This document shows, piece by piece, positions 1 through 64,000 of a DNA stretch of 64,000 nt. The notes beneath the pieces are model-generated. The model was not told where the DNA came from and made no database searches. It was given only the letters and a program-made list of their open reading frames with translations. Position numbers and translations under genes: made by a program. Position 1 is the stretch's first letter, and each line of letters opens with the position of its first letter. This DNA comes from Viola odorata (taxonomy: Eukaryota; Streptophyta; Magnoliopsida; Malpighiales; Violaceae): contig OY829545.1 in assembly GCA_963691705.1 (NCBI GenBank), positions 42,147,475 to 42,211,474 of the forward strand. The letters are read 5' to 3'.

Positions 1-1038
1 TTAGGGAAGGCTGTCAATTACGGAGGATCTTCCATCTTCCTTTCTTCTGTTTTGTAAACAACTACTGTGATTTCCCTTCGGAAATATCGCATCTTAATCA
101 TATTTCATGTTCTTCAATTATTCCCTTTATTTCTTTAATTAATATGTTTAGTAGCTAAAGAACCTAATTCTTGGTAAGGGCTGAGTGAGCATGCTTGTAA
201 ATCGTGAGCCTGAGTTGTTCTGAACCATCCTCTCATTCGTATTCAGTTGAAGTTCCGTTTTAACAAACCGGTTCCCGTCTAGGCTAAGACTTGATCGATC
301 TCAGCCGAGACGACGGATTTGCGACCAGTCACTAAGGGGACGAGCGAAACCGAAGTGACGAAGTAGGTAGCTAACCTCGCGGGGGTTAGTGAATTTGAAT
401 TGATCTAGGCCTAACCAGATTGACGACCTAGGGCTCCGAGTTTGGAGTAGCTTGGCCTAGACTCTGTCTTTCCCTACACCATTGGGATAACGCATGTGCC
501 TCAAGCCAGCGGCCAATTGGATAAACCCTTTAACCAGCAAGGTGTCCACTGGCCAGGATCACTAGAAAGGGGGTACCCTCCTAGTGATTTGAATTGGAGG
601 AAAGTAGGATTGGAAAGGGGTTCCTCCCAATCTATAGTAGAGTTATGAGTAAGAAGGAGAAAATCTAGAGTCAATGATCGATGAAACAAGCCTAGTGCTC
701 ACGAATTCGCCCTTGCCAGGAGTTTACCTCAAGAAAGTTCCACCCAAATCTCAACCAGCAATCTTAGCTAAGATTCACATCTGCCCAAGATTGCTTACTG
801 ACTTTGTTTTAGCTTATTCTCTTTTTACGTTTTGTCTATCTTAATCATCAGGAACAAAAACACCCTCAACTCCAGTGACGAGGAAGTCGAGTCAAGGCTA
901 CAATACACCACCAAGATCTCTGCGGACGAACCTCTTATCGCAATCTACGAGTCCCTTGTGGACGAGTGATAAGTTGTATTCCTACCCCATTTTCTATATC
1001 TTTTTACAACTAAATTTGATGCCCTCGACACGCAATCA
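1..1038 (+). repeat. Dispersed repeat family R, 3' part, cut by the window start
   Basis: This stretch matches, on the opposite strand, the block 60098 to about 61130, from the shared edge CGCAATCA at 1031-1038 (TGATTGCG at 60098) through to GGGAAGGCTGTCAATTA at the window start. A third, shorter relative lies at 26285-26885. The full copy runs from a TG-type to a CA-type end over about 1.46 kb, so it may be a solo LTR; I found no adjacent primer site, polypurine tract or clean target duplication to prove that. No credible protein is encoded. A palindromic core ATCTTAGCTAAGAT occurs at about 765-778. Confidence 0.75.
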
Positions 1039-1225
1039 ATAAACAAAACCAGAACTATTCCTATTTCATCAAGTAAAGAACCACAAAAACCAGTCATCAG
1101 AAACACAGAAGCGAAAGAAACAATAGATAAAGTTCCAACTACGAATACCTTGAAGTCCTAAATAATGATCGATCATACCCTACTTCAAGTGGGGGAAAAA
1201 AGGTTGTAATGAACATTGCACTTAC

Positions 1226-1821
1226 TTGTCCACATGAATGTGCCTTAACTTTCCAAATTTAGAGCATTCCTCTTTAACATCTTCTTTAATATCCTAATCA
1301 AAATCTGGTTTAGTCTGCCAAAAAACAAACATCCAAACAAATAAAACATAAGCAAAACACATGCTTATCTAAGAAAATAAGAAGATATGCTTACTCCAGA
1401 AAGTAAAAGTAAACTAACCTCTAGTTTTGGATCAAACATATTCTTCAACAATAAAGATTCACTTGGGACTCCTATTGTATCTACAGAAGGAATGGGAGCA
1501 CCAGGAAGTTGAAGACCTGCACCTGCAAGCATAGCAAGTTCAGGAACAGAACCTGGTATGAGAGTCGGAAGAACCGTCGGCACCAAAGAAACAACTCCAA
1601 CAATTGGTTGTGTAGGTGGAAGATGAAGGCCAGCATTAATGGTAGGAGTCCCTAAATAACCAGTAATACTGCACACAAGAGAATGTAGAGAGTTAGGCGA
1701 ACCAGAGCAACCACACTACTTCAATTTAGAGAACAAAAGCAAAGAATGAAATCAACCTCGAAGTAGTGCCACTGCGATCTAGCTTTTGCATAAGAAGTGC
1801 TCGAGAACATGCATTAAGGGA
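1226..1821 (-). pseudogene. RBM39/CC1-like splicing factor fragment, three exons
   Basis: Reading the minus strand, three blocks with GT/AG borders join in one frame: exon 1821-1757 (contains SRALLMQKLDRSG), exon 1668-1419 (contains PSVDTIGVPSESLLLKNMFD) and exon 1314-1226 (contains DIKEDVKEECSKFGKL and HVDK). From knowledge of the family, these are the linker and start of the third RRM/UHM domain of plant RBM39 (CAPER, CC1-like), a nuclear U2AF65-related splicing factor. Exon three has an in-frame TAG at 1294-1296, where the family has a hydrophobic residue, so the fragment is a pseudogene or a broken copy. The RRM1 and RRM2 exons that should lie upstream are not seen; the outer retrotransposon sits in the intron at 1854-1858. 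Downstream, 1039-1225 is intron-like and ends at repeat R. Confidence 0.8.
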
Positions 1822-1853
1822 CTGAAATTTACATTATAAGAAAAGGTTAACTA

Positions 1854-1858
1854 ACTTT
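1854..1858. repeat. Target-site duplication ACTTT, left
   Basis: ACTTT directly precedes the TG of the left outer LTR and recurs at 36933-36937 directly after the CA of the right LTR. A 5-bp direct duplication is the expected mark of LTR retrotransposon integration. Confidence 0.9.
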
Positions 1859-2869
1859 TGTTGATACCCGAATTTTGACGCCATTTTAAATTGAATTTAT
1901 CATTTCTGTTATTTTACTCAACTTACTGTCATTTTTAATTAATTTACTGTCGTTAGTTTACTTTCTAATTCTCGTCACATTTTATCATCGTTATTATTGT
2001 CATCAACATCATAAATCGCATTTTTAATTTTCGTCACAATATTTTCATTATTATTACTCTTAATATTTTCAGCCTTAAAAATTATATTTTTAACTATCCG
2101 TTAGTCATTTGCTATTTATTTTTCCGTTCTAGGTCATCGCATAAAATTTAGGATTTTTAGTATTTTATCATTTTTTTAGCATTTTTTTATTTTTATTATT
2201 ATTTTTGTTCGAGCTTTTATTGGACCCGAGTAAGTTCGCTCGGACCATTGATCGAACGCGTTATTTCTTTAGTTGACAATTACCTACTCTTTTTTTCATT
2301 CACGCCAGTCAACTTCGTCTCGTACAATTCTCGTCGTAACGTCATTTATTTTTCATTCGAACATATTCATATTTCCGAACGAGAAAATAAACATGTTAAA
2401 CGAAGATTTTTCTTCATTCGCTGTCGACTAGTAAATTCTTCTCATTTTTCTCTACAACTTGGTCACCTCGGATTTTTGAGCTCTCTCATGTCAAGCGAGT
2501 TCGCTTGTACCACTACCCGAGTCAAATATCACGTTCGAGCTCAGTTTTGCTCCCGAGTGAAATTTCTTGGAGAAAAGGCTCGAACATCTTTTTTTTATCG
2601 GCCAATTATTTTTTATTATTTTTCTAGGTAGCGCCACCTCTTTTTATTTCATAAAATTAATTCCCTAGTATTTTTCCCGTTCAAACCTTCCTCGTTCGCA
2701 AATGATTTTCTTTATCGAGGCACGAAATGACTTTTGTCGTACACTGTATATCAATTCGCTCATCTTATTTTTCTCTACGCGCTGACACTTTTTGCTCGAG
2801 TTTTTGAAATGGTTGCTCTCAAAAATGGCTCGAGGTCATTTAAATAAAATTAAATGGAAAATTCATATC

Positions 2870-2913
2870 ACCGTTGATCTGGTTGAGCAAGGAAAGTCAA
2901 CCAGATCAACGGT
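2870..2913. repeat. Perfect 17-bp inverted repeat in the U3 of the outer LTR
   Basis: Arms ACCGTTGATCTGGTTGA (2870-2886) and its exact complement (2897-2913) flank a 10-base loop, GCAAGGAAAG. The same palindrome in the right LTR is split exactly in its loop by the insertion at 33807-34197. It lies about 210 bp upstream of the TATA-like box, so a regulatory role is possible but unproven. Confidence 0.85.
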
Positions 2914-3120
2914 TCACCATTTAAGTGTGCATGGTGCACATGCACGGTGACGACGAGCAGCAACGGAGCAAGCCACCGAACTGCTTGCTCCGGTCGCTTC
3001 CTGTTCTGTCCGCCATCATCACCAACGGCCTAGCCCCGCCAGCACACACCCTATCCCCGCCAGTACGACGCCATACTCCTCCACGCGCAGCGTCGCGTCC
3101 TCACCCTCACTCGCAAAATG

Positions 3121-3134
3121 CCAATAAATAGAGG
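3121..3134 (+). promoter_or_regulatory. TATA-like box of the left outer LTR
   Basis: CCAATAAATAGAGG here corresponds to CTATAAATAGAGG at 34432-34444 in the right LTR, which is a good plant TATA box. The left copy has lost the first T of the core. Transcription would start about 30 bp downstream, in front of the pyrimidine-rich segment. Confidence 0.6.
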
Positions 3135-4268
3135 CCACTGCCTCTCCATTTTTCCTCACGAATTCACCCAGAGCTCTTTGCTCCTTCTCCCTCTAGACCG
3201 ACTGCTCACGTAGAGCGTCAGTTGCCTCAGTCTTCAAGCTTTTTTTTGTGAGCTAGTCTTCAGCATTTTATGCCATTTTCGGCTTTAATTATTAGGTTGC
3301 TGTTTTGATTAAACTAATTGCTTATTTAAATTCAATTGTTATTTAAATTTTCGCATTCATAAACTGCTTATTTATTTTTCGAGCTATCACTAACACTCTC
3401 ATTTTGTAGGTTTAAAATTTAAGCTTCGCTCGAAAGTACGCCTTTCTTTCCCTTTTATTTATTCAAAGATTTCCGTAAATATTAATCATATGCATGTTAT
3501 ATAGAATTGCTCGAATTAAAATCAACCCACATGAACAACTTGTTTAAAGACTTGCTTAGAATGCCATGTTCGTTTGATTTTAAATTTTGCTTATATTGAC
3601 TGCATGTATTTGGTGGCTTCGATCCCACATCGGCTTATCATTTTAAAATATCTCTCATTTAAATTTGTACTCTGTTAGCAATCCATGACAGAATCACTTC
3701 GTAATTAATTTAATCATGCATGGTCCGATGATGAAAAAGAGGACGCTCATTCAGTCTTACGGAAAATTTAGTCCCATCACACTATGGTCAGGAATAATCG
3801 ATCGGTCTTGAAAACGGTAACCCGTCCGAAAAGATTTTTAAAACGGTAACCCCGTCCAACAATTAATTATTCCTGAACGGTCCAGATCATGGAAAAGACT
3901 AAAGTGACGATTCCTCTAAGGACCCCCATTTAAAATGCATTTTTATCAAACATCTTTTAAACACCTCTCTTATCAACCGGTAACCGTTTTTGGATGTGAC
4001 TCGGGTGCCTAACACCTTCCCGAGTCCATAATACGACCCCGAACCTTTGTTCTTGGGTTTAGACCCGTTTTTTGTGCCTTTAGTTTTTGTCTTTTTATTA
4101 TTTTATTTTTATGCCATGATGATTAGGTTCCCTAAGCCTAGAGACAAAATTAGGGTGGCAACTTCATTGCATGTTGCGAGGCGTCCTTTTACGCCGAGCA
4201 TCGTAAGGTCTCAGATTCGTCGTACACTCGCGAACTCTCTTTTATTATTTTTACAGGGCGCGACAGTT

Positions 4269-4286
4269 TGGCGACTTCACTGGGGA
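4269..4286 (+). promoter_or_regulatory. Primer binding site of the outer element
   Basis: TGGCGACTTCACTGGGGA begins three bases after the LTR end. It starts with the TGG that pairs with the CCA end of a tRNA, and is the type of primer site seen in Tat-clade elements. An identical 18-mer lies beside the inner element's LTR at 29149-29166 on the other strand. Confidence 0.85.
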
Positions 4287-4848
4287 CTTTAGGGTCGGAG
4301 CCGGTTTTATTTTTTTGAGGTGTTTATTTGTTTATTTACGCACTTTGATAAATTGCTGATTTGTTTATTTATTCGCTTTGATATCAATTGTCATATGCAT
4401 TTCATAGTGCCCTACACCCCGGGGATAATTACCAAATTAGGAGGGTAGTAGTGACGCCCTAGGACACATGTCCGGGGTAGTGTTCACCAATACCAACTCG
4501 GATGAACCCTTAAAGATAGTCAGGTTACATGATTCCGCAAGGAATCGGTGGACACTAGACGACACTTTAGGGACCTTTTCATGGTATCATCCGAGAACCG
4601 TTCAAGCCAGTTAGAAAAATCGGAATCAGAGCCACAACACATGCATCATGATCATATCCGCTTTGGCGTGGCTCTATTTATCCTATTACTATGATTTCCA
4701 TTTTTTGTAATTTTCTTTTATACAAACTGTAAATTTCTTGCACGTACAGGTTACTTCGCACTTAAAATTTTATTTCTGTCCCATAGAACCCATTTTCCTC
4801 ATTCGAAATGTCGGCACCTACACTACTTTTACTTGATATTTTCAGGGG

Positions 4849-6456
4849 ATGAAGTTTCGATGATCAGGCCACGCGAGGAGACCTGTTGGAACTTGGGTTC
4901 ACCCCTGACATCACCACAAAGGTCAAAGTAGAAGTCACAGATTTCGACTTAACTAGGATTCAAAAGTTAAGGAATGAGTTAACTCAAGATGAGGAGACAC
5001 AGTTTGAATGTAGTTACGGAAAATAGTAACCTTGGTTGATGTAAAGACTGATTGGAGTTGCATCCGGGCAACCCTAAAATTCTAGGATCTCTATTATCGG
5101 TGCTTCTCTTTTGACGGAGGGATAGACTTGACTCCCACACTAGAGGAATATTTCGCTCTGGTATGCTTCGCATCTCCTATATCGGCCATATACCAGAACG
5201 TTCGACTCGACTCCTCCAGTGTCAAAATAAGGCTTGATAAGTTGTTAGGAATCACTACTCGTGTCAGAGAAGGTGACTACTTCTGGTGTTGGTCAGATAT
5301 TGAAGCACAATTTTAGTTTTCCAGCGGAGAAAAACGCTTAAGGATTCTGGCTTTCGCAGTCGTAGGATTTGTCCTTTTCCCTAAGATGAAGAATGCCATC
5401 GATTTTGCAGCGGCCAATGTCTTTTACGAAATAGAGGCGAACGCCATCAATCCTACAACAACCATCTTGGCTGAGACTTTTTACTCTCTGGACTCTTGTC
5501 GAAGGAAAGGGAAAGGAAGACTTACCTGTTGCACCTAGTTGTTAACAGTATGGTTAGTCAGCCACTTCAAACAGACACCAGATCAGTCCATATTCTTTGC
5601 AAGCTACATAAAATCGTGCCCTTTAATCAGAGTTATCAATGCAACGACCACAGATAAATGGAAAATATAGAATAAAGATATCTTAGTCGATAGATTCATA
5701 AACCTCCCGGGAGAAGACTTTAGTTGGCACTCCAAATGGCTGCAGGCCTCCGATCCCATCGTCTGCTATGGACCCTTACCTTGGGTTCCTTTGATTGGAG
5801 CATGGGGGTGCGTTCACTATTGACCCGCCCTCGTCCTCAGACAGTTTTGCATCACGTAAGTAATCCCCATGACCTTCGGCATGACAAGGTCAAACCTGCC
5901 ACACACCGGAGAAAATCAGAACATTCAGCAGTACACCCAAGACTAGACTCACCCTTTTTGTCTCAAGGGACGCGTCGGCCCTGCAGCAATGATACCGGAA
6001 TATCCACAGTGGAGGTTAAGATGAGTTAACGGCAATGTCTTACCCTGCCCGAAAAATCAGAAACCAATGGAAGAAGAAGGGGAATCTTAGGTGAGCGAAG
6101 GGATGAATGTCATGGCTTACGCTCAAGTAGTGGAACAGATGCGAGCAGCGCAAGAAGAACGGGATCAGATGGCAGAGGAAAGGGATGATTCCGTAGCCCA
6201 TCAATGTTACCTAGAAGTCCAAATGAATGAGTTAGAAAGGCGTAGTAAGGACACTATCCGCATGCAAGCGACAAAGCAGAAAGTGGCCCTCAAGGACTTT
6301 AAGGAACGTTTGAACAACGAAATCCACAAGAAAGAAGCATCAAGTGCCATAATTGAAGACAAAAATTCAGTGATAAGGATCTTGACTACTCGCGTAGACT
6401 TGGGAGACAGGAAGAGCCAGGCACTGCAAAGCCGGATTACCACTTTAAAGGCCTAG
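4849..6456 (+). pseudogene. Extra ORF before gag (DUF7745-like plus coiled coil), degenerate
   Basis: Read across frames, the region encodes pieces of the protein that Ogre/Tat elements carry upstream of gag. Visible pieces include ELGFTPDITTKV (about 4890), PTLEEYFALVCFASP (from 5128), GFVLFPK...IDFAAANVF (about 5365-5430), TFYSLDSCRRKGKGRLTCC (about 5475-5535) and a tail near 5760-5835 matching the W..C.GPLPWVPLIGAWGCV pattern. These match the plant DUF7745 pattern as I know it. At least four in-frame stops or frameshifts break it. The last part, 6091-6456, is an intact 121-residue coiled-coil segment rich in Glu, Lys and Arg. The function of this ORF in Tat elements is unknown; DUF7745 also occurs in host mobile-domain proteins. 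Confidence 0.7.
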
Positions 6457-7327
6457 ATAGACATGCAAAAAGGGAAGATGGCCTCGATGGAATACCTTTG
6501 GCAGAAGCAAGAGGATCCCGACTTCCAGGGTTGACGCCTTCATAGGAAGACTTGAATGTCGGCAACCCTTTCCTTTTTCATATGAACTATGTTCCCTGAT
6601 TTCATCTATTCTAGCCATTTTTGATGAATTTAGGTAGTTGGCAAGTTTACAATATTTTGTAAACCCCTTTTTAATAAAGTCGTACTCTTTCGAATATTTA
6701 TTGAAATGCCTCTATTTTCTATATCAATTGTCCATCCAATAAAACTCAAAATACCATCGCAAAAAGAAAAAAAGAAAATCCCTCCAGAATAAACACAATC
6801 GTTTCACCAAATTTTGAAAAAGAGAGAAATTCCTACCGAATACTCGAAACATCCGAGCATTGCTCCCTCATGGCCATGTCCTCCTTGCTCATCAAAAACT
6901 CCAAATTCGGGGTATAGATCATCATCCCTCTCCTCGGACGGGTTCATCGGGCATCAGGCCCTGCATCGTTTGAAAGCATAGTGCAAAAAGAGATCTTCCT
7001 AGCATGGCGGCATTGGTTGCCCCTGCTGATTTGGGTTTCACTGATAGCATCTCAGATTGCTTCAAATCGTTGGAATGAATAGAGGCTTCCTTCGTATCTT
7101 GTCAATAACCGGGATGTCTCGCCTCTCTAGCCGCCCTGAAAGTATGAAGTGAAAGTATAGCCGGAAAAGCGAATGAGCAACGTGGAGGCCTCGGGATTGC
7201 ACATCACCTGCATATCATCACCTGTACTTACTCCTTTTTTTGTATTTATTTTTTCAGGTTCACGATAGCTCCTCGAAAGCAAGCTACTCCATACAGGCTC
7301 TCCGTAACTAGGCTTCAAAAATGAAAA
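6457..7327 (+). other. Spacer between extra ORF and gag, no gene seen
   Basis: About 870 bp of non-coding sequence inside the outer element. It has an AT-rich part near 6640-6800 with an AATAAA at about 6675, and a short open frame on the opposite strand (7127-7318) with no recognisable similarity. The ATG at 7321 is followed at once by a stop; the next ATG, at 7328, opens gag. Confidence 0.6.
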
Positions 7328-9277
7328 ATGACTAAACAGGCTAAGGCCGATGAAGTACTAACAGCCCGAATCGCAGAGTTAGAGGAACAAGTTAAGATTA
7401 CTACAGAGAGGGCCGCCAGGGCCGAAAAGGAGAGAGATGAAGCCACCACCGAGTTCCCATCGGGTTTTTATCCCACTCAAACAACAGGATCTCCCTCTTC
7501 GCTCGCCTTCGCTGGGCCTTCAGCACCTCAGCCACTTTCTGGCCCCGAGGGAGAATGGAAATGGATTAGTCCCTTCACTGTACCCACCGTTGCAAATCCT
7601 ATGGTTAATACGGGTGAAGAAATTGCTACGTCACTTCAGCACCTTTCAACCAACCCTGCCGTGGACTCCGACAAAAGTCAGGCCCACCTAGAAGCCTCGT
7701 ATCTCCCTCCTCTTCCTCCAAGCACAGTTCCCGAGCTTGTGGGAATTCGGCCTCCTGCTTCCTACCCGGTACAACCTCAGTTCTCGCCGAAACCTCTACT
7801 ACCCTTCGGTTCTAACCCCACTATGGCCGAGAAACCGAAAAGTGGCAGACTGAATCTGTTTGAAGAAAGACTCATAGCGATCGAAGGGGTTGATCCGTTT
7901 GACCCTACTGGTCCTGCCGATATATGCATGGTCCCCGAGATCGTTATACCACCAAAGTACAAGATCCCCGACTTTGAAAAGTATACTGGGGTCAAGTGCC
8001 CAAAGACCTACCTCAGAGCATATTGCAATAAGATGGCAGAGATGATCCACAACGAGCCATTATTGATTCATCTGTTTCGAGAAAGCTTAACCAAACACAC
8101 CCTAACTTGGTATATGGTTCTAGACAGAGCCAAGATCAGGACGTGGAGAGACCTGTCTGATGCCTTCTTCAAACAATATAAATTCAACATGGAGGTAGCT
8201 CCCGACCGCGCCGACCTGCAAGATTTGGAAAATAAAATCGGCGAGTCCGTGAAAACCTATGCTCAGAGATGGAGAGAGTTGGCTTCCAGAATCTCTCCTC
8301 CTTTAAGTGACAAGGAACTCTTGTCAATTTTCTTGCACACCTTCAAAGCTCCCTACTACACCTGCCTGATCTCGAATCCGTCAAACAGTTTCTCCGACAT
8401 GGTCCTAATTGCCGAAAGAGTCGAGCAAGCCCTTCCGAATGACCTAGAATTCCTTCTACTACATCTTTCGGGACCCATCGCAGACCACAAACAAAAGCCT
8501 TTACTAAGACAGGTGGCCTCAGAAAAGCTTGTCAAAAGACTTTACCCCCCAAGAGCTAGCCCAAGCAAGGGCATTTCGGCACTTGGTCGGTCAAGACCAG
8601 TTGGGGACTTTCCAAAAGCTCCTTGGATTAAGTCCTGACGAATCATAACTTTGGCACTAGAGTCTGCACCAAAGAAAATGCCCATCGTGAAAATAGATGT
8701 TGGATTTGTCGCTCCCCAAGCTAATCACAAGCAATCATTTCCACCACCTCCGCCTTATCTATCGCTACCGCCCTATCATCCGCCACCGCTATATCAACCC
8801 ACCTTTTTTCCATTTGCTTCACCACCCGTTGCCAATATCGCGCCTCAAAATCTTACACCGTCTCTACATTTCCCACCACCTCCAGTACAAACATTACAAC
8901 CCATGCAACCTAAGCCATATAACCCACCAAAGGACCCAAATAACCAAAACACGTCAAACAATCGGTGGAACCGAGAGCCATTGCCTCCTCTTCCTCTTCC
9001 CGCAGGAGAAATCTACAAACATCTCTTGGCAGCCGGACAGATCATACCAGTTCCAGCTCAGCCTCAATTGCCTCCTTACCCGAAATGGTATGATCTCAAC
9101 GTAAAATGCGAATACCACGCCGGAGCCCCGGGTCACACTTTGGAAAACTGCTTCGCCTTCAAAACAAAAGTTCATCACTTGATCAAAAGTGGATGGGTCT
9201 CTTTCGAAGGGTTAGCTAAAGGACTCAACACATCCACCAACCCTCTCCCTAATCATTCTCAAGGAAATGGAGGGTAA
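7328..9277 (+). pseudogene. gag: Gag polyprotein, N-terminal part with first zinc-knuckle module
   Basis: The frame opens at 7328 with a coiled coil (about residues 8-40), a Pro/Ser-rich linker, then the retrotransposon gag capsid domain from about residue 215 to 370 (FTGVKCPKTYLRAYC-like start, LTWYMVLDRAKIRTWRDL, FKQYKFNMEVAPDRADLQDL, ESVKTYAQRWRELA). An in-frame TGA at 8636-8638 interrupts it; the same frame continues to 9277 through a Pro-rich stretch to a knuckle of the form CEYHAGAPGHTLENC. The Tat/Ogre clade typically has this C-x2-H-x4-GH-x4-C form. A one-base loss near 9275 then shifts the frame. Gag would form the virus-like particle in the cytoplasm; this copy cannot make it full length. 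Confidence 0.88.
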
Positions 9278-10425
9278 ACGTCATCTCAGTAGGGGAAAGC
9301 GACGACCCTTTTTCTTTGGTATCAAGTTGGCCACAAGAATAGCTTTTCCTGGCCTTAACTCGAGGAGGATATATACCATATTTGAAAAGCAATCCAAGTC
9401 AGTGTCTGTACTGCAAGGGAAACAACGGTCATGAGATCCAAGGCTGCGGGTTGTTTGCAGGAAAGATGAGACAACTCTCGGGTTTCAGAGTAATACAAAC
9501 CCAGAAAGCGACCCACGGGGAAGGATCCATTAATACCATTGGAGAAGGATTTCCTATCCCGCATTTGCATAACTCCAAAGGAACCCTACCCCAAATCATC
9601 CAAAAGAAAAGGTCGACTTCGTCATGCAAACGGTTCTCCGTGCACCGCGATGAGGGTGACCATGAGATTGACACCCTAGACCAGCCTTCCGGGAAATTTG
9701 ACTATCTTGTCAGGTATTCTGCACCACCCTCCCACTTTAGTGCAACGTCATTGCCATCCTCTTAGGAATCCTCAGATTCTGAATCGTACCCTTCACCGAC
9801 GTGGTCACCTTCCCCGTTTCTTTTGAAGGAAATCTACGTAAGCCTCCTAGCAAACGAGCAGATTACACCATCCCCGCTCTCGCCTCAACTAACTCCTTAC
9901 CCTAGTTGGTATGATCCAAAGGTTAGCTGCGAATATCACGCCGGAACCCGAGGACACTCCCTGGAAGACTGTTTTGTCTTTAGAGAAAAGGTTGATCATT
10001 TGACCAAACGCGGACGAATCTCTTCCAAAGGTCTAGCAAAAGGTCCTGACGTGGCAACCAGTCCTTTGCCGCACCATAATCCTGGGGTGAACGACATTTT
10101 TTCTAAAGAAATCAACGATTCTCTCCCTTCAGCGAGAGAAGCGCCCAAAGGAGAACTTTTCTTTGCATTGGCTAGAAGTGGACACCTGCCATACCCAGAG
10201 AATAATCATGCCCTGTGTCTATTCTGCCAAGGGGAAAGCAAGCATGAAATCCAGGATTGCAAACTTTTTTGGCAGAAACTCAAGCAACTTACAGCATTCA
10301 GGATCATTCGGACCAAAGGGAAAACCAGAGGAGCAATCAACGTCATCGAGGACAATTCTCCAACACCCTATTCCTTCGAATATGTGGCCCAAATAGGGAA
10401 TACGGCTACGACCCACGTAAAATAG
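9278..10425 (+). pseudogene. gag: Gag C-terminal part with a second, duplicated knuckle module
   Basis: After the frameshift the new frame runs to 10425 with one in-frame TAG at 9763-9765. It contains CLYCKGNNGHEIQGC (about 9400-9450), then a second copy of the upstream unit: EIYVSLLANEQ, PYPSWYDPKVSCEYHAG, GHSLEDCFVFREKV and GLAKGPDVATSPLP. A second CLFCQGESKHEIQDC follows near 10215-10260. The unit spanning EIY-HLL through HEIQ-C is therefore present twice, about 800 bp apart and clearly diverged. This is an internal duplication of the nucleic-acid-binding part of Gag. Confidence 0.8.
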
Positions 10426-10426
10426 T

Positions 10427-11305
10427 GTTCACATTTGCTGTGAATACTCCTAGCCAAGACTTACACGCGATCCCATTTAACTACGGATACACGGTGGCCA
10501 CCACCCCTCCTGTCGTCACACCAACAGGGCTCGCTATTTGTGAAACCTCTCATATCGAGGGCATGACCCGCACCGGAAGGTGCTACATATGGAGGAAGTA
10601 GAGAAATAATGACAAGCCAAAGGAAAATATCCTTTGGTCCATGAAGAGGCAGTATAAGAGACGCAAAGGTTTAACAAACCTGTAGCCGAGGACGAGACAA
10701 CTGAGTTCCTCAAAATCATGAAACAGAGCGAGTTCAGCATCATCGAACAACTAAAGAAAACCCCGGCTCATATTTCCATCATGGAGCTAATCCTTACTTC
10801 AGAACCTCATCGCCAAGCTCTCTTAAAAGTCTTGAAGCAAGCCTTCGTAACTAAGGATATCACCACGGAAGGGGTGGAAAACCTTGTCGGAAGAATTCAA
10901 GCCCTAAGCAGCATTTCCTTCTTCGAAGGAGAGATCGACCCCACAGGAAGAGATCACAACAAGGCCCTATACATCACGGTAGAATGCAAGGGACATGTCA
11001 TAGCAAAGGCCCTGATTGATAACAGGTATGCACTAAATGTCATGCCCAGGCATGCCCTCGAACAACTACCGGTTGATTTTTCTCACATCCAACCTAGCAG
11101 AATGATAGCTAGGGCTTTCGATGGCACCACTCGAGAGATCATCGAGAATTTTAAATTGGACATTTCAGATCATGGAAATCTAACCTGCTTACAGCATGCT
11201 TCTAGGACGGTAATGGATCCATTCGGCAGGAGCCGTCCCCTCTTCCCTATATCAGTGCCTCAAGTACGTCAAACAGAATGCCTTCTTCACAATAAAGAGC
11301 CTTAA
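10427..11305 (+). pseudogene. pro: Retropepsin-like protease region
   Basis: A shifted frame from about 10427 to 10601 carries IVFTFAVNTPSQDLHAIPF and GMTRTGRCY, both typical of the segment before the protease in Tat elements. From 10718 to 11305 comes the protease domain with IMELILTSEPHRQALLKVL, TDPTGRDHNKALYI-type text and the active-site strand ALIDNRYALNVMP. In the clade this site reads DNGS; here Gly is Arg and Ser is Tyr, so the catalytic loop is likely dead. Stops and frameshifts separate it from gag and from RT. Confidence 0.8.
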
Positions 11306-13431
11306 TCCTAGCCAAACATTCGTCCGTGCCTTACATCGAGACTGCTGAAACCTTGGAGAGTTATTTTCAAGCCTTCGAAATTGTCAACGCGGATTGGATC
11401 GAGGAAAGATCCCCCGTTTTTGAAGCCTCGAATTCTGAAATTTCCAACTGGGAAAAAGGCTAGGGCCCAAGTTACAAGGGTTAAAAGGTTTGGCATCTCC
11501 AAAAAGCTTCGGAGACCGCTTTGGTTTAGGGTACCAAGCCAGCGAGGCCAATTTTGCCAAAATTGCCCAAGAAAAGAAAGAGAAACAGCTGGCTAAGCTA
11601 TTTGGACGTTACGCGCCAATGGGTAAAATGCAGATCCCCCACATCAGAACCATGTTCCCCTTCGTAGCTGAAACTATCAATGAAAGCCCGATCAGGGTTT
11701 CAGACCTCCGTATTTGCACTCTGGAAGAAGAAGAATCGTCGCCTAGTTCAGTCATTTTCGTAAAGAAGTCAGGGGAGTCTGTGTGCAACTGGACCATCAC
11801 CATGCTTCCGTATGTCTCTCCGATGAATATTACTTCGGATTGTCTTGATAAAACCTATGTCTTTACTGGCGAAGAAATTGTCATCACAACCGAAGACAAG
11901 GTCGAAATCCCCTGCGAATTGGCCCGTTTATTGGAAAGTTCAGAAAATGAAATAACCCCTCATCGGGAGGAATTGGAAGAAGTAAATTTGGGGGCAAGCA
12001 ATGAGAATCATAAGTTAGTTAAGATCGGAACTACCCTGGACACGACTCAGAGAGAAAGGTTGATTTCCCTCCTCAAAGACTACTCGGATGTGTTCGTATG
12101 GTCATACACCGATATGCCAGGTCTTGACCCCGAGCATCGCATCCCGTTAAAGCCTGAGTTTAAACCTGTCAAACAAAAACTCCGGAGGATGCATCCAGAC
12201 ATCCTTTTGAAAATCAAAGAAGAAGTTACCAAGCAACTAGATGCGGGTTTTTAAGAGCTGCCGAGTACCCAGAATGGATCACCAATATAGTGTCAGTGCC
12301 TAAGAAAGATGGGAAGGTCCGCATGTGCGTGGACTTTCGGGATCTTAATCGAGCCAGCCCTAAGGACGACTTCCCGTTTCCCCAAATCGACATCTTAGTG
12401 GATAGTGCCGCCAGCAACGACATGTTCTCCTTTATGGATGGATTTTTAGGATACAATCAGATCAAGATGGCACTCGAAGACAGTGAGAAGACGACCTTCA
12501 TCACACCCTGGGAACCTTCTGCTACAAAGTAATGCCCTTCGGATTAAAGAACGCAGGAGCCACTTACCAACGTGCTGCCGTCACCCTTTTCCATGACATG
12601 ATGCATAAAGAATTGGAAATATATGTGGACGAAATGATAGCTAAATCTCGCGGGATGCAAGATCATGTAGACATCTTAAAGAAGGTATTCGAAAGGTTGA
12701 GACAATTTCAGCTACGGCTAAACCCAGCTAAGTGTACCTTTGGAGTGACCTCCGAAAAGTTGTTAGGATTTATCGTTAGCAACAAAGGCATAAAAGTGGA
12801 TCCTGATAAGATAAAGGCAATTCAAGAGCTACCCATTCCCAGCACCGAAAAATAAGTACGAAGCTTCTTAGGACGCATCAACTACATCGCTTGCTTTATC
12901 AGCCAGTTAACACTTACCTGCGAACCGATGTTCAAAATGTTAAGGAAGCACGGAGATGCAGAATGGGATGAAGACTGCCAGAAAACCTTTGAAAAAATCG
13001 AGACATATTTGCAAAACCCACTTGTACCAGGACGTCCCTTGCTCATGTATATGACAGTCACGGCTAGCGTCATGGGCTGCGTTTTGGGATAGCATGATGA
13101 GTCAGGAAGGCGAGAACAAGCCATCTACTATCTCAGCAAAAAATTCAACGAATGCGAAATGCGCTACTCCATGTTGGAACGAACTTGTTGCGCCCTAGCA
13201 TGGTGCGCCCAAAGGCTCCGGCAGTACATGTTGTATTACACAACATGGTTAATCTCCCACATGGATCCCCTGAAGTACATCTTCGAGAAGTCGTATCTAT
13301 CAAGTCGTATTTGTAGATGGCAAGTCTTATTGGCCGAGCACGAGATCATATATGTAACACGGAAGGCGGTTAAAGCAAGCGCCCTCGCCGATCACTTGGC
13401 TAATCACGCCTTGGACGATATGAGTCATTGA
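11306..13431 (+). pseudogene. pol: Reverse transcriptase and first RNase H domain
   Basis: The linker and RT start (11490-12254) contain FGRYAPMGKMQIPHI, DVFVWSYTDMPGLDPEH and KQKLRRMHPD. A frameshift near 12255-12290, another near 12515-12530, and in-frame stops at 12853-12855 and 13090-13092 break the rest. RT motifs are visible: VPKKDGKVRMCVDFRDLN, FMDGFLGYNQIKM, MPFGLKNAGATYQ, and the catalytic box at 12622-12633, which reads YVDE instead of YVDD. The Asp to Glu change should abolish polymerisation. The connection and first RNase H follow, with SFLGRINYIACFI, AIYYLSKKF, MLERTCCALAW and ALADHLANHA. Family assignment is secure; function is lost. Confidence 0.9.
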
Positions 13432-13860
13432 GTTTTGACTTCCCGAATGAGGACATCGTATTGATCAATGACAAGATCGCAGAAGATCTTAGAGAAGATG
13501 ATTGGTGGACCATGTTCTTCGACGGTGCGGTGAACCTCTCAGGCAAGGGAGTAGGAGTCGTGGTCATAGCCCCAGATGACCGTCAATTCCCCATAGCATG
13601 CAAGTTGAACTTCCCATGCACCAAAAACATCGCTGAGTATGAGGCATGCATCAACGGTCTGACGGCAGCAATCGACTTAAAAGTAAAAAAAGCTCAAAAT
13701 CTTCGGCGATTCGGCCCTTGTCATCTACCAAGCCCAGGATTTATGACAGCCACGGGATTCCAAGTTCATCCCTTATCAGAGGTTACTCACCCAACTCACG
13801 CAGGAATTCAAAGAAACCAAATTCGACCGAGTCAACAAAGAAAAGAACCGTTTCGCAGAT
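13428..13860 (+). pseudogene. Second (archaeal-type) RNase H domain, frameshifted
   Basis: After another shift, the frame from 13428 reads WWTMFFDGAVNLSGKGVGVV, then IAEYEACINGLTAAIDL, the pattern of the additional RNase H (aRNH) known from the Tat clade. It has the first Asp (FFDGA) and the Glu (EYEAC). A further frameshift near 13685-13690 moves the rest of the domain, including the SALVIYQAQ-like strand, to another frame that ends near 13867. The one-base loss at about 13412 separates it from the first RNase H. Confidence 0.78.
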
Positions 13861-15234
13861 GTGTTAGCCACGTTGGCCTCGATGTTCAAGTTAGAATGCG
13901 GAGTAATGCTTCAACCATTGAGAGTGGAAGTAAAGGAAACTCCAGCATGCCATGTCACCTTGGAAGAAGAACCTGATGGGAAGCCATGGTTCCACGACTT
14001 AGTACGATTTATCAGAAACCGGGAGTATCCACCGAGGGCAAGCCGGGTTAGCAAAAAGACCCTCCAGCGCTTGGCTTTAGACTTCTACCTCGATGGTGAG
14101 GTTTTGTATAAAAGGAGAGTTGATGGAGCTTTACTTCATTGCATCACTATAGCTGAGGCCAAGAGAATCATAACAGAGATCCACGAAGGGGTTTGTTCCA
14201 CACACGCAAGTGGGCATATGACGGCGAGACAAATAATGAGACAAGGTTATTTCTGGCTCACCATCAAACGAGACTGCATCGACTACTTCTGGAAATACCA
14301 CAAATGTTAAATTTACGCGGACCACCTCCATGTCCCTCCGACCCCTCTCTTCAGCATGACATCGCCTTGGCCTTTTGCGATGTGGGGAATCGACATCATC
14401 GGCCAAATTCATCCGAAAGCCTCTAATGGCCATCGCTTCATCCTCGTGGCAATCGATTACTTCACCAAGTGGGTGGAAGCCGCCTCTTACTCCAATATCA
14501 CTCAGAAAACAACCATGCGATTCATTGAGAAGAACATCATTTGCTGCCATGGGGTCCCGAAAATGATCATCACAGACAACGACACTAATCTAAATGGAAG
14601 AATGATCGACTGTCTTTGCCAACGTTGGAAGGTGAAGCATCGAAACTCATCACCATATCGTCCAAAAATGAATGGCACAGTCGAAGTGGCAAACAAAAAC
14701 TTGAAGAAAATCATCCAAAAAATTATGGTCGCTCACAAAGATTGGCATGACATGCTTCCTTTTGCACTGCATGCTTACCGGATAGCAACTCGTACGTCCA
14801 TCGGGGTAACTCCCTACTCTTTACTCTACGGCATAGAAGTCGTAATTCCTCTTGAGATAGAAATCCCTTCTCTCAGAATCCTGGCAGAATCAGAAGTAGA
14901 AGAATCAGATTGGGCAAGGGTGAGGTACGAGCAGTTAAACCTCATTCCTGAGAAACGCTTGACCACTATCTGTCATGCGCAATTGTATCGGCAAAGGATG
15001 GCCAACGCTTATAACAAGAAAGTGCGACCTCGCAAGTTCAAGACCGGGGATTTAGTGTTGAAAAAGATTCTCCCTCATCAGGAGGCTAGTCAAGGAAAGT
15101 GGGCCCCAAAGTACGAGGGTCCGTATTTAGTTAAAAGTGCATTCTCGGGGGGTGCCCTAATGCTATCCAATATGGATGGAGATGACCTACCAAGATCGGT
15201 AAACGCCGATGCCGTCAAGATATATTTTGCCTAG
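13861..15234 (+). pseudogene. int: Integrase with one premature stop
   Basis: One frame covers the integrase. The zinc-binding part has GVCSTHASGHMTARQI and FWKYHKC, after which TAA at 14308-14310 falls inside the second Cys motif, probably a CAA to TAA change. The catalytic core keeps its triad: Asp in MWGIDIIG, Asp in TDNDTNLNG, Glu in NGTVEVANKNLKK. The C-terminal part has KWAPKYEGPYLVK, the GPY/F module; no chromodomain follows. The protein would insert the cDNA into nuclear DNA. With one stop only, this is the least damaged pol module of the outer element. Confidence 0.88.
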
Positions 15235-17570
15235 GGTTTCGCAGACCGTGCATCTTGTCGAATCAAAGACATAGGGTTTTATCATGACAATACCGCTCAA
15301 ATGTTTATCCTGAAATTAATAAAATGAGTTTTTTCAGGAGGTGCTTGTTATTTTAAAAAAATTTCTTAAACTTATAAGATGACAAAAAGAGGCATGTCAT
15401 TGGTGGCTCCCAAGGAGTAGTTCGAGACACAAGACACGGTGCTTAGACTAACGCCACTAATCAATCTTAAGTTTTGCAGGAGCATAATGTCTCACACCTC
15501 ATCTCATCATCGTGATGGGACCAGGGAATCCCCCTCGTAGCAGCTCCTGAATTGCCGCAGCAGGTCGCCTTAAAGAGCAAATCAGAAAAGATTTTTAAAA
15601 AAAAACCAGTCACTATCTAAATTGGAAAAATTATTTTTCCTCGCAGTACTACCAGCACATCCTGCAACCAGTCTCAAAGGACCGAATGCATAAAGGGAGA
15701 TCACCCCACAAAGCTATCATCTGATCATCGACAGGATTGTCTGGACCTGTAACACTCTTCAAGAACTTAAGGGCCATCCATCGAGAATCCGTGGGGCACC
15801 ATCAGAATACTATTATCCAGTTTGAGCGAGGACTGAATGTTGGACCAAAGTCACAAAGCCCATCTTATGTCGGCCGAGCTGTCGGGGTGCTAGTGGCAGG
15901 GGTTCCCATCTCCGTTCGCCTATTCAGAGGAGTTCATCATCAAGACATCGTGGTCGCCAAACGCCCTTTGTAGGCAGAACTCCTGGAGAAGAAGCACGAC
16001 GAAAAGTTGTCCTCCCAGGACCACAATCAACATACTTAATGCGGTCTCATTCAAGAAGTTTCTCAATGTCCGCACCCTGATCAGCATGATGAAGATCAAT
16101 CCTTTAATTTATGGACTACTAACTGCTGACTGACGGTGATCGCAGTCACTTGTTTTATCCACAATCTCTTGCTGCAAAAAGTGTCAGAACTCCTCTCTGA
16201 AGAGGGACAGTCGGACTGCAAGTATCACCCGCACCAAGGTGGGAATTGCGGCAAAGCATCTAAAGCAAAGCTATCATCCACCAACATCCGATGCAAGTCA
16301 CGCCGCGGCGACCCACGGATGGCCCGTCCAAAAGGGAGAGCTTAAAACTTATCAATCGCATTACTCTTTCTAAAAATCACCTTTCATTTACTCCTCATTC
16401 TTCTCTCCTCATTTTTTTCAGCAACTGGATCACCCCATTGTCGCCTGCATAAGACTGGTAGAAGACGCCCTCGCAGCCCCGCTGCACACTTCGGGGGCAG
16501 AAGATTTTCCCCTTATCCCAGAGCAATCACGAAGCAAATCAGCGAAACTCCAGCAATGGCCAGTAAGTAAATGAACAAAAATGCGGATCTCATTCTCACT
16601 CCGACCTGGATCGGCGTTTCCTACAAAGCATCTGAAAAAGAAGCCAATCAATCAGCATCTAAGCAAAGCATCCCTGAGCTGGGACCACGCAGGGACTTGA
16701 ATCATCCCACTGTCATCTGCGTAAAGCTCGTGGAAGACCAGTTCGCAGCCCCGCTGCACATTCCAGGGAAGTCCATCTTTCTTTCCCCTTATTAAAATTC
16801 ATTTTCGTTTCGGCTCACTTTGTTAGCTTTAATTTGCGTACGGTCGTCTGGCCCACTAAGAGAAACCCTTTAGATTTTCGTTGGACTCTTGCAAATAGGT
16901 CGTCCCCCGCATCCTAGCTTTAAACTATCAATCAATCAAAAAAATCCTTTTTTAGCCAGGCTAAAACAAAAATCCATAGTACTCTCATAGCATATTCATG
17001 CATTTCATAGGTCGGGGATGTTCAATCCCTCTGTTAAATAAGGCATCCATCAAAATTACGTATCATACATGATCTTACTTGTTTGCTCTTATATCCACGA
17101 TTTGCTCAGACGTAAGCAGTCACAGACAAATCCCGGTAAGCATTTTCGAGCCATTGCGCCTTATCTTTTCATGAGTGTAAGTGCCTGACTAAGTGCTAGT
17201 TGAATTCGCATAATATCTAGGGTACATGTGCTATTAGACATGGGATAGTAGTAAAATGACGTGCGACTTTTATGATTTTCTCCATTTTTCCATTTCTTCC
17301 CTCTTCCCACCACATGTGCCATCACTCCTAAAAAACCTTCACTATCACTCATACCCCTAGAGTCAAGGAGCAGTGTCAGCTAAAATTGCTAGCCAGAGGT
17401 AAGAGGCATGCCAAGTTCAAGTTCACGACAAAAGAGACGAAAAAAGTCACCGAAGGATCGCTAAAAACCATCGCTGAAGAGACGCCAAAAACCCAAAGAT
17501 GAAGGCCGAGGCCTTAAGTCAGAACTGGAAGAGATTGAGACAAAGGTTGTAATTGCTCTGCTCTCTGATG
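15235..17570 (+). other. 3' untranslated region of the outer element, first part
   Basis: Non-coding 2.3 kb after integrase. It contains an imperfect direct repeat of about 85 bp: 16421-16505 and 16676-16765 share the phrase CGCAGCCCCGCTGCACA and surrounding words, about 255 bp apart. Short frames here have no recognisable similarity. Long 3' UTRs are typical of Tat/Ogre elements. Confidence 0.65.
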
Positions 17571-17576
17571 CATTTC

Positions 17577-17656
17577 AAATCAAAAAAAGGAGAAAAAAAA
17601 AGAAAAAAAAAGAGGAAAAAAAAGGGGGAAAAAAAGAAAAGAAAAAGAGAGAAATG
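17577..17656 (+). repeat. Homopurine tract
   Basis: About 80 bases are almost entirely A and G on the plus strand, made of A-runs broken by GG or GAG. It could act as an extra purine tract for plus-strand priming or form a triplex; neither is shown. The lysine-rich frame it opens (17553-17753) is a composition artefact. Confidence 0.8.
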
Positions 17657-17699
17657 CTCAGAGGTGTTCAAGGAACACAACAATCGAAAAACAGAAGCA

Positions 17700-18120
17700 A
17701 GCACAGCCAAGGGACAATTAAAGTCAAGAAAGCTCGAGGAAAACATTCCCTAGTGAAGACTGGAGAAAAAGGGCCCAGGGCCAACTCAAGTAGTAAATCT
17801 CGAAAAGAACAACGACAACATTCTCTAGTGAAGACTCGAGAAGAAAAAGGGCCTAGAACCAACTCAAGAAAGCTTGAGGAAACCATTCCCAGTGAGGACT
17901 CGAGAAAAAGGTCCAGGGCTAACTCAAGTAGTAAATCTCGAAAAGAACAACGACAACATTCCCTAGTGAAGACTCGAGAAAAAGGGCCCAGGGCCAACTC
18001 AAGCAGTAAACCTCGAAAAGAACAACGACAACATTCTCCAGTGAAGACTCGAGAAGAAAAAGGGCCCAGAACCAACTCAAGAAATCTCGAAGGAAACATC
18101 CCTCAGTAAAGACTCGAGAA
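17700..18120 (+). repeat. Tandem repeat array 1 in the 3' UTR, unit about 90-110 bp
   Basis: Units share the words AACTCAAG, CTCGAGGAAA or CTCGAAAAGAACAACGACA, CATTC, and GTGAAGACTCGAGAA-AAAGG. Four to five diverged units are visible. Open frames on both strands (17654-18109 plus, 17668-18099 minus) follow from the repeat having no stop and are not genes. Confidence 0.82.
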
Positions 18121-18639
18121 AAGGGCCCTTGGCCGACCGAAAAGCAACATTCCCAGCAAGGATCCAAGAACTCCTGCACTCTGTCAAGAAAGCAGCCCCA
18201 GTAAAAAAATGAAGGAACGTGCGCGCCTTGCCCTCATCAGGGCCAATCGACAAGCGTTACTCATCAAAAACCTTCAAACTCTTTAGAAAAGCACATCTTT
18301 ACTAAACACAAGCTTCTTTCCAGACATTTCATATCCCTTCATTATTTTCTGTGAAAGTCCCATCGATTATTAGCAGGCCCATGCATGTACATCTTCATTC
18401 GAAGTCTATTCACTCGGATTGACATTGCGAATTGGAAATTATGTACCATGTTAGTTGCATCTTTATGAGCGTAAAACACTTAACCTTGTTTCAGAGCGTG
18501 AGTGTAAACACTAATATCAGGTGAGGATTGCTTACAGCTGCAAATTGTGGGACAGTCCTGTCCTTGGGGTCATTACCTCCTGAACAGGATGCAGATGCAC
18601 TCTAGGTTCGTATCAAGGCTGCTGGTAACAAAAGTGAAC

Positions 18640-20290
18640 GACTCTCCTCCTAGAGCGGCATCATACATTTCCTCCTCCCAGAGTGATCATTTGCATTTTT
18701 CTCCTCATAGAGCGACATCATGTATTTCCTCCTCCTAGAGTGATAGCATCTACATTTCGTCCTCCTAAAGTGGCGATTAGTTTATTTTCTGCACCTCGCG
18801 TCTTACCCTATGGGATTGACGTCATTTAAATTTCTGCATTTTTTTACATTTCCTCCTCCTAGAGTGACAGCTTTGTATTTCCTCCTCCCAGAGTGACAGC
18901 ATTTGCATTTTCTTCCTCCTAGAGTGACATCAACATTTTTCTCCTCCAAGAGTGACATCATATGCATTTCCTCCTCCCAGAGTGACCTTAGTTTAATTTC
19001 CGCATTTCACGTCTTCTCCTACGGGATTGACATTGATTACATTTTTGTACTGTATTTCCTCCTCCTAGAGTGACAGCATCAGCATTTTCCTCCTCCTAGA
19101 GTGACATCATGCATTTTCCTCCTCCTAGAGTGACATCATTTGCATTTTCCTCCTCCCAGAGGGGCATCATTAGGACAAATCATTCATATTTCTACGGATC
19201 ACGCATTATCCTCCCGAAGCAACGTCCGTTACATGTCAAACGCTTATACCCCCCCAGTGGGGCCGTCATTTATATTTTCATAAAACTACCTTCCATTTCT
19301 GTCAAAGTAGTTGTCATTTACATTTTCTGCAACTTATATTTCTCTCAATATCCGAATAGATCTAAATTTATACCTTTGCAGGACATCCGATCAAAATCTA
19401 TCTCCTCCCAGAGTGACAGCAACGAATCTATTCCTCCCAGAGTGACATCATCAAAACTATTCTCCTCCTAGAGTGACATCAATAATCTATCTCCTCCCAG
19501 AGTGACATCGACAAATCTTCCTCCCCGAGTGACAACATCGGCAACTTTATCCTCCCAGACTGACAACAACGAATCTATTCCTCCCAGAGTAACATCATCA
19601 AAACTATTCTCCTCCCAGAGTGACATCAATAATCTATCTCCTCCCAGAGTGACATCGACAAATCTTCCTCCCCGAGTGACAGCATCGACAACTTTATCCT
19701 CCCAGAGTGACAACAACGAATCTATTCCTCCCAGAGTGACATCATCAAAACTATTCTCCTCCCAGAGTGACATCAATAATCTATCTCCTCCCAGAGTGAC
19801 ATCGACAAATCTTCCTCCCCGAGTGTTAGCATCGGCAACTTTATCCTCCCAAAGTGACACCAACAAATCTATTCCTTCCAGAGTGACATCATCAAAATTA
19901 TCTTCCTCCCAGAGTGACATCAACAGATTACCTCCTCCCAAAGTGATAGCATCAATTCCCTCATCACCGAATAATACCCTAAAAAATATACCTCCTCCTA
20001 GAGTGACATCAGCGATTATCTCCTCCTAGAGCGACAACATCAAAATTATCCCATCAGATTGACATCTATGATATATCTCCTCCCAGAGTGACATCAACAA
20101 TTACCTCCTCCTAGAGTGATATCAATAATCTATCTCCTCCCAGAGTGACATCTACGACTTATCTCCTCCCAGAGTGACATCAATAATCTAGCTCCTCCTA
20201 GAGTGACATCTACGACTTATCTCCTCCTAGAGTGACATCAATAATTACCTCCTCCCAGAGTGACATCTACGACTTATCTCCTCCCATAAT
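18640..20290 (+). repeat. Tandem repeat array 2 in the 3' UTR (CTCCTCCCAGAGTGACATC)
   Basis: Dozens of copies of a core close to CTCCTCCCAGAGTGACATC are spaced roughly 25-40 bp apart. A higher-order unit of about 125-135 bp is visible between 19380 and 19900. The array continues after the nested insertion (32666-32700 has CCTCCTAGAGCAACGTC), which shows the inner element landed inside it. The open frames at 19468-20029 are by-products of the repeat. Confidence 0.92.
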
Positions 20291-20295
20291 GACAT
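20291..20295. repeat. Target-site duplication GACAT of the inner element, left
   Basis: GACAT precedes the inner element and recurs at 32661-32665. It derives from the GTGACATC core of the host tandem array. Confidence 0.92.
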
Positions 20296-23200
20296 TGTCG
20301 CGCCGTCGCGAGCGATTTGGGACGAATGAAAAACACATACAATGAAGTCGCCACCCTATTTTTTCTAAGGTTTAGGGAAACCTAAAAGTCTGAAAAAGAA
20401 GAAGAAAATAAAACAAAAACTAAGGCACAAATAAAAAGGGTCTAAACCCGAGAACAACGGTTCGGGGTCGTTTTATGGACTTGGGAAGGTGTGAGGCACC
20501 CAAGTCTCATCCTAAAAAGGTTACCGGTTCTAAAAAGAGGTGTTTTAAAATCATGTTAAAAACAAGTAATTTGGGGCCCTCAGGGGGGATCGTCGCTTTA
20601 ATTCTTTAGTTGGTTCGGTTGATTTTATCCTAATTATTGTCGAGTTGTTAAAAAGAAAATAAACATTTTATCCTCTAAAAAAGAAAAAGGTCGGTTTGCA
20701 TACCTATTCCGGTTATATTTAATCGAGTTCAAAAATTAGTCAGATTACATGCAAGATTGATTAAGTGAAATTACTACCATTTTATTATTAATCTTTACTA
20801 AAGCGACGACCCTAGTAAATCATAGACGAATCACGGCGATCGAAATCACTATCATTACAGATGAGTTACTACATCATCGGGCAAATGCATATGATTAATC
20901 CTATTTACTAGGTGATTCTAAGCATGCATAGACTAGCAAAGTACCATTTATATGAATGCGAGAAAACACGTTGAAAAGAGAAAAACTGGGAAGTGGGGTC
21001 GAAGCCGCGCACATAACACATTCGTCAAAGATAACATTAATACATCCATGAGCATAAAGTAAATATCAAGGGATTGCTAAATTTAAACGATCACGCAACA
21101 TTAAAGATTTAAATCTCATTTTAGAAGGTAGCTCTAATGATAAGGGGGATTAAATATGGAGATATTTTCTACGAGTTGGGCTTAGAGCCCATTTACTATC
21201 TTTCCGCTTTCAAATGATTATTTTCTTTGGTGATTTACTATCTTAAAATTTTTGAGGGAACCTGAGTTATTGGAAAAGATTTAAATCCTATTGTTTTGAT
21301 TACTACTTTGTTTATTTTTTCTTTGATTGATTTTATTCATTTTTTATTTTTAGGGATTTATTTAAGATTTGAGGATTTTAGTAATTAATAATCATGCACT
21401 TAGATTAAAGCGTGATGTTTGATTACTAGTCCTATTTAAATTTCATGCATTTAATAAAATAAACGTGGAGTAATTACTAAGCCTAGTTCATTCAAGCAAG
21501 GGTCGATTTGGAGTGAAATTATTAAAGGGAGTTATTAATAAAAATTAATTCTCATGCAATCAAATTGATTTTAATACTAAGAATTTTAAATAATCCATGC
21601 ATACAAATATATACAAAAAGCATCGAATAAATAAAAGGGTGAGGAAAGTGTACTTGAAGGCGAATATCAATTAATTCTAACCTACAAAACCGAGGTTAGT
21701 TGCACAAGCAATAAATAATTTAGCAATTCAAATAAATGAGGAGTGAGCTCTAAAGCTCGAGTTTGGAAAATCGTCACCAATATTGAAGTCGGTGAAGCAT
21801 CCGATACCTTCTCGTTCCTCCCGTATGTACCTGAAAAGGACGTCGGGGGGTTCCCCGGCGTATACACTCCGACGACCAAGTCAGTCGAAAGTCATTACGA
21901 GTATATAATAAAATATACTACTGATGCACATAAATATATCCATATTTGATGTGCATAATGCATAAAGCTCATTCATAAGCGTAAATAAAAATCTATTCGT
22001 GGAGTCAAAGCTGCACACAAAACAAACATAAAATTAAAGCACTCATCAGTGTAAACATTCTGCAAACAGATTAATTCGAATTCTAACGATTCTAAATAAT
22101 CGTGCATACGAATAAACAATAAATTAAATTATCAATTTTAATAAAGGCAAAGTGAGCTCTAAAGCTCGAGTTTAGGAAATTGTCACCAATATCGAAGATG
22201 GTGAAATATTCGATCAGGCCGGTAATTGCGGACTCGGTACTTGTAAAAATATGAAGAAATAGTTAGTACACGATTTAAATTAAAAGGGCTTGGGCCGTAG
22301 CCCATTTCTCTTATTTTTCTCTTCATGGGCCGCAACCCATTTTTTCATTTTTCTTTGGTTGGGCCGAAGCCCTTTTTTTCTTCTTTCTTTTATTTCCTTT
22401 TCATTTTGGGCCAAGCCCATCTTTCTTTTCTTTTCTAAGATGGCCGACCATCTTCTCCTTTCTTTCTTTTTTTCCTTTCATTCTTTTCTCATTTTAGGGC
22501 TGCAGCACGCAGCCCTTTCTTTCCTTCTCCTTTATTTTTTTCTTTCCTTCTTTTGTTCCTTCCGGCCAAGGAGCAAGCATTGGCGGCAGGGCTAGTGGCG
22601 AGCAGCGGCTGGGCAGTGGGCAGCAGCGGCGGTGGCGGAGGCGCTGGCTGCGGTGTGTGACGCGGCAGTAAGCAGCAGCAATGGCGACGGGCGGCAATGG
22701 AGATCGGACGGCGCTGGAGGCCGAGGAAGAGATGGCGCAGCGATGCTGGTTGGCTCGGGTGATGCCCGGTTTGATTGGGTTGTTTGTGTTTTGGCCGACA
22801 GTGATTGGCAGTTCGGGATATTTGGATGCGGCTGAGGTTTGGACTGAACGGATTTGGGTTTAGCAGTGGTCCAGTTGATTTGGGTTTAGTTGATTTGGGA
22901 TGGTTGATGCTTCGGGTTTGGTTTTGGTGTTTTAGCAGTGGTGATTTTAGGAAATTGGTAGGGAGATGGCTTTTGATTTAATTGGGTTGATTTCTGGTTT
23001 GTTTAATTGGTAGTTGGATTTTTCGGGTTTGGCTGGATGGATTTGGTATTTAATTTGGATCGAATTCGGTTGTGGATTTATGGTTTAATTTGCAGAGGAT
23101 TTAGGATTGGAATTGGTTTTTTGCAGTGGGTTAATTGCAGTGAGGATTTTAGCTGGGATTAATTTGGGAAAGGCTGGAATGGAGGATTCGGGATTTGGAA

Positions 23201-23786
23201 TTAATTGGGCAGAAGGATTGGAATTGGATTGATTAATTTGGGAGGGGATTCGGATTTGGAATTAATTGGGCAAAGGATTGGATTTAATTGGCAGAGGCGG
23301 ATTTAATTTGGATTGAGGGAGATGAGGCTAATCTTGGTGATTGATCTGGATTAATTTGGTTTGCGCAGAGGATGATTTTGGTGGGTTTGTGTAATGGCTG
23401 CCTCTTCATTTGCAAAGGATCCTCTCTTGATTTATAGAGGAGGTAGAGGTTCGACGATGGTGATGAGCAAGGGATTAATTCAAATCTCTGTCAGAGATTT
23501 TTGAAGAAAAATTGGAGGATTGAGCAGATTTGCTTTTGACAAATGGAGCGGGTGTCAGATTTCTTTTGAAAATTGGGAAGAGTAGCCGTTTGTGTCTGAT
23601 TCTGTTTGAAAATGGGAGAGGGAGAGAGGTCTGGTTCGGTGGTATATATATTTTGTTCGATCTATTATTCGAACAATCTCGTTCGGTACTGATAAAAATT
23701 CGAAATAAAATGATATAAAATAAATAATAATAATTAGCAATAATCATGCAAAAATTAAAATTTGTGTCAAAATTCGGGTGTCAACA
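20296..23786 (-). repeat. 3' LTR of the inner element
   Basis: Identical in length to 29170-32660 and matching it at all but about seven sites (for example 21842, 21940, 22217, 22242 and 22329). Within it are an AT-rich half, a run of GGGCC-rich words at 22285-22440, a GC-rich block at 22560-22780 and a G/T-rich stretch to 23400. Frames such as 22290-22595 and 22681-22863 occur in both LTRs and look non-coding. Confidence 0.95.
23430..23436 (-). promoter_or_regulatory. TATA box of the inner LTR
   Basis: On the minus strand CTATAAATC sits about 350 bp inside the LTR start, followed by a purine-rich stretch. The same box is at 32304-32310 in the other LTR, where it would drive the element's transcript. 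A second TATATATA at about 23643-23652 is nearer the LTR edge and less likely. Confidence 0.6.
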
Positions 23787-23851
23787 GTTGCCCCCTCTTT
23801 ACTGTCTTATCAAAAATAAAGTGTAACTAAAATTTTTGATGAGCAGTAAAG
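23787..23851 (-). promoter_or_regulatory. Polypurine tract and adjoining hairpin of the inner element
   Basis: On the minus strand the LTR is directly preceded by AAAGAGGGGGCAAC (23800-23787), the likely plus-strand primer. Just before it, arms at 23833-23851 and 23797-23816 pair (CTTTACTG-CTCATCAAAAA against its near complement) with one bulged base and one mismatch. The outer element has the same hairpin in the same place (32761-32798). Confidence 0.75.
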
Positions 23852-24149
23852 ACAGTTGCCCCAGTACTACGAATGAAGGACATAAATCTTAGAAAAAGAA
23901 AACGGCTTCACTTGGATACCATGATGTAGAAATGTAAATAGGGAAAAATGTGATCTTACCTCCACTCGGACGTTGATGCAAAAATGTAAATTGCACAAAA
24001 ATATAAATTTACCTCCACTCGGACGTTGGAATATAAATCGGGCTCCCTTCGGATGCTGATGCTGAAATTTAAATTGCTTAAATGTAAATGTACCTTAATT
24101 CGGATGTTGGCGTGGGAATTTAAATTGCACGAAAATAAATTCAGCTCCA

Positions 24150-24615
24150 ATCGGACGCTGATGGCTCCACTCGGATGCCTTGCAGGAATGTAAAATGCGG
24201 TTTCACTCGGACGTCTCCCCTCGAATACCGCGATGCATAAACATAAATCCAGCTCTACTCAGACGCTGGTGGCTCCACTCGGATGCCTTGTAAATTCAGT
24301 TCCACTCGGACACTGATGACTCTACTCGGACGTCTTGAAATAACGGCTCTACTCAGGTGCCGACAACTCCACTCGGATGTTGGAAAATTCAGCTCCACAC
24401 GGACGCTGATGGCTCCACTCGGATGCCTAAAAAACTCAGTTCCACTCGGACACTGATGACTCCACTCGGATGTCTTACAGAAAGTAAAATTTGGATTCAC
24501 TCGGACGTCTCCCCTCGAATACCGCGATGCATAAATATAAATCCAGCTCTACTCAGAAGCTGGTGGCTCCACTCGGATGCCTCGCAAGTTTAGTTCCACT
24601 CGGACACTGACGCTG
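24150..24615 (-). repeat. Tandem repeat array in the inner 3' UTR (CTCCACTCGGATGCC)
   Basis: Many copies of CTCCACTCGGA(T/C)G with variable 15-40-bp spacing, including a larger repeat of about 290 bp (the phrase TCTCCCCTCGAATACCGCGA at about 24214 and 24507). Related but sparser copies start near 23950. Apparent frames across it are artefacts. Confidence 0.85.
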
Positions 24616-24704
24616 ATGCTGTTGGGATGATGATAATCATGACTGACTCTGCAAAACAAAGGTTGAATTCATCAATATTAGTAAGCTTCAAAGCATTTGA
24701 TTTT

Positions 24705-25240
24705 TTTTTTTTTTGAAAGGTGGGGTTTGAACTGCCACACGATTTTTCTTAAAATGTGGGGTTTGAAACCGCCACACGATTTTTTGAAATGTGGGGTTTG
24801 AACCGCCACACGATTTTTTGAAATGTGGGGTTTGAACCGCCACACGATTTTTTGAAATGTGGGGTTTGAACCGCCACACGATTTTTCTTAAAATGTAGGG
24901 TTTGAACCGCCACACGATTTTTTTGAAATGTGGGGTTTGAACCGCCACACGATTTTTTGAAAGGTGGGGTTTAAACCGCCACACGATTTTCGTAACGTGG
25001 GGTTTTAAACCGCCACATGATTTTTTTGAAAGGTGGGGTTTGAACCGCCACATGATTTTTGAAATGTGGGGGTTTTGAACCGCCACATGATTTTTGAAAT
25101 GTGGGGTTTGAACCGCCATATAAGATTTTTGAAGAGTGGGGGTTTTGAACCGCCACACAATCATTTTGAAAAAGTGGGGGTTTTGAACCGCCACACAAGG
25201 TTGAAAAGTGGGGGTTTGAACCGCCACATCATTTTTTTGA
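24705..25240 (-). repeat. Tandem repeat array with a self-complementary 36-bp unit
   Basis: About 15 units of roughly 36 bp share GTGGGGTTTGAACCGCCAC followed by a T-rich spacer. The core is an imperfect palindrome (GTGG with CCAC, GGTT with AACC), so each unit could form a small hairpin on either strand. Long frames on the minus strand (24688-25254) arise from the repeat. Confidence 0.92.
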
Positions 25241-25269
25241 TCGATCATCGCCATTCATGTCGGTAAGTA

Positions 25270-26275
25270 TTAAAGCCATTTTTCGAGAATGTGTGCTTGA
25301 TCACATAAGGACCTTCATACTTGGGAGCCCACTTTTCTAGATCGTCCTCCTGATGAGGAAGGACTTTTTTCACTACTCACTCCTCGGCTCTGAACTCGCG
25401 AGGTCGCTCTTTCTTTTTATAAGCATTAACCATCCTCATGGCCGTCAATCATTACCCTGTTTATACCTCTCTTTCGCCCAATAGGATTCTTCCTGATTCA
25501 GCCAAGACTTTAACAGAAGGACTTTCCACCTCGAGTGGAATTACTGCTTCCATGTTGTAAACTAGGGAATAAAGAGTTGCCTCCCATAGAAGTGCGAATA
25601 GCACTATGATAAGCGTGCAAAGGAAAAGGAAGCATGTCGTGTCAATCCTTATAAGTGATCACCATCTTCTGGGTAATCTTCTTCAAGTTATTGGTTAGCT
25701 TCACTATGCCATTCATCTTGTGACGGCCAGGTGAGGAGATTCGATGTCGTCGACTTGGACTCATGCTTCATCGGAATGCAATGCTCAAATGTATTAGGGT
25801 AGCGACCCGACGTATCTTTATACGATTGTACGAATACATCCATTTACTCATTGAGGAGTGAAATCAACTTCTCCTAGAGTTCGAGATCATTCCAATCTCG
25901 ACTATTTCACTGCTTGCCCCCAAGTTCACCTCCTGATGGGTGCTTTTGCGACCTTTCTACTAATTGGGCTGACCTGTGTGGAGCCTCAATCTCATCCTCC
26001 ATTGCGGCGATAATCTCTTTTAAGAGAGACGTTTGGGAAGCATGGTAGTGGTCCAATTTACATGTTGGCTCTCCAGACCTTTTCAATGAGTTTCAAGATG
26101 GTTCTTTTTCTCCATGAGTATAAATATGGAATGTCGAAGTTGTATTGACCCAAGTAGATCTCTAGTTGATGATCTTTGGGGATTCTATTGTACTATTCTT
26201 GAGAACCATGGGCTTGCTTCGCTTTTCAACTTCATTGGAGGTATAACACCTCCCACTCTTGGTCATGCCCCCCAA
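25270..26275 (-). pseudogene. pol: Pol remnant of the inner element with RT fused to integrase by deletion
   Basis: On the minus strand, 25365-25280 encodes a GPY-type integrase end (KWAPKYEGPYVIKHTFS), preceded by an integrase core piece (NNLKKITQKM, YKDWHDMLPFPLHAY) at about 25700-25580. Upstream of about 25725 the sequence abruptly becomes the RT start (VNLGASSE at about 25920, a DVFV-SY-D-like piece near 25840). Most of RT, both RNase H domains and the integrase N-terminus are missing. At 26250-26190 a GMTKSGRCY piece matches the pre-protease region of the outer element. Stops and shifts are frequent. Confidence 0.75.
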
Positions 26276-26284
26276 TTTTAGCAA

Positions 26285-26885
26285 TGGTGGAAGAAGGAAG
26301 ATGAAAGATGGAAGATCCCATAATTGACAGCCTTCCCTAGCTTTTAACAAAGCTAGAGTCCCCGCCCCTTACGTTTCTTTCCAAAATCCAAACTCCTTAA
26401 GATAAAGATAAACATTGTTCAAGTCCGAATAAAATAGAAGTAGATTGTTTTGTTCAAAAGAGGATAATCCCTAAAAGGATGCAATCTTAGATCACGAATG
26501 ATCTTCTCTGTCTGTCTCCAGTTGTCCAATCCATCCTTTTGGCTCAGAGTCCCGTGACTCATACCACATCACGTTTTTGGCATACTTGGCAATCTTAGCT
26601 AAGATTGGTCGTTTGTCTGATTTTTGCTCTAGAGATAGCTTTTCTCTTATTTCCTCCGGCGCAAATCCAGCTGTCATCCACACTCCAGTAATAGTATTTC
26701 AATACTCCTAGCTTTACACATTTTTAGATCGGCAGACTTTAGGCAAGACTGCACCCAAGATCGCTAGTTTGTGCTGAAAGCTGATATTTTCTTCATTCCC
26801 ATGAAAGGCACCATTTTTACCATAAACAAGGTAGTTTTAAGATGGTAAAAAAATCATGAAATCAGACGTCAATCAGCAGTTTCTT
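26285..26885 (+). repeat. Copy of dispersed repeat R inside the inner element
   Basis: The block matches 61090-61556 in the same orientation: GAAGATCC-ATAATTGACAGCC, CTTTAACAAAGCTAGAGTCCCC, AATCTTAGCTAAGATTG and TTTTACCATAAACAAGG. It covers only the part of R furthest from the 60098 edge. It interrupts the remnant between the protease region and gag. Both flanks belong to the inner element, so R arrived before or with the inner element's last move. Confidence 0.72.
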
Positions 26886-28200
26886 CCATTACCGGCCTCG
26901 TTGGGGTAGCGACAACTTCACGCCCATAATCTGAAAGGGATCGCATGCGAATCCTTACTAGAAATATTCTGGACAATCTTAGAAAAAACTAACTCGCAAG
27001 GAGCCGTGGTAGGAGCACATGTTTGGGATACATGCTTGAAGGAATAAAGGGTGGGAAGGCCTTCTTTGATAACATCGACCTCTTTTATCCCATGAGTTTT
27101 CTTCTCAACCATGGATGCCTCCAAAATCTATCAACTATTCCACATTCTGTAAGAAGATCGCACAATCCTGGATTCTATGCTTACTTGCCCCCAGGCAAAA
27201 TAAACAATCTTCACAATCTTGGATTCTATGCTTACTTGCCCCCAGGCAAAATAAACAATCTTCTCAAATTATCCTCTGAATGTCGCAGATATCTTCCTTT
27301 GACTAGCGCAAAGAAAAGCTTTTCTCGTGGTAACCCCAACGCTTAAAGGAAAGGGATCATCAATCTTCTTGACTGAAATAATATTCACTCCTTCATCACC
27401 TAAGGAATGATTCGGAAGAGGGTTGATTATTGTGTTAAGTCCTTTGATTAATCCTTCGAAGAGGATCCATCCGCACTTGATCAAGTGACGAACCTGTGCC
27501 TTGAAAGATGGAACAATTCTTTAGAGTGTGACTCCGAGTTCCCGCATGGTATGCATATGTAACATTAGGATCAAACCCCTTCGGGAGATAAGCTTGGAAA
27601 GGTCGGATTGGAGTTGGTATGATCTAATCGGCTGCTTAGAAGATGCTCGTAGATTTTTGGAAGAGGTAGTAGTGGCTCGATAGTTTTGGTAATCTTGGTT
27701 TTTTTTGTGTTCTTTGGTGGGTTATATGGTCTTATTTGTATGTGTTGTGATATTTGTAGTGGGGATGATGGGAAAAGTGGAAACGTTTCTTGGTTCCGAC
27801 GATAGTTTTGGTGATTTTGATTGGGAATTATTATTATTTTTTTTGGTTCTTTGGGGGGGTCATATGGTCTTTTGGTGAATCTTTCGAAGGAGGCCCATCC
27901 ACATTTGATCAAGTGACGAACATGTGCTTTAAAGGCGGAATAATACTCTAGAGTGTAATCCGGAGTTCCTTGTCCAATTGCGCCAATTACAGATTAGGGC
28001 ATAGAGGGACTCGTGATAGTAGGCCCCGTTGTATGAATGGAAGAGGCGGATAATCAAGTGTCATCTTGTCCCATTCTTTTTGCTTGTAGTACCCGTTCTG
28101 AAGTAGTTTGGAGTTGCTCCTTTAGCTCTGCTATCCTCATGACCAGTTATGTCCTTTTCTGTGTTTGAAGAGCTTTCGGGGGAATAGTTCTATCTTTAAC
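26886..28200 (-). pseudogene. gag: Degenerate gag of the inner element
   Basis: Minus-strand pieces match the outer Gag in order. The coiled-coil start MRIAELKEQLQTTSERVLQA lies near 28137-28075; the capsid domain is absent. A knuckle relic with HLIKCGWASFERF follows near 27970-27870, then Pro-rich text (PYDPPKEPKK, PYNPPKNTKK), IYEHLL, a second knuckle relic with HLIKCGWILFEGLIKGLN near 27560-27430, and DSHAIPF near 26960. A 52-bp direct duplication (27164-27215 and 27216-27268) adds a repeat. No intact frame remains. Confidence 0.7.
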
Positions 28201-29148
28201 CTTCCTGAAAATAAAGAAAACAGATAGATGTAAGTATGGGCATAAGAAAAAAATGTATGCATGTGTGCATCTGACTTAAGGTCCAACTATCATAATTTTT
28301 TCTGAATTCATTTTAATCATGATAGATTGATTTATCTTCGAAAATTAGCCAAGTATTTGCTATATGATATTTCCAAGTTGGGCAACTGAGTGCCTTGGAA
28401 GAAGGTTTTATTCAAATCTAGTCCCTATAGAGGCAGCTTAAACTCCATCTCTAGGAAGGAAAAATGATATCACATCATTTTCTAAAATCCTAGGTTTTGA
28501 TCACTTGTGCATTGCAGAAATTTAAATCCTAAATTTCGCCTGAATGATGCATGATATGCGTGTTAATATAGGAAAACAGAAGGAGTAAAGGGTGGGTTTA
28601 ATAAAAGCAATAATAAGGATAGAATTTAATACCTTGAAAGGATATAAATTAAAATCGCAGAAGAGAGAATAATGGCAATAACGAAGCAATTTGGAAAATA
28701 TACATGCGATATATCATGGCAATAATGAGGCAAATTGGAACATATACATGGGATATATTCATGAATGATGAAGCAAATTGGAACATATACATGCGATCAT
28801 GATGCATATGCTAGGGTAATTGCAACTACTTCTAACTGGCTGAAAGGCTCCCGGACGATACCATAGAAGTGGTCCCTCAGTAAATGGATATGTGATTGCT
28901 GACCGAAACATAAAGGAATCGGGGCGCTCACCCATTTAGGGGTTCTAGTCCGAGTTAGGGTTCATGAAAGCTGACTGGGACCCAAGTCCTCAGGGCTTCA
29001 CTAATACCAACCTAATCCTATTTGGGAAGGCCCGGCGAAAGGGCATTATGCGTGATGTGAATGAGAAGACAACAGTTGATATCTAAGCGAATAAATAAAT
29101 AATAACAATAAACACCTCAAGCAAATAATTCCGGCTTTGACCCTAAGA
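28201..29148 (-). other. 5' untranslated region of the inner element
   Basis: No coding potential seen and no trace of the DUF7745-like ORF present in the outer element. Between about 28675 and 28800 there are three imperfect copies of a 50-bp unit (GCAAATTGGAACATATACATG). The region next to the primer site (28960-29148) matches the start of the outer element's interior around 4290-4620 in several short words. Confidence 0.65.
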
Positions 29149-29166
29149 TCCCCAGTGAAGTCGCCA
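29149..29166 (-). promoter_or_regulatory. Primer binding site of the inner element
   Basis: On the minus strand TGGCGACTTCACTGGGGA begins three bases after the LTR end. It is identical to the outer element's site at 4269-4286. Confidence 0.85.
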
Positions 29167-29169
29167 AAC

Positions 29170-32100
29170 TGTCGCGCCGTCGCGAGCGATTTGGGACGAA
29201 TGAAAAACACATACAATGAAGTCGCCACCCTATTTTTTCTAAGGTTTAGGGAAACCTAAAAGTCTGAAAAAGAAGAAGAAAATAAAACAAAAACTAAGGC
29301 ACAAATAAAAAGGGTCTAAACCCGAGAACAACGGTTCGGGGTCGTTTTATGGACTTGGGAAGGTGTGAGGCACCCAAGTCTCATCCTAAAAAGGTTACCG
29401 GTTCTAAAAAGAGGTGTTTTAAAATCATGTTAAAAACAAGTAATTTGGGGCCCTCAGGGGGGATCGTCGCTTTAATTCTTTAGTTGGTTCGGTTGATTTT
29501 ATCCTAATTATTGTCGAGTTGTTAAAAAGAAAATAAACATTTTATCCTCTAAAAAAGAAAAAGGTCGGTTTGCATACCTATTCCGGTTATATTTAATCGA
29601 GTTCAAAAATTAGTCAGATTACATGCAAGATTGATTAAGTGAAATTACTACCATTTTATTATTAATCTTTACTAAAGCGACGACCCTAGTAAATCATAGA
29701 CGAATCACGGCGATCGAAATCACTATCATTACAGATGAGTTACTACATCATCGGGCAAATGCATATGATTAATCCTATTTACTAGGTGATTCTAAGCATG
29801 CATAGACTAGCAAAGTACCATTTATATGAATGCGAGAAAACACGTTGAAAAGAGAAAAACTGGGAAGTGGGGTCGAAGCCGCGCACATAACACATTCGTC
29901 AAAGATAACATTAATACATCCATGAGCATAAAGTAAATATCAAGGGATTGCTAAATTTAAACGATCACGCAACATTAAAGATTTAAATCTCATTTTAGAA
30001 GGTAGCTCTAATGATAAGGGGGATTAAATATGGAGATATTTTCTACGAGTTGGGCTTAGAGCCCATTTACTATCTTTCCGCTTTCAAATGATTATTTTCT
30101 TTGGTGATTTACTATCTTAAAATTTTTGAGGGAACCTGAGTTATTGGAAAAGATTTAAATCCTATTGTTTTGATTACTACTTTGTTTATTTTTTCTTTGA
30201 TTGATTTTATTCATTTTTTATTTTTAGGGATTTATTTAAGATTTGAGGATTTTAGTAATTAATAATCATGCACTTAGATTAAAGCGTGATGTTTGATTAC
30301 TAGTCCTATTTAAATTTCATGCATTTAATAAAATAAACGTGGAGTAATTACTAAGCCTAGTTCATTCAAGCAAGGGTCGATTTGGAGTGAAATTATTAAA
30401 GGGAGTTATTAATAAAAATTAATTCTCATGCAATCAAATTGATTTTAATACTAAGAATTTTAAATAATCCATGCATACAAATATATACAAAAAGCATCGA
30501 ATAAATAAAAGGGTGAGGAAAGTGTACTTGAAGGCGAATATCAATTAATTCTAACCTACAAAACCGAGGTTAGTTGCACAAGCAATAAATAATTTAGCAA
30601 TTCAAATAAATGAGGAGTGAGCTCTAAAGCTCGAGTTTGGAAAATCGTCACCAATATTGAAGTCGGTGAAGCATCCGATACCTTCTCGTTCCTCCCGTAT
30701 GTACCTGAAAAGGACGCCGGGGGGTTCCCCGGCGTATACACTCCGACGACCAAGTCAGTCGAAAGTCATTACGAGTATATAATAAAATATACTACTGATG
30801 CACATAAATATGTCCATATTTGATGTGCATAATGCATAAAGCTCATTCATAAGCGTAAATAAAAATCTATTCGTGGAGTCAAAGCTGCACACAAAACAAA
30901 CATAAAATTAAAGCACTCATCAGTGTAAACATTCTGCAAACAGATTAATTCGAATTCTAACGATTCTAAATAATCGTGCATACGAATAAACAATAAATTA
31001 AATTATCAATTTTAATAAAGGCAAAGTGAGCTCTAAAGCTCGAGTTTAGGAAATTGTCACCAATATCGAAGATGGTGAAATATTCGATCAGGGCGGTAAT
31101 TGCGGACTCGGTACCTGTAAAAATATGAAGAAATAGTTAGTACACGATTTAAATTAAAAGGGCTTGGGCCGTAGCCCATTTCTCTTATTTTTCTCTTCAT
31201 GGGCCGCAGCCCATTTTTTCATTTTTCTTTGGTTGGGCCGAAGCCCTTTTTTTCTTCTTTCTTTTATTTCCTTTTCATTTTGGGCCAAGCCCATCTTTCT
31301 TTTCTTTTCTAAGATGGCCGACCATCTTCTCCTTTCTTTCTTTTTTTCCTTTCATTCTTTTCTCATTTTAGGGCTGCAGCACGCAGCCCTTTCTTTCCTT
31401 CTCCTTTATTTTTTTCTTTCCTTCTTTTGTTCCTTCCGGCCAAGGAGCAAGCATTGGCGGCAGGGCTGGTGGCGAGCAGCGGCTGGGCAGTGGGCAGCAG
31501 CGGCGGTGGCGGAGGCGCTGGCTGCGGTGTGTGACGCGGCAGTAAGCAGCAGCAATGGCGACGGGCGGCAATGGAGATCGGACGGCGCTGGAGGCCGAGG
31601 AAGAGATGGCGCAGCGATGCTGGTTGGCTCGGGTGATGCCCGGTTTGATTGGGTTGTTTGTGTTTTGGCCGACAGTGATTGGCAGTTCGGGATATTTGGA
31701 TGCGGCTGAGGTTTGGACTGAACGGATTTGGGTTTAGCAGTGGTCCAGTTGATTTGGGTTTAGTTGATTTGGGATGGTTGATGCTTCGGGTTTGGTTTTG
31801 GTGTTTTAGCAGTGGTGATTTTAGGAAATTGGTAGGGAGATGGCTTTTGATTTAATTGGGTTGATTTCTGGTTTGTTTAATTGGTAGTTGGATTTTTCGG
31901 GTTTGGCTGGATGGATTTGGTATTTAATTTGGATCGAATTCGGTTGTGGATTTATGGTTTAATTTGCAGAGGATTTAGGATTGGAATTGGTTTTTTGCAG
32001 TGGGTTAATTGCAGTGAGGATTTTAGCTGGGATTAATTTGGGAAAGGCTGGAATGGAGGATTCGGGATTTGGAATTAATTGGGCAGAAGGATTGGAATTG

Positions 32101-32660
32101 GATTGATTAATTTGGGAGGGGATTCGGATTTGGAATTAATTGGGCAAAGGATTGGATTTAATTGGCAGAGGCGGATTTAATTTGGATTGAGGGAGATGAG
32201 GCTAATCTTGGTGATTGATCTGGATTAATTTGGTTTGCGCAGAGGATGATTTTGGTGGGTTTGTGTAATGGCTGCCTCTTCATTTGCAAAGGATCCTCTC
32301 TTGATTTATAGAGGAGGTAGAGGTTCGACGATGGTGATGAGCAAGGGATTAATTCAAATCTCTGTCAGAGATTTTTGAAGAAAAATTGGAGGATTGAGCA
32401 GATTTGCTTTTGACAAATGGAGCGGGTGTCAGATTTCTTTTGAAAATTGGGAAGAGTAGCCGTTTGTGTCTAATTCTGTTTGAAAATGGGAGAGGGAGAG
32501 AGGTCTGGTTCGGTGGTATATATATTTTGTTCGATCTATTATTCGAACAATCTCGTTCGGTACTGATAAAAATTCGAAATAAAATGATATAAAATAAATA
32601 ATAATAATTAGCAATAATCATGCAAAAATTAAAATTTGTGTCAAAATTCGGGTGTCAACA
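29170..32660 (-). repeat. 5' LTR of the inner element
   Basis: 3491 bp, matching 20296-23786 at a constant offset of 8874 with about seven substitutions. It contains the TATA box at 32304-32310 (minus strand). The longer frame 31164-31709 exists only because one stop present in the other LTR is changed, which argues against coding. Confidence 0.95.
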
Positions 32661-32665
32661 GACAT
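32661..32665. repeat. Target-site duplication GACAT, right
   Basis: Second copy of the inner element's 5-bp duplication; the outer element's tandem array resumes directly after it. Confidence 0.92.
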
Positions 32666-32760
32666 CAACGAACTTTTTCCTCCTAGAGCAACGTCATCAC
32701 GCTCTTTTAAGGTAAGACTTGCCGTGTCGCCAAAATTGGGATATGTGGGGCGGCAACCGT

Positions 32761-32808
32761 CTTTACTGCTTATCAAATACTTTGATAAGACAGTAAAGAG
32801 AGGGCAAC
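32761..32808 (+). promoter_or_regulatory. Hairpin and polypurine tract before the right outer LTR
   Basis: Arms 32761-32777 (CTTTACTGCTTATCAAA) and 32781-32798 (TTTGATAAGACAGTAAAG) pair fully apart from one bulged T, with a TAC loop. The purine stretch AAAGAGAGGG follows and the LTR starts at 32809. The purine tract overlaps the end of the 3' arm. Confidence 0.78.
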
Positions 32809-33801
32809 TGTTGATACCCGAATTTTGACGTCATTTTAAATTGAACTTGTCATTTCTGTTATTTTACTCAACTTACTGTCATTTTTAATTAATTTACTGT
32901 CGTTAGTTTACTTTCTAATTCTCGTCACATTTTATCATCGTTATTATTGTCATCAGCATCATAAATTGCACTTTTAATTTTCGTCACAATATTTTCATTA
33001 TTATTACTATTAATATTTTCAGCCTTAAAAATTATATTTTTAACTATCCGTTAGTCATTTCCTATTTATTTTTCCGTTCTAGGTCATCGCATAAAATTTA
33101 GAATTTTTAGTATTTTATCATATTTTTAGCATTTTTTTATTTTTATTATTATTTTTGTTCGAGCTTTTATTGGACCCGAGTAAGTTCGCTCGTACCATTT
33201 ATCGAACGCGTTATTTCTTCAGTTGACAATTACCTACTCTTTTTTTCATTCACGCCAGTCAACTTCATCTCGTGCAATTTTCGTCGTAATGTCATTTATT
33301 TTTCATTCGAACATATTAATGTTTCCGACCAAGAAAATAAACACGTTAAACGAAGATTTTTCTTCATTCACTGTCAACTAGTAAATTCGTCTCATTTTTC
33401 TCTACAACTTGGTCACCTCAGATTTTTGAGCTCTCTCATGTCAAGCGAGTTCGCTCGTACCACTACCCGAGTGAAATTTCTTGGAGAAAAGGCTCGAACA
33501 TCTTTTCTTATCGGCCAGTTATTTTTTATTATTTTTCTAGGTAGCGCCGCCTCTTTTTATTCGTAAAATTAATTCCCTAGTATTTTTCCCGTTCGATCCT
33601 TCCTCGTTCGCAAATGATTTTCTTTATTGAGGCTCGGGGATGAACTTTTTTCGCACACTGTATATCAATTCGCTCGTCTTATTTTTCTCTACGCGCTGAC
33701 ACTTTTTGCTCAAGTTTTCGAAACGGTTGCTCGTAAAAATGGCTCGAGGCCATTTAAATAAAATTAAATGGAAAATTGATCATCACCGTTGATCTGGTTG
33801 A

Positions 33802-34202
33802 CCAAGTGATAAGATTCAATCTGTTTGTTGTAGGATTGTAGAGGATTATGATCNNNNNNNNNNNNNNNNNNNNNNNNNNNNNNNNNNNNNNNNNNNNNNN
33901 NNNNNNNNNNNNNNNNNNNNNNNNNNNNNNNNNNNNNNNNNNNNNNNNNNNNNNNNNNNNNNNNNNNNNNNNNNNNNNNNNNNNNNNNNNNNNNNNNNNN
34001 NNNNNNNNNNNNNNNNNNNNNNNNNNNNNNNNNNNNNNNNNNNNNNNNNNNNNTAAAGCGATGTGTGGGACCCCCTCGTTGATGTCGACCATTCTAGACC
34101 CGATAGCCCAAGGCTGCCAGGGCGATAGCAGCAGCTTTTTCCTCCCTCCACGGGATATAAGATGAGAATGCCCTTGTTGTTAGGGGTATTGTTATCACCA
34201 AG
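33802..34202. mobile_element. Solo-LTR-like or TRIM-like insertion with CCAAG duplication
   Basis: CCAAG at 33802-33806 and 34198-34202 flanks a block from TGATAAGATTC (33807) to GTATTGTTATCA (34197). The TG/CA ends with inverted TGATAA/TTATCA edges and a 5-bp duplication fit an LTR-type insertion. Its true length is unknown because the N gap lies inside. The left outer LTR lacks it, which defines the empty site. Confidence 0.78.
33854..34053. other. Assembly gap of 200 N
   Basis: Exactly 200 unresolved bases. Real length is unknown. Reading frames drawn through it are meaningless. Confidence 0.99.
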
Positions 34203-34431
34203 GAAAGTCAACCAGATCAACGGTTCACCATTTAAGTGTGCATGGTGCACATGCACGGTGACGACGAGCGGCAGCGGAGCAAGCCACCGAGTTGCTTGCT
34301 CCCGTCGCTTCCTGTCTCGTCTGCCATCATCACCAACGCTCAAGCCCACCAGCACACACCCTAGCCCTACCAGCACGACGCCCTGCTCCTCCACGCGCAG
34401 CATCGCGTCCTCACCCTCACTTGTGAAACGC

Positions 34432-34444
34432 CTATAAATAGAGG
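34432..34444 (+). promoter_or_regulatory. TATA box of the right outer LTR
   Basis: CTATAAATAGAGG is a strong plant TATA match. The equivalent in the left LTR (3121-3134) is weakened. In this position it would fire transcripts toward 36938 and beyond. Confidence 0.65.
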
Positions 34445-35467
34445 ACACTGCCTCTCCATTTTTCCTCACAAATTCAACCAGACCGACTGCTCACGTAGAG
34501 CGTCAGTTGCCTCAGTCTTCATGCTTTTTTTGGTGAGCTAGTCTTCGGCATTTTATGCCATTTTCGGCTTTAATTATTAGGTTGCCATTTTGATTAAACT
34601 AATTGTTTGTTTGTGTCTTATTAATTCATATGCATGTTATAGATAATTACCATGCTTTTTATTTGTTAATTCGTTGATTAAGAAGAGCGAATTTTAAGTT
34701 TTTCGTTAATTATCGTCTTTGACGTTTTCATGAAATTAAATGTTGTTCTTGCGGGTTTCAATCCCTAATTTTTGCATAATCCTGTTGTGGAGGAGGAGAG
34801 CTTTCCTCGGAGCTCAAAACCAGGCGATTTGGCCGCTTGGTCGGAGCTCCCCGTCGCCGGCGACACGAGGAAGATGATGAACAGTGCCCCCCCATGGGCT
34901 TGTTCACGTGGGAAGGGAAAGAAAGAGCCCATCACCATTAAAAATCTGATTTTTGGGCCAAGAACTATTCCTGGCCCATTTCTTTTATTTTTCAAGCTGG
35001 GTCCGGCCCATTTTCATTCTTTCCGAGATCTTGGATCGCGTTTTTCGTAAAAATACTCGGGCATTCCACTATGACTATTTTTCGTACTGTCGCTTTAAAA
35101 TTTTGCACCTATCAACTGTTTAAATTTCTGCAATTTATTCTCCGCAACCTATCAACTGTTTAAATTTTCCGCACTTTAAATTTTCGCCATTTACTTTCCG
35201 CAATTTAAATTCAGTCATTTAAATTACCGCCTATATGGTCGGTTGCATTTTTAATTTCTGCAAATATCAACTGCTTTTAATTTCTGCAAATATCAACTGC
35301 TTTAAATTTCCGCAAATATCAACTGCTTTAAATTTCTACAAATATCGACTATTTAATTTTTTTTTCTGCAAATCATCAACTGTTAAATTTTCCTGCAAAT
35401 CATCAAATCTTTAATTTTTCGTCAAATCATCATTTACATTTCTCGCACTCATCAACTGTCATCATTT

Positions 35468-36308
35468 AAATTTTCGTATGCATCAAATCATCATTTAAAT
35501 TTTCCTGCACTTATCAAATCGTTGTTTTTATCTTCGTACTCGTCAAGATCATTGTTTAATTTTTCGATAAATATCAACTGTAATTTAAATTCTCGCATTC
35601 ATAAGCTGCTTATTTATTTTTCGAGCTATCACTAACACTCTCATTTTGTAGGTTTAAAATTTAAGCTTCGCTTGAAAGTACGCCTTTCTTTCCCTTTTAT
35701 TTATTCAAAGCTTTCCATAAATATTAATCATATGCATGATATATAGAATTGCTCGAATTAAAATCAACCCACATGAACAACTTTTTTAAAGACTTGCTTA
35801 GAATGCCATGTTCGTTTGATTTTAAATTCCGCTTATATTAACTACATGTATTTGGTGGCTTCGATCCCACATCGGTTTATCATTTTATTTAAATTTTCGT
35901 ATGCATCAAATCATCATTTAAATTTTCCTGCACTTATCAAATCGTTGTTTTTATCTTCGTACTCGTCAAGATCATTGTTTAATTTTTCGATAAATATCAA
36001 TTGTTATTTAAATTCTCGCATTCATAAACTGCTTATTTATTTTTTGAGCTATCACTAACACTCTTATTTTGTAGGTTTAAAATTTAAGCTTCGCTCGAAA
36101 GTATGCCTTTCTTTCCCTTTTATTTATTCAAAGCTTTCCGTAAATATTAATCGTATGCATGATATATAGAATTGCTCGAATTAAAATCAACCCACATGAA
36201 CAACTTGTTTAAAGACTTGCTTAGAATGCCATGTTCGTTTGATTTTAAATTCCGCTTATATTGACTGCATGTATTTGGTGGCTTCGATCTGACATCGGTT
36301 TATCATTT
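35468..36308 (+). repeat. Tandem duplication of about 423 bp in the right outer LTR
   Basis: The segment from AAATTTTCGTATGCATCAAA at 35468 recurs from 35891 with few changes, up to the phrase TTTGGTGGCTTCGATC-ACATCGG and TTTATCATTTT. The left LTR has one copy of the second half. This explains part of the LTR length difference. Confidence 0.85.
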
Positions 36309-36932
36309 TAAAATATCTCTCATTTAAATTTGTACTCTGTTAGGAATCCATGACAGAATCACTTAGTAATTAATTTAATCATGCATGGCCCGATGATGAA
36401 AAAGAGGGTGCTCATTCAGTCTTACGGAAAATTCAGTCCCATCACACTACGGTCAGGAATAATCGATCGGTCTTGAAAATGGTAACCCCGTCCGAAAAGA
36501 TTTTTAAAACGGTAACCCCGTCCAACGATTAATTATTCCTGAACGGTCCAGATCATGGAAAAGACTAAAGTGACGATTCCTCTAAGGACCCCCATTTAAA
36601 ACGCATTTTTATCAAAGATCTTTTAAACACCTCTCTTATCAACCGGTAACCATTTTCGGATGTGACTCGGGTGCCTAACACCTTCCCAAGTCCATATTAC
36701 GACCCCGAACCTTTGTTCTTGGGTTTAGACCCTTTCTTTTGTGCCTTTAGTTTTTGTCTTTTTATTATTTTATTTTTATGCCATGACGATTAGGTTCCCT
36801 TAGCCTAGAGACAAAATTAGGGTGACGACTTCATTGCATGTTGCGAGGCGTCCTTTTACGCCGAGTATCGTAAGGTCTCAGATTTGCCGTACACTTACGA
36901 ACTCTCTTTTATTATTTTCGCGGGGCGCGACA

Positions 36933-36937
36933 ACTTT
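36933..36937. repeat. Target-site duplication ACTTT, right
   Basis: Second copy of the outer element's 5-bp duplication. Confidence 0.9.
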
Positions 36938-37867
36938 ATAGAAGTTACTAAATAAGCATAACTAAATTGAAGTTACTAAAAGTTAACCCGTGGTTATAGC
37001 TTAAAACCCGACCCGAACCGGCCCGCTTAATTTATATCAGGTTGGTGGTAGTTTCGGGCCAATCTCGAATCGACCCGTGTACACCCCTAGTAAATACTTC
37101 ATCAATGCAGTAGCAGAAGGAATTAATTTGACCATAAATCACTTCTCATTTTACCAATCAAATCAGATTTTGATCACAAAACTTAGGTTTTTTTACTTAC
37201 AGATCCAGTTTTAACCATTAAGTTTGATTTTAACCGTTTAGCTCGGTTTTGACCACTTGACACGTTTTTTATCCAAATAATCTCGTTTTAAACCATTTAG
37301 GTTCCATTTTGACCAAATAGGTCAGGTTTTTACTATTTGGTCCGGTTTTGACCGTTGGATCCGATTTTGACCGTTAAACTATAGTTTTGATCATCTAACC
37401 CATTTTTTATAAAATTGTCTCGCGATTGTACTTAATGTCCGGATCACATCCCCAATTTGTAATTTGTTCAATCTGACCTCATATTTGCCAATGTTTACAA
37501 ACCACACCCTAAATTCAAAATGTCACACTACTTGGCTCCCAATCTTTATAAAAAAAAATATCCACCTATAGATTCTAAACCCTTCATTTCTAGCAAAAAA
37601 TGTAATGAGAAGTATTTACTCAAGAAAAATAAAAAAAGGGAAGTATTCGGTATAAAATAATTCTTCTTCTCACGATTAATTTAGTTCTCCACTAGTCAAA
37701 GGAATAAAGAATATTGCTGGTTTTAACTTTTAAAGAAAATAATAATAATAATTAAAAAGAAAAGAAAATAAAGTGGGATATTGTTGAAAAACCAAAGGAA
37801 ATAGAAAGGGAGCCATTTTTGGTTATTTCCTTTTGGTTTTCCGGCGGTCCTGTTATGTTAATGGCAT
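36938..37867. other. Non-coding AT-rich flank of the outer element
   Basis: No gene recognised. This should be the other half of the splicing-factor intron or its flank, but no RRM exon is visible. A stretch at 37000-37090 with ACCCGACCCGAACCGG and CGTGTACACCCCTAG resembles the ends of non-autonomous hAT elements; no partner end was found. At 37180-37400 short TTTTGACC words repeat about every 25-30 bp. Confidence 0.5.
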
Positions 37868-38384
37868 ACTATGGGCCTGTTTGGCGTTCCGGTTCTAGTT
37901 GGAAAAGTGTTGTGGGAAAAGTTCTGTGTGGAAAGTACTTTTGGAAAAGTGCTGTGGGAAACGAGAAGTTATTTTATGGTGTTTGGTAAAAATTGCGGTT
38001 AAAACTATGGTTAGAATGTAAAATGACCATAAAAGACATAAAACCCATTTTTTAAAAATTAATAAAAATAGGAAAAGTGGATCTAGAATTACTTATCTTG
38101 AGATGGAGATTTTATTGTGGTAGTTTTTAATTTATTTTGTTCTAGTATATAAAGTAAAAAAATGAATTTAAAATGAAAAAAAAAAAAAAAAGGAGAGAGG
38201 GCAAAAGCTCGGTTGAGTTTTTGCTACTGGTTGCTCCAGTGAGGAAAGGAGGAGGGCCAAGGCAAAATTGAGTAGAACTTTGTAGGAAGCTCGTTTCTAA
38301 AGGTGTTATCAAATACCACTTTCCAGCTTCTTGGTTTTGAAACCAACTTTTGGAAACAAAAAGTGTTTCCCAAACAGGCACTAT
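37868..38384. mobile_element. MITE-like inverted-repeat element
   Basis: A 507-bp block (37873-38379) has imperfect inverted ends, GGGCCTGTTTGG at the left and CCCAAACAGGC at the right. It is flanked by ACTAT at 37868-37872 and 38380-38384. Inner parts of the ends also pair loosely (GTTGGAAAAGTG and CACTTTCCAGC). There is no coding capacity and an A-run sits at 38178-38191. The superfamily is not settled: the ends resemble Tourist-type MITEs, but the duplication is not TTA/TAA. Confidence 0.65.
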
Positions 38385-41013
38385 ATGGTAGTTCCCATGA
38401 GAGTACAATATCTGGGAATAACAACAAATTTAATTTAATGAAATAAAATTATTTTCGATCAAAAAAAAGGAAATATTAATTTAATTTTCAGTGAGGCAGC
38501 ATAGGTGTGGTGTTTGAAAACGAAATTTTGTCTTAACCATAGGGCACATGATGGCTCCATTTGGTCGACAGCTGTGACAGCTGTGACAACGGTAACAAAT
38601 TTGAACCAAGGCTGGTGGCAGTTATTTTGTTCTGGCTTATATGTTTTACCTACCACTAACATAAATGTAAAATTCCCCCATATATGTTTTATTCTTTTTA
38701 GTTAATCATATTCACCAATATGTAATTTCTATTTATTTAATAATTTTGTACTTTTGTATTTCTATTTAAAAATCACATTATCATGACAAACGATATTGTT
38801 CGTTCGTTTGTTCGTTTTACAACAATACATCATTCGAGGTACGTATCATTCTTTTTATAACGATACATCATTCATGGTAAGTAATCTGTCATTTATACAT
38901 AATATAGTAATTTGTATCACATGATGGTGCGTAGTTGCATTTTGGTCACATGACACAATATTGATGGTACGTGCGTAGTTGCACTTTGTATCAGTATGCA
39001 CAAAATACATGTACTAACTTTGTTGGAAAAGGGGGAAAAAAGAGTTAAGGATGTACTACTAATTAAGAAATTGAATGGGATGCTTTATGTTTACATGGGA
39101 ATGAGATGGGAATTGAAATTACAATTAGTATTATGATTATGATTATGATTATGACTATTATAATTATTATTATTCAATTTGCTCAAATTTTTTTTGCTGA
39201 AAATCGTTATTTTCTTTTTATCTACCTCTACGTTTTATTTAGGAAATTTTCATTTTCCATCACGATTAGAACTAGCTAGGAGTGAGCCGATATCGGAATT
39301 CTGTATTCATTTCCCTTGCGTTTTGACGAAATCTAAATATGATTGCAGAATGAGGGAATGTGCTCCGAAAAAAATAACGTATATACTAAATATGATTTAT
39401 CGAATCAAGATTTATCTTTTTGCACTAAATCGATCCATTAAAAGGAAAAATATAATAACCAGAAGAGAAGGGAGTATTAAAATCGATGCTCGAACTCTTG
39501 AGTAAATAAATCAAAATTAATCTAATTCAATTCGATTTAATTGGTGAGTTAATATAAAATATAAATATAAAATCTCAATTATTTGACCGTTTAGGTTGTC
39601 TAATTAACCTGATCAATTGGTTATTATACTCCAACTGCATTTACCGGCTAGAACATGGATCCGAGTTAATTTTGAAGTTTGGGTTACCAATTCACCAATT
39701 AAATTGTCAGTCCAATTTTACAATAGTGGGGGTGTAGTGTTCCCTTTAAGTAATTATTTCATACATAATAACTGATCCAACAACTTTTTCAATAAATGGT
39801 AAAAAATATCAAATCATACGAACCAACCACCTATTAGTAATTTGATTTTTCACTAAAATAAATAGGAAATTTTTTTTCAATGTTTATAATATTTTGTGTC
39901 CTTTAGAATATTTTATTATAGGATAATAATAGTTTGTTGTTTTTATTCATAGTCATATTTTTGTTTCAAAAATTATCTATATATTATATTGTGTTTATAT
40001 ATTGGTGAATACAAATTAATAAATTATTAAATTCTCTCCGTGGGTAATTATCTGGTTTCGTTCCCCCATTTTTTTAGACGGTCGGTTCCCATAGGGATTA
40101 GGAAGACGTGTATTCTAAGGAAGTATGATGTGCTGCGCTCTTTTTTATTAGTCGTTTTAATCTAAAAATTAATTTTTTATTTAATTAATATTTTTTTGAA
40201 AATTCGTATTAAAAGTTACATTTTTTACTGTCTGTTGCCCCTTGCTGCTCTACTATCGTACTGTCCTACTTCCCGACTACTACTTTATTTAATTTTATTA
40301 TTATTATTTTTTAAATTGTGTAATTTAAGTCCAAACGACTAATAAAAAAGGTGATAATATCCTAAACAGTAAGACTCCTTGGTAACTGCAGTTGATGACG
40401 TGTCTTCGAATTTGACCTTGTATGACCTGCAAAGCGTCGGAGGGAGTCTCTGGCGTAAACTCTCCGACGGTCAAGTTAGTAATGTGTGTTTATAGCAATG
40501 AGAGTGTAAGAACAATAACAGTGTGTGCGTGTCTTTACCCTCCTTCCGCCATGCTATTTATAGGCTAAACATGAGACCGTTGCATTGGCGTTTAATGAAG
40601 GCAATCAATGCCATCATCAATGGAGCCATTACTACCGATTTACCGCGCAGCGTGGTTTTATACAATCAATGTGTAACGTATGTAGAACGGTTACAGGAAA
40701 TCGTTACATATCATTAACTATTGGTTCATTATGGTTACCGGTACGTAAATACCGTTAATAAACTCTGTGTTTATTACCATAATACCCCCTTCCAAGATCC
40801 GGATCCTCCCGGTAGATCGCTAACTTACTACCTATTACCTCTCAAAGGTACTGGTCTTCTTATGTAAGTGCCGGTCTCCACACCGTTCTGGTACTAGCGA
40901 GTCAATCTAACATTCGACCCGCCTACGTGGCCATACGTTAACCAATCAATATTGAGGTAAACGACCACAATGCCCTTGTGATTCCATAATATATTATCAA
41001 AAGGGAATACTTA
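38385..41013. other. Non-coding AT-rich region
   Basis: No credible gene. Seen here: a GATTAT microsatellite at about 39131-39160, and a block at 40390-40760 with GGCGTAAACTCTCCGACGGTCAAG, wording that also occurs in the inner LTR (21850-21885, CCGACGACCAAGTCAGT) and so probably an LTR remnant of another family. The frame 40523-40717 falls in this block and is not called. Confidence 0.5.
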
Positions 41014-41390
41014 GGTTGCGTTTCATCACGGAAATATTTCTGTTTGGAGATATTTCTGTTTTCCAAAAAAATTGATCTAGAGATATTTCCAGAATTATTT
41101 CTATTTTTCAAAATTCTGTTTCACAGCTACAGTACATTTTCTATTTTCCTGCCTTCATTTTCCAACCTTAAAAACCTCGAAATCGTATTCACCTAACAAC
41201 TATTTCTTACTTTTTTGAAAAAAAAAACTAGTAGTATTGTTAAATCAATTTGATTTTAATTAAAAAACAATGCTAATGTTATATTTTGGTTAAGATTAAT
41301 AAAATAAATAGTAGCCCATTTTAAGCTTGTTAAAGATCAAATATAAGTATGGTAAACATATTCATGTTTAAATTCAAAAGCACAAGCCAT
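41014..41390. mobile_element. Fragment of a related Harbinger element end
   Basis: TTA at 41011-41013 is followed by GGTTGCGTTTCATC and the inner words GGAAATATTTCTG and TTCTGTTTCACAGC, which recur at 41408-41440 and, inverted, at 57000-57060. The remainder matches the 291-bp repeat unit of the main element. It is either a truncated older copy into which the main element inserted, or the true outer end of the same element after rearrangement. Confidence 0.55.
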
Positions 41391-41661
41391 TTAGGGATTG
41401 TTTAATTTTTGGAAATATTTCTAAAATCTGTTTCACAACAACATTTTCCCAAATTGAAAATTTTCAAAAAAAATTCCAGTTCTCCAATTGCTAATCAGTT
41501 TTCCATAATTAACACTACAAATTTGAAAAATTCTGGAAATGCCATTTTGGAAGTTTTCCAAAAAAATAATTCCAAATCTTTTTTTTTAGCTCAACCGATC
41601 CACATTGTTAACATAAAAAAGAAACAATGTTATGTTAGACATGTCTACCCTCATAATTTAT

Positions 41662-42655
41662 AAATATGCTAAATCTATTCACGTTAAAGATCAAGTATAA
41701 ATATAATAATTCCGTTTATGAAAATAAAATACATATAAAATTTTCTTGAATTATTTGTTCATGACGTGAATACTACAAACTCGAAAATGTATTCACCTAA
41801 GAACTATTTTTTCTTTTTTTTTGAAAAACGAAAACTACTACTTTTTCTAAATCAATTTGTTTTGAATTAAGAAAACAATGTTAGTTTTTTTAATTTTTGA
41901 AGATTAATAAACTAAATAGTAGCCCATTTTAATTTTGTTAAAGATCAAATATAAATATGCTAAATCTATTCACGTTAAAGATCAAGTATAAATATAATAA
42001 TTCCGTTCATGAAAATAAAATACATATAAAATTTTCTTGAATTATTTGTTCATGACGTGAATACTACAAACTTGAAATCGTATTCACCTAAGAACTATTT
42101 TTTCTTTTTTTTTTGAAAAATGAAAGCTACTACTTTTGTTAAATCAATTTGTTTTGAATTAATAAAATAATGTTAGTTTTTTTAATTTTTGAAGATTAAT
42201 AAACTAAATAGTAGCCCATTTTAATTTTGTTAAAGATCAAATATAAATATGCTAAATCTATTCACGTTAAAGAACAAGTATAAATATAATAATTCTGTTC
42301 ATGAAAATAAAATACATATAAAATTTTCTTGAATTATTTGTTCATGACGTGAATACTACAAACTTGAAATCCTATTCACCTAAGAACTATTTTTTCTTTT
42401 CTTTTGAAAAACGAAAACTACTACTTTTGTTAAATCAATTTGTTTTAAATTAAAAAAACAATGTTAGTTTTTTTAATTTTTGAAGATTAATAAACTAAAT
42501 AGTAGCCCATTTTAATTTTGTTAAAGATCAAATATAAATATGCTAAATCTATTCACGTTAAAGATCAAGTATAAATATAATAATTCCGTTCATGAAAATA
42601 AAATACATATAAAATAGTCTTGAATTATTTGTTCATTACGTGAATACTACAAATA
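41662..42655. repeat. Tandem repeat of about 291 bp near the Harbinger end
   Basis: The phrase AAATATGCTAAATCTATTC occurs at 41662, 41953, 42245 and 42536, spacing 291-292 bp. Units also share GTAGCCCATTTTAATTTTG and CATGACGTGAATACTACAAA. Units differ by only a few bases. A more diverged partial unit is in the fragment at 41160-41345. Confidence 0.92.
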
Positions 42656-42701
42656 TCAACATTCAAAACATATTTAATTTAAATTGTTACTTCTTCATAT
42701 T

Positions 42702-44320
42702 CTAACATTTATTATAATTAGCCCATAATTGATTTGCAATATTTTCTCCAACCGCATTCATTAGTTGTTGTTGGGACATATCCACTTGAATACCTTCTTG
42801 CGTCACATTAGCTTCGTTCTCGTCTAAATTTTCCTGACCTTCTGTACCATATTCTGTGAATAGTTGATCAACTCTATCTTCCATTCGAATAAAGTTGTGT
42901 AGTGTATAACAAGCTAGAGGTATTTGCTTCTAACGACGAAGAGGATAATTTGGAATGGACTTTAAGATTGGTGGGACATATCAACTTGAATACCCTCTTG
43001 CGTCACATTAGCTTTGTTCTCGTCTAAATTTTGTTGACCTTCTGTACCATATTCTGTGAATAGTTGATCAGCTCTATCTTCCATTCGAATAAAGTTGTGT
43101 AGTGTACAACAAGCTAGAGGTATTTGCTTCTGATGACGAAGAGGATAATTTGGAATGGACTTTAAGATTGGAAATCTAGCTTTCAGAATGCCAAAAGCCT
43201 TTTCAATCATATTTCTCAATGACGAATACCGATAGTTAAACAATGCATATTTTCTTGTTATCCTTTTTCGTCCACGAAAATCATTTAAGTGATACCGTTC
43301 ACCACGACAAGGAGCTAAAAATCCAGAAATATTTGAATAACCAGCATCAACTGCATAATAGTAGTCTGCCAAAGATAAATAACAATCAGATATTTGTAGT
43401 AAACCATAAATGTAATAGCTAATAAATATTGTTATGAATTACAAAAATAATGTTTTACTAGTTGCGGGTACAGGAAAAGCATTATCTGGTCTAGTTAATA
43501 CATCAAGAAAGACGCGTGAATCATTAGCTATGCCTTCCCGACTAGTATACACAAAGGTAAACATCATATCATGCGAACAAACCACCATAACATTTTGAGT
43601 AACAAGTGCTTTTCTACCCCGAAAAGTTTTTTGTTTTTTGGCCGGACACCAAGCTGTGACATGAATACCATCTATAGCACCTATGCATTTCTAAAAGAGA
43701 AAAAATAACACATAGATAAGTTTAATATTCAAACATAATTATTTTTATTTAGTCATCACGAATTTATAATACACGTGCATACCTGAAAATATGGATACCA
43801 TCTAGCATTTGCTTGTATCTCTCTTTGAATGGGTCCTCTTGCAACATGTCTAATCAAATCAGTTCCTAAACGAACTAAAGCGTGTATCACACCCTTAACC
43901 CAACGTGAGACTGTCGCAGTTGAATGTTGAAATCATTTTGCCACTATCCTATAATATAGTCAATCTCATTGCCACACCCTCTTCCAAACTAACTGCACGT
44001 GAGTTCTGTAAGTTCAACCCTCTCAACCTGTCACATAAGTTCAGAAACACATGTGGCCTCATACGAAACTTGTCGTGGCATCTAATTGGATTTCCCAGTA
44101 AAACTTCAATAATATACGCTCTACCTGTGAGCATAGATGTGTGGCAAGGTATTCTATCAATGGAATTGTTTTCACTTTCCATTAATATACGGATGAACAT
44201 AGCCTCCTCAAGCTCATCGTCGTCATCATCATCAGTAGAACTATCACTACTTGAATTAATAACAGAAGTATTAGAACAATTCTGAAAATATTGGGACATT
44301 TCACCTGCATTATTAAACAA
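42702..44320 (-). pseudogene. Harbinger transposase (HARBI1-like DDE nuclease)
   Basis: Minus strand. N-terminal part 44320-43949 has an acidic run then GNPIRCHDKFRMRPHVF, LCDRLRGL and EGVAMRLTIL. A small deletion and an in-frame TGA near 43930-43950 then break the frame before FQHSTATVSRWVKGVI. Two introns with GT/AG ends are visible: 43782-43691 (92 bp) and 43458-43366 (93 bp). The exon between starts KCIGAIDGIHVTAWCP, giving the first catalytic Asp, and IANDSRVF gives the second. The last exon has VDAGYSNISGFLAPCRGERY and IEKAFGILKARF, whose Glu completes the triad. The protein would cut and join transposon ends in the nucleus. The C-terminal coding end is duplicated (42774-43170). Confidence 0.85.
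42774..43170 (-). repeat. Tandem duplication of the transposase 3' end, about 197 bp
   Basis: The segment from GGGACATATC to TGGACTTTAAGATTGG occurs at about 42775-42971 and again at 42973-43169. It covers the codons for LKSIPNYPLRHQKQIPLACC to the C-terminal tail. The outer copy has diverged and holds a stop. One ORF can end in either copy. Confidence 0.88.
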
Positions 44321-44516
44321 TTATGTTGTATTAGTTATACCAATAACAAAATTATCTAAATTGACATGTTAATAATAAAATTAATTGACAATAATACTTA
44401 ACATAAATGTCATAGAATTGTACCAACATACATAACAACCAAGTCATAAATATTTTAAAACAACCTCCAAAGAAAGCTCATAAAACAAGTTTACAGGATT
44501 TTAAAACAAGCCCTCA

Positions 44517-45214
44517 TCATTCTAAAGCCCTCAACCAGGACTTCCTCCTCACAATGGATATCTTTATGAACACTTTCCTCCAATGAGATTCTTTGAACTG
44601 TACAAGTGCATTGTTATAAGAGGCCTCCGAAACATCATCTAAACTCTCTAACGCATCCATGCACACATGAACAGAGTATGTATCTCGCGATGGGCTTCTA
44701 ACTTTAGACTGCTCTCCTCTACACTTCTTTGTTTTTTCTATAAAATAATCAGCCTTCGCACTAGCAGATGATGCCATAGCCTCCATATAAGGGTCCCACT
44801 TCTTAGAAACTCCTTTCTTACAATGCCTACTACCTGCATCATTCTCCGCAGCACGTTTTTCTTAGAAACTTGTAAGGAAACATAACATACCATGAAAAAC
44901 ATTTGCCACACAGCTTCAGGTGCATACACAATGTTTAAACTTGATTGGTAGGTGACTCCTGTATGGTCTAACAAATCTGAAAATTGGTGATGTTTTTGTC
45001 GCAGTCGATTGTATTTGCCTAACAACTTGACTGGTCCAAATCGTTCACCAGAAGCTAAGTATAATTCGTTATCCATGTCTTGGCAATACGTAGATTTAAA
45101 ACTAGGAGTACAATTTTGATCTACCTTAACTCTCTCGTACAATATTTCTAAAAATTTCAATTTAGTTCCATCGGACCATTTACCATCATCTTCTCCGTCA
45201 TTTCTTCTTCTCAT
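44517..45214 (-). pseudogene. MYB/SANT-like DNA-binding partner of the Harbinger transposase
   Basis: Minus strand from 45214: an acidic start, then WSDGTKLKFLEILYERVKVD, TYCQDMDNELYL, GPVKLLGKYNRLRQKHHQFS and LLDHTGVTY, which is the Myb/SANT-like domain (Myb_DNA-bind_3 type). Near 44860 the frame changes, by a short intron or a one-base shift. The other frame continues with CKKGVSKKWDPYMEAMASSA to LRALE at 44520, the usual C-terminal part of these proteins. In Harbinger elements this protein imports the nuclease to the nucleus and binds the ends. It is close to and on the same strand as the nuclease gene. Confidence 0.8.
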
Positions 45215-45450
45215 CTAAAAATCCTCAAAATTTCAAAAGCACTCAAATGACCCATATGAAAAATTTAAAGCAAATCAACTAACAAAGTAGAACATTTTGA
45301 TATGGTTATACATATCATACCACAAATATCTATTTAAGTTTTTTTTAGGGACATTATAGTATAGAGTTGAGAAATTAAAGTAGATTATTCTTATTATTAT
45401 TATATTAAATAAAGTAATTAAATTGATATTGCTATTATAATTGTCGTTGG

Positions 45451-46894
45451 GATGTCAATGATACGCTGCAATGGAATGGAAAGTCAGTCCTATATTTTGA
45501 CAAAATGAAAAATTAAAGAAATACAATGAGAAGTGAGAAAAACTGTACGGGAGATGAACATGGGTTGGCGTATAATACTCTATTCGAGTACAAATATAAT
45601 TATCGTAAAAAATAATAGAACCAACCAAGTAGAACACAGAGGAAAATTCAGGGCACAAAGCGAGCAGGTGTACGAGCAAATATCAATACGAACACACTGT
45701 GAATAGTAACACATGAGGGCAATTTTGGGATTTTAAAATAACGAACAACAAATGACGTCAAAATAGCAAAACGAACCCAGATAACTGACTGTAATGATGA
45801 GGCGAGAAGAACCCAGGTTGCGGAGAGGTCAGAGGTGGCCGAAGTGGGCTACACGCGCCGGCGCGTGGAGGAGGCCGACGAAGACGTTGGCTGCGCGTCG
45901 CCTGTCAGAATGTCGCGCTTCCACTTGCTCCCAACTCGACTCGTCCTTGCGCTCTTTCCTGTGCCGGCGGCGAGAATAGCAGACGCTTGGAAGTGGTCGA
46001 ATAGAGAAAACAGAAAAAATTGGATTTGGTTAAGGGTTTAGGAAGAAAGTGGATATGAATTGGAAGAAAGTGGACTAGTTGTTTATTAGTTGTAAATAAT
46101 AATTGAACTTGTAATAGTTGTTGTCAAAAGTTGATGCCATCCAGTTGAAATGCAAAGAATAGATATTATATTATAAATGCAAAGATGAGTTGTTTACTAG
46201 TTGTAAATAATTGTACTCGTTCCTGACCGTTCTGAAAAGGATTCACATTCAGTCTTTGTTGCGAGACTGAGCAATGCAATAATTATTTTGTCACCATTAT
46301 GTATGCAATAATTCAATTGCTCTGTTCTTTCATGACAATAGTGAGCAATGCAGTAATTATTTTGTCATCATTATGTATGCAATAATTCAATTGCTCTGCC
46401 CTTTCAATTGCTCTGCTCTTTCATAACTCAATTATTTGATATTAAGAGTGAGAATAAATTAAGGAGTGAGCGAGTCTTATGTGTATCTATTAATTTTATT
46501 TTTTTTAAACGAGAAATTATTAAATATATTCATTACATATAAGTGTAACTTTAATATGAGCTCATTTAATTGATTTTTTAAAATTAAAAGTGAATTCATA
46601 TTTATTAATTTGCAAAATCAAAATGAGAAAAGTGACCGAAATGAGAAATTATTAAATATATTCGTTACATATAAGTGTAACTTCAATATGAGCTCATTTA
46701 ATTGATATCTTGTTATTAAAAGTGAATTCATATTTATTAATTTGCAAAATCAAAATGAGAAAAGTGACCGAACATAAAACTACTGTTCTATGTAATAATT
46801 TGTCAAGCTCCTTAACTTCATACTTATTTTCTTAATAAAAAACCTGAAGGGAAAAGGTTATGACTTAGTCAAATCATAATTAATTAAGCCATTA
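45451..46894. repeat. Direct duplication copy A flanking the pararetrovirus
   Basis: From GATGTCAATGATACGCTGCA to AATTAAGCCATTA, this 1444-bp stretch recurs at 55288-56713. Copy A continues leftward into the MYB gene flank; its right edge meets viral DNA. By hand count the first 620 bp have about 25 substitutions and a 2-bp indel against copy B, and copy A carries an extra run of about 18 bp near 46400. Small frames inside (45794-45979, 45835-46041) are not supported as genes. It also contains internal direct repeats (46510-46650 and 46650-46760). Confidence 0.93.
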
Positions 46895-46997
46895 ATGAAT
46901 CCTGATCTATACATACCTCAAAATGACGGAACTTATCTCCGAAGACGATCCGGTTCAGATATGGTAGCTCTCTTTCTGGAGGGGGTAAGGGTAAGGA
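46894..46997 (+). repeat. Left terminal redundancy of the viral insert
   Basis: Matches 55173-55287 with about two substitutions and a 13-bp loss (GTAG then CTCTC, where the right copy has extra bases around 55247). It shows the insert overlaps itself. From 46998 to 47221 follows the intergenic leader before the movement protein, with no ORF; the reading frame of the last viral ORF would stop at 47035-47037 in a circular molecule. Confidence 0.88.
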
Positions 46998-47221
46998 GGT
47001 TTTGACTCTTCCTAACTCTCACCACAGGAGATTTTAGGTAACATTCGGCGTTGGTCAGCCGTTAAATCCGTTGGTTTAGTCGTAAAGCCCAGTGAGGTAG
47101 GTGGTCCCAGTGGTGGTCCCGACAAATTTACCTAAAAACTACTATAGTAAGAGGAAAAAGAAGAAAATAAACAATTTTACCTTTGTCACCTAAAGAAAGA
47201 TAGTTATTAATCTTTGATATC

Positions 47222-48268
47222 ATGGAAAGATTCGGTAATATCTTTGGTAATACTAGTCAGAATAATCAAGAAGAAATAAATGATGACTTAGAAGATTATA
47301 ACAGACAAGAGTTGCATATAGCAAAAATAGAACAACATCTAAAAAATTGGACTATCCCAAAAGAAAGCATAAAGAATATATACGAAATTGGATCTTTTAG
47401 ATTATTTCATGATTATGTGATTGAAACTACAGAAAGAACAATCCCAATAAATTCCAAACAAAAAACAGTTCAGAGAATGGAAAAAAGACAGATTGAAAAA
47501 TTCAGAAAGAAATATAGATTTATGCATATTGGATTAATTCAGATAGCAGCTAAACCACTTTACAGACTAGGTATGGATTCACCAATTCTCATGTGTTTAA
47601 GAGATGCAAGATTTAAAAGATTTGATGACTCTTTATTAGCAATATTTCAGACGAATTTAACTAGAGGACCAGTTTACCTAAACTGTTATCCAAATTTCAC
47701 GGTTTCATTAACAGATCCAAATATACTAAAAGCTTTAACACTCAATCTAAATGTTCTAGATAATATGCTTGAAGGATCAAAAGGAATTGCAATAATATAC
47801 AGAGTTTATTATAAAGTTATGTCAACAAATATAAATCCAAAAGCCTTAAGACATTCCCCTAAAGACGAATCGTTTTTGATTGAAGCCAATACCGAACATG
47901 CAATGATCCAGACGCCAAAATTATTAAAATGGGATCAGGTAACCTTTCCAGATGAATGGATTCTATCTGGAATTAATGAATCACAATCCATAGTACCCAG
48001 AACCCAACTTGCAAGAGTAGAAGAAGATGACAATGGAAATATTAGATTAATATTTGAACCACACAGAAGAAGTATAAATATAACTGATTTTCAACCCTCA
48101 GAAACTGCTAATATTATTAACTCTAGAGGAACAGCAAGTAGTCGTAAACTATGTAGAAGCCAATCAAACTCCGTTTTAACAGGAATAAATTTAGCAGGAG
48201 TTGATTTTGATCGAACAATACCTAGACCAATTTATACAGATCAAAATAGTTTTCAGACTTGTGAATAA
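47222..48268 (+). CDS. Viral movement protein (30K superfamily)
   Basis: Intact 348-codon frame. Residues about 115-250 show the caulimovirid movement-protein pattern: SPILMCLRDARFKRFDDSLL, TNLTRGPVYLNCYPNF, VSLTDPNI, IAIIYRVYYKVMSTN, then a W-x7-P-x2-W type segment (KWDQVTFPDEWIL). Proteins of this superfamily modify plasmodesmata so the virus passes between cells. The ATG at 47222 is the first in the frame and follows a 220-bp AT-rich leader. The C-terminal 90 residues are polar and unassigned. It stops 36 bp before the coat ORF, a compact arrangement usual for these viruses. Confidence 0.87.
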   Translation: MERFGNIFGNTSQNNQEEINDDLEDYNRQELHIAKIEQHLKNWTIPKESIKNIYEIGSFRLFHDYVIETTERTIPINSKQKTVQRMEKRQIEKFRKKYRFMHIGLIQIAAKPLYRLGMDSPILMCLRDARFKRFDDSLLAIFQTNLTRGPVYLNCYPNFTVSLTDPNILKALTLNLNVLDNMLEGSKGIAIIYRVYYKVMSTNINPKALRHSPKDESFLIEANTEHAMIQTPKLLKWDQVTFPDEWILSGINESQSIVPRTQLARVEEDDNGNIRLIFEPHRRSINITDFQPSETANIINSRGTASSRKLCRSQSNSVLTGINLAGVDFDRTIPRPIYTDQNSFQTCE

Positions 48269-48304
48269 GAACCCGTAAGGACACCGTCACCTACAAAAAG
48301 TGAC

Positions 48305-50560
48305 ATGAGATATACAAATCAGATTAATATGATCACAAAAAAATATGAAATCGACAAAGAAAGATTAAGAAAAGAATTTGATCATCCTTCTAATGATAAT
48401 ATAAGAACTAATTTCTTTAATTATTATACAAAAGAACAAAAAGACAGTATAAGAGAACAGTTCTATACATATTTAAATGAAGTAAAGATACATGTACCTT
48501 TCTTTACTTGGTTCAAAAGACATAAAGAACTATTAGATACTAACAATATAAATGTTATAAAAACCCTAGTTCAAACTTGGAAAACCGCCACAAACGATGA
48601 TGTCAAGGCAGTATATCCACCGTTCGAAGAAATCAAGATAAAACACCGTAGTTATGATATTTCAGCATCACCCTTAAAAGATGTGAAAGAAGAAAACAGA
48701 GATATTAAGTTGAAGGATATAAAAAATATACAATCCCAGAATAATTATACAAATATCTTACTAAATACTATGGCACAACAACTTAATACGATAGAAGAAA
48801 ATACTCCCCCTAAAGTTCATTATACAGGATATACATACGTAGGAGAAGGAAGTAAGACTCCAGTAGAAAAACCCTTAAAGATAAGTAATCCGTTAATCAA
48901 ACCCAATACCATGCCAGGATTTAAAGAAAACTTTAAGCCCTTAAGGGAAGATGTACTTTTACAAAAAATTAGTCAAGAATTAGATAAGATAAGCACGAAA
49001 GCAAAGAATCAAATTTCAGTCTTAACCAAAGAAAAGTTAGAAACAATATCAGATCAATTCAAGGAACTAGAAATAAATAGAATAAAAGGAACAAATTACC
49101 AAAGACCGAATATTAAACATTTTTATCCAAGACCCTCTTTTCCCGATATGCAATCAGAAAACAAAAGTACTAGACAACAGAATAAATATGATGGTTTGAG
49201 TATAGATGAATGGAATTTAGATGGACAAAGTAAACATGAAATCATGAGTATGTTACTAGCCATGCTAATGGCAGCTACAACGCATAGAACAAGAAGTAAC
49301 ACTGACAAACAAGTAGCATATATATTAATGGCCGAATTTTCTGGAATGCTTAAAGGATGGTGGGATAATTATCTCACTCCAGCAGAAAAATTAGCCATAA
49401 TGAACGCTACCAGAATGGAAGAAAATGAAGAAGTAGAAGATGCTACAAATGTTTTAATATTTTCTATTTTAAAACATTTTATCGGAAAACCTGAACAAAT
49501 TCAAGAAGAAACAACAGAAATACTAATGAATTTAACATGTCCTAAACTACAAGATTTTTCATGGTATAAAGACATGTTTTTATCTAAAGTATTCTTAAAA
49601 GACGACTGTAGTCTTCCTTTTTGGAAAGAAAAATTTATACCAGGACTTCCCAGGTTATTTGCAGAAAAGGTTAAAACTAAGATAAAAGAAGCCAATCAAG
49701 GAATAATACCCTACGAAGATTTGACATATGGAGAACTAATAGCCCATATAAATACGGTAGGATTATCCCTCTGTACAGACTTGAAATTAAAAGCTAAACT
49801 GAAAAGTGATAAGCTGTTAGGCAGAAAAGAATTGGGATCTTTCTGCTCTCAATATGGCTACGAAACCATTAGAGCCCCATCGAGAAGTTATAAAAAACAA
49901 AGTAAGCAATATAGGAAGCCGTATAAACCTAAATATACGGATAAACACAAAGAAAAGCCTTTTAAACCATACAAAAAGCCATACCACAAGAAAAAATATA
50001 ATAGTTATAAAGGAAGGAGAAGAGCAAATACTGGTCAACCCACTTACTATAAATGCAGGCAGGTAGGTCATTACCAAAAAGAATGTAAAATGAAAGGAAA
50101 AATACAAGCTTTAGAATGTGAAGAAGAGTTTAAAGAAGAACTCATACAACTATTAAATGACACTGAAATCGATGAAGAAATTATAAGTAGCAATAATGAA
50201 GTAATATACGAAATACAAGAAAATACTTCTGAAGAAGAGATAAACTCAGAAGAAGAAGAAGAAGAAGATAACATATGTGCTTGCTCTTATAAGCAAATCA
50301 ATGTTATTACTAAAGAAACATACCTATTGATGGAATTAATTGGTAAGGTCAATGATGCAGACACACAAAGAGAATATTTAGAAAAACTTCAGGATGTAAT
50401 TAATAGTGATAAAAAGGCAAAAGCTATACGACCTTATACTATGAAAGATGTGATAAGCAGATTTTCAAAGCAAGAATCGGCAGTAACAATTCAAGATTTA
50501 AAAGAAGAAATTAGAAAAATCAAAGCTGAAATAAGAGCATTGCAAACAGAAAATATCTAA
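48305..50560 (+). CDS. Viral coat protein with zinc-knuckle-like motif
   Basis: Intact 751-codon frame. The N-terminal third is polar; the middle (about residues 270-510) has GLSIDEWNLDGQSKHEI, GMLKGWWDNYLTPAEKL, DATNVLIFSILKHFIG and LPRLFAEKVK, the capsid pattern of caulimovirids. Then come a Lys/Tyr-rich basic run (about 525-580), a knuckle reading TYYKCRQVGHYQKEC, and acidic tail segments (EEEEEED). The canonical C-x2-C-x4-H-x4-C knuckle should have Cys where the first Tyr is. The second viral copy also has Tyr there. The protein would form the capsid and bind pregenomic RNA. Final residues (about 720-750) form a coiled-coil-like helix. Confidence 0.82.
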   Translation: MRYTNQINMITKKYEIDKERLRKEFDHPSNDNIRTNFFNYYTKEQKDSIREQFYTYLNEVKIHVPFFTWFKRHKELLDTNNINVIKTLVQTWKTATNDDVKAVYPPFEEIKIKHRSYDISASPLKDVKEENRDIKLKDIKNIQSQNNYTNILLNTMAQQLNTIEENTPPKVHYTGYTYVGEGSKTPVEKPLKISNPLIKPNTMPGFKENFKPLREDVLLQKISQELDKISTKAKNQISVLTKEKLETISDQFKELEINRIKGTNYQRPNIKHFYPRPSFPDMQSENKSTRQQNKYDGLSIDEWNLDGQSKHEIMSMLLAMLMAATTHRTRSNTDKQVAYILMAEFSGMLKGWWDNYLTPAEKLAIMNATRMEENEEVEDATNVLIFSILKHFIGKPEQIQEETTEILMNLTCPKLQDFSWYKDMFLSKVFLKDDCSLPFWKEKFIPGLPRLFAEKVKTKIKEANQGIIPYEDLTYGELIAHINTVGLSLCTDLKLKAKLKSDKLLGRKELGSFCSQYGYETIRAPSRSYKKQSKQYRKPYKPKYTDKHKEKPFKPYKKPYHKKKYNSYKGRRRANTGQPTYYKCRQVGHYQKECKMKGKIQALECEEEFKEELIQLLNDTEIDEEIISSNNEVIYEIQENTSEEEINSEEEEEEDNICACSYKQINVITKETYLLMELIGKVNDADTQREYLEKLQDVINSDKKAKAIRPYTMKDVISRFSKQESAVTIQDLKEEIRKIKAEIRALQTENI

Positions 50561-50572
50561 CTAAATATAAGA

Positions 50573-51168
50573 ATGAATATGATAGAGAATAACGACACCG
50601 ATGAAAATGTAGAAGAAAGTCGAGAGAAAGAAGTTGATTTAAATCAAGAAATTAAAAATGAGGCTTTAGGAATAGTTGATGAAGAACACTACTTAAACGT
50701 AATATCTAGAGTAGAATTTCAAAAATGGCTTGTTAATATAGAGTTAAAATTAGATAATAATTTTCATATTAAAATAGTAGCCCTAGTAGACTCTGGTGCT
50801 GACCAGAACTGTATACAAGAAGGGTTAATACCAACCTAGTACTATGAAAAAACCAAAGAACGTTTATACGCAGCAAATTGGGAAAAATTAGACATCAAGT
50901 ATAAACTGTCAAAAGCATACATCTGCAAAGAAGGATTCTGTTTTAAACAATCCTTCATATTAGCTAAAGACCTAGGACAGAAGGTAATATTAGGAACACT
51001 CTTTTTAACACAGATTTGCCCATTCAGAGTAGAATATGATGGAATCTGGACTAAAACCAAAGGAACAGAAATCTATTTTAAGTTTATAGAAAAACCTAGA
51101 CGAAAATATCTAAATGTAATAAAAGATTACTCTATAACACAGAATATCATGCTTATACAAAAAAGAAG
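50573..51168 (+). pseudogene. Viral aspartic protease region, interrupted
   Basis: The frame opens at 50573, 12 bp after the coat ORF, and has the active-site motif ALVDSGADQNCI near 50780-50812. A TAG at 50837-50839 interrupts it; the same frame then stays open until a stop at about 51191. The next segment (51171-51395) lies in another frame, so a frameshift lies in about 51130-51190. The protease would release the coat and polymerase from precursors. Confidence 0.8.
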
Positions 51169-51170
51169 AC

Positions 51171-52744
51171 ATGCATTTTCTTACCAGAGAAATAAACTAT
51201 AAAAGGATAGAAGAAGAAATTCAAACACCCTCTAATCAGAAAAGGGTTAAAGAATTTCAAGAAAGATTCGAAAAGGAAGCTTGTGCAGAAGTTCCAAATG
51301 CATTTTGGAATAGAAAGAAATATGTGATAGATTTACCATATGAAAAGAATTTTAATGAGAAAATATACCCACTAGAGCTAGACCCATTCAGATGAATAAA
51401 GAATTAATGGACTATTGTAAAGAAGAAATACAATCCTTATTAAACAAGAAATTAATAAGACCCAGTAAATCTCCATGGTCGTGTGCAGCCTTTTATGTAC
51501 AGAATCATGCTGAGCTTGAAAGAGGAGCGCCTAGACTTGTGATAAATTACAAACCTTTAAACAAAGCCCTTAGATGGATTAGGTATCCTATACCTAATAA
51601 AAGAGATCTAATAAAAAGATTACATGGAGCAACAATATTCTCCAAGTTTGACATGAAATCTGGATTTTGGCAAATCCAAATTAAAGAAGAAGATAGATAT
51701 AAGACAACATTTACGGTCCCATTAGGACATTACGAATGGAATGTAATGCCTTTTGGCTTAAAAAATGCGCCCTCAGAGTTTCAAAAAATGATGAATGACA
51801 TTTTAAACCCATACACCAAATTTACTATAGAATACATTGATGATGTGTTAGTTTTCTCAAAGTCAGTAATTGAGCACTTCCATCATCTTAACAAAATTTT
51901 AAAAATATTAAGGGAAAATGTACTTGTAGTATCAGCATCAAAGCTGAAACTATGTCAGACTAATATACAGTTTTTAGGATTCAACATTCATCAAGGTATG
52001 TTTAGTCCTATAAGTAGATCGATAGAATTTGCTAGTAAATTCTTAGACGAAATAAAAGACAAAACTCAACTGCAAAGATTTCTTGGATGTTTAAATTATG
52101 TTTCAGACTTTATAAAAGACCTTAGATCAACTTGTTCAATTTTATATGCAAGATTAAAGAAGACTCCGACTGAGTGGACAGAAGAACACACTGCAGTAGT
52201 AAGACTTATCAAAGAAAAGGTTAAAAACCTTCCATGCTTAGGTATTCCAAATCCTTTAGCAAAATTAATAGTAGAGACAAACGCATCAGACATAGGATAC
52301 GGAGGAATACTAAAACAAGAAATTGAAGGCAAAGAACAGTTAATTAGATACTATTCAGGATTGTGGATAGAATCTCAAAAGAATTATTCAACTATAAAGA
52401 AGGAAATTTTAGCCATTGTTTTATGCATCAACAAATTTCAAGATGATGTTTTTAACAAAAACTTTCTTTTACGAATTGATTGTCAAAGTGCGAAATTTGT
52501 TTTAGAAAAGGATGTTAAAAATCTTGTTGCAAAACAGATTTTTGCCAGATGGCAAGCTTTACTTTCAAATTTTGATTTTGAAATACAATACATCTCAGGA
52601 AAAGACAACTCTTTACCAGACTTTCTATCCAGAGAATTTCTACAGGGTAAGAAAAATGACGACCAAGGTGGATTCAAAGAAGAAGACAAAAGCCTCCTAC
52701 GCAATGACAATATCAGGCATACCAGACTCACCAAACAGATTTGA
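51171..52744 (+). pseudogene. Viral reverse transcriptase and RNase H
   Basis: Segment 51171-51395 carries the linker; the frame shifts back at about 51392 and then runs open to 52744. RT motifs are IRPSKSPWSCAAFYVQN, RLVINYKPLNKAL, FSKFDMKSGFWQIQI, MPFGLKNAPSEFQ and YIDD at 51833-51844. RNase H follows with VETNASDIGYGGIL, KKEILAIVLCI, RIDCQSAKFVL and LPDFLSRE. The first RNase H acid, normally Asp in ETDAS, is Asn here (codon 52280-52282), which should impair RNA cleavage. The RT core itself is intact from 51392. No integrase domain is present, as in all Caulimoviridae. Confidence 0.9.
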
Positions 52745-53930
52745 CAATTTAAGACCACAAACACCAAGATCACAGACACTAGCCTCAAAGACATTAGACC
52801 CAAACCTATTTCTACAAGGAATTACAGGCCCAAGAACTCCTTCTAGACTCATACCAGCCCTACAAGTCCAACCACCTAAATCACCAGCTTCAATAACCCA
52901 AAGATCAACCATATTAGGCAATATACCAAGACCACAAAACCAGACATACCAGACAAAAGCCCAAGACAAATCAGGCCCAATACTCAAGCCTTTTGCCAAG
53001 AATATCGGATACATTGAACCAGAATATGGATCAGATTTAAGATCCATCACCTCAAACATGTTTCCAAAAGACTTTCACTACATCCCAACAGACTTACAAA
53101 AAACCAGAAACTTCTATGAATTCATACTAGTGGACACAGACTCAGTTGAGATTTCTCACGAGACTACCGAAGCAAGACCAGATAGATACTCATACTCGAA
53201 GTGCAGAATTCTTAGAGTCTTGACACCAACAGATTGGAAGATGAACCCATACACACGAAGAATGTTTTCACAACCTTTCATCCCTAAAGGTTTTGATTAC
53301 TATGACTACCAGATGACATGGCATCATGCATTTCTATACTCGACAGGAGGACACTCGTGGTTCTTCCATTTTAACAGAAATATTTCAGCCAACTTTCCCA
53401 TATGGTTCCACAGATGGTGGCATCATCTTGGTGCACACGAAATATGCTTTCCAAACCCAATTCTAGAAGGATATGGAGCCTTTGTTCAGAAGTATCCAGA
53501 TTTATACCTACCCAAGACGATGAGTTTCACCCTCATGTTTCATATTCCGTGGATTATATATTGGGAATATGAAATAGCAGACAAAACAGAGCATGAACAA
53601 CATCCAATACTTATCAGACGATTCAAAGTAAAATGGTGGAAAAGATTTCCACAAGAACAGGCCTCGAGGTTTGCAGTCCTAAAGACATTGTCAGAATCCA
53701 CCATTGATAATCCTCCACCCAAAGGACAATCAAGGTTCCAATCAGACCCAGCACAAGCAGAGTCATCGGCAAAAGCAACTCGACAAAAGATGAAATAAGA
53801 ACTCTTAGAAAAACTATCCCATTTCTCAGACGATGAAGACGGAGGAGAGTCATATACACAAGCTAACTCAGACCCAGACTATGATAACGACATGATGGCA
53901 GAGCTCTATCCAGAGCTTGGAAGAAGATAA
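52656..53930 (+). pseudogene. Tryptophan-rich viral protein of unknown role, with one stop before the tail
   Basis: The frame is open upstream to 52512, but the ATG at 52656 (MTTKVDSKKK) gives a start that overlaps the RNase H end by about 90 bases. It has a Pro/Ser/Thr-rich N-terminus, then an aromatic core (about residues 140-340) with YYDYQMTWHHAFLY, HSWFFHFNRNISANFP and WFHRWWHHLG. I recall similar uncharacterised proteins accompanying caulimovirid sequences in several plant genomes; no activity is known to me. A TAA at 53796-53798 is followed in the same frame by 43 more codons, strongly acidic, ending at 53930, which suggests a recent nonsense change. It occupies the place of the inclusion/transactivator gene in caulimoviruses, but I see no proof of homology. 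Confidence 0.68.
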
Positions 53931-54391
53931 AAAAAAAAAAAAGAGGGGGGGGAAATACTGCAAACATGACTCCTTCTGCAAAAGACGAACTAAGACAAGG
54001 ACGAAAAAGAAAAAGAGACTTTTACCTTTCATTCAATACACAAAGCAGATTCACAGAGAGAAGAATATTGATTATCAGACGAAGACAAGGAGAATCAATT
54101 ATCCAAAGGATAAGGAACACGTGGCAAGCCAGACGACAACAAAGATTTAGACTACATAGACGTTTGAGGATTCCAGCTATTCAGACAAAGCAGACGTGGC
54201 AGACTTCAATAATCAAAAGAAGACAAAGAACTTTGCCAATACCAGCTGGCAAGGCACCAAGACGATCGTGGCAGACACCTTTTAGAAAGAAAAGAAAGAT
54301 TGTAAAAGAGATAAGATCCTTATCTCTTAATTTAGAGAAATGTAATCTATTTTGAATTCCGGTTTTAAGATTTTTCTAAACCTGTACTCCC
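53931..54391 (+). promoter_or_regulatory. Upstream part of the viral pregenomic promoter
   Basis: A purine-rich region before the TATA box holds three copies of a GTGGCA word: ACACGTGGCAAGCC (about 54118), AGACGTGGCAGAC (about 54192) and GATCGTGGCAGAC (about 54263). ACGT-core elements are typical activators of caulimovirid promoters (as-1/G-box type). An open frame of 129 codons, rich in Arg and Lys, spans 53966-54355; its composition follows the purine-rich DNA and I doubt it is a gene. Confidence 0.6.
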
Positions 54392-54400
54392 TATATAAGG
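54392..54400 (+). promoter_or_regulatory. TATA box of the viral pregenomic RNA
   Basis: TATATAAGG in the context CTATATAAGGGGAAG closely resembles the 35S-type TATA context. Start of transcription is expected about 30 bp later, near 54425-54435. The leader to the next ATG at 54586 is short (about 150 nt) for this family. Confidence 0.75.
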
Positions 54401-54585
54401 GGAAGAAATCCTCAGTTATGAGGCAGAATCAGAAAAAATTATCACAAAACTTTGAGAAAAGCTTTCAAACATCTTGAGCAACATCACTGTAAGTTTAAAT
54501 ACGCTTTCAGAATTTTTTACAACGCTTTTATACTTCAAAGCTTTCTTAAATGTTTTAAATTTCTGTTTTCTCATATACATGCATT

Positions 54586-55353
54586 ATGTCTATTTGGTAT
54601 AAATTAGCTACGTGTTTAGCTGTACTAAGAACTGATAGACTTTCAGATTTAGAACACCTTAGACAAGAATTAGTATCACACTTGACTTTTATGCATCAAG
54701 CTTATATTGAAGACCTTAACCCTGATAATAATGATGAAAATGATAACGTCGTTCCATTATCATCAGACAGAACTCCATTATGGAATGAAGATTTAATTAA
54801 AATAGAACTTTTAAGAAACATGGTTATAGCAACAAACAAAACTATAGATAAAGTTTATAAAACAATAAATAGAGATCAAAGAACAGTTAATACACCTTCC
54901 CCTAATCAGACATCAGTTTATAGAACTAATTATCATCAATACATCTTCAGACCAAGAGCACGAGGAGCTGCAATTAGACCTTCCTTTAATCAACCTCCTA
55001 GCTTTAGACCCATTATCTCTAGACCTTCATCTTCTCAATCTTCGAGACCTTATCCAAGACGACCTAATACAAATTATACTTCTCCAAACTCATCATCTTC
55101 TTCATACCTAAAACCAAATTCCAACATACCTGGACAGAGCTATACTGCTCATCAACTTCTTAGCCTAGAAGGAATGAATCCTGATCTATACATACCTCAA
55201 AATAACGGAACTTATCTCCGAAGACGATCCGGTTCAGATTTGGTAGCGGAGCCAAGTAGCTCTCTTTCTGGAGGGGGTAAGGGTAAGGATGTCAATGATA
55301 CGCTGCAACGGAATGGAAAGTCAGTCCTATATTTTGACAAAATGAAAAATTAA
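54586..55353 (+). CDS. Viral ORF of unknown function, fused to host DNA at its end
   Basis: The first ORF after the viral promoter. The N-terminal 100 residues are helical-looking (WYKLATCLAVLRTDRLSDLE, IELLRNMVIATNKTIDKVYK); residues 110-200 are rich in Pro, Ser, Arg and Asn. Residues up to about 234 (SLSGGGKGK, ending at 55287) are viral; the last 21 codons read through into duplication copy B and are not viral. In a circular genome the frame would instead continue in sequence seen at 46998-47037 and stop there. No known domain is recognised. Confidence 0.68.
   Translation: MSIWYKLATCLAVLRTDRLSDLEHLRQELVSHLTFMHQAYIEDLNPDNNDENDNVVPLSSDRTPLWNEDLIKIELLRNMVIATNKTIDKVYKTINRDQRTVNTPSPNQTSVYRTNYHQYIFRPRARGAAIRPSFNQPPSFRPIISRPSSSQSSRPYPRRPNTNYTSPNSSSSSYLKPNSNIPGQSYTAHQLLSLEGMNPDLYIPQNNGTYLRRRSGSDLVAEPSSSLSGGGKGKDVNDTLQRNGKSVLYFDKMKN
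55173..55287 (+). repeat. Right terminal redundancy of the viral insert
   Basis: Repeats the left viral end (46894-46997). The viral sequence stops after GGTAAGG at 55287 and Harbinger DNA (GATGTCAATG) begins. Confidence 0.88.
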
Positions 55354-56713
55354 AGAAATACAACGAGAAGTGAGAAAAATTGTACGGAAGATGAACATGG
55401 GTTGGCGTATAATACTCTATTCGAGTACAAATATAATTATCGTAAAAAATAATATAACCAACCAAGTAGAACCAGAGGAAAATTCAGGGCACAAAGCGAG
55501 CAGGTGTACGAGCAAATATCAATACGAACACACTGTGAATAGTAACATATGAGGGCAATTTTGGGATTTTAAAATAACTAACAGCAAATGACGTCAAAAT
55601 AGCAAAACGAATCCAGATAACTGACTGTAATGATGAGGCGAGAAGAACCCAGGTGGGGGAGAGGTCAGAGGTGGCCGAAGTGGGCTACACGCGCCGGCGC
55701 GTGGAGGAGGCCGGCGAAGACATTGGCTGCGCGTCGCCGGTCGGAATGTCGTGCTTCCACTTGCTCCCAACTCTACTCGTCCTTGCGCTCCTTCCTGTGC
55801 CGGCGGTGAGAATAGCAGGCGCTTGGAAGTGGTCAAATAGAGAAAACAGAAAAAATTGGATTTGGTTAAGGGTTTAGGAAGAAAGTGGATACGAATTGGA
55901 AGAAAGTGGATGAGTTGTTTATTAGTTGTAAATAATAATTGAACTTGTAACAGTTGTTGTCAAAAGTTGATGCCATCCAGTTGAAATGCAAAGAATAGAT
56001 ATTATATTATAAATGCAAAGATGAGTTGTTTACTAGTTGTAAATAATTGTACTCGTTCCTGACCGTTCTGAAAAGGATTCACATTCAGTCTTTGTTGCGA
56101 GACTGAGCAATGCAATAATTATTTTGTCACCATTATGTATGCAATAATTCAATTGCTCTGTTCTTTCATGACAGTAGTGAGCAATGCAGTAATTATTTTG
56201 TCATCATTATGTATGCAATAATTCAATTGCTCTGCTCTTTCATAACTCAATTATTTGATATTAAGAGTGAGAATAAATTAAGGAGTGAGTGAGTCCTATG
56301 TGTATCTATTAATTTTATTTTTTTTAAACGAGAAATTATTAAATATATTTGTTACATATAAGTGTAACTTTAATATGAGCTCATTTAATTGATTTTTTAA
56401 AATTACAAGTGAATTCATATTTATTAATTTGCAAAATCAAAATGAGAAAAGTGACCGAAACGAGAAAGTATTAAATATATTCGTTACATATAAGTGTAAC
56501 TTTAATATGAGCTCATTTAATTGATATCTTGTTATTAAAAGTGAATTCATATTTATTAATTTGTAAAATCAAAATGAGAAAAGTGACCGAACATAAAACT
56601 ACTGTTCTACGTAATAATTTGTCAAGCTCCTTAACTTCATACTTATTTTTTTAATAAAAAACCTGAAGGGAAAAGGTTATGACTTAGTCAAATCATAATT
56701 AATTAAGCCATTA
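55288..56713. repeat. Direct duplication copy B flanking the pararetrovirus
   Basis: 1426 bp, matching 45451-46894. After its right edge (AAGCCATTA then GTGTTCC) the sequence continues into the Harbinger right end, while copy A meets the virus at the same point. So the original locus had one copy with MYB flank on the left and GTGTTCC on the right. Confidence 0.93.
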
Positions 56714-57078
56714 GTGTTCCATGTGCCATGAAATTTCTTATAACACGGTTGGTTATTGAATTTTACTCGTATGATTTTAATTAGGAGTATTAGTTAGTTA
56801 AATATTAATTATGAAGTATTTTTATTACAATTTGTATCAATGTACATATTAATTATCAAAATTACGAGGGTAGACATGTCTAAAATAATTTATTTATTTT
56901 AGATTAACAATATGAATTTATTGAACTAGAGTAATAAAAAAAAATTTAGAAAATGTTTTCCAAATGGAAATATTTCCGAAAAAATTTCAAAATGGAAAAT
57001 TTTAGCTGTGAAACAGATTTTAAAATTAATTACAGTTTTGAAAAAATTTCAGAAAATTCTCCGTAACTAAACAACCCC
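56714..57078. other. Right terminal part of the Harbinger element
   Basis: Non-coding AT-rich sequence ending in the inverted terminal repeat. Subterminal words GGAAATATTTCC and GTGAAACAGATTTTAAAAT mirror 41408-41440. Confidence 0.75.
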
Positions 57079-57081
57079 TTA

Positions 57082-58028
57082 CCTCCTACAAAGTTGGTAC
57101 TCATGTCATTCATTACTAGTCCATAGAGGCGACCCGATTTGATAGAGGAAAGATGGAAATGTGTGGATCCCAATCAAACCAAAAAATCAACATTTTAACA
57201 TATGAAACCCATTACTAGCGTTCAATTTTTTTTTAATGTTAGAAATTACTAATTCTATTAATAAAAATGAATATAGCAAAAATAAAAAAAAATTGAATAA
57301 ATAAGATTTATAATAAATAGTTTAGTGCCATTTCTATTATATAAATTGAAATTCTAACAACTTATAAATTAGTATTTTTGATATACTACTATATATACTC
57401 CTCAAAATTCAATGTAACATTAATTGATTAATTAATTAATACATTTTAATTTAATATTTTATGTACGCTTTTGGTTGTGAAGTCTTCTTAATAGAAATTC
57501 AGTTGAAGTTGAAGTGTTTATACACTTATATGGTATGTCAACTTATTATTTTATATAAATATTGGGTTCTAAATTAATGATAGAATTCATCATCATAATA
57601 ATGTGGGTATTAATAATGAATTTTACTATTAATGTAAGCGAGAGAATAAACATAACATGACATAGTTGGAGTAGCCAATAATTTTCCAGTTCGCTGTTGT
57701 TGGATATTTACGTTTAACATGTTTATCATTGGTAGTGCCGGGGGGAAGTAAAAACTTGAACTAAAAAGAATTAGTACGTAATATTATAAAATAAGGAGGA
57801 AACGTTGCAAGTGAAGGCTGAAAAAAGAGAATGTTCATAACTGTAAGTAGATCTGCTAATCGGATGGACTGCTTTTAGGGCCGGCCCGAGCCACATAAGC
57901 CATATAAGAAATGGATAGTCTAGGGCTGTTAAAATTTAGGTTCAATCCGTCAATGTAAAAGAGTCGGGTCTAAACTCTCAGATTTTAGGTCCGTATCCAG
58001 GCCCGACCCGACTCTTATTAATTTTATT

Positions 58029-58059
<31 letters not shown>

Positions 58060-60097
58060 AAATATATCTATTTCTAAATAAATAAATAAATAAAATTATT
58101 ATTTCAGTAAACCTTTCTAACTCGTTACCAAACGAGGTCTAAGTCTTTGCGTCACTAGGAAACTTCCAATTACTGTCCAATTGCATATATTATTTTCAAG
58201 TGCCTAACAGTATGTTTTGAGTTCTTACGCCGGTATGTGTTGGGAAAAATATTTTGCTTAAAAGTTTTCACTTCTGGATGTTTTAAAAAAAATATGAACA
58301 AGTAAAGATAATTAAAAATGGGCTGGTCTGGGAAGTTAGCGAGTGACCCGTTTAGTAAGAAAGTTAGACATAAGTCATATAAAAAATGACCCGTTAAAGC
58401 CCGGCCTGTTACAATTTTTAGAGGATTTATCGAAATTTGGTCCGGCCGTCCAATTAGCAGGTCTACTTGCAAAAACTAATAACATATTTATATTTATTAA
58501 ATATTTTGTACTTATTCCATACTTGGTGCACAAAGAAGTTGACCATGATGATATGATGAGTCTCCATCAATTTCGTATCAAAAAATTGGAAAACTTTTTT
58601 AATGACGCTTCGAACATAATGCTCATCTCATAGCTAGCATTCATAGGATACTTCTAAGCTAAAGATACAATACTATGATAAAAATATAATATTATATATA
58701 AAAATTATGATACACAGTCAATACGGGATAGAATAGATAAGTTTTTAAACAAAAATATGAAGTACGTAGTTAATTACTTGTGCTAATATTATATTTCACT
58801 GCTATAAAATCTGAATCAGACTGACAATTTGATTTGATGAATTAACGACCCAAACTTCAAATTGATTCAGTTTGCTATTCTAGCCAGAAAATGCAATTGA
58901 AGCAAAATAACCAGTTGATCAGGTCAGTCGAATGACCCAAATAGTCTAAATGGTTTAACTTGAGATTTTATATTTTTATATTCTACTGACTAGTTGAATT
59001 AGGTTGAATTTTGATTTATTTACTCAAGAGCTTGAACAACTTAATATCTAGTTCATTTTTTGATTATTATGTTTTACTTTGTAATGGGTCAATTTGGTGC
59101 TAAATGATTAATCTGATAAATTCACGAAGAGTTGTGGTTCATAAAATTGAAAAAAAATATAGTTTAAAGCCCTAGTTAGGGGTGTACAAAAACCAGCTTG
59201 ACCCGAGAACCGAATCAGAACCGTCAGTTCGGAACATTTTTTTTTGTGGAACTGACTTTCGGTCTCCATATCTAAAAACTATAATTAAATTGAACCGTAA
59301 AACCGGGAGAACCGTTATATGCATTTTGATATCAAAATTTAGTTTTGGTTCAGTGGTTAACTCCTCATATCTCCTCCGAAAAAGGATAGGTTTGAATTTC
59401 CTTAGATCCCACATTTTTTTCCTTTAAAAGTCTTTTTTTTTTATAGATTTAATTAAATTTTTTTCCTTTTATTTTTTATTTTAAATAGAAAATTTTATTA
59501 AGGGAATTATATTTCTCATCCTTCGATTCATAGCAAGGGTTTTTGGGCAAAATAAAGTTGGGTTTTGCAGCAAAAAAGGTTGGGTTTTAGGAGGAGTAAT
59601 GGATGTGTTACTTGTGTGTACACTACAGGATAGAGGAGGATGATGAGTGGCTACGTGGCGATTCAAGCGATTCTGCAGTTGTTGAATTTATTTTCTTCAC
59701 GATATTTTAACCATGGGACTCTACATTAATTTCTTTTTTATTCAATAATAACAATATACACCTACACTCACTAATTTAGGAGTGGTCATTCGGGTATTTC
59801 GGAAATATCCATTTTTTAAGGTCAAAATTGGGTAGTTTGAATTCCCTATAATCTTTCCCGACCTCGATTGGAACTAAACAACTACCCGACCCCGAATTCC
59901 GAAAACTTTACTTGTCAAATTTTCGGATACTCGAAATTTCGAAACCAATCTTTTACTATATACTAATATTTTAGATCTAAATCTAACAAAACTCCTCTCA
60001 GCTTGCCCCCAATATCATCTATCAAGCACATAAGAAAACCCAAATCAGCTCCATTAAAGCCAATGAAACCAATTTTAAAAAATTGAAACTTTGCAAC
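57082..60097. other. Non-coding AT-rich region
   Basis: No gene recognised in 3 kb. Present are a TA microsatellite at about 58027-58053 next to AAATAAATAAATA, and two stretches with CCCGACCCGACTC-like wording (57960-58020 and 59180-59230). The second starts TTAGGGGTGTACA, like an end of a non-autonomous hAT element; no partner end or duplication was found. Frames at 58170-58633 and 59172-59427 have no similarity I can name. Confidence 0.5.
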
Positions 60098-61556
60098 TGA
60101 TTGCGTGTCGAGGGCATCAAATTTAGTTGTAAAAAGATATAGAAATGGGGTAGGAATACAACTTATCAGTCGTCCACAAGGGACTCGTAGATCATGATAA
60201 GAGGTTTGTCCACAGAGATCTTGTTAGGGTTTTGTAGTCTTGACTCGACTTCCTCGTCACTGGAGTTGAGGGGTTTTGTTCCTGCAATTAAAATTAACAA
60301 AGCATAAAAGAGAACAAGCAATAATTAAATAGAAAGAGGCAATCTTAGACAGAAGGAGATCTTAGCTAAGATTGCAGAATGAGGTTGGTTGGGAACTGTC
60401 GTGAGGTAAACTCCTGGTAAGGGTGAATTCGTGAGCGCATTCCTTGTTTAATCGATCATCGACCTTTAGATTTTCTCCTTCTCTCTCATAACTCTGCTAT
60501 AGATTGGGAGGAACCCCTTTCCAATCCTACTTTCCTCCTATTCAAATCACTTGGAGGGAACCCCCCTTTCCTAGTGATCCTAGCCAGTGGACACCTTGCT
60601 GGTTAAAGGGTTTATCCAATTGGCTGCTGGCTTGAGGCATATGCGTTTTCTCAATGGCGTAGGGAAAGACAGAGTCTAGGCCAAGCTACTCCCAACTCGG
60701 AGCCCTAGATTGTCAGTCTAGTTAGGCCTATATCGATTCAAGTTCACTAACCTCCGCGAGGCTAGCTGCCTACTTGCGTCATTCCGGTTTCGCTCGTCCC
60801 CTTTGTGACTGGCTACAAATTCGTCGTCTTGCCTAAGATCGATCAAGTCTTAGCCTAGACGGGAACCAGTTTGTTAAAATAGAACTTGAATTGATTACGA
60901 ATAAGAGGATAATTAGAACGATCGGTCTCACGAATCACAAGTATGCTCACTCAACCCTTACCAAGAATTAGGTGTTTAGCTACTAGACATAATAATTAAA
61001 GAAGAGAATAATTGAAGAACATGAATTAAAATAAAATCTGTGATATTAAAAACTGAATTATCACAGAGCAAATGTTTACAAGAACCAGAAGTTGGAAGAA
61101 GGAAGATCCTGTAATTGACAGCCTTCCCTAACCTTTAACGAGGTTAGAGTCCCCACCAATCACGTTCCTTTCCAAATTCCAAACTTCAAATAGCTAAAAG
61201 ATAGGGATAAAAAATCCCAATTGTTCAAATTCGAAAATAAAATAATAAGATACTAAAGGATTGTTTTTGTTCAAATAAAATTACATCCGAGAAATCATCC
61301 AAGAGATGTAACAGCCAGCTGGCTTCCTGATCTACATTCCGTGAATCCAAGATGAGCACGCCTCTATCTCTGCAATCTTGGCCAAGCCTGTGGCCAAGAT
61401 TGCCACTTTGTCGCTCGAGGCACCTGTTTCCTTCAAATCTTCTCTTACCTAAGTCTTCCTCCAAAAGAGACCAAATTGACGTAAAAGATATTATTTTTAC
61501 CCTAAACAAAGCAGTTTAAGATGGTAAAAATACATGGAAATAAACGTCAAACAACA
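60098..61556 (-). repeat. Dispersed repeat R, nearly complete copy
   Basis: Inverted relative to window positions 1-1038 over its first kilobase, and matching 26285-26885 over its last 470 bp. On the minus strand it runs from TGTTGTTTGACG to CACGCAATCA, so it could be a solo LTR of about 1.46 kb. No clean duplication at its flanks was found (GCAAC before, ACAAC after). It carries ATCTTAGCTAAGAT near 60360 and a diverged palindrome near 61376-61405. Confidence 0.72.
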
Positions 61557-61699
61557 ACACAACTACGTATCACAACAACAACAACAAGATAAAGCAAAAA
61601 ATTGAATGAAAAATGAACAAAAGTAAGCGATCTAGGAGATGAAATCAATGCAACTAGATACCAAAATTGATTCAATGCAATTCAAACAAGAGAGAAAAA

Positions 61700-63260
61700 A
61701 TTCCTACTCCCCTTATTCAAACCAATTGAAATGACTAATTCTGAAATAATGAATTTCAAATTTAAAAAAGAGGATGAATATTTAGAAATGATAAATAAAA
61801 AATTAGATAAAATAAATATGAAATCCAAAGACCAAATTTCAGTTTTAACAGAAGAAATTGATGAAAAAGATATAAAAAATATCTCAGAGAAATTTCAAGA
61901 ATTAGAAATTAATAAACTAAGAAGTAAAAATTACCAAAATCCTAGAATAAAGCACTTTTATCCTAAACCAACCTTTCCTGATGTACAATCAGAAGATATG
62001 AATACTATGACTCAAGCCATGTACGATGGTCAAAGTATTATAGAATGGAATCTAGATGGACTCAAGCCATGTACGATGGTCAAAGTGAACATAATATAAT
62101 AACAATGTTAGAAAATATGATGATGGCAGCTACCGCATATAAGGCAAGAGGAAACACAGATAAATATGTTGCCTAGATAATTATTTTAGGATTTTCAGGA
62201 CAACTTAAAAGCTGGTGGGATAACTATCTAACTCTAGAAGAAAAACTAGAAATAATAAATGCAGTAAAAACAGAAAATGAAGAACCCAAAGAGGATGCTA
62301 CTAATGTATTAGTATATACTATATTAAAACATTTTATGGGAGAACCAAGTCAATTTCAAGAAAAAACAACAAAAATATTGGTTAATTTAACCTACCCAAA
62401 ACTGCAAGATTTTAGATGGTACAAATACATGTTTTTAACAAAAATATTCCTAAACTAAGATTGTAATCATTCATTCTGGAAAGAAAAAATTATCTCAAGA
62501 TTACCAAAACTATTTGCAGAAAAAGTAAAAACTAGAATTAAAAATCTTTATAGTGGAGTAATTCCTTATCCATTATTAACCTATGGTGAAATTATAGCAC
62601 AAATTAATAACGAAGGATTAGCCCTCTGTACTGATTTAAAATTAAAAGCTAAAATAAAAAATGAACTTCATCAAAGTAAAAAAGAATTAGGAACATTTTG
62701 TGCTCAATATGGATACGAAACAATAATACCCCCTTCAAGAAAATATAAAAAACAAAGAAGACCAATAAGAAAAAATTATAAAAACTCTAGCTACCCGGAA
62801 AGACCCAATAAAAACTACCAAAGAAAATATTACAAAAAGAGATTTAATAAATTTAGACCCAATAAACAAAATAAAATCCCTACCTATTTTAAATGTGGAC
62901 AGGTGGGATATTATAAAAATAACTGTAAAATGAAACAGAAAATTCAAGAACTTGAAATTGATGAAGAAATCAAAAATCAAATGATACAACTATTAAATTC
63001 TAGCACTAATGATGACATAGAAGACACTAGTAGTGAAGAGTTAGAAATCGACCCAATTCAGGATGATTCTTTGGACAGTAAAGAACAATCGGATGAAGAA
63101 GAAAAAGACTCCAATATTTGCTCTTGTGTATATAAACAAATAAACACAATTACTACAGAAAAAGAAATGTTAATTGAAATATTAGAAAAAATAGAGGATC
63201 CCGAAATACAAAGAGAATATTTAAACAAACTAAAAGACTTAATAATAAGAGAAAAAGAAA
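61700..63260 (+). pseudogene. Second pararetrovirus copy: coat protein part, decayed
   Basis: Colinear with the first copy from about 48890 to 50420: LDKINMKSKDQISVLTEE, IKHFYPKPTFPDVQSED, GQLKSWWDNYLTLEEKLEI, ATNVLVYTILKHFMG, the basic run and a knuckle reading TYFKCGQVGYYKNNC. A tandem duplication of about 50 bp near 62010-62085 shifts the frame. Stops occur at about 62174 and 62457. The knuckle has Tyr for the first Cys, as in the first copy, and Tyr for His. The N-terminal part and the movement protein are missing at the left. Divergence from the first copy is large, so it is a separate, related virus lineage or a much older integration. Confidence 0.82.
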
Positions 63261-64000
63261 CTAAAGAAATAGATACCCTATTAAAAAAAAACCTCATCAG
63301 ACCAAGTAAATCTCCATGGTCTTGTGCTGCTTTTTATGTTCAAAACTAAGCAGAAATAGAACGAGGAGCTCTAAGATTAGTAATTAACTATAAACCTTTA
63401 AATAAAGCATTACAATGGATAAGATACCCTATACCTAATAAAAGAGATTTAATTAAAAGACTAAACGGAGCAACTATATTTTCAAAATTTGATATGAAAT
63501 CAGGATTTTGGCAAATCCAAATTACTGAAAAAGACAGGTATAAAACCGCCTTCACTGTACCATTTGGTCATTATGAATGGCATGTAATGCCATTTGGACT
63601 AAAAAACGCACCCTCAGAATTTCAGAATATAATGAACGATATTTTAAATCCTTATATAAAATTCACCATTGTATATATAGATGATGTATTAGTATTCTCA
63701 AAATCTATAACAGAGCATTTTAATCATTTAAAAAAATTCTTAAAAATATTAAAAGAAAATGGATTGGTAGTCTCAGCTACCAAACTAAAGTTATGTCAAA
63801 CAAAAATCAGATTTTTAGGATTTGATATTTATCAAGAAACCATTAAACCAATAAGTAGATCAATAGAATTTACAGATAAATTCTCAGATGAGATAAAAGA
63901 TAAAAAACAATTACAACAATTCTTAGGATGCCTAAATTATGTTACAGATTTTATTAAAAACCTAAGAACCATCTGTTTGCCATTATATCAAAGACTTAGA
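63261..64000 (+). pseudogene. Second pararetrovirus copy: RT, joined to coat part by deletion, cut by window end
   Basis: At about 63255-63265 the coat-protein tail passes directly into RT (LIRPSKSPWSCAAFYVQN), skipping the protease and linker, about 1 kb in the first copy. A TAA follows at 63347-63349. RT motifs FSKFDMKSGFWQIQI, MPFGLKNAPSEFQ and YIDD (63674-63685) are kept. The frame is open from 63350 to the window end, where the thumb region (FLGCLNYVTDFIK) is reached. Confidence 0.85.

What the first reader, a model, noticed from the sequence alone, without database searches (positions are those of the whole stretch)
45451..56713. Pararetrovirus flanked by a 1.44-kb direct duplication of its target
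The virus at 46894-55287 lies between two copies of the same Harbinger DNA (45451-46894 and 55288-56713). Junction geometry is exact: left of copy A is Harbinger, right of copy A is virus, left of copy B is virus, right of copy B is Harbinger. This is what a giant target-site duplication would look like. Caulimoviruses have no integrase, and integration is thought to use host break repair. A duplication this long suggests repair synthesis over widely spaced nicks, break-induced replication, or a later tandem duplication followed by loss of one unit. The two copies differ by roughly 4 percent in the part I counted, which would date the event as LTR pairs do.
Basis: partly seen in the sequence, partly recalled or inferred. 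Interest (0 to 1): 0.9.

Follow-up and report, generated by a model that had tools for sequence, protein, structure and literature searches.

The report
Virus insertions flanked by kilobase duplications
A plant virus that has no machinery for entering chromosomes sits in this plant genome between two copies of the same 1.4-kb stretch of host DNA, and four other insertions of the same virus show the same pattern, which gives a rare look at how such viruses get into genomes.

Summary
Copies A (45450-46893) and B (55287-56712) of one Harbinger-transposon segment abut the two ends of a caulimovirid provirus (46894-55289). They differ by 37 of 1426 bases (2.6%), not about 4%. Virus-free Harbinger paralogs carry the segment once, so this is insertion plus duplication of 1.44 kb of target. 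The provirus is also terminally redundant (104/117 bp repeated at its ends).

It is not a one-off. Of 13 proviruses with both ends in hand (this one included), 5 have direct target duplications at the viral ends: 161, at least 632, 980, 1054 and 1444 bp. Mismatched flanks gave 0 of 156. At each of the five loci the target repeats and the viral end repeats have similar divergence, as one event would give. Sixteen of 18 right ends examined stop between 2 nt before and 48 nt past the end of one G-rich purine tract; the lower bound partly reflects how loci were picked.

Best reading: linear viral DNA, opened where two replication gaps lie close together, was joined by host repair between offset host ends that both carried the target segment. 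The duplications are shown; the viral gaps and the origin of the offset ends are inferred. I saw no report of such long duplications for caulimovirids in the papers searched.

The parts
41391..41393 (.). TTA target-site duplication of the Harbinger element, left copy; element about 41394-57078, right copy TTA about 57079-57081
   Evidence: Sequence read; inverted-repeat arms
42962..43690 (-). Harbinger transposase pieces (DDE_Tnp_4, Plant_tran)
   Evidence: Pfam
44738..45214 (-). Harbinger Myb/SANT-like protein ORF
   Evidence: Pfam PF12776
45450..46893 (+). Target duplication copy A (Harbinger DNA), directly left of the virus
   Evidence: single copy in virus-free paralogs
46894..46997 (+). 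Left copy R of the viral terminal redundancy (104 bp; lacks a short stretch present in the right copy)
46978..46999 (+). G-rich purine tract (polypurine-tract-like), the G-richest of three such tracts found in the provirus; 16 of 18 examined right ends stop between 2 nt before and 48 nt past its GGTAAGGGTAAGG part
   Evidence: L057 and L058 end earlier
47204..48268 (+). Movement protein ORF
   Evidence: Pfam MP PF01107, E 1.1e-20
48269..50560 (+). Coat-protein ORF with DUF7588, DUF7746, Caulimovir_coat_dom and a weak CCHC zinc-knuckle match (below its curated cut-off)
   Evidence: Pfam
50561..52744 (+). Aspartic protease (weak match), reverse transcriptase and RNase H region, broken into several frames
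   Evidence: Pfam RVT_1, RT_RNaseH, RVP below cut-off, ORF lists, stop counts; PDB 8r0s at E 5e-98
52506..53798 (+). ORF of unknown function, no Pfam match
54559..55289 (+). ORF that runs through the right copy of the redundancy; on the viral circle it would continue through the left copy
55173..55289 (+). Right copy R' of the viral terminal redundancy (117 bp)
55241..55253 (+). Primer-binding-site-like stretch (10 of the 12 bases of the initiator-tRNA-Met complement; that motif is recalled), inside the redundancy, 17 nt before the purine tract (55270)
55287..56712 (+). Target duplication copy B (Harbinger DNA), directly right of the virus; GGA at the joint is shared by virus and host
56713..57078 (+). 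Right arm of the Harbinger element with terminal inverted repeat

Best explanation
This is an endogenous caulimovirid provirus flanked by a 1.44-kb target duplication made when it integrated. Proposed course: (1) the open-circular viral DNA has a minus-strand gap at the primer binding site and a plus-strand gap at a purine tract, only about 50 nt apart; (2) it falls open there, and its 3' ends, which overrun the gaps, are filled in, leaving a linear molecule with roughly 100-200 bp repeated at both ends; (3) host end-joining (microhomology or filler DNA) links the two ends of this molecule to two host ends that both contain the target segment A; (4) so A ends up on both sides. The two host ends are offset by 0.16-1.4 kb; most likely they are two broken chromatid ends (for example forks running off opposed nicks), less likely one break with a very long overhang that was filled in. 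Shown here: the duplication, the empty paralogs, the viral terminal redundancy, the clustering of viral right ends in the loci examined, the junction sequences, the similar divergence, the recurrence. Inferred: the positions of the gaps, the linear intermediate, the repair pathway and the source of the offset ends.
For: Duplication and exact junctions. Virus-free paralogs with one A. A and B are 97.4% alike; over the whole alignment no one of 12 paralogs exceeds 89% to either, and their differences fall evenly (15 A-derived, 15 B-derived, 7 unresolved). Recurrence: L024/L049 980 bp, L066/L065 1054 bp, L054/L055 161 bp, L025/L051 at least 632 bp. Control 0 of 156 mismatched pairs against 6 of 13 own pairs, one of them a satellite. 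Target versus viral-end divergence per locus: 2.6/1.9, 3.0/1.9, 3.8/4.1, 0/1.8, 3.0/3.9%. End repeats at the window provirus and at 12 of 12 other usable pairs, the shortest 31 bp in L056. Right ends at the G-rich tract in 16 of 18 examined. Junctions: 3-bp GGA and 1-bp A in the window; by eye, short filler at L024 and L066 that resembles nearby viral or host sequence. No integrase domain in the viral ORF pieces scanned. Gaps with overhangs at the primer site and polypurine stretches are described for cauliflower mosaic virus (PMC4462095, passages); a cohesive-end linear form with terminal redundancy has been proposed for hepatitis B virus integration (PMC8398950, passages).
Against: 7 of 13 loci gave no direct flank match, and three of those (L072, L074, L076) still gave no abutting one with 3.2 kb more right flank: duplication is common, not universal. 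L025 has viral filler between virus and target repeat, and only 632 bp of its repeat align. Locally the paralogs come closer to A than the whole-alignment figure shows: 92% over 908 bp (L017) and 96% over the last 255 bp (L009; A and B differ there by 6 of 255). The primer-site match is weak (two mismatches in 12; about 0.3 such sites expected by chance in 8.4 kb, my estimate). The right-end clustering is partly built in: 16 of the 18 were picked because their match reaches the end of the 3' query, which lies at the tract; what is not built in is that none of these 16 runs on more than 48 nt. Of 43 longer rows, 25 reach the query's end (16 examined) and 18 stop earlier (2 examined). Other copies do run through the region (L039, L040, L043, L044; C6:42518633-42519403 meets a 5' match). 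Viral left ends are looser. No orthologous empty site, no reads and no free viral DNA were available.
Confidence: 0.56

Rival explanations
1. Template-switch replication: a stalled or broken fork copied the viral DNA and then resumed on the host template upstream of where it had left (MMBIR/BIR), so A was copied twice.
For: Short microhomologies, and fillers and inverted viral snippets at several joints, fit template switching. Fork-return distances of hundreds of bp to kb would fit the lengths seen.
Against: Copying round a circular template should give random viral ends, yet 16 of 18 examined right ends lie at one tract (partly a matter of selection). The sequence outcome is otherwise identical, so it cannot be excluded.
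Confidence: 0.3
2. A single host break with a very long staggered end: opposed nicks 0.16-1.4 kb apart, overhangs filled in before joining to the virus (patch-mediated break model).
For: Proposed for tandem duplications in rice, where some exceed 1 kb and the longest is 4.9 kb (PMC7971508, passages).
Against: In the same study tandem duplications fall from 70% of insertions to about 5% by 200 bp, while four of the five here are 632 bp or longer.
Confidence: 0.2
3. A chimeric circle of virus plus captured Harbinger DNA integrated by one homologous crossover within A.
For: Would give the same order of parts; no call speaks for it specifically.
Against: Needs a separate chimeric circle for each of five different targets. 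None of the fetched Harbinger paralogs (L003-L018) carries a match to the viral end pieces.
Confidence: 0.03
4. A was tandemly duplicated first and the virus later landed exactly between the copies, or the assembly falsely duplicated a haplotype.
For: The window alone could not exclude it; tandem duplications are common in rice.
Against: Abutment at several loci, similar divergence of viral end repeats and target repeats, 0 of 156 mismatched pairs, and no N run in 45450-56713.
Confidence: 0.05
5. The 1.44-kb repeats are terminal repeats of the viral element itself, or of an LTR retrotransposon, not target DNA.
For: Long direct repeats around a reverse-transcriptase element look like LTRs.
Against: A lies inside virus-free Harbinger copies, and the flanking repeats of the five loci do not match one another.
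Confidence: 0.01

Closest known systems
Endogenous caulimovirids (endogenous pararetroviruses)
   Same: Plant pararetrovirus genes with no integrase match, many copies, nested and rearranged; mechanism of capture stated to be speculative, with NHEJ or microhomology filler at breaks as one of two widely held hypotheses (PMC10377300, passages; PMC4241990, passages)
   Different: Long direct target duplications at 5 of 13 loci and right ends at one tract in the loci examined; the passages seen describe TA-repeat sites and tandem arrays, not this
Hepatitis B virus integration from (cohesive-end) linear DNA
   Same: Reverse-transcribing virus without integrase; linear DNA with terminal redundancy formed at the strand gaps; NHEJ/MMEJ (PMC8398950, passages)
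   Different: A plant virus in the germ line; near-full-length inserts; target duplications of 0.16-1.4 kb where the HBV passages mention 12-bp repeats or small deletions
Patch-mediated tandem duplications and T-DNA-type filler insertions in plants
   Same: Break repair that duplicates target DNA (PMC7971508, passages; a 158-bp target repeat around a T-DNA is recalled, no call)
   Different: There mostly under 200 bp; here four of five are 632 bp or longer and recur with one virus
LTR retrotransposon integration
   Same: Terminally redundant reverse-transcribed DNA between direct target repeats; the same window holds a young LTR pair (20296-23787 / 29170-32661, 99.8%) with a 5-bp GACAT duplication
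   Different: No integrase match, target repeats about 30 to 300 times longer

Membership tests
Caulimoviridae (endogenous) | Reverse transcriptase/RNase H of the caulimovirid type | tested here: met
   RVT_1, RT_RNaseH; best PDB match 8r0s 'Enzymatic polyprotein' E 5.1e-98 ahead of a Ty3-type chain at 3.8e-63 (that 8r0s is a caulimovirus protein is recalled)
Caulimoviridae (endogenous) | Movement protein and caulimovirus coat domain | tested here: met
   PF01107 E 1.1e-20; PF22909 E 1.2e-11
Caulimoviridae (endogenous) | No integrase | tested here: met
   No integrase match at E 0.01 in the nine viral ORF pieces scanned
Caulimoviridae (endogenous) | Circular genome with tRNA-Met primer site | tested here: inconclusive
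   End repeats and an ORF that would run across them imply a circle; primer-site match has two mismatches
Caulimoviridae (endogenous) | Genus assignment by RT phylogeny | not tested
PIF/Harbinger transposon (the target) | DDE_Tnp_4 transposase and Myb-like protein | tested here: met
PIF/Harbinger transposon (the target) | Terminal inverted repeats with 3-bp TTA/TAA duplication | tested here: met
   TTA at both ends, inverted-repeat arms (71% over 79 nt); the 3-bp rule is recalled
Target-site duplication made at integration | Direct repeats abut both ends of the insert | tested here: met
Target-site duplication made at integration | Single copy at the empty site | tested here: inconclusive
   Single in virus-free paralogs; an orthologous empty site could not be tested
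Target-site duplication made at integration | Fixed short length set by an integrase or endonuclease | tested here: not met
   161, at least 632, 980, 1054, 1444 bp
LTR retrotransposon | Integrase and 4-6 bp target duplication | tested here: not met

The most novel reading that the evidence does not exclude
This caulimovirid lineage integrates by a repeatable, semi-defined route: a linear DNA with ends set by its two neighbouring replication gaps is inserted at offset host breaks hundreds of bases to over a kilobase apart, so that giant target duplications are a regular hallmark of its proviruses and not repair accidents.
Probability: 0.25. Interest if true: 0.88.

Novelty: new variant of a known kind. 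Interest (0 to 1): 0.73.

Why it matters
How viruses without integrase enter plant germ lines is called speculative in a 2023 review (PMC10377300, passages). A set of datable proviruses with exact junctions, end repeats and kilobase target duplications makes that question testable by counting: duplication against deletion, length distribution, microhomology. Each such locus also carries a datable repeat pair that works like an LTR pair but consists of host DNA.

Tried and rejected
Rejected: that A and B are viral or LTR repeats (paralogs carry A without virus). That the viral left end is a sharp fixed terminus: a few copies start at the same base, but others run on upstream or are rearranged, and some loci are segmental copies of one another. 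That L072 has a duplication: its flank repeat is 82% identical against 98% for its viral end repeat, and does not abut the virus. That L048 and L035 are further cases: their flanks look like tandem arrays. L023/L050 has inverted flanks in a 1.29-kb tandem array and is left unexplained. A perfect tRNA-Met primer site was not found.

Led nowhere: searches for virus-free copies of the L024 and L066 targets did not complete. Six fetched pairs were unusable because one viral end was not found in the stretch: L060/59, L062/61, L064/63, L068/67, L070/69, L036/L080; none gave a flank match except a 60-bp direct one in L064/63 that was not resolved. With the window, 19 pairs were attempted and 13 usable. 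The nine loci chosen from 3' matches alone were taken from the top of that list, passing over places with several matches close together. A first script for the right-end offsets set its anchor wrongly and was redone. The genus of the virus and the host species were not determined. Papers were seen as passages only; other titles as search listings. Searches behind 'saw no report': all in the open PMC library, which lacks most subscription papers.
Full report
WHAT IS THERE. Copy A (45450-46893) and copy B (55287-56712) are direct repeats: 1390 of 1445 columns identical, 37 substitutions in 1426 aligned bases, two gap events. Between them lies a caulimovirid provirus, 46894-55289, with movement protein, coat protein, reverse transcriptase and RNase H matches, a weak protease match, and no integrase match in the nine viral ORF pieces scanned. 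The reverse-transcriptase region is broken into several frames; the other four ORFs checked are open. Left of A and right of B is one Harbinger element, bounded by TTA at 41391-41393 and just after about 57078, with transposase and Myb-like ORFs on the minus strand. Virus and host share GGA at the virus/B joint and a single A at the A/virus joint.

A SECOND, NESTED REPEAT. The virus repeats its own ends: 46894-46997 equals 55173-55289, with 2 substitutions in 104 and one indel. The order is therefore Harbinger, A, R, viral body, R', B, Harbinger. An ORF that begins before R' would run on through R if the ends were closed, so the source was most likely a circular genome, taken a little more than once round.

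A IS TARGET DNA. The genome search with A gave 61 matches, with 40 of 549 candidates scored. I fetched ten further stretches. Thirteen distinct places (L003-L018, three of them held twice) carry Harbinger sequence and gave no match over 60 bp to either viral end piece. In 12 of 12 printed cases A's right edge runs on into the Harbinger right arm; L012 has a small deletion there. In L012 and L013 the left edge is present too. A and B are 97.4% alike, and no one of 12 paralogs exceeds 89% to either over the whole alignment; locally the paralogs come closer (92% over 908 bp in L017, 96% over the last 255 bp in L009, where A and B differ by 6 of 255). The 37 differences split 15 A-derived, 15 B-derived, 7 unresolved by majority of the paralogs. 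At recalled plant rates of 0.7-1.3e-8 per site per year, 2.6% is about 1-2 million years.

IT RECURS. The virus is multicopy: a 5' piece gave 43 match rows and a 3' piece 49, with 40 of 325 and 40 of 339 candidates scored. I paired ends of other proviruses and fetched their flanks. Of 19 attempted pairs, the window included, 13 have both viral ends in hand. Five have direct target repeats at the viral ends: the window (1444 bp); L024/L049 on C6 (980 bp); L066/L065 on C7 (1054 bp); L054/L055 on C6 (161 bp, in an older inverted caulimovirid copy); L025/L051 on C2 (at least 632 bp, with viral filler at both joints). Of the other eight, L048 and L035 lie in what look like tandem arrays; L023 has inverted flanks; L045, L056, L072, L074 and L076 show no abutting duplication. 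As a control, the left flank of each locus was compared with the right flank of every other: 0 of 156 gave a direct match of at least 100 bp at 90%; own pairs gave 6 of 13, one of them the L048 satellite.

SIMILAR AGE. Divergence of the target repeat and of the viral end repeat, locus by locus: window 2.6 and 1.9%; L024 3.0 and 1.9%; L066 3.8 and 4.1%; L054 0 and 1.8%; L025 3.0 and 3.9%. The viral end repeats are short (97-209 sites), so each of their figures rests on 2 to 6 substitutions; within that small number the two agree. This speaks for one event.

VIRAL ENDS. The 12 other usable pairs all have an end repeat, from 31 bp (L056) to 209 bp. Of 18 right ends examined, 16 stop between 2 bases before and 48 bases after the end of GGTAAGGGTAAGG, part of one G-rich purine tract (window 46978-46999); L057 and L058 stop about 63 bases earlier. 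The tract is the G-richest of three found in the provirus. In R' it begins 17 nt after the best match to the tRNA-Met primer site, which has two mismatches in 12. In cauliflower mosaic virus the minus-strand gap lies at the primer site and the plus-strand gaps at polypurine stretches, with overhangs (PMC4462095, passages). The clustering has a caveat. Those 16 were picked because their match reaches the end of the 3' query, which lies at the tract, so the lower bound is built in; the informative part is that none of the 16 runs on further than 48 nt. Of 43 longer rows, 25 reach the query's end (16 examined) and 18 stop earlier (2 examined). Other copies run through the region, as tandem or rearranged copies would (L039, L040, L043, L044; C6:42518633-42519403). 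Left ends are looser.

HOW IT MOST LIKELY WORKS. End repeats and right ends at the tract speak for a linear molecule opened at the gap region, with 3' overruns filled in, as has been proposed for the cohesive-end linear form of hepatitis B virus (PMC8398950, passages). The joints have microhomology of a few bases or filler, some of it resembling nearby sequence by eye, which looks like end-joining and not integrase work; the young LTR retrotransposon in the same window has a 5-bp duplication, GACAT. For the duplication, both host ends must have contained A. I favour joining of two offset broken ends, for example chromatids whose forks ran off opposed nicks; template-switch replication and very long overhang fill-in remain possible. 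In rice, tandem duplications drop to about 5% of insertions above 200 bp, although some exceed 1 kb (PMC7971508, passages), so the lengths here are unusual for simple fill-in.

WHAT IS KNOWN. A 2023 review calls the mechanism of caulimovirid capture speculative and names break repair and borrowed retrotransposon machinery as the two widely held hypotheses (PMC10377300, passages). The florendovirus paper proposes filler DNA at TA-rich breaks (PMC4241990, passages). In the listings of nine searches of the open library and the passages read I saw no report of kilobase target duplications around such proviruses; most subscription papers are not in that library.

VERDICT. Not shown: an orthologous empty site, read support, the strand gaps, the repair pathway, the virus genus, the host species. 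After re-checking, the odds of the full mechanism were lowered from 0.6 to 0.56 because part of the right-end clustering follows from how loci were picked.

Noticed in passing
window 20296-23787 and 29170-32661: A very young LTR retrotransposon: 3.49-kb direct terminal repeats 99.8% identical, TG..CA ends, 5-bp GACAT target duplication.
   Followed up: partly
window 61671-63967: A second, older and internally deleted caulimovirid copy of a different lineage (about 74-78% DNA identity to the main provirus), coat-protein region joined to the reverse-transcriptase region; runs on towards the window end.
   Followed up: partly
window 33854-34053: A 200-base N run, the only assembly gap in the window; it lies outside the finding.
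   Followed up: no
window 41659-42653: A tandem array of about 291-bp units inside the left arm of the Harbinger element, present in some paralogs too.
   Followed up: no
window 18644-20295 and 24133-25240: Dense minisatellite-like tandem repeats beside and inside the LTR retrotransposon.
   Followed up: no
L023 / L050 (C3:42.30 Mb): A provirus of the same family sits between inverted copies of a 1.29-kb tandemly repeated host unit; L022 at 42.72 Mb shares its flank, probably as a segmental copy.
   Followed up: partly
window 53930-53960; L053: A second purine tract (A-run followed by a G-run) in the viral intergenic region; a viral fragment beside the provirus L035/L053 has one edge at 53942, possibly another gap-linked breakpoint.
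   Followed up: no
L036 (C2:24.48 Mb): Another provirus of the family has a Harbinger relative in its left flank (about 81-83% identity), with an older viral fragment between.
   Followed up: partly
L051, L061, L073: Short inverted viral snippets at the right joint of the provirus, as if the viral end had folded back before joining.
   Followed up: no
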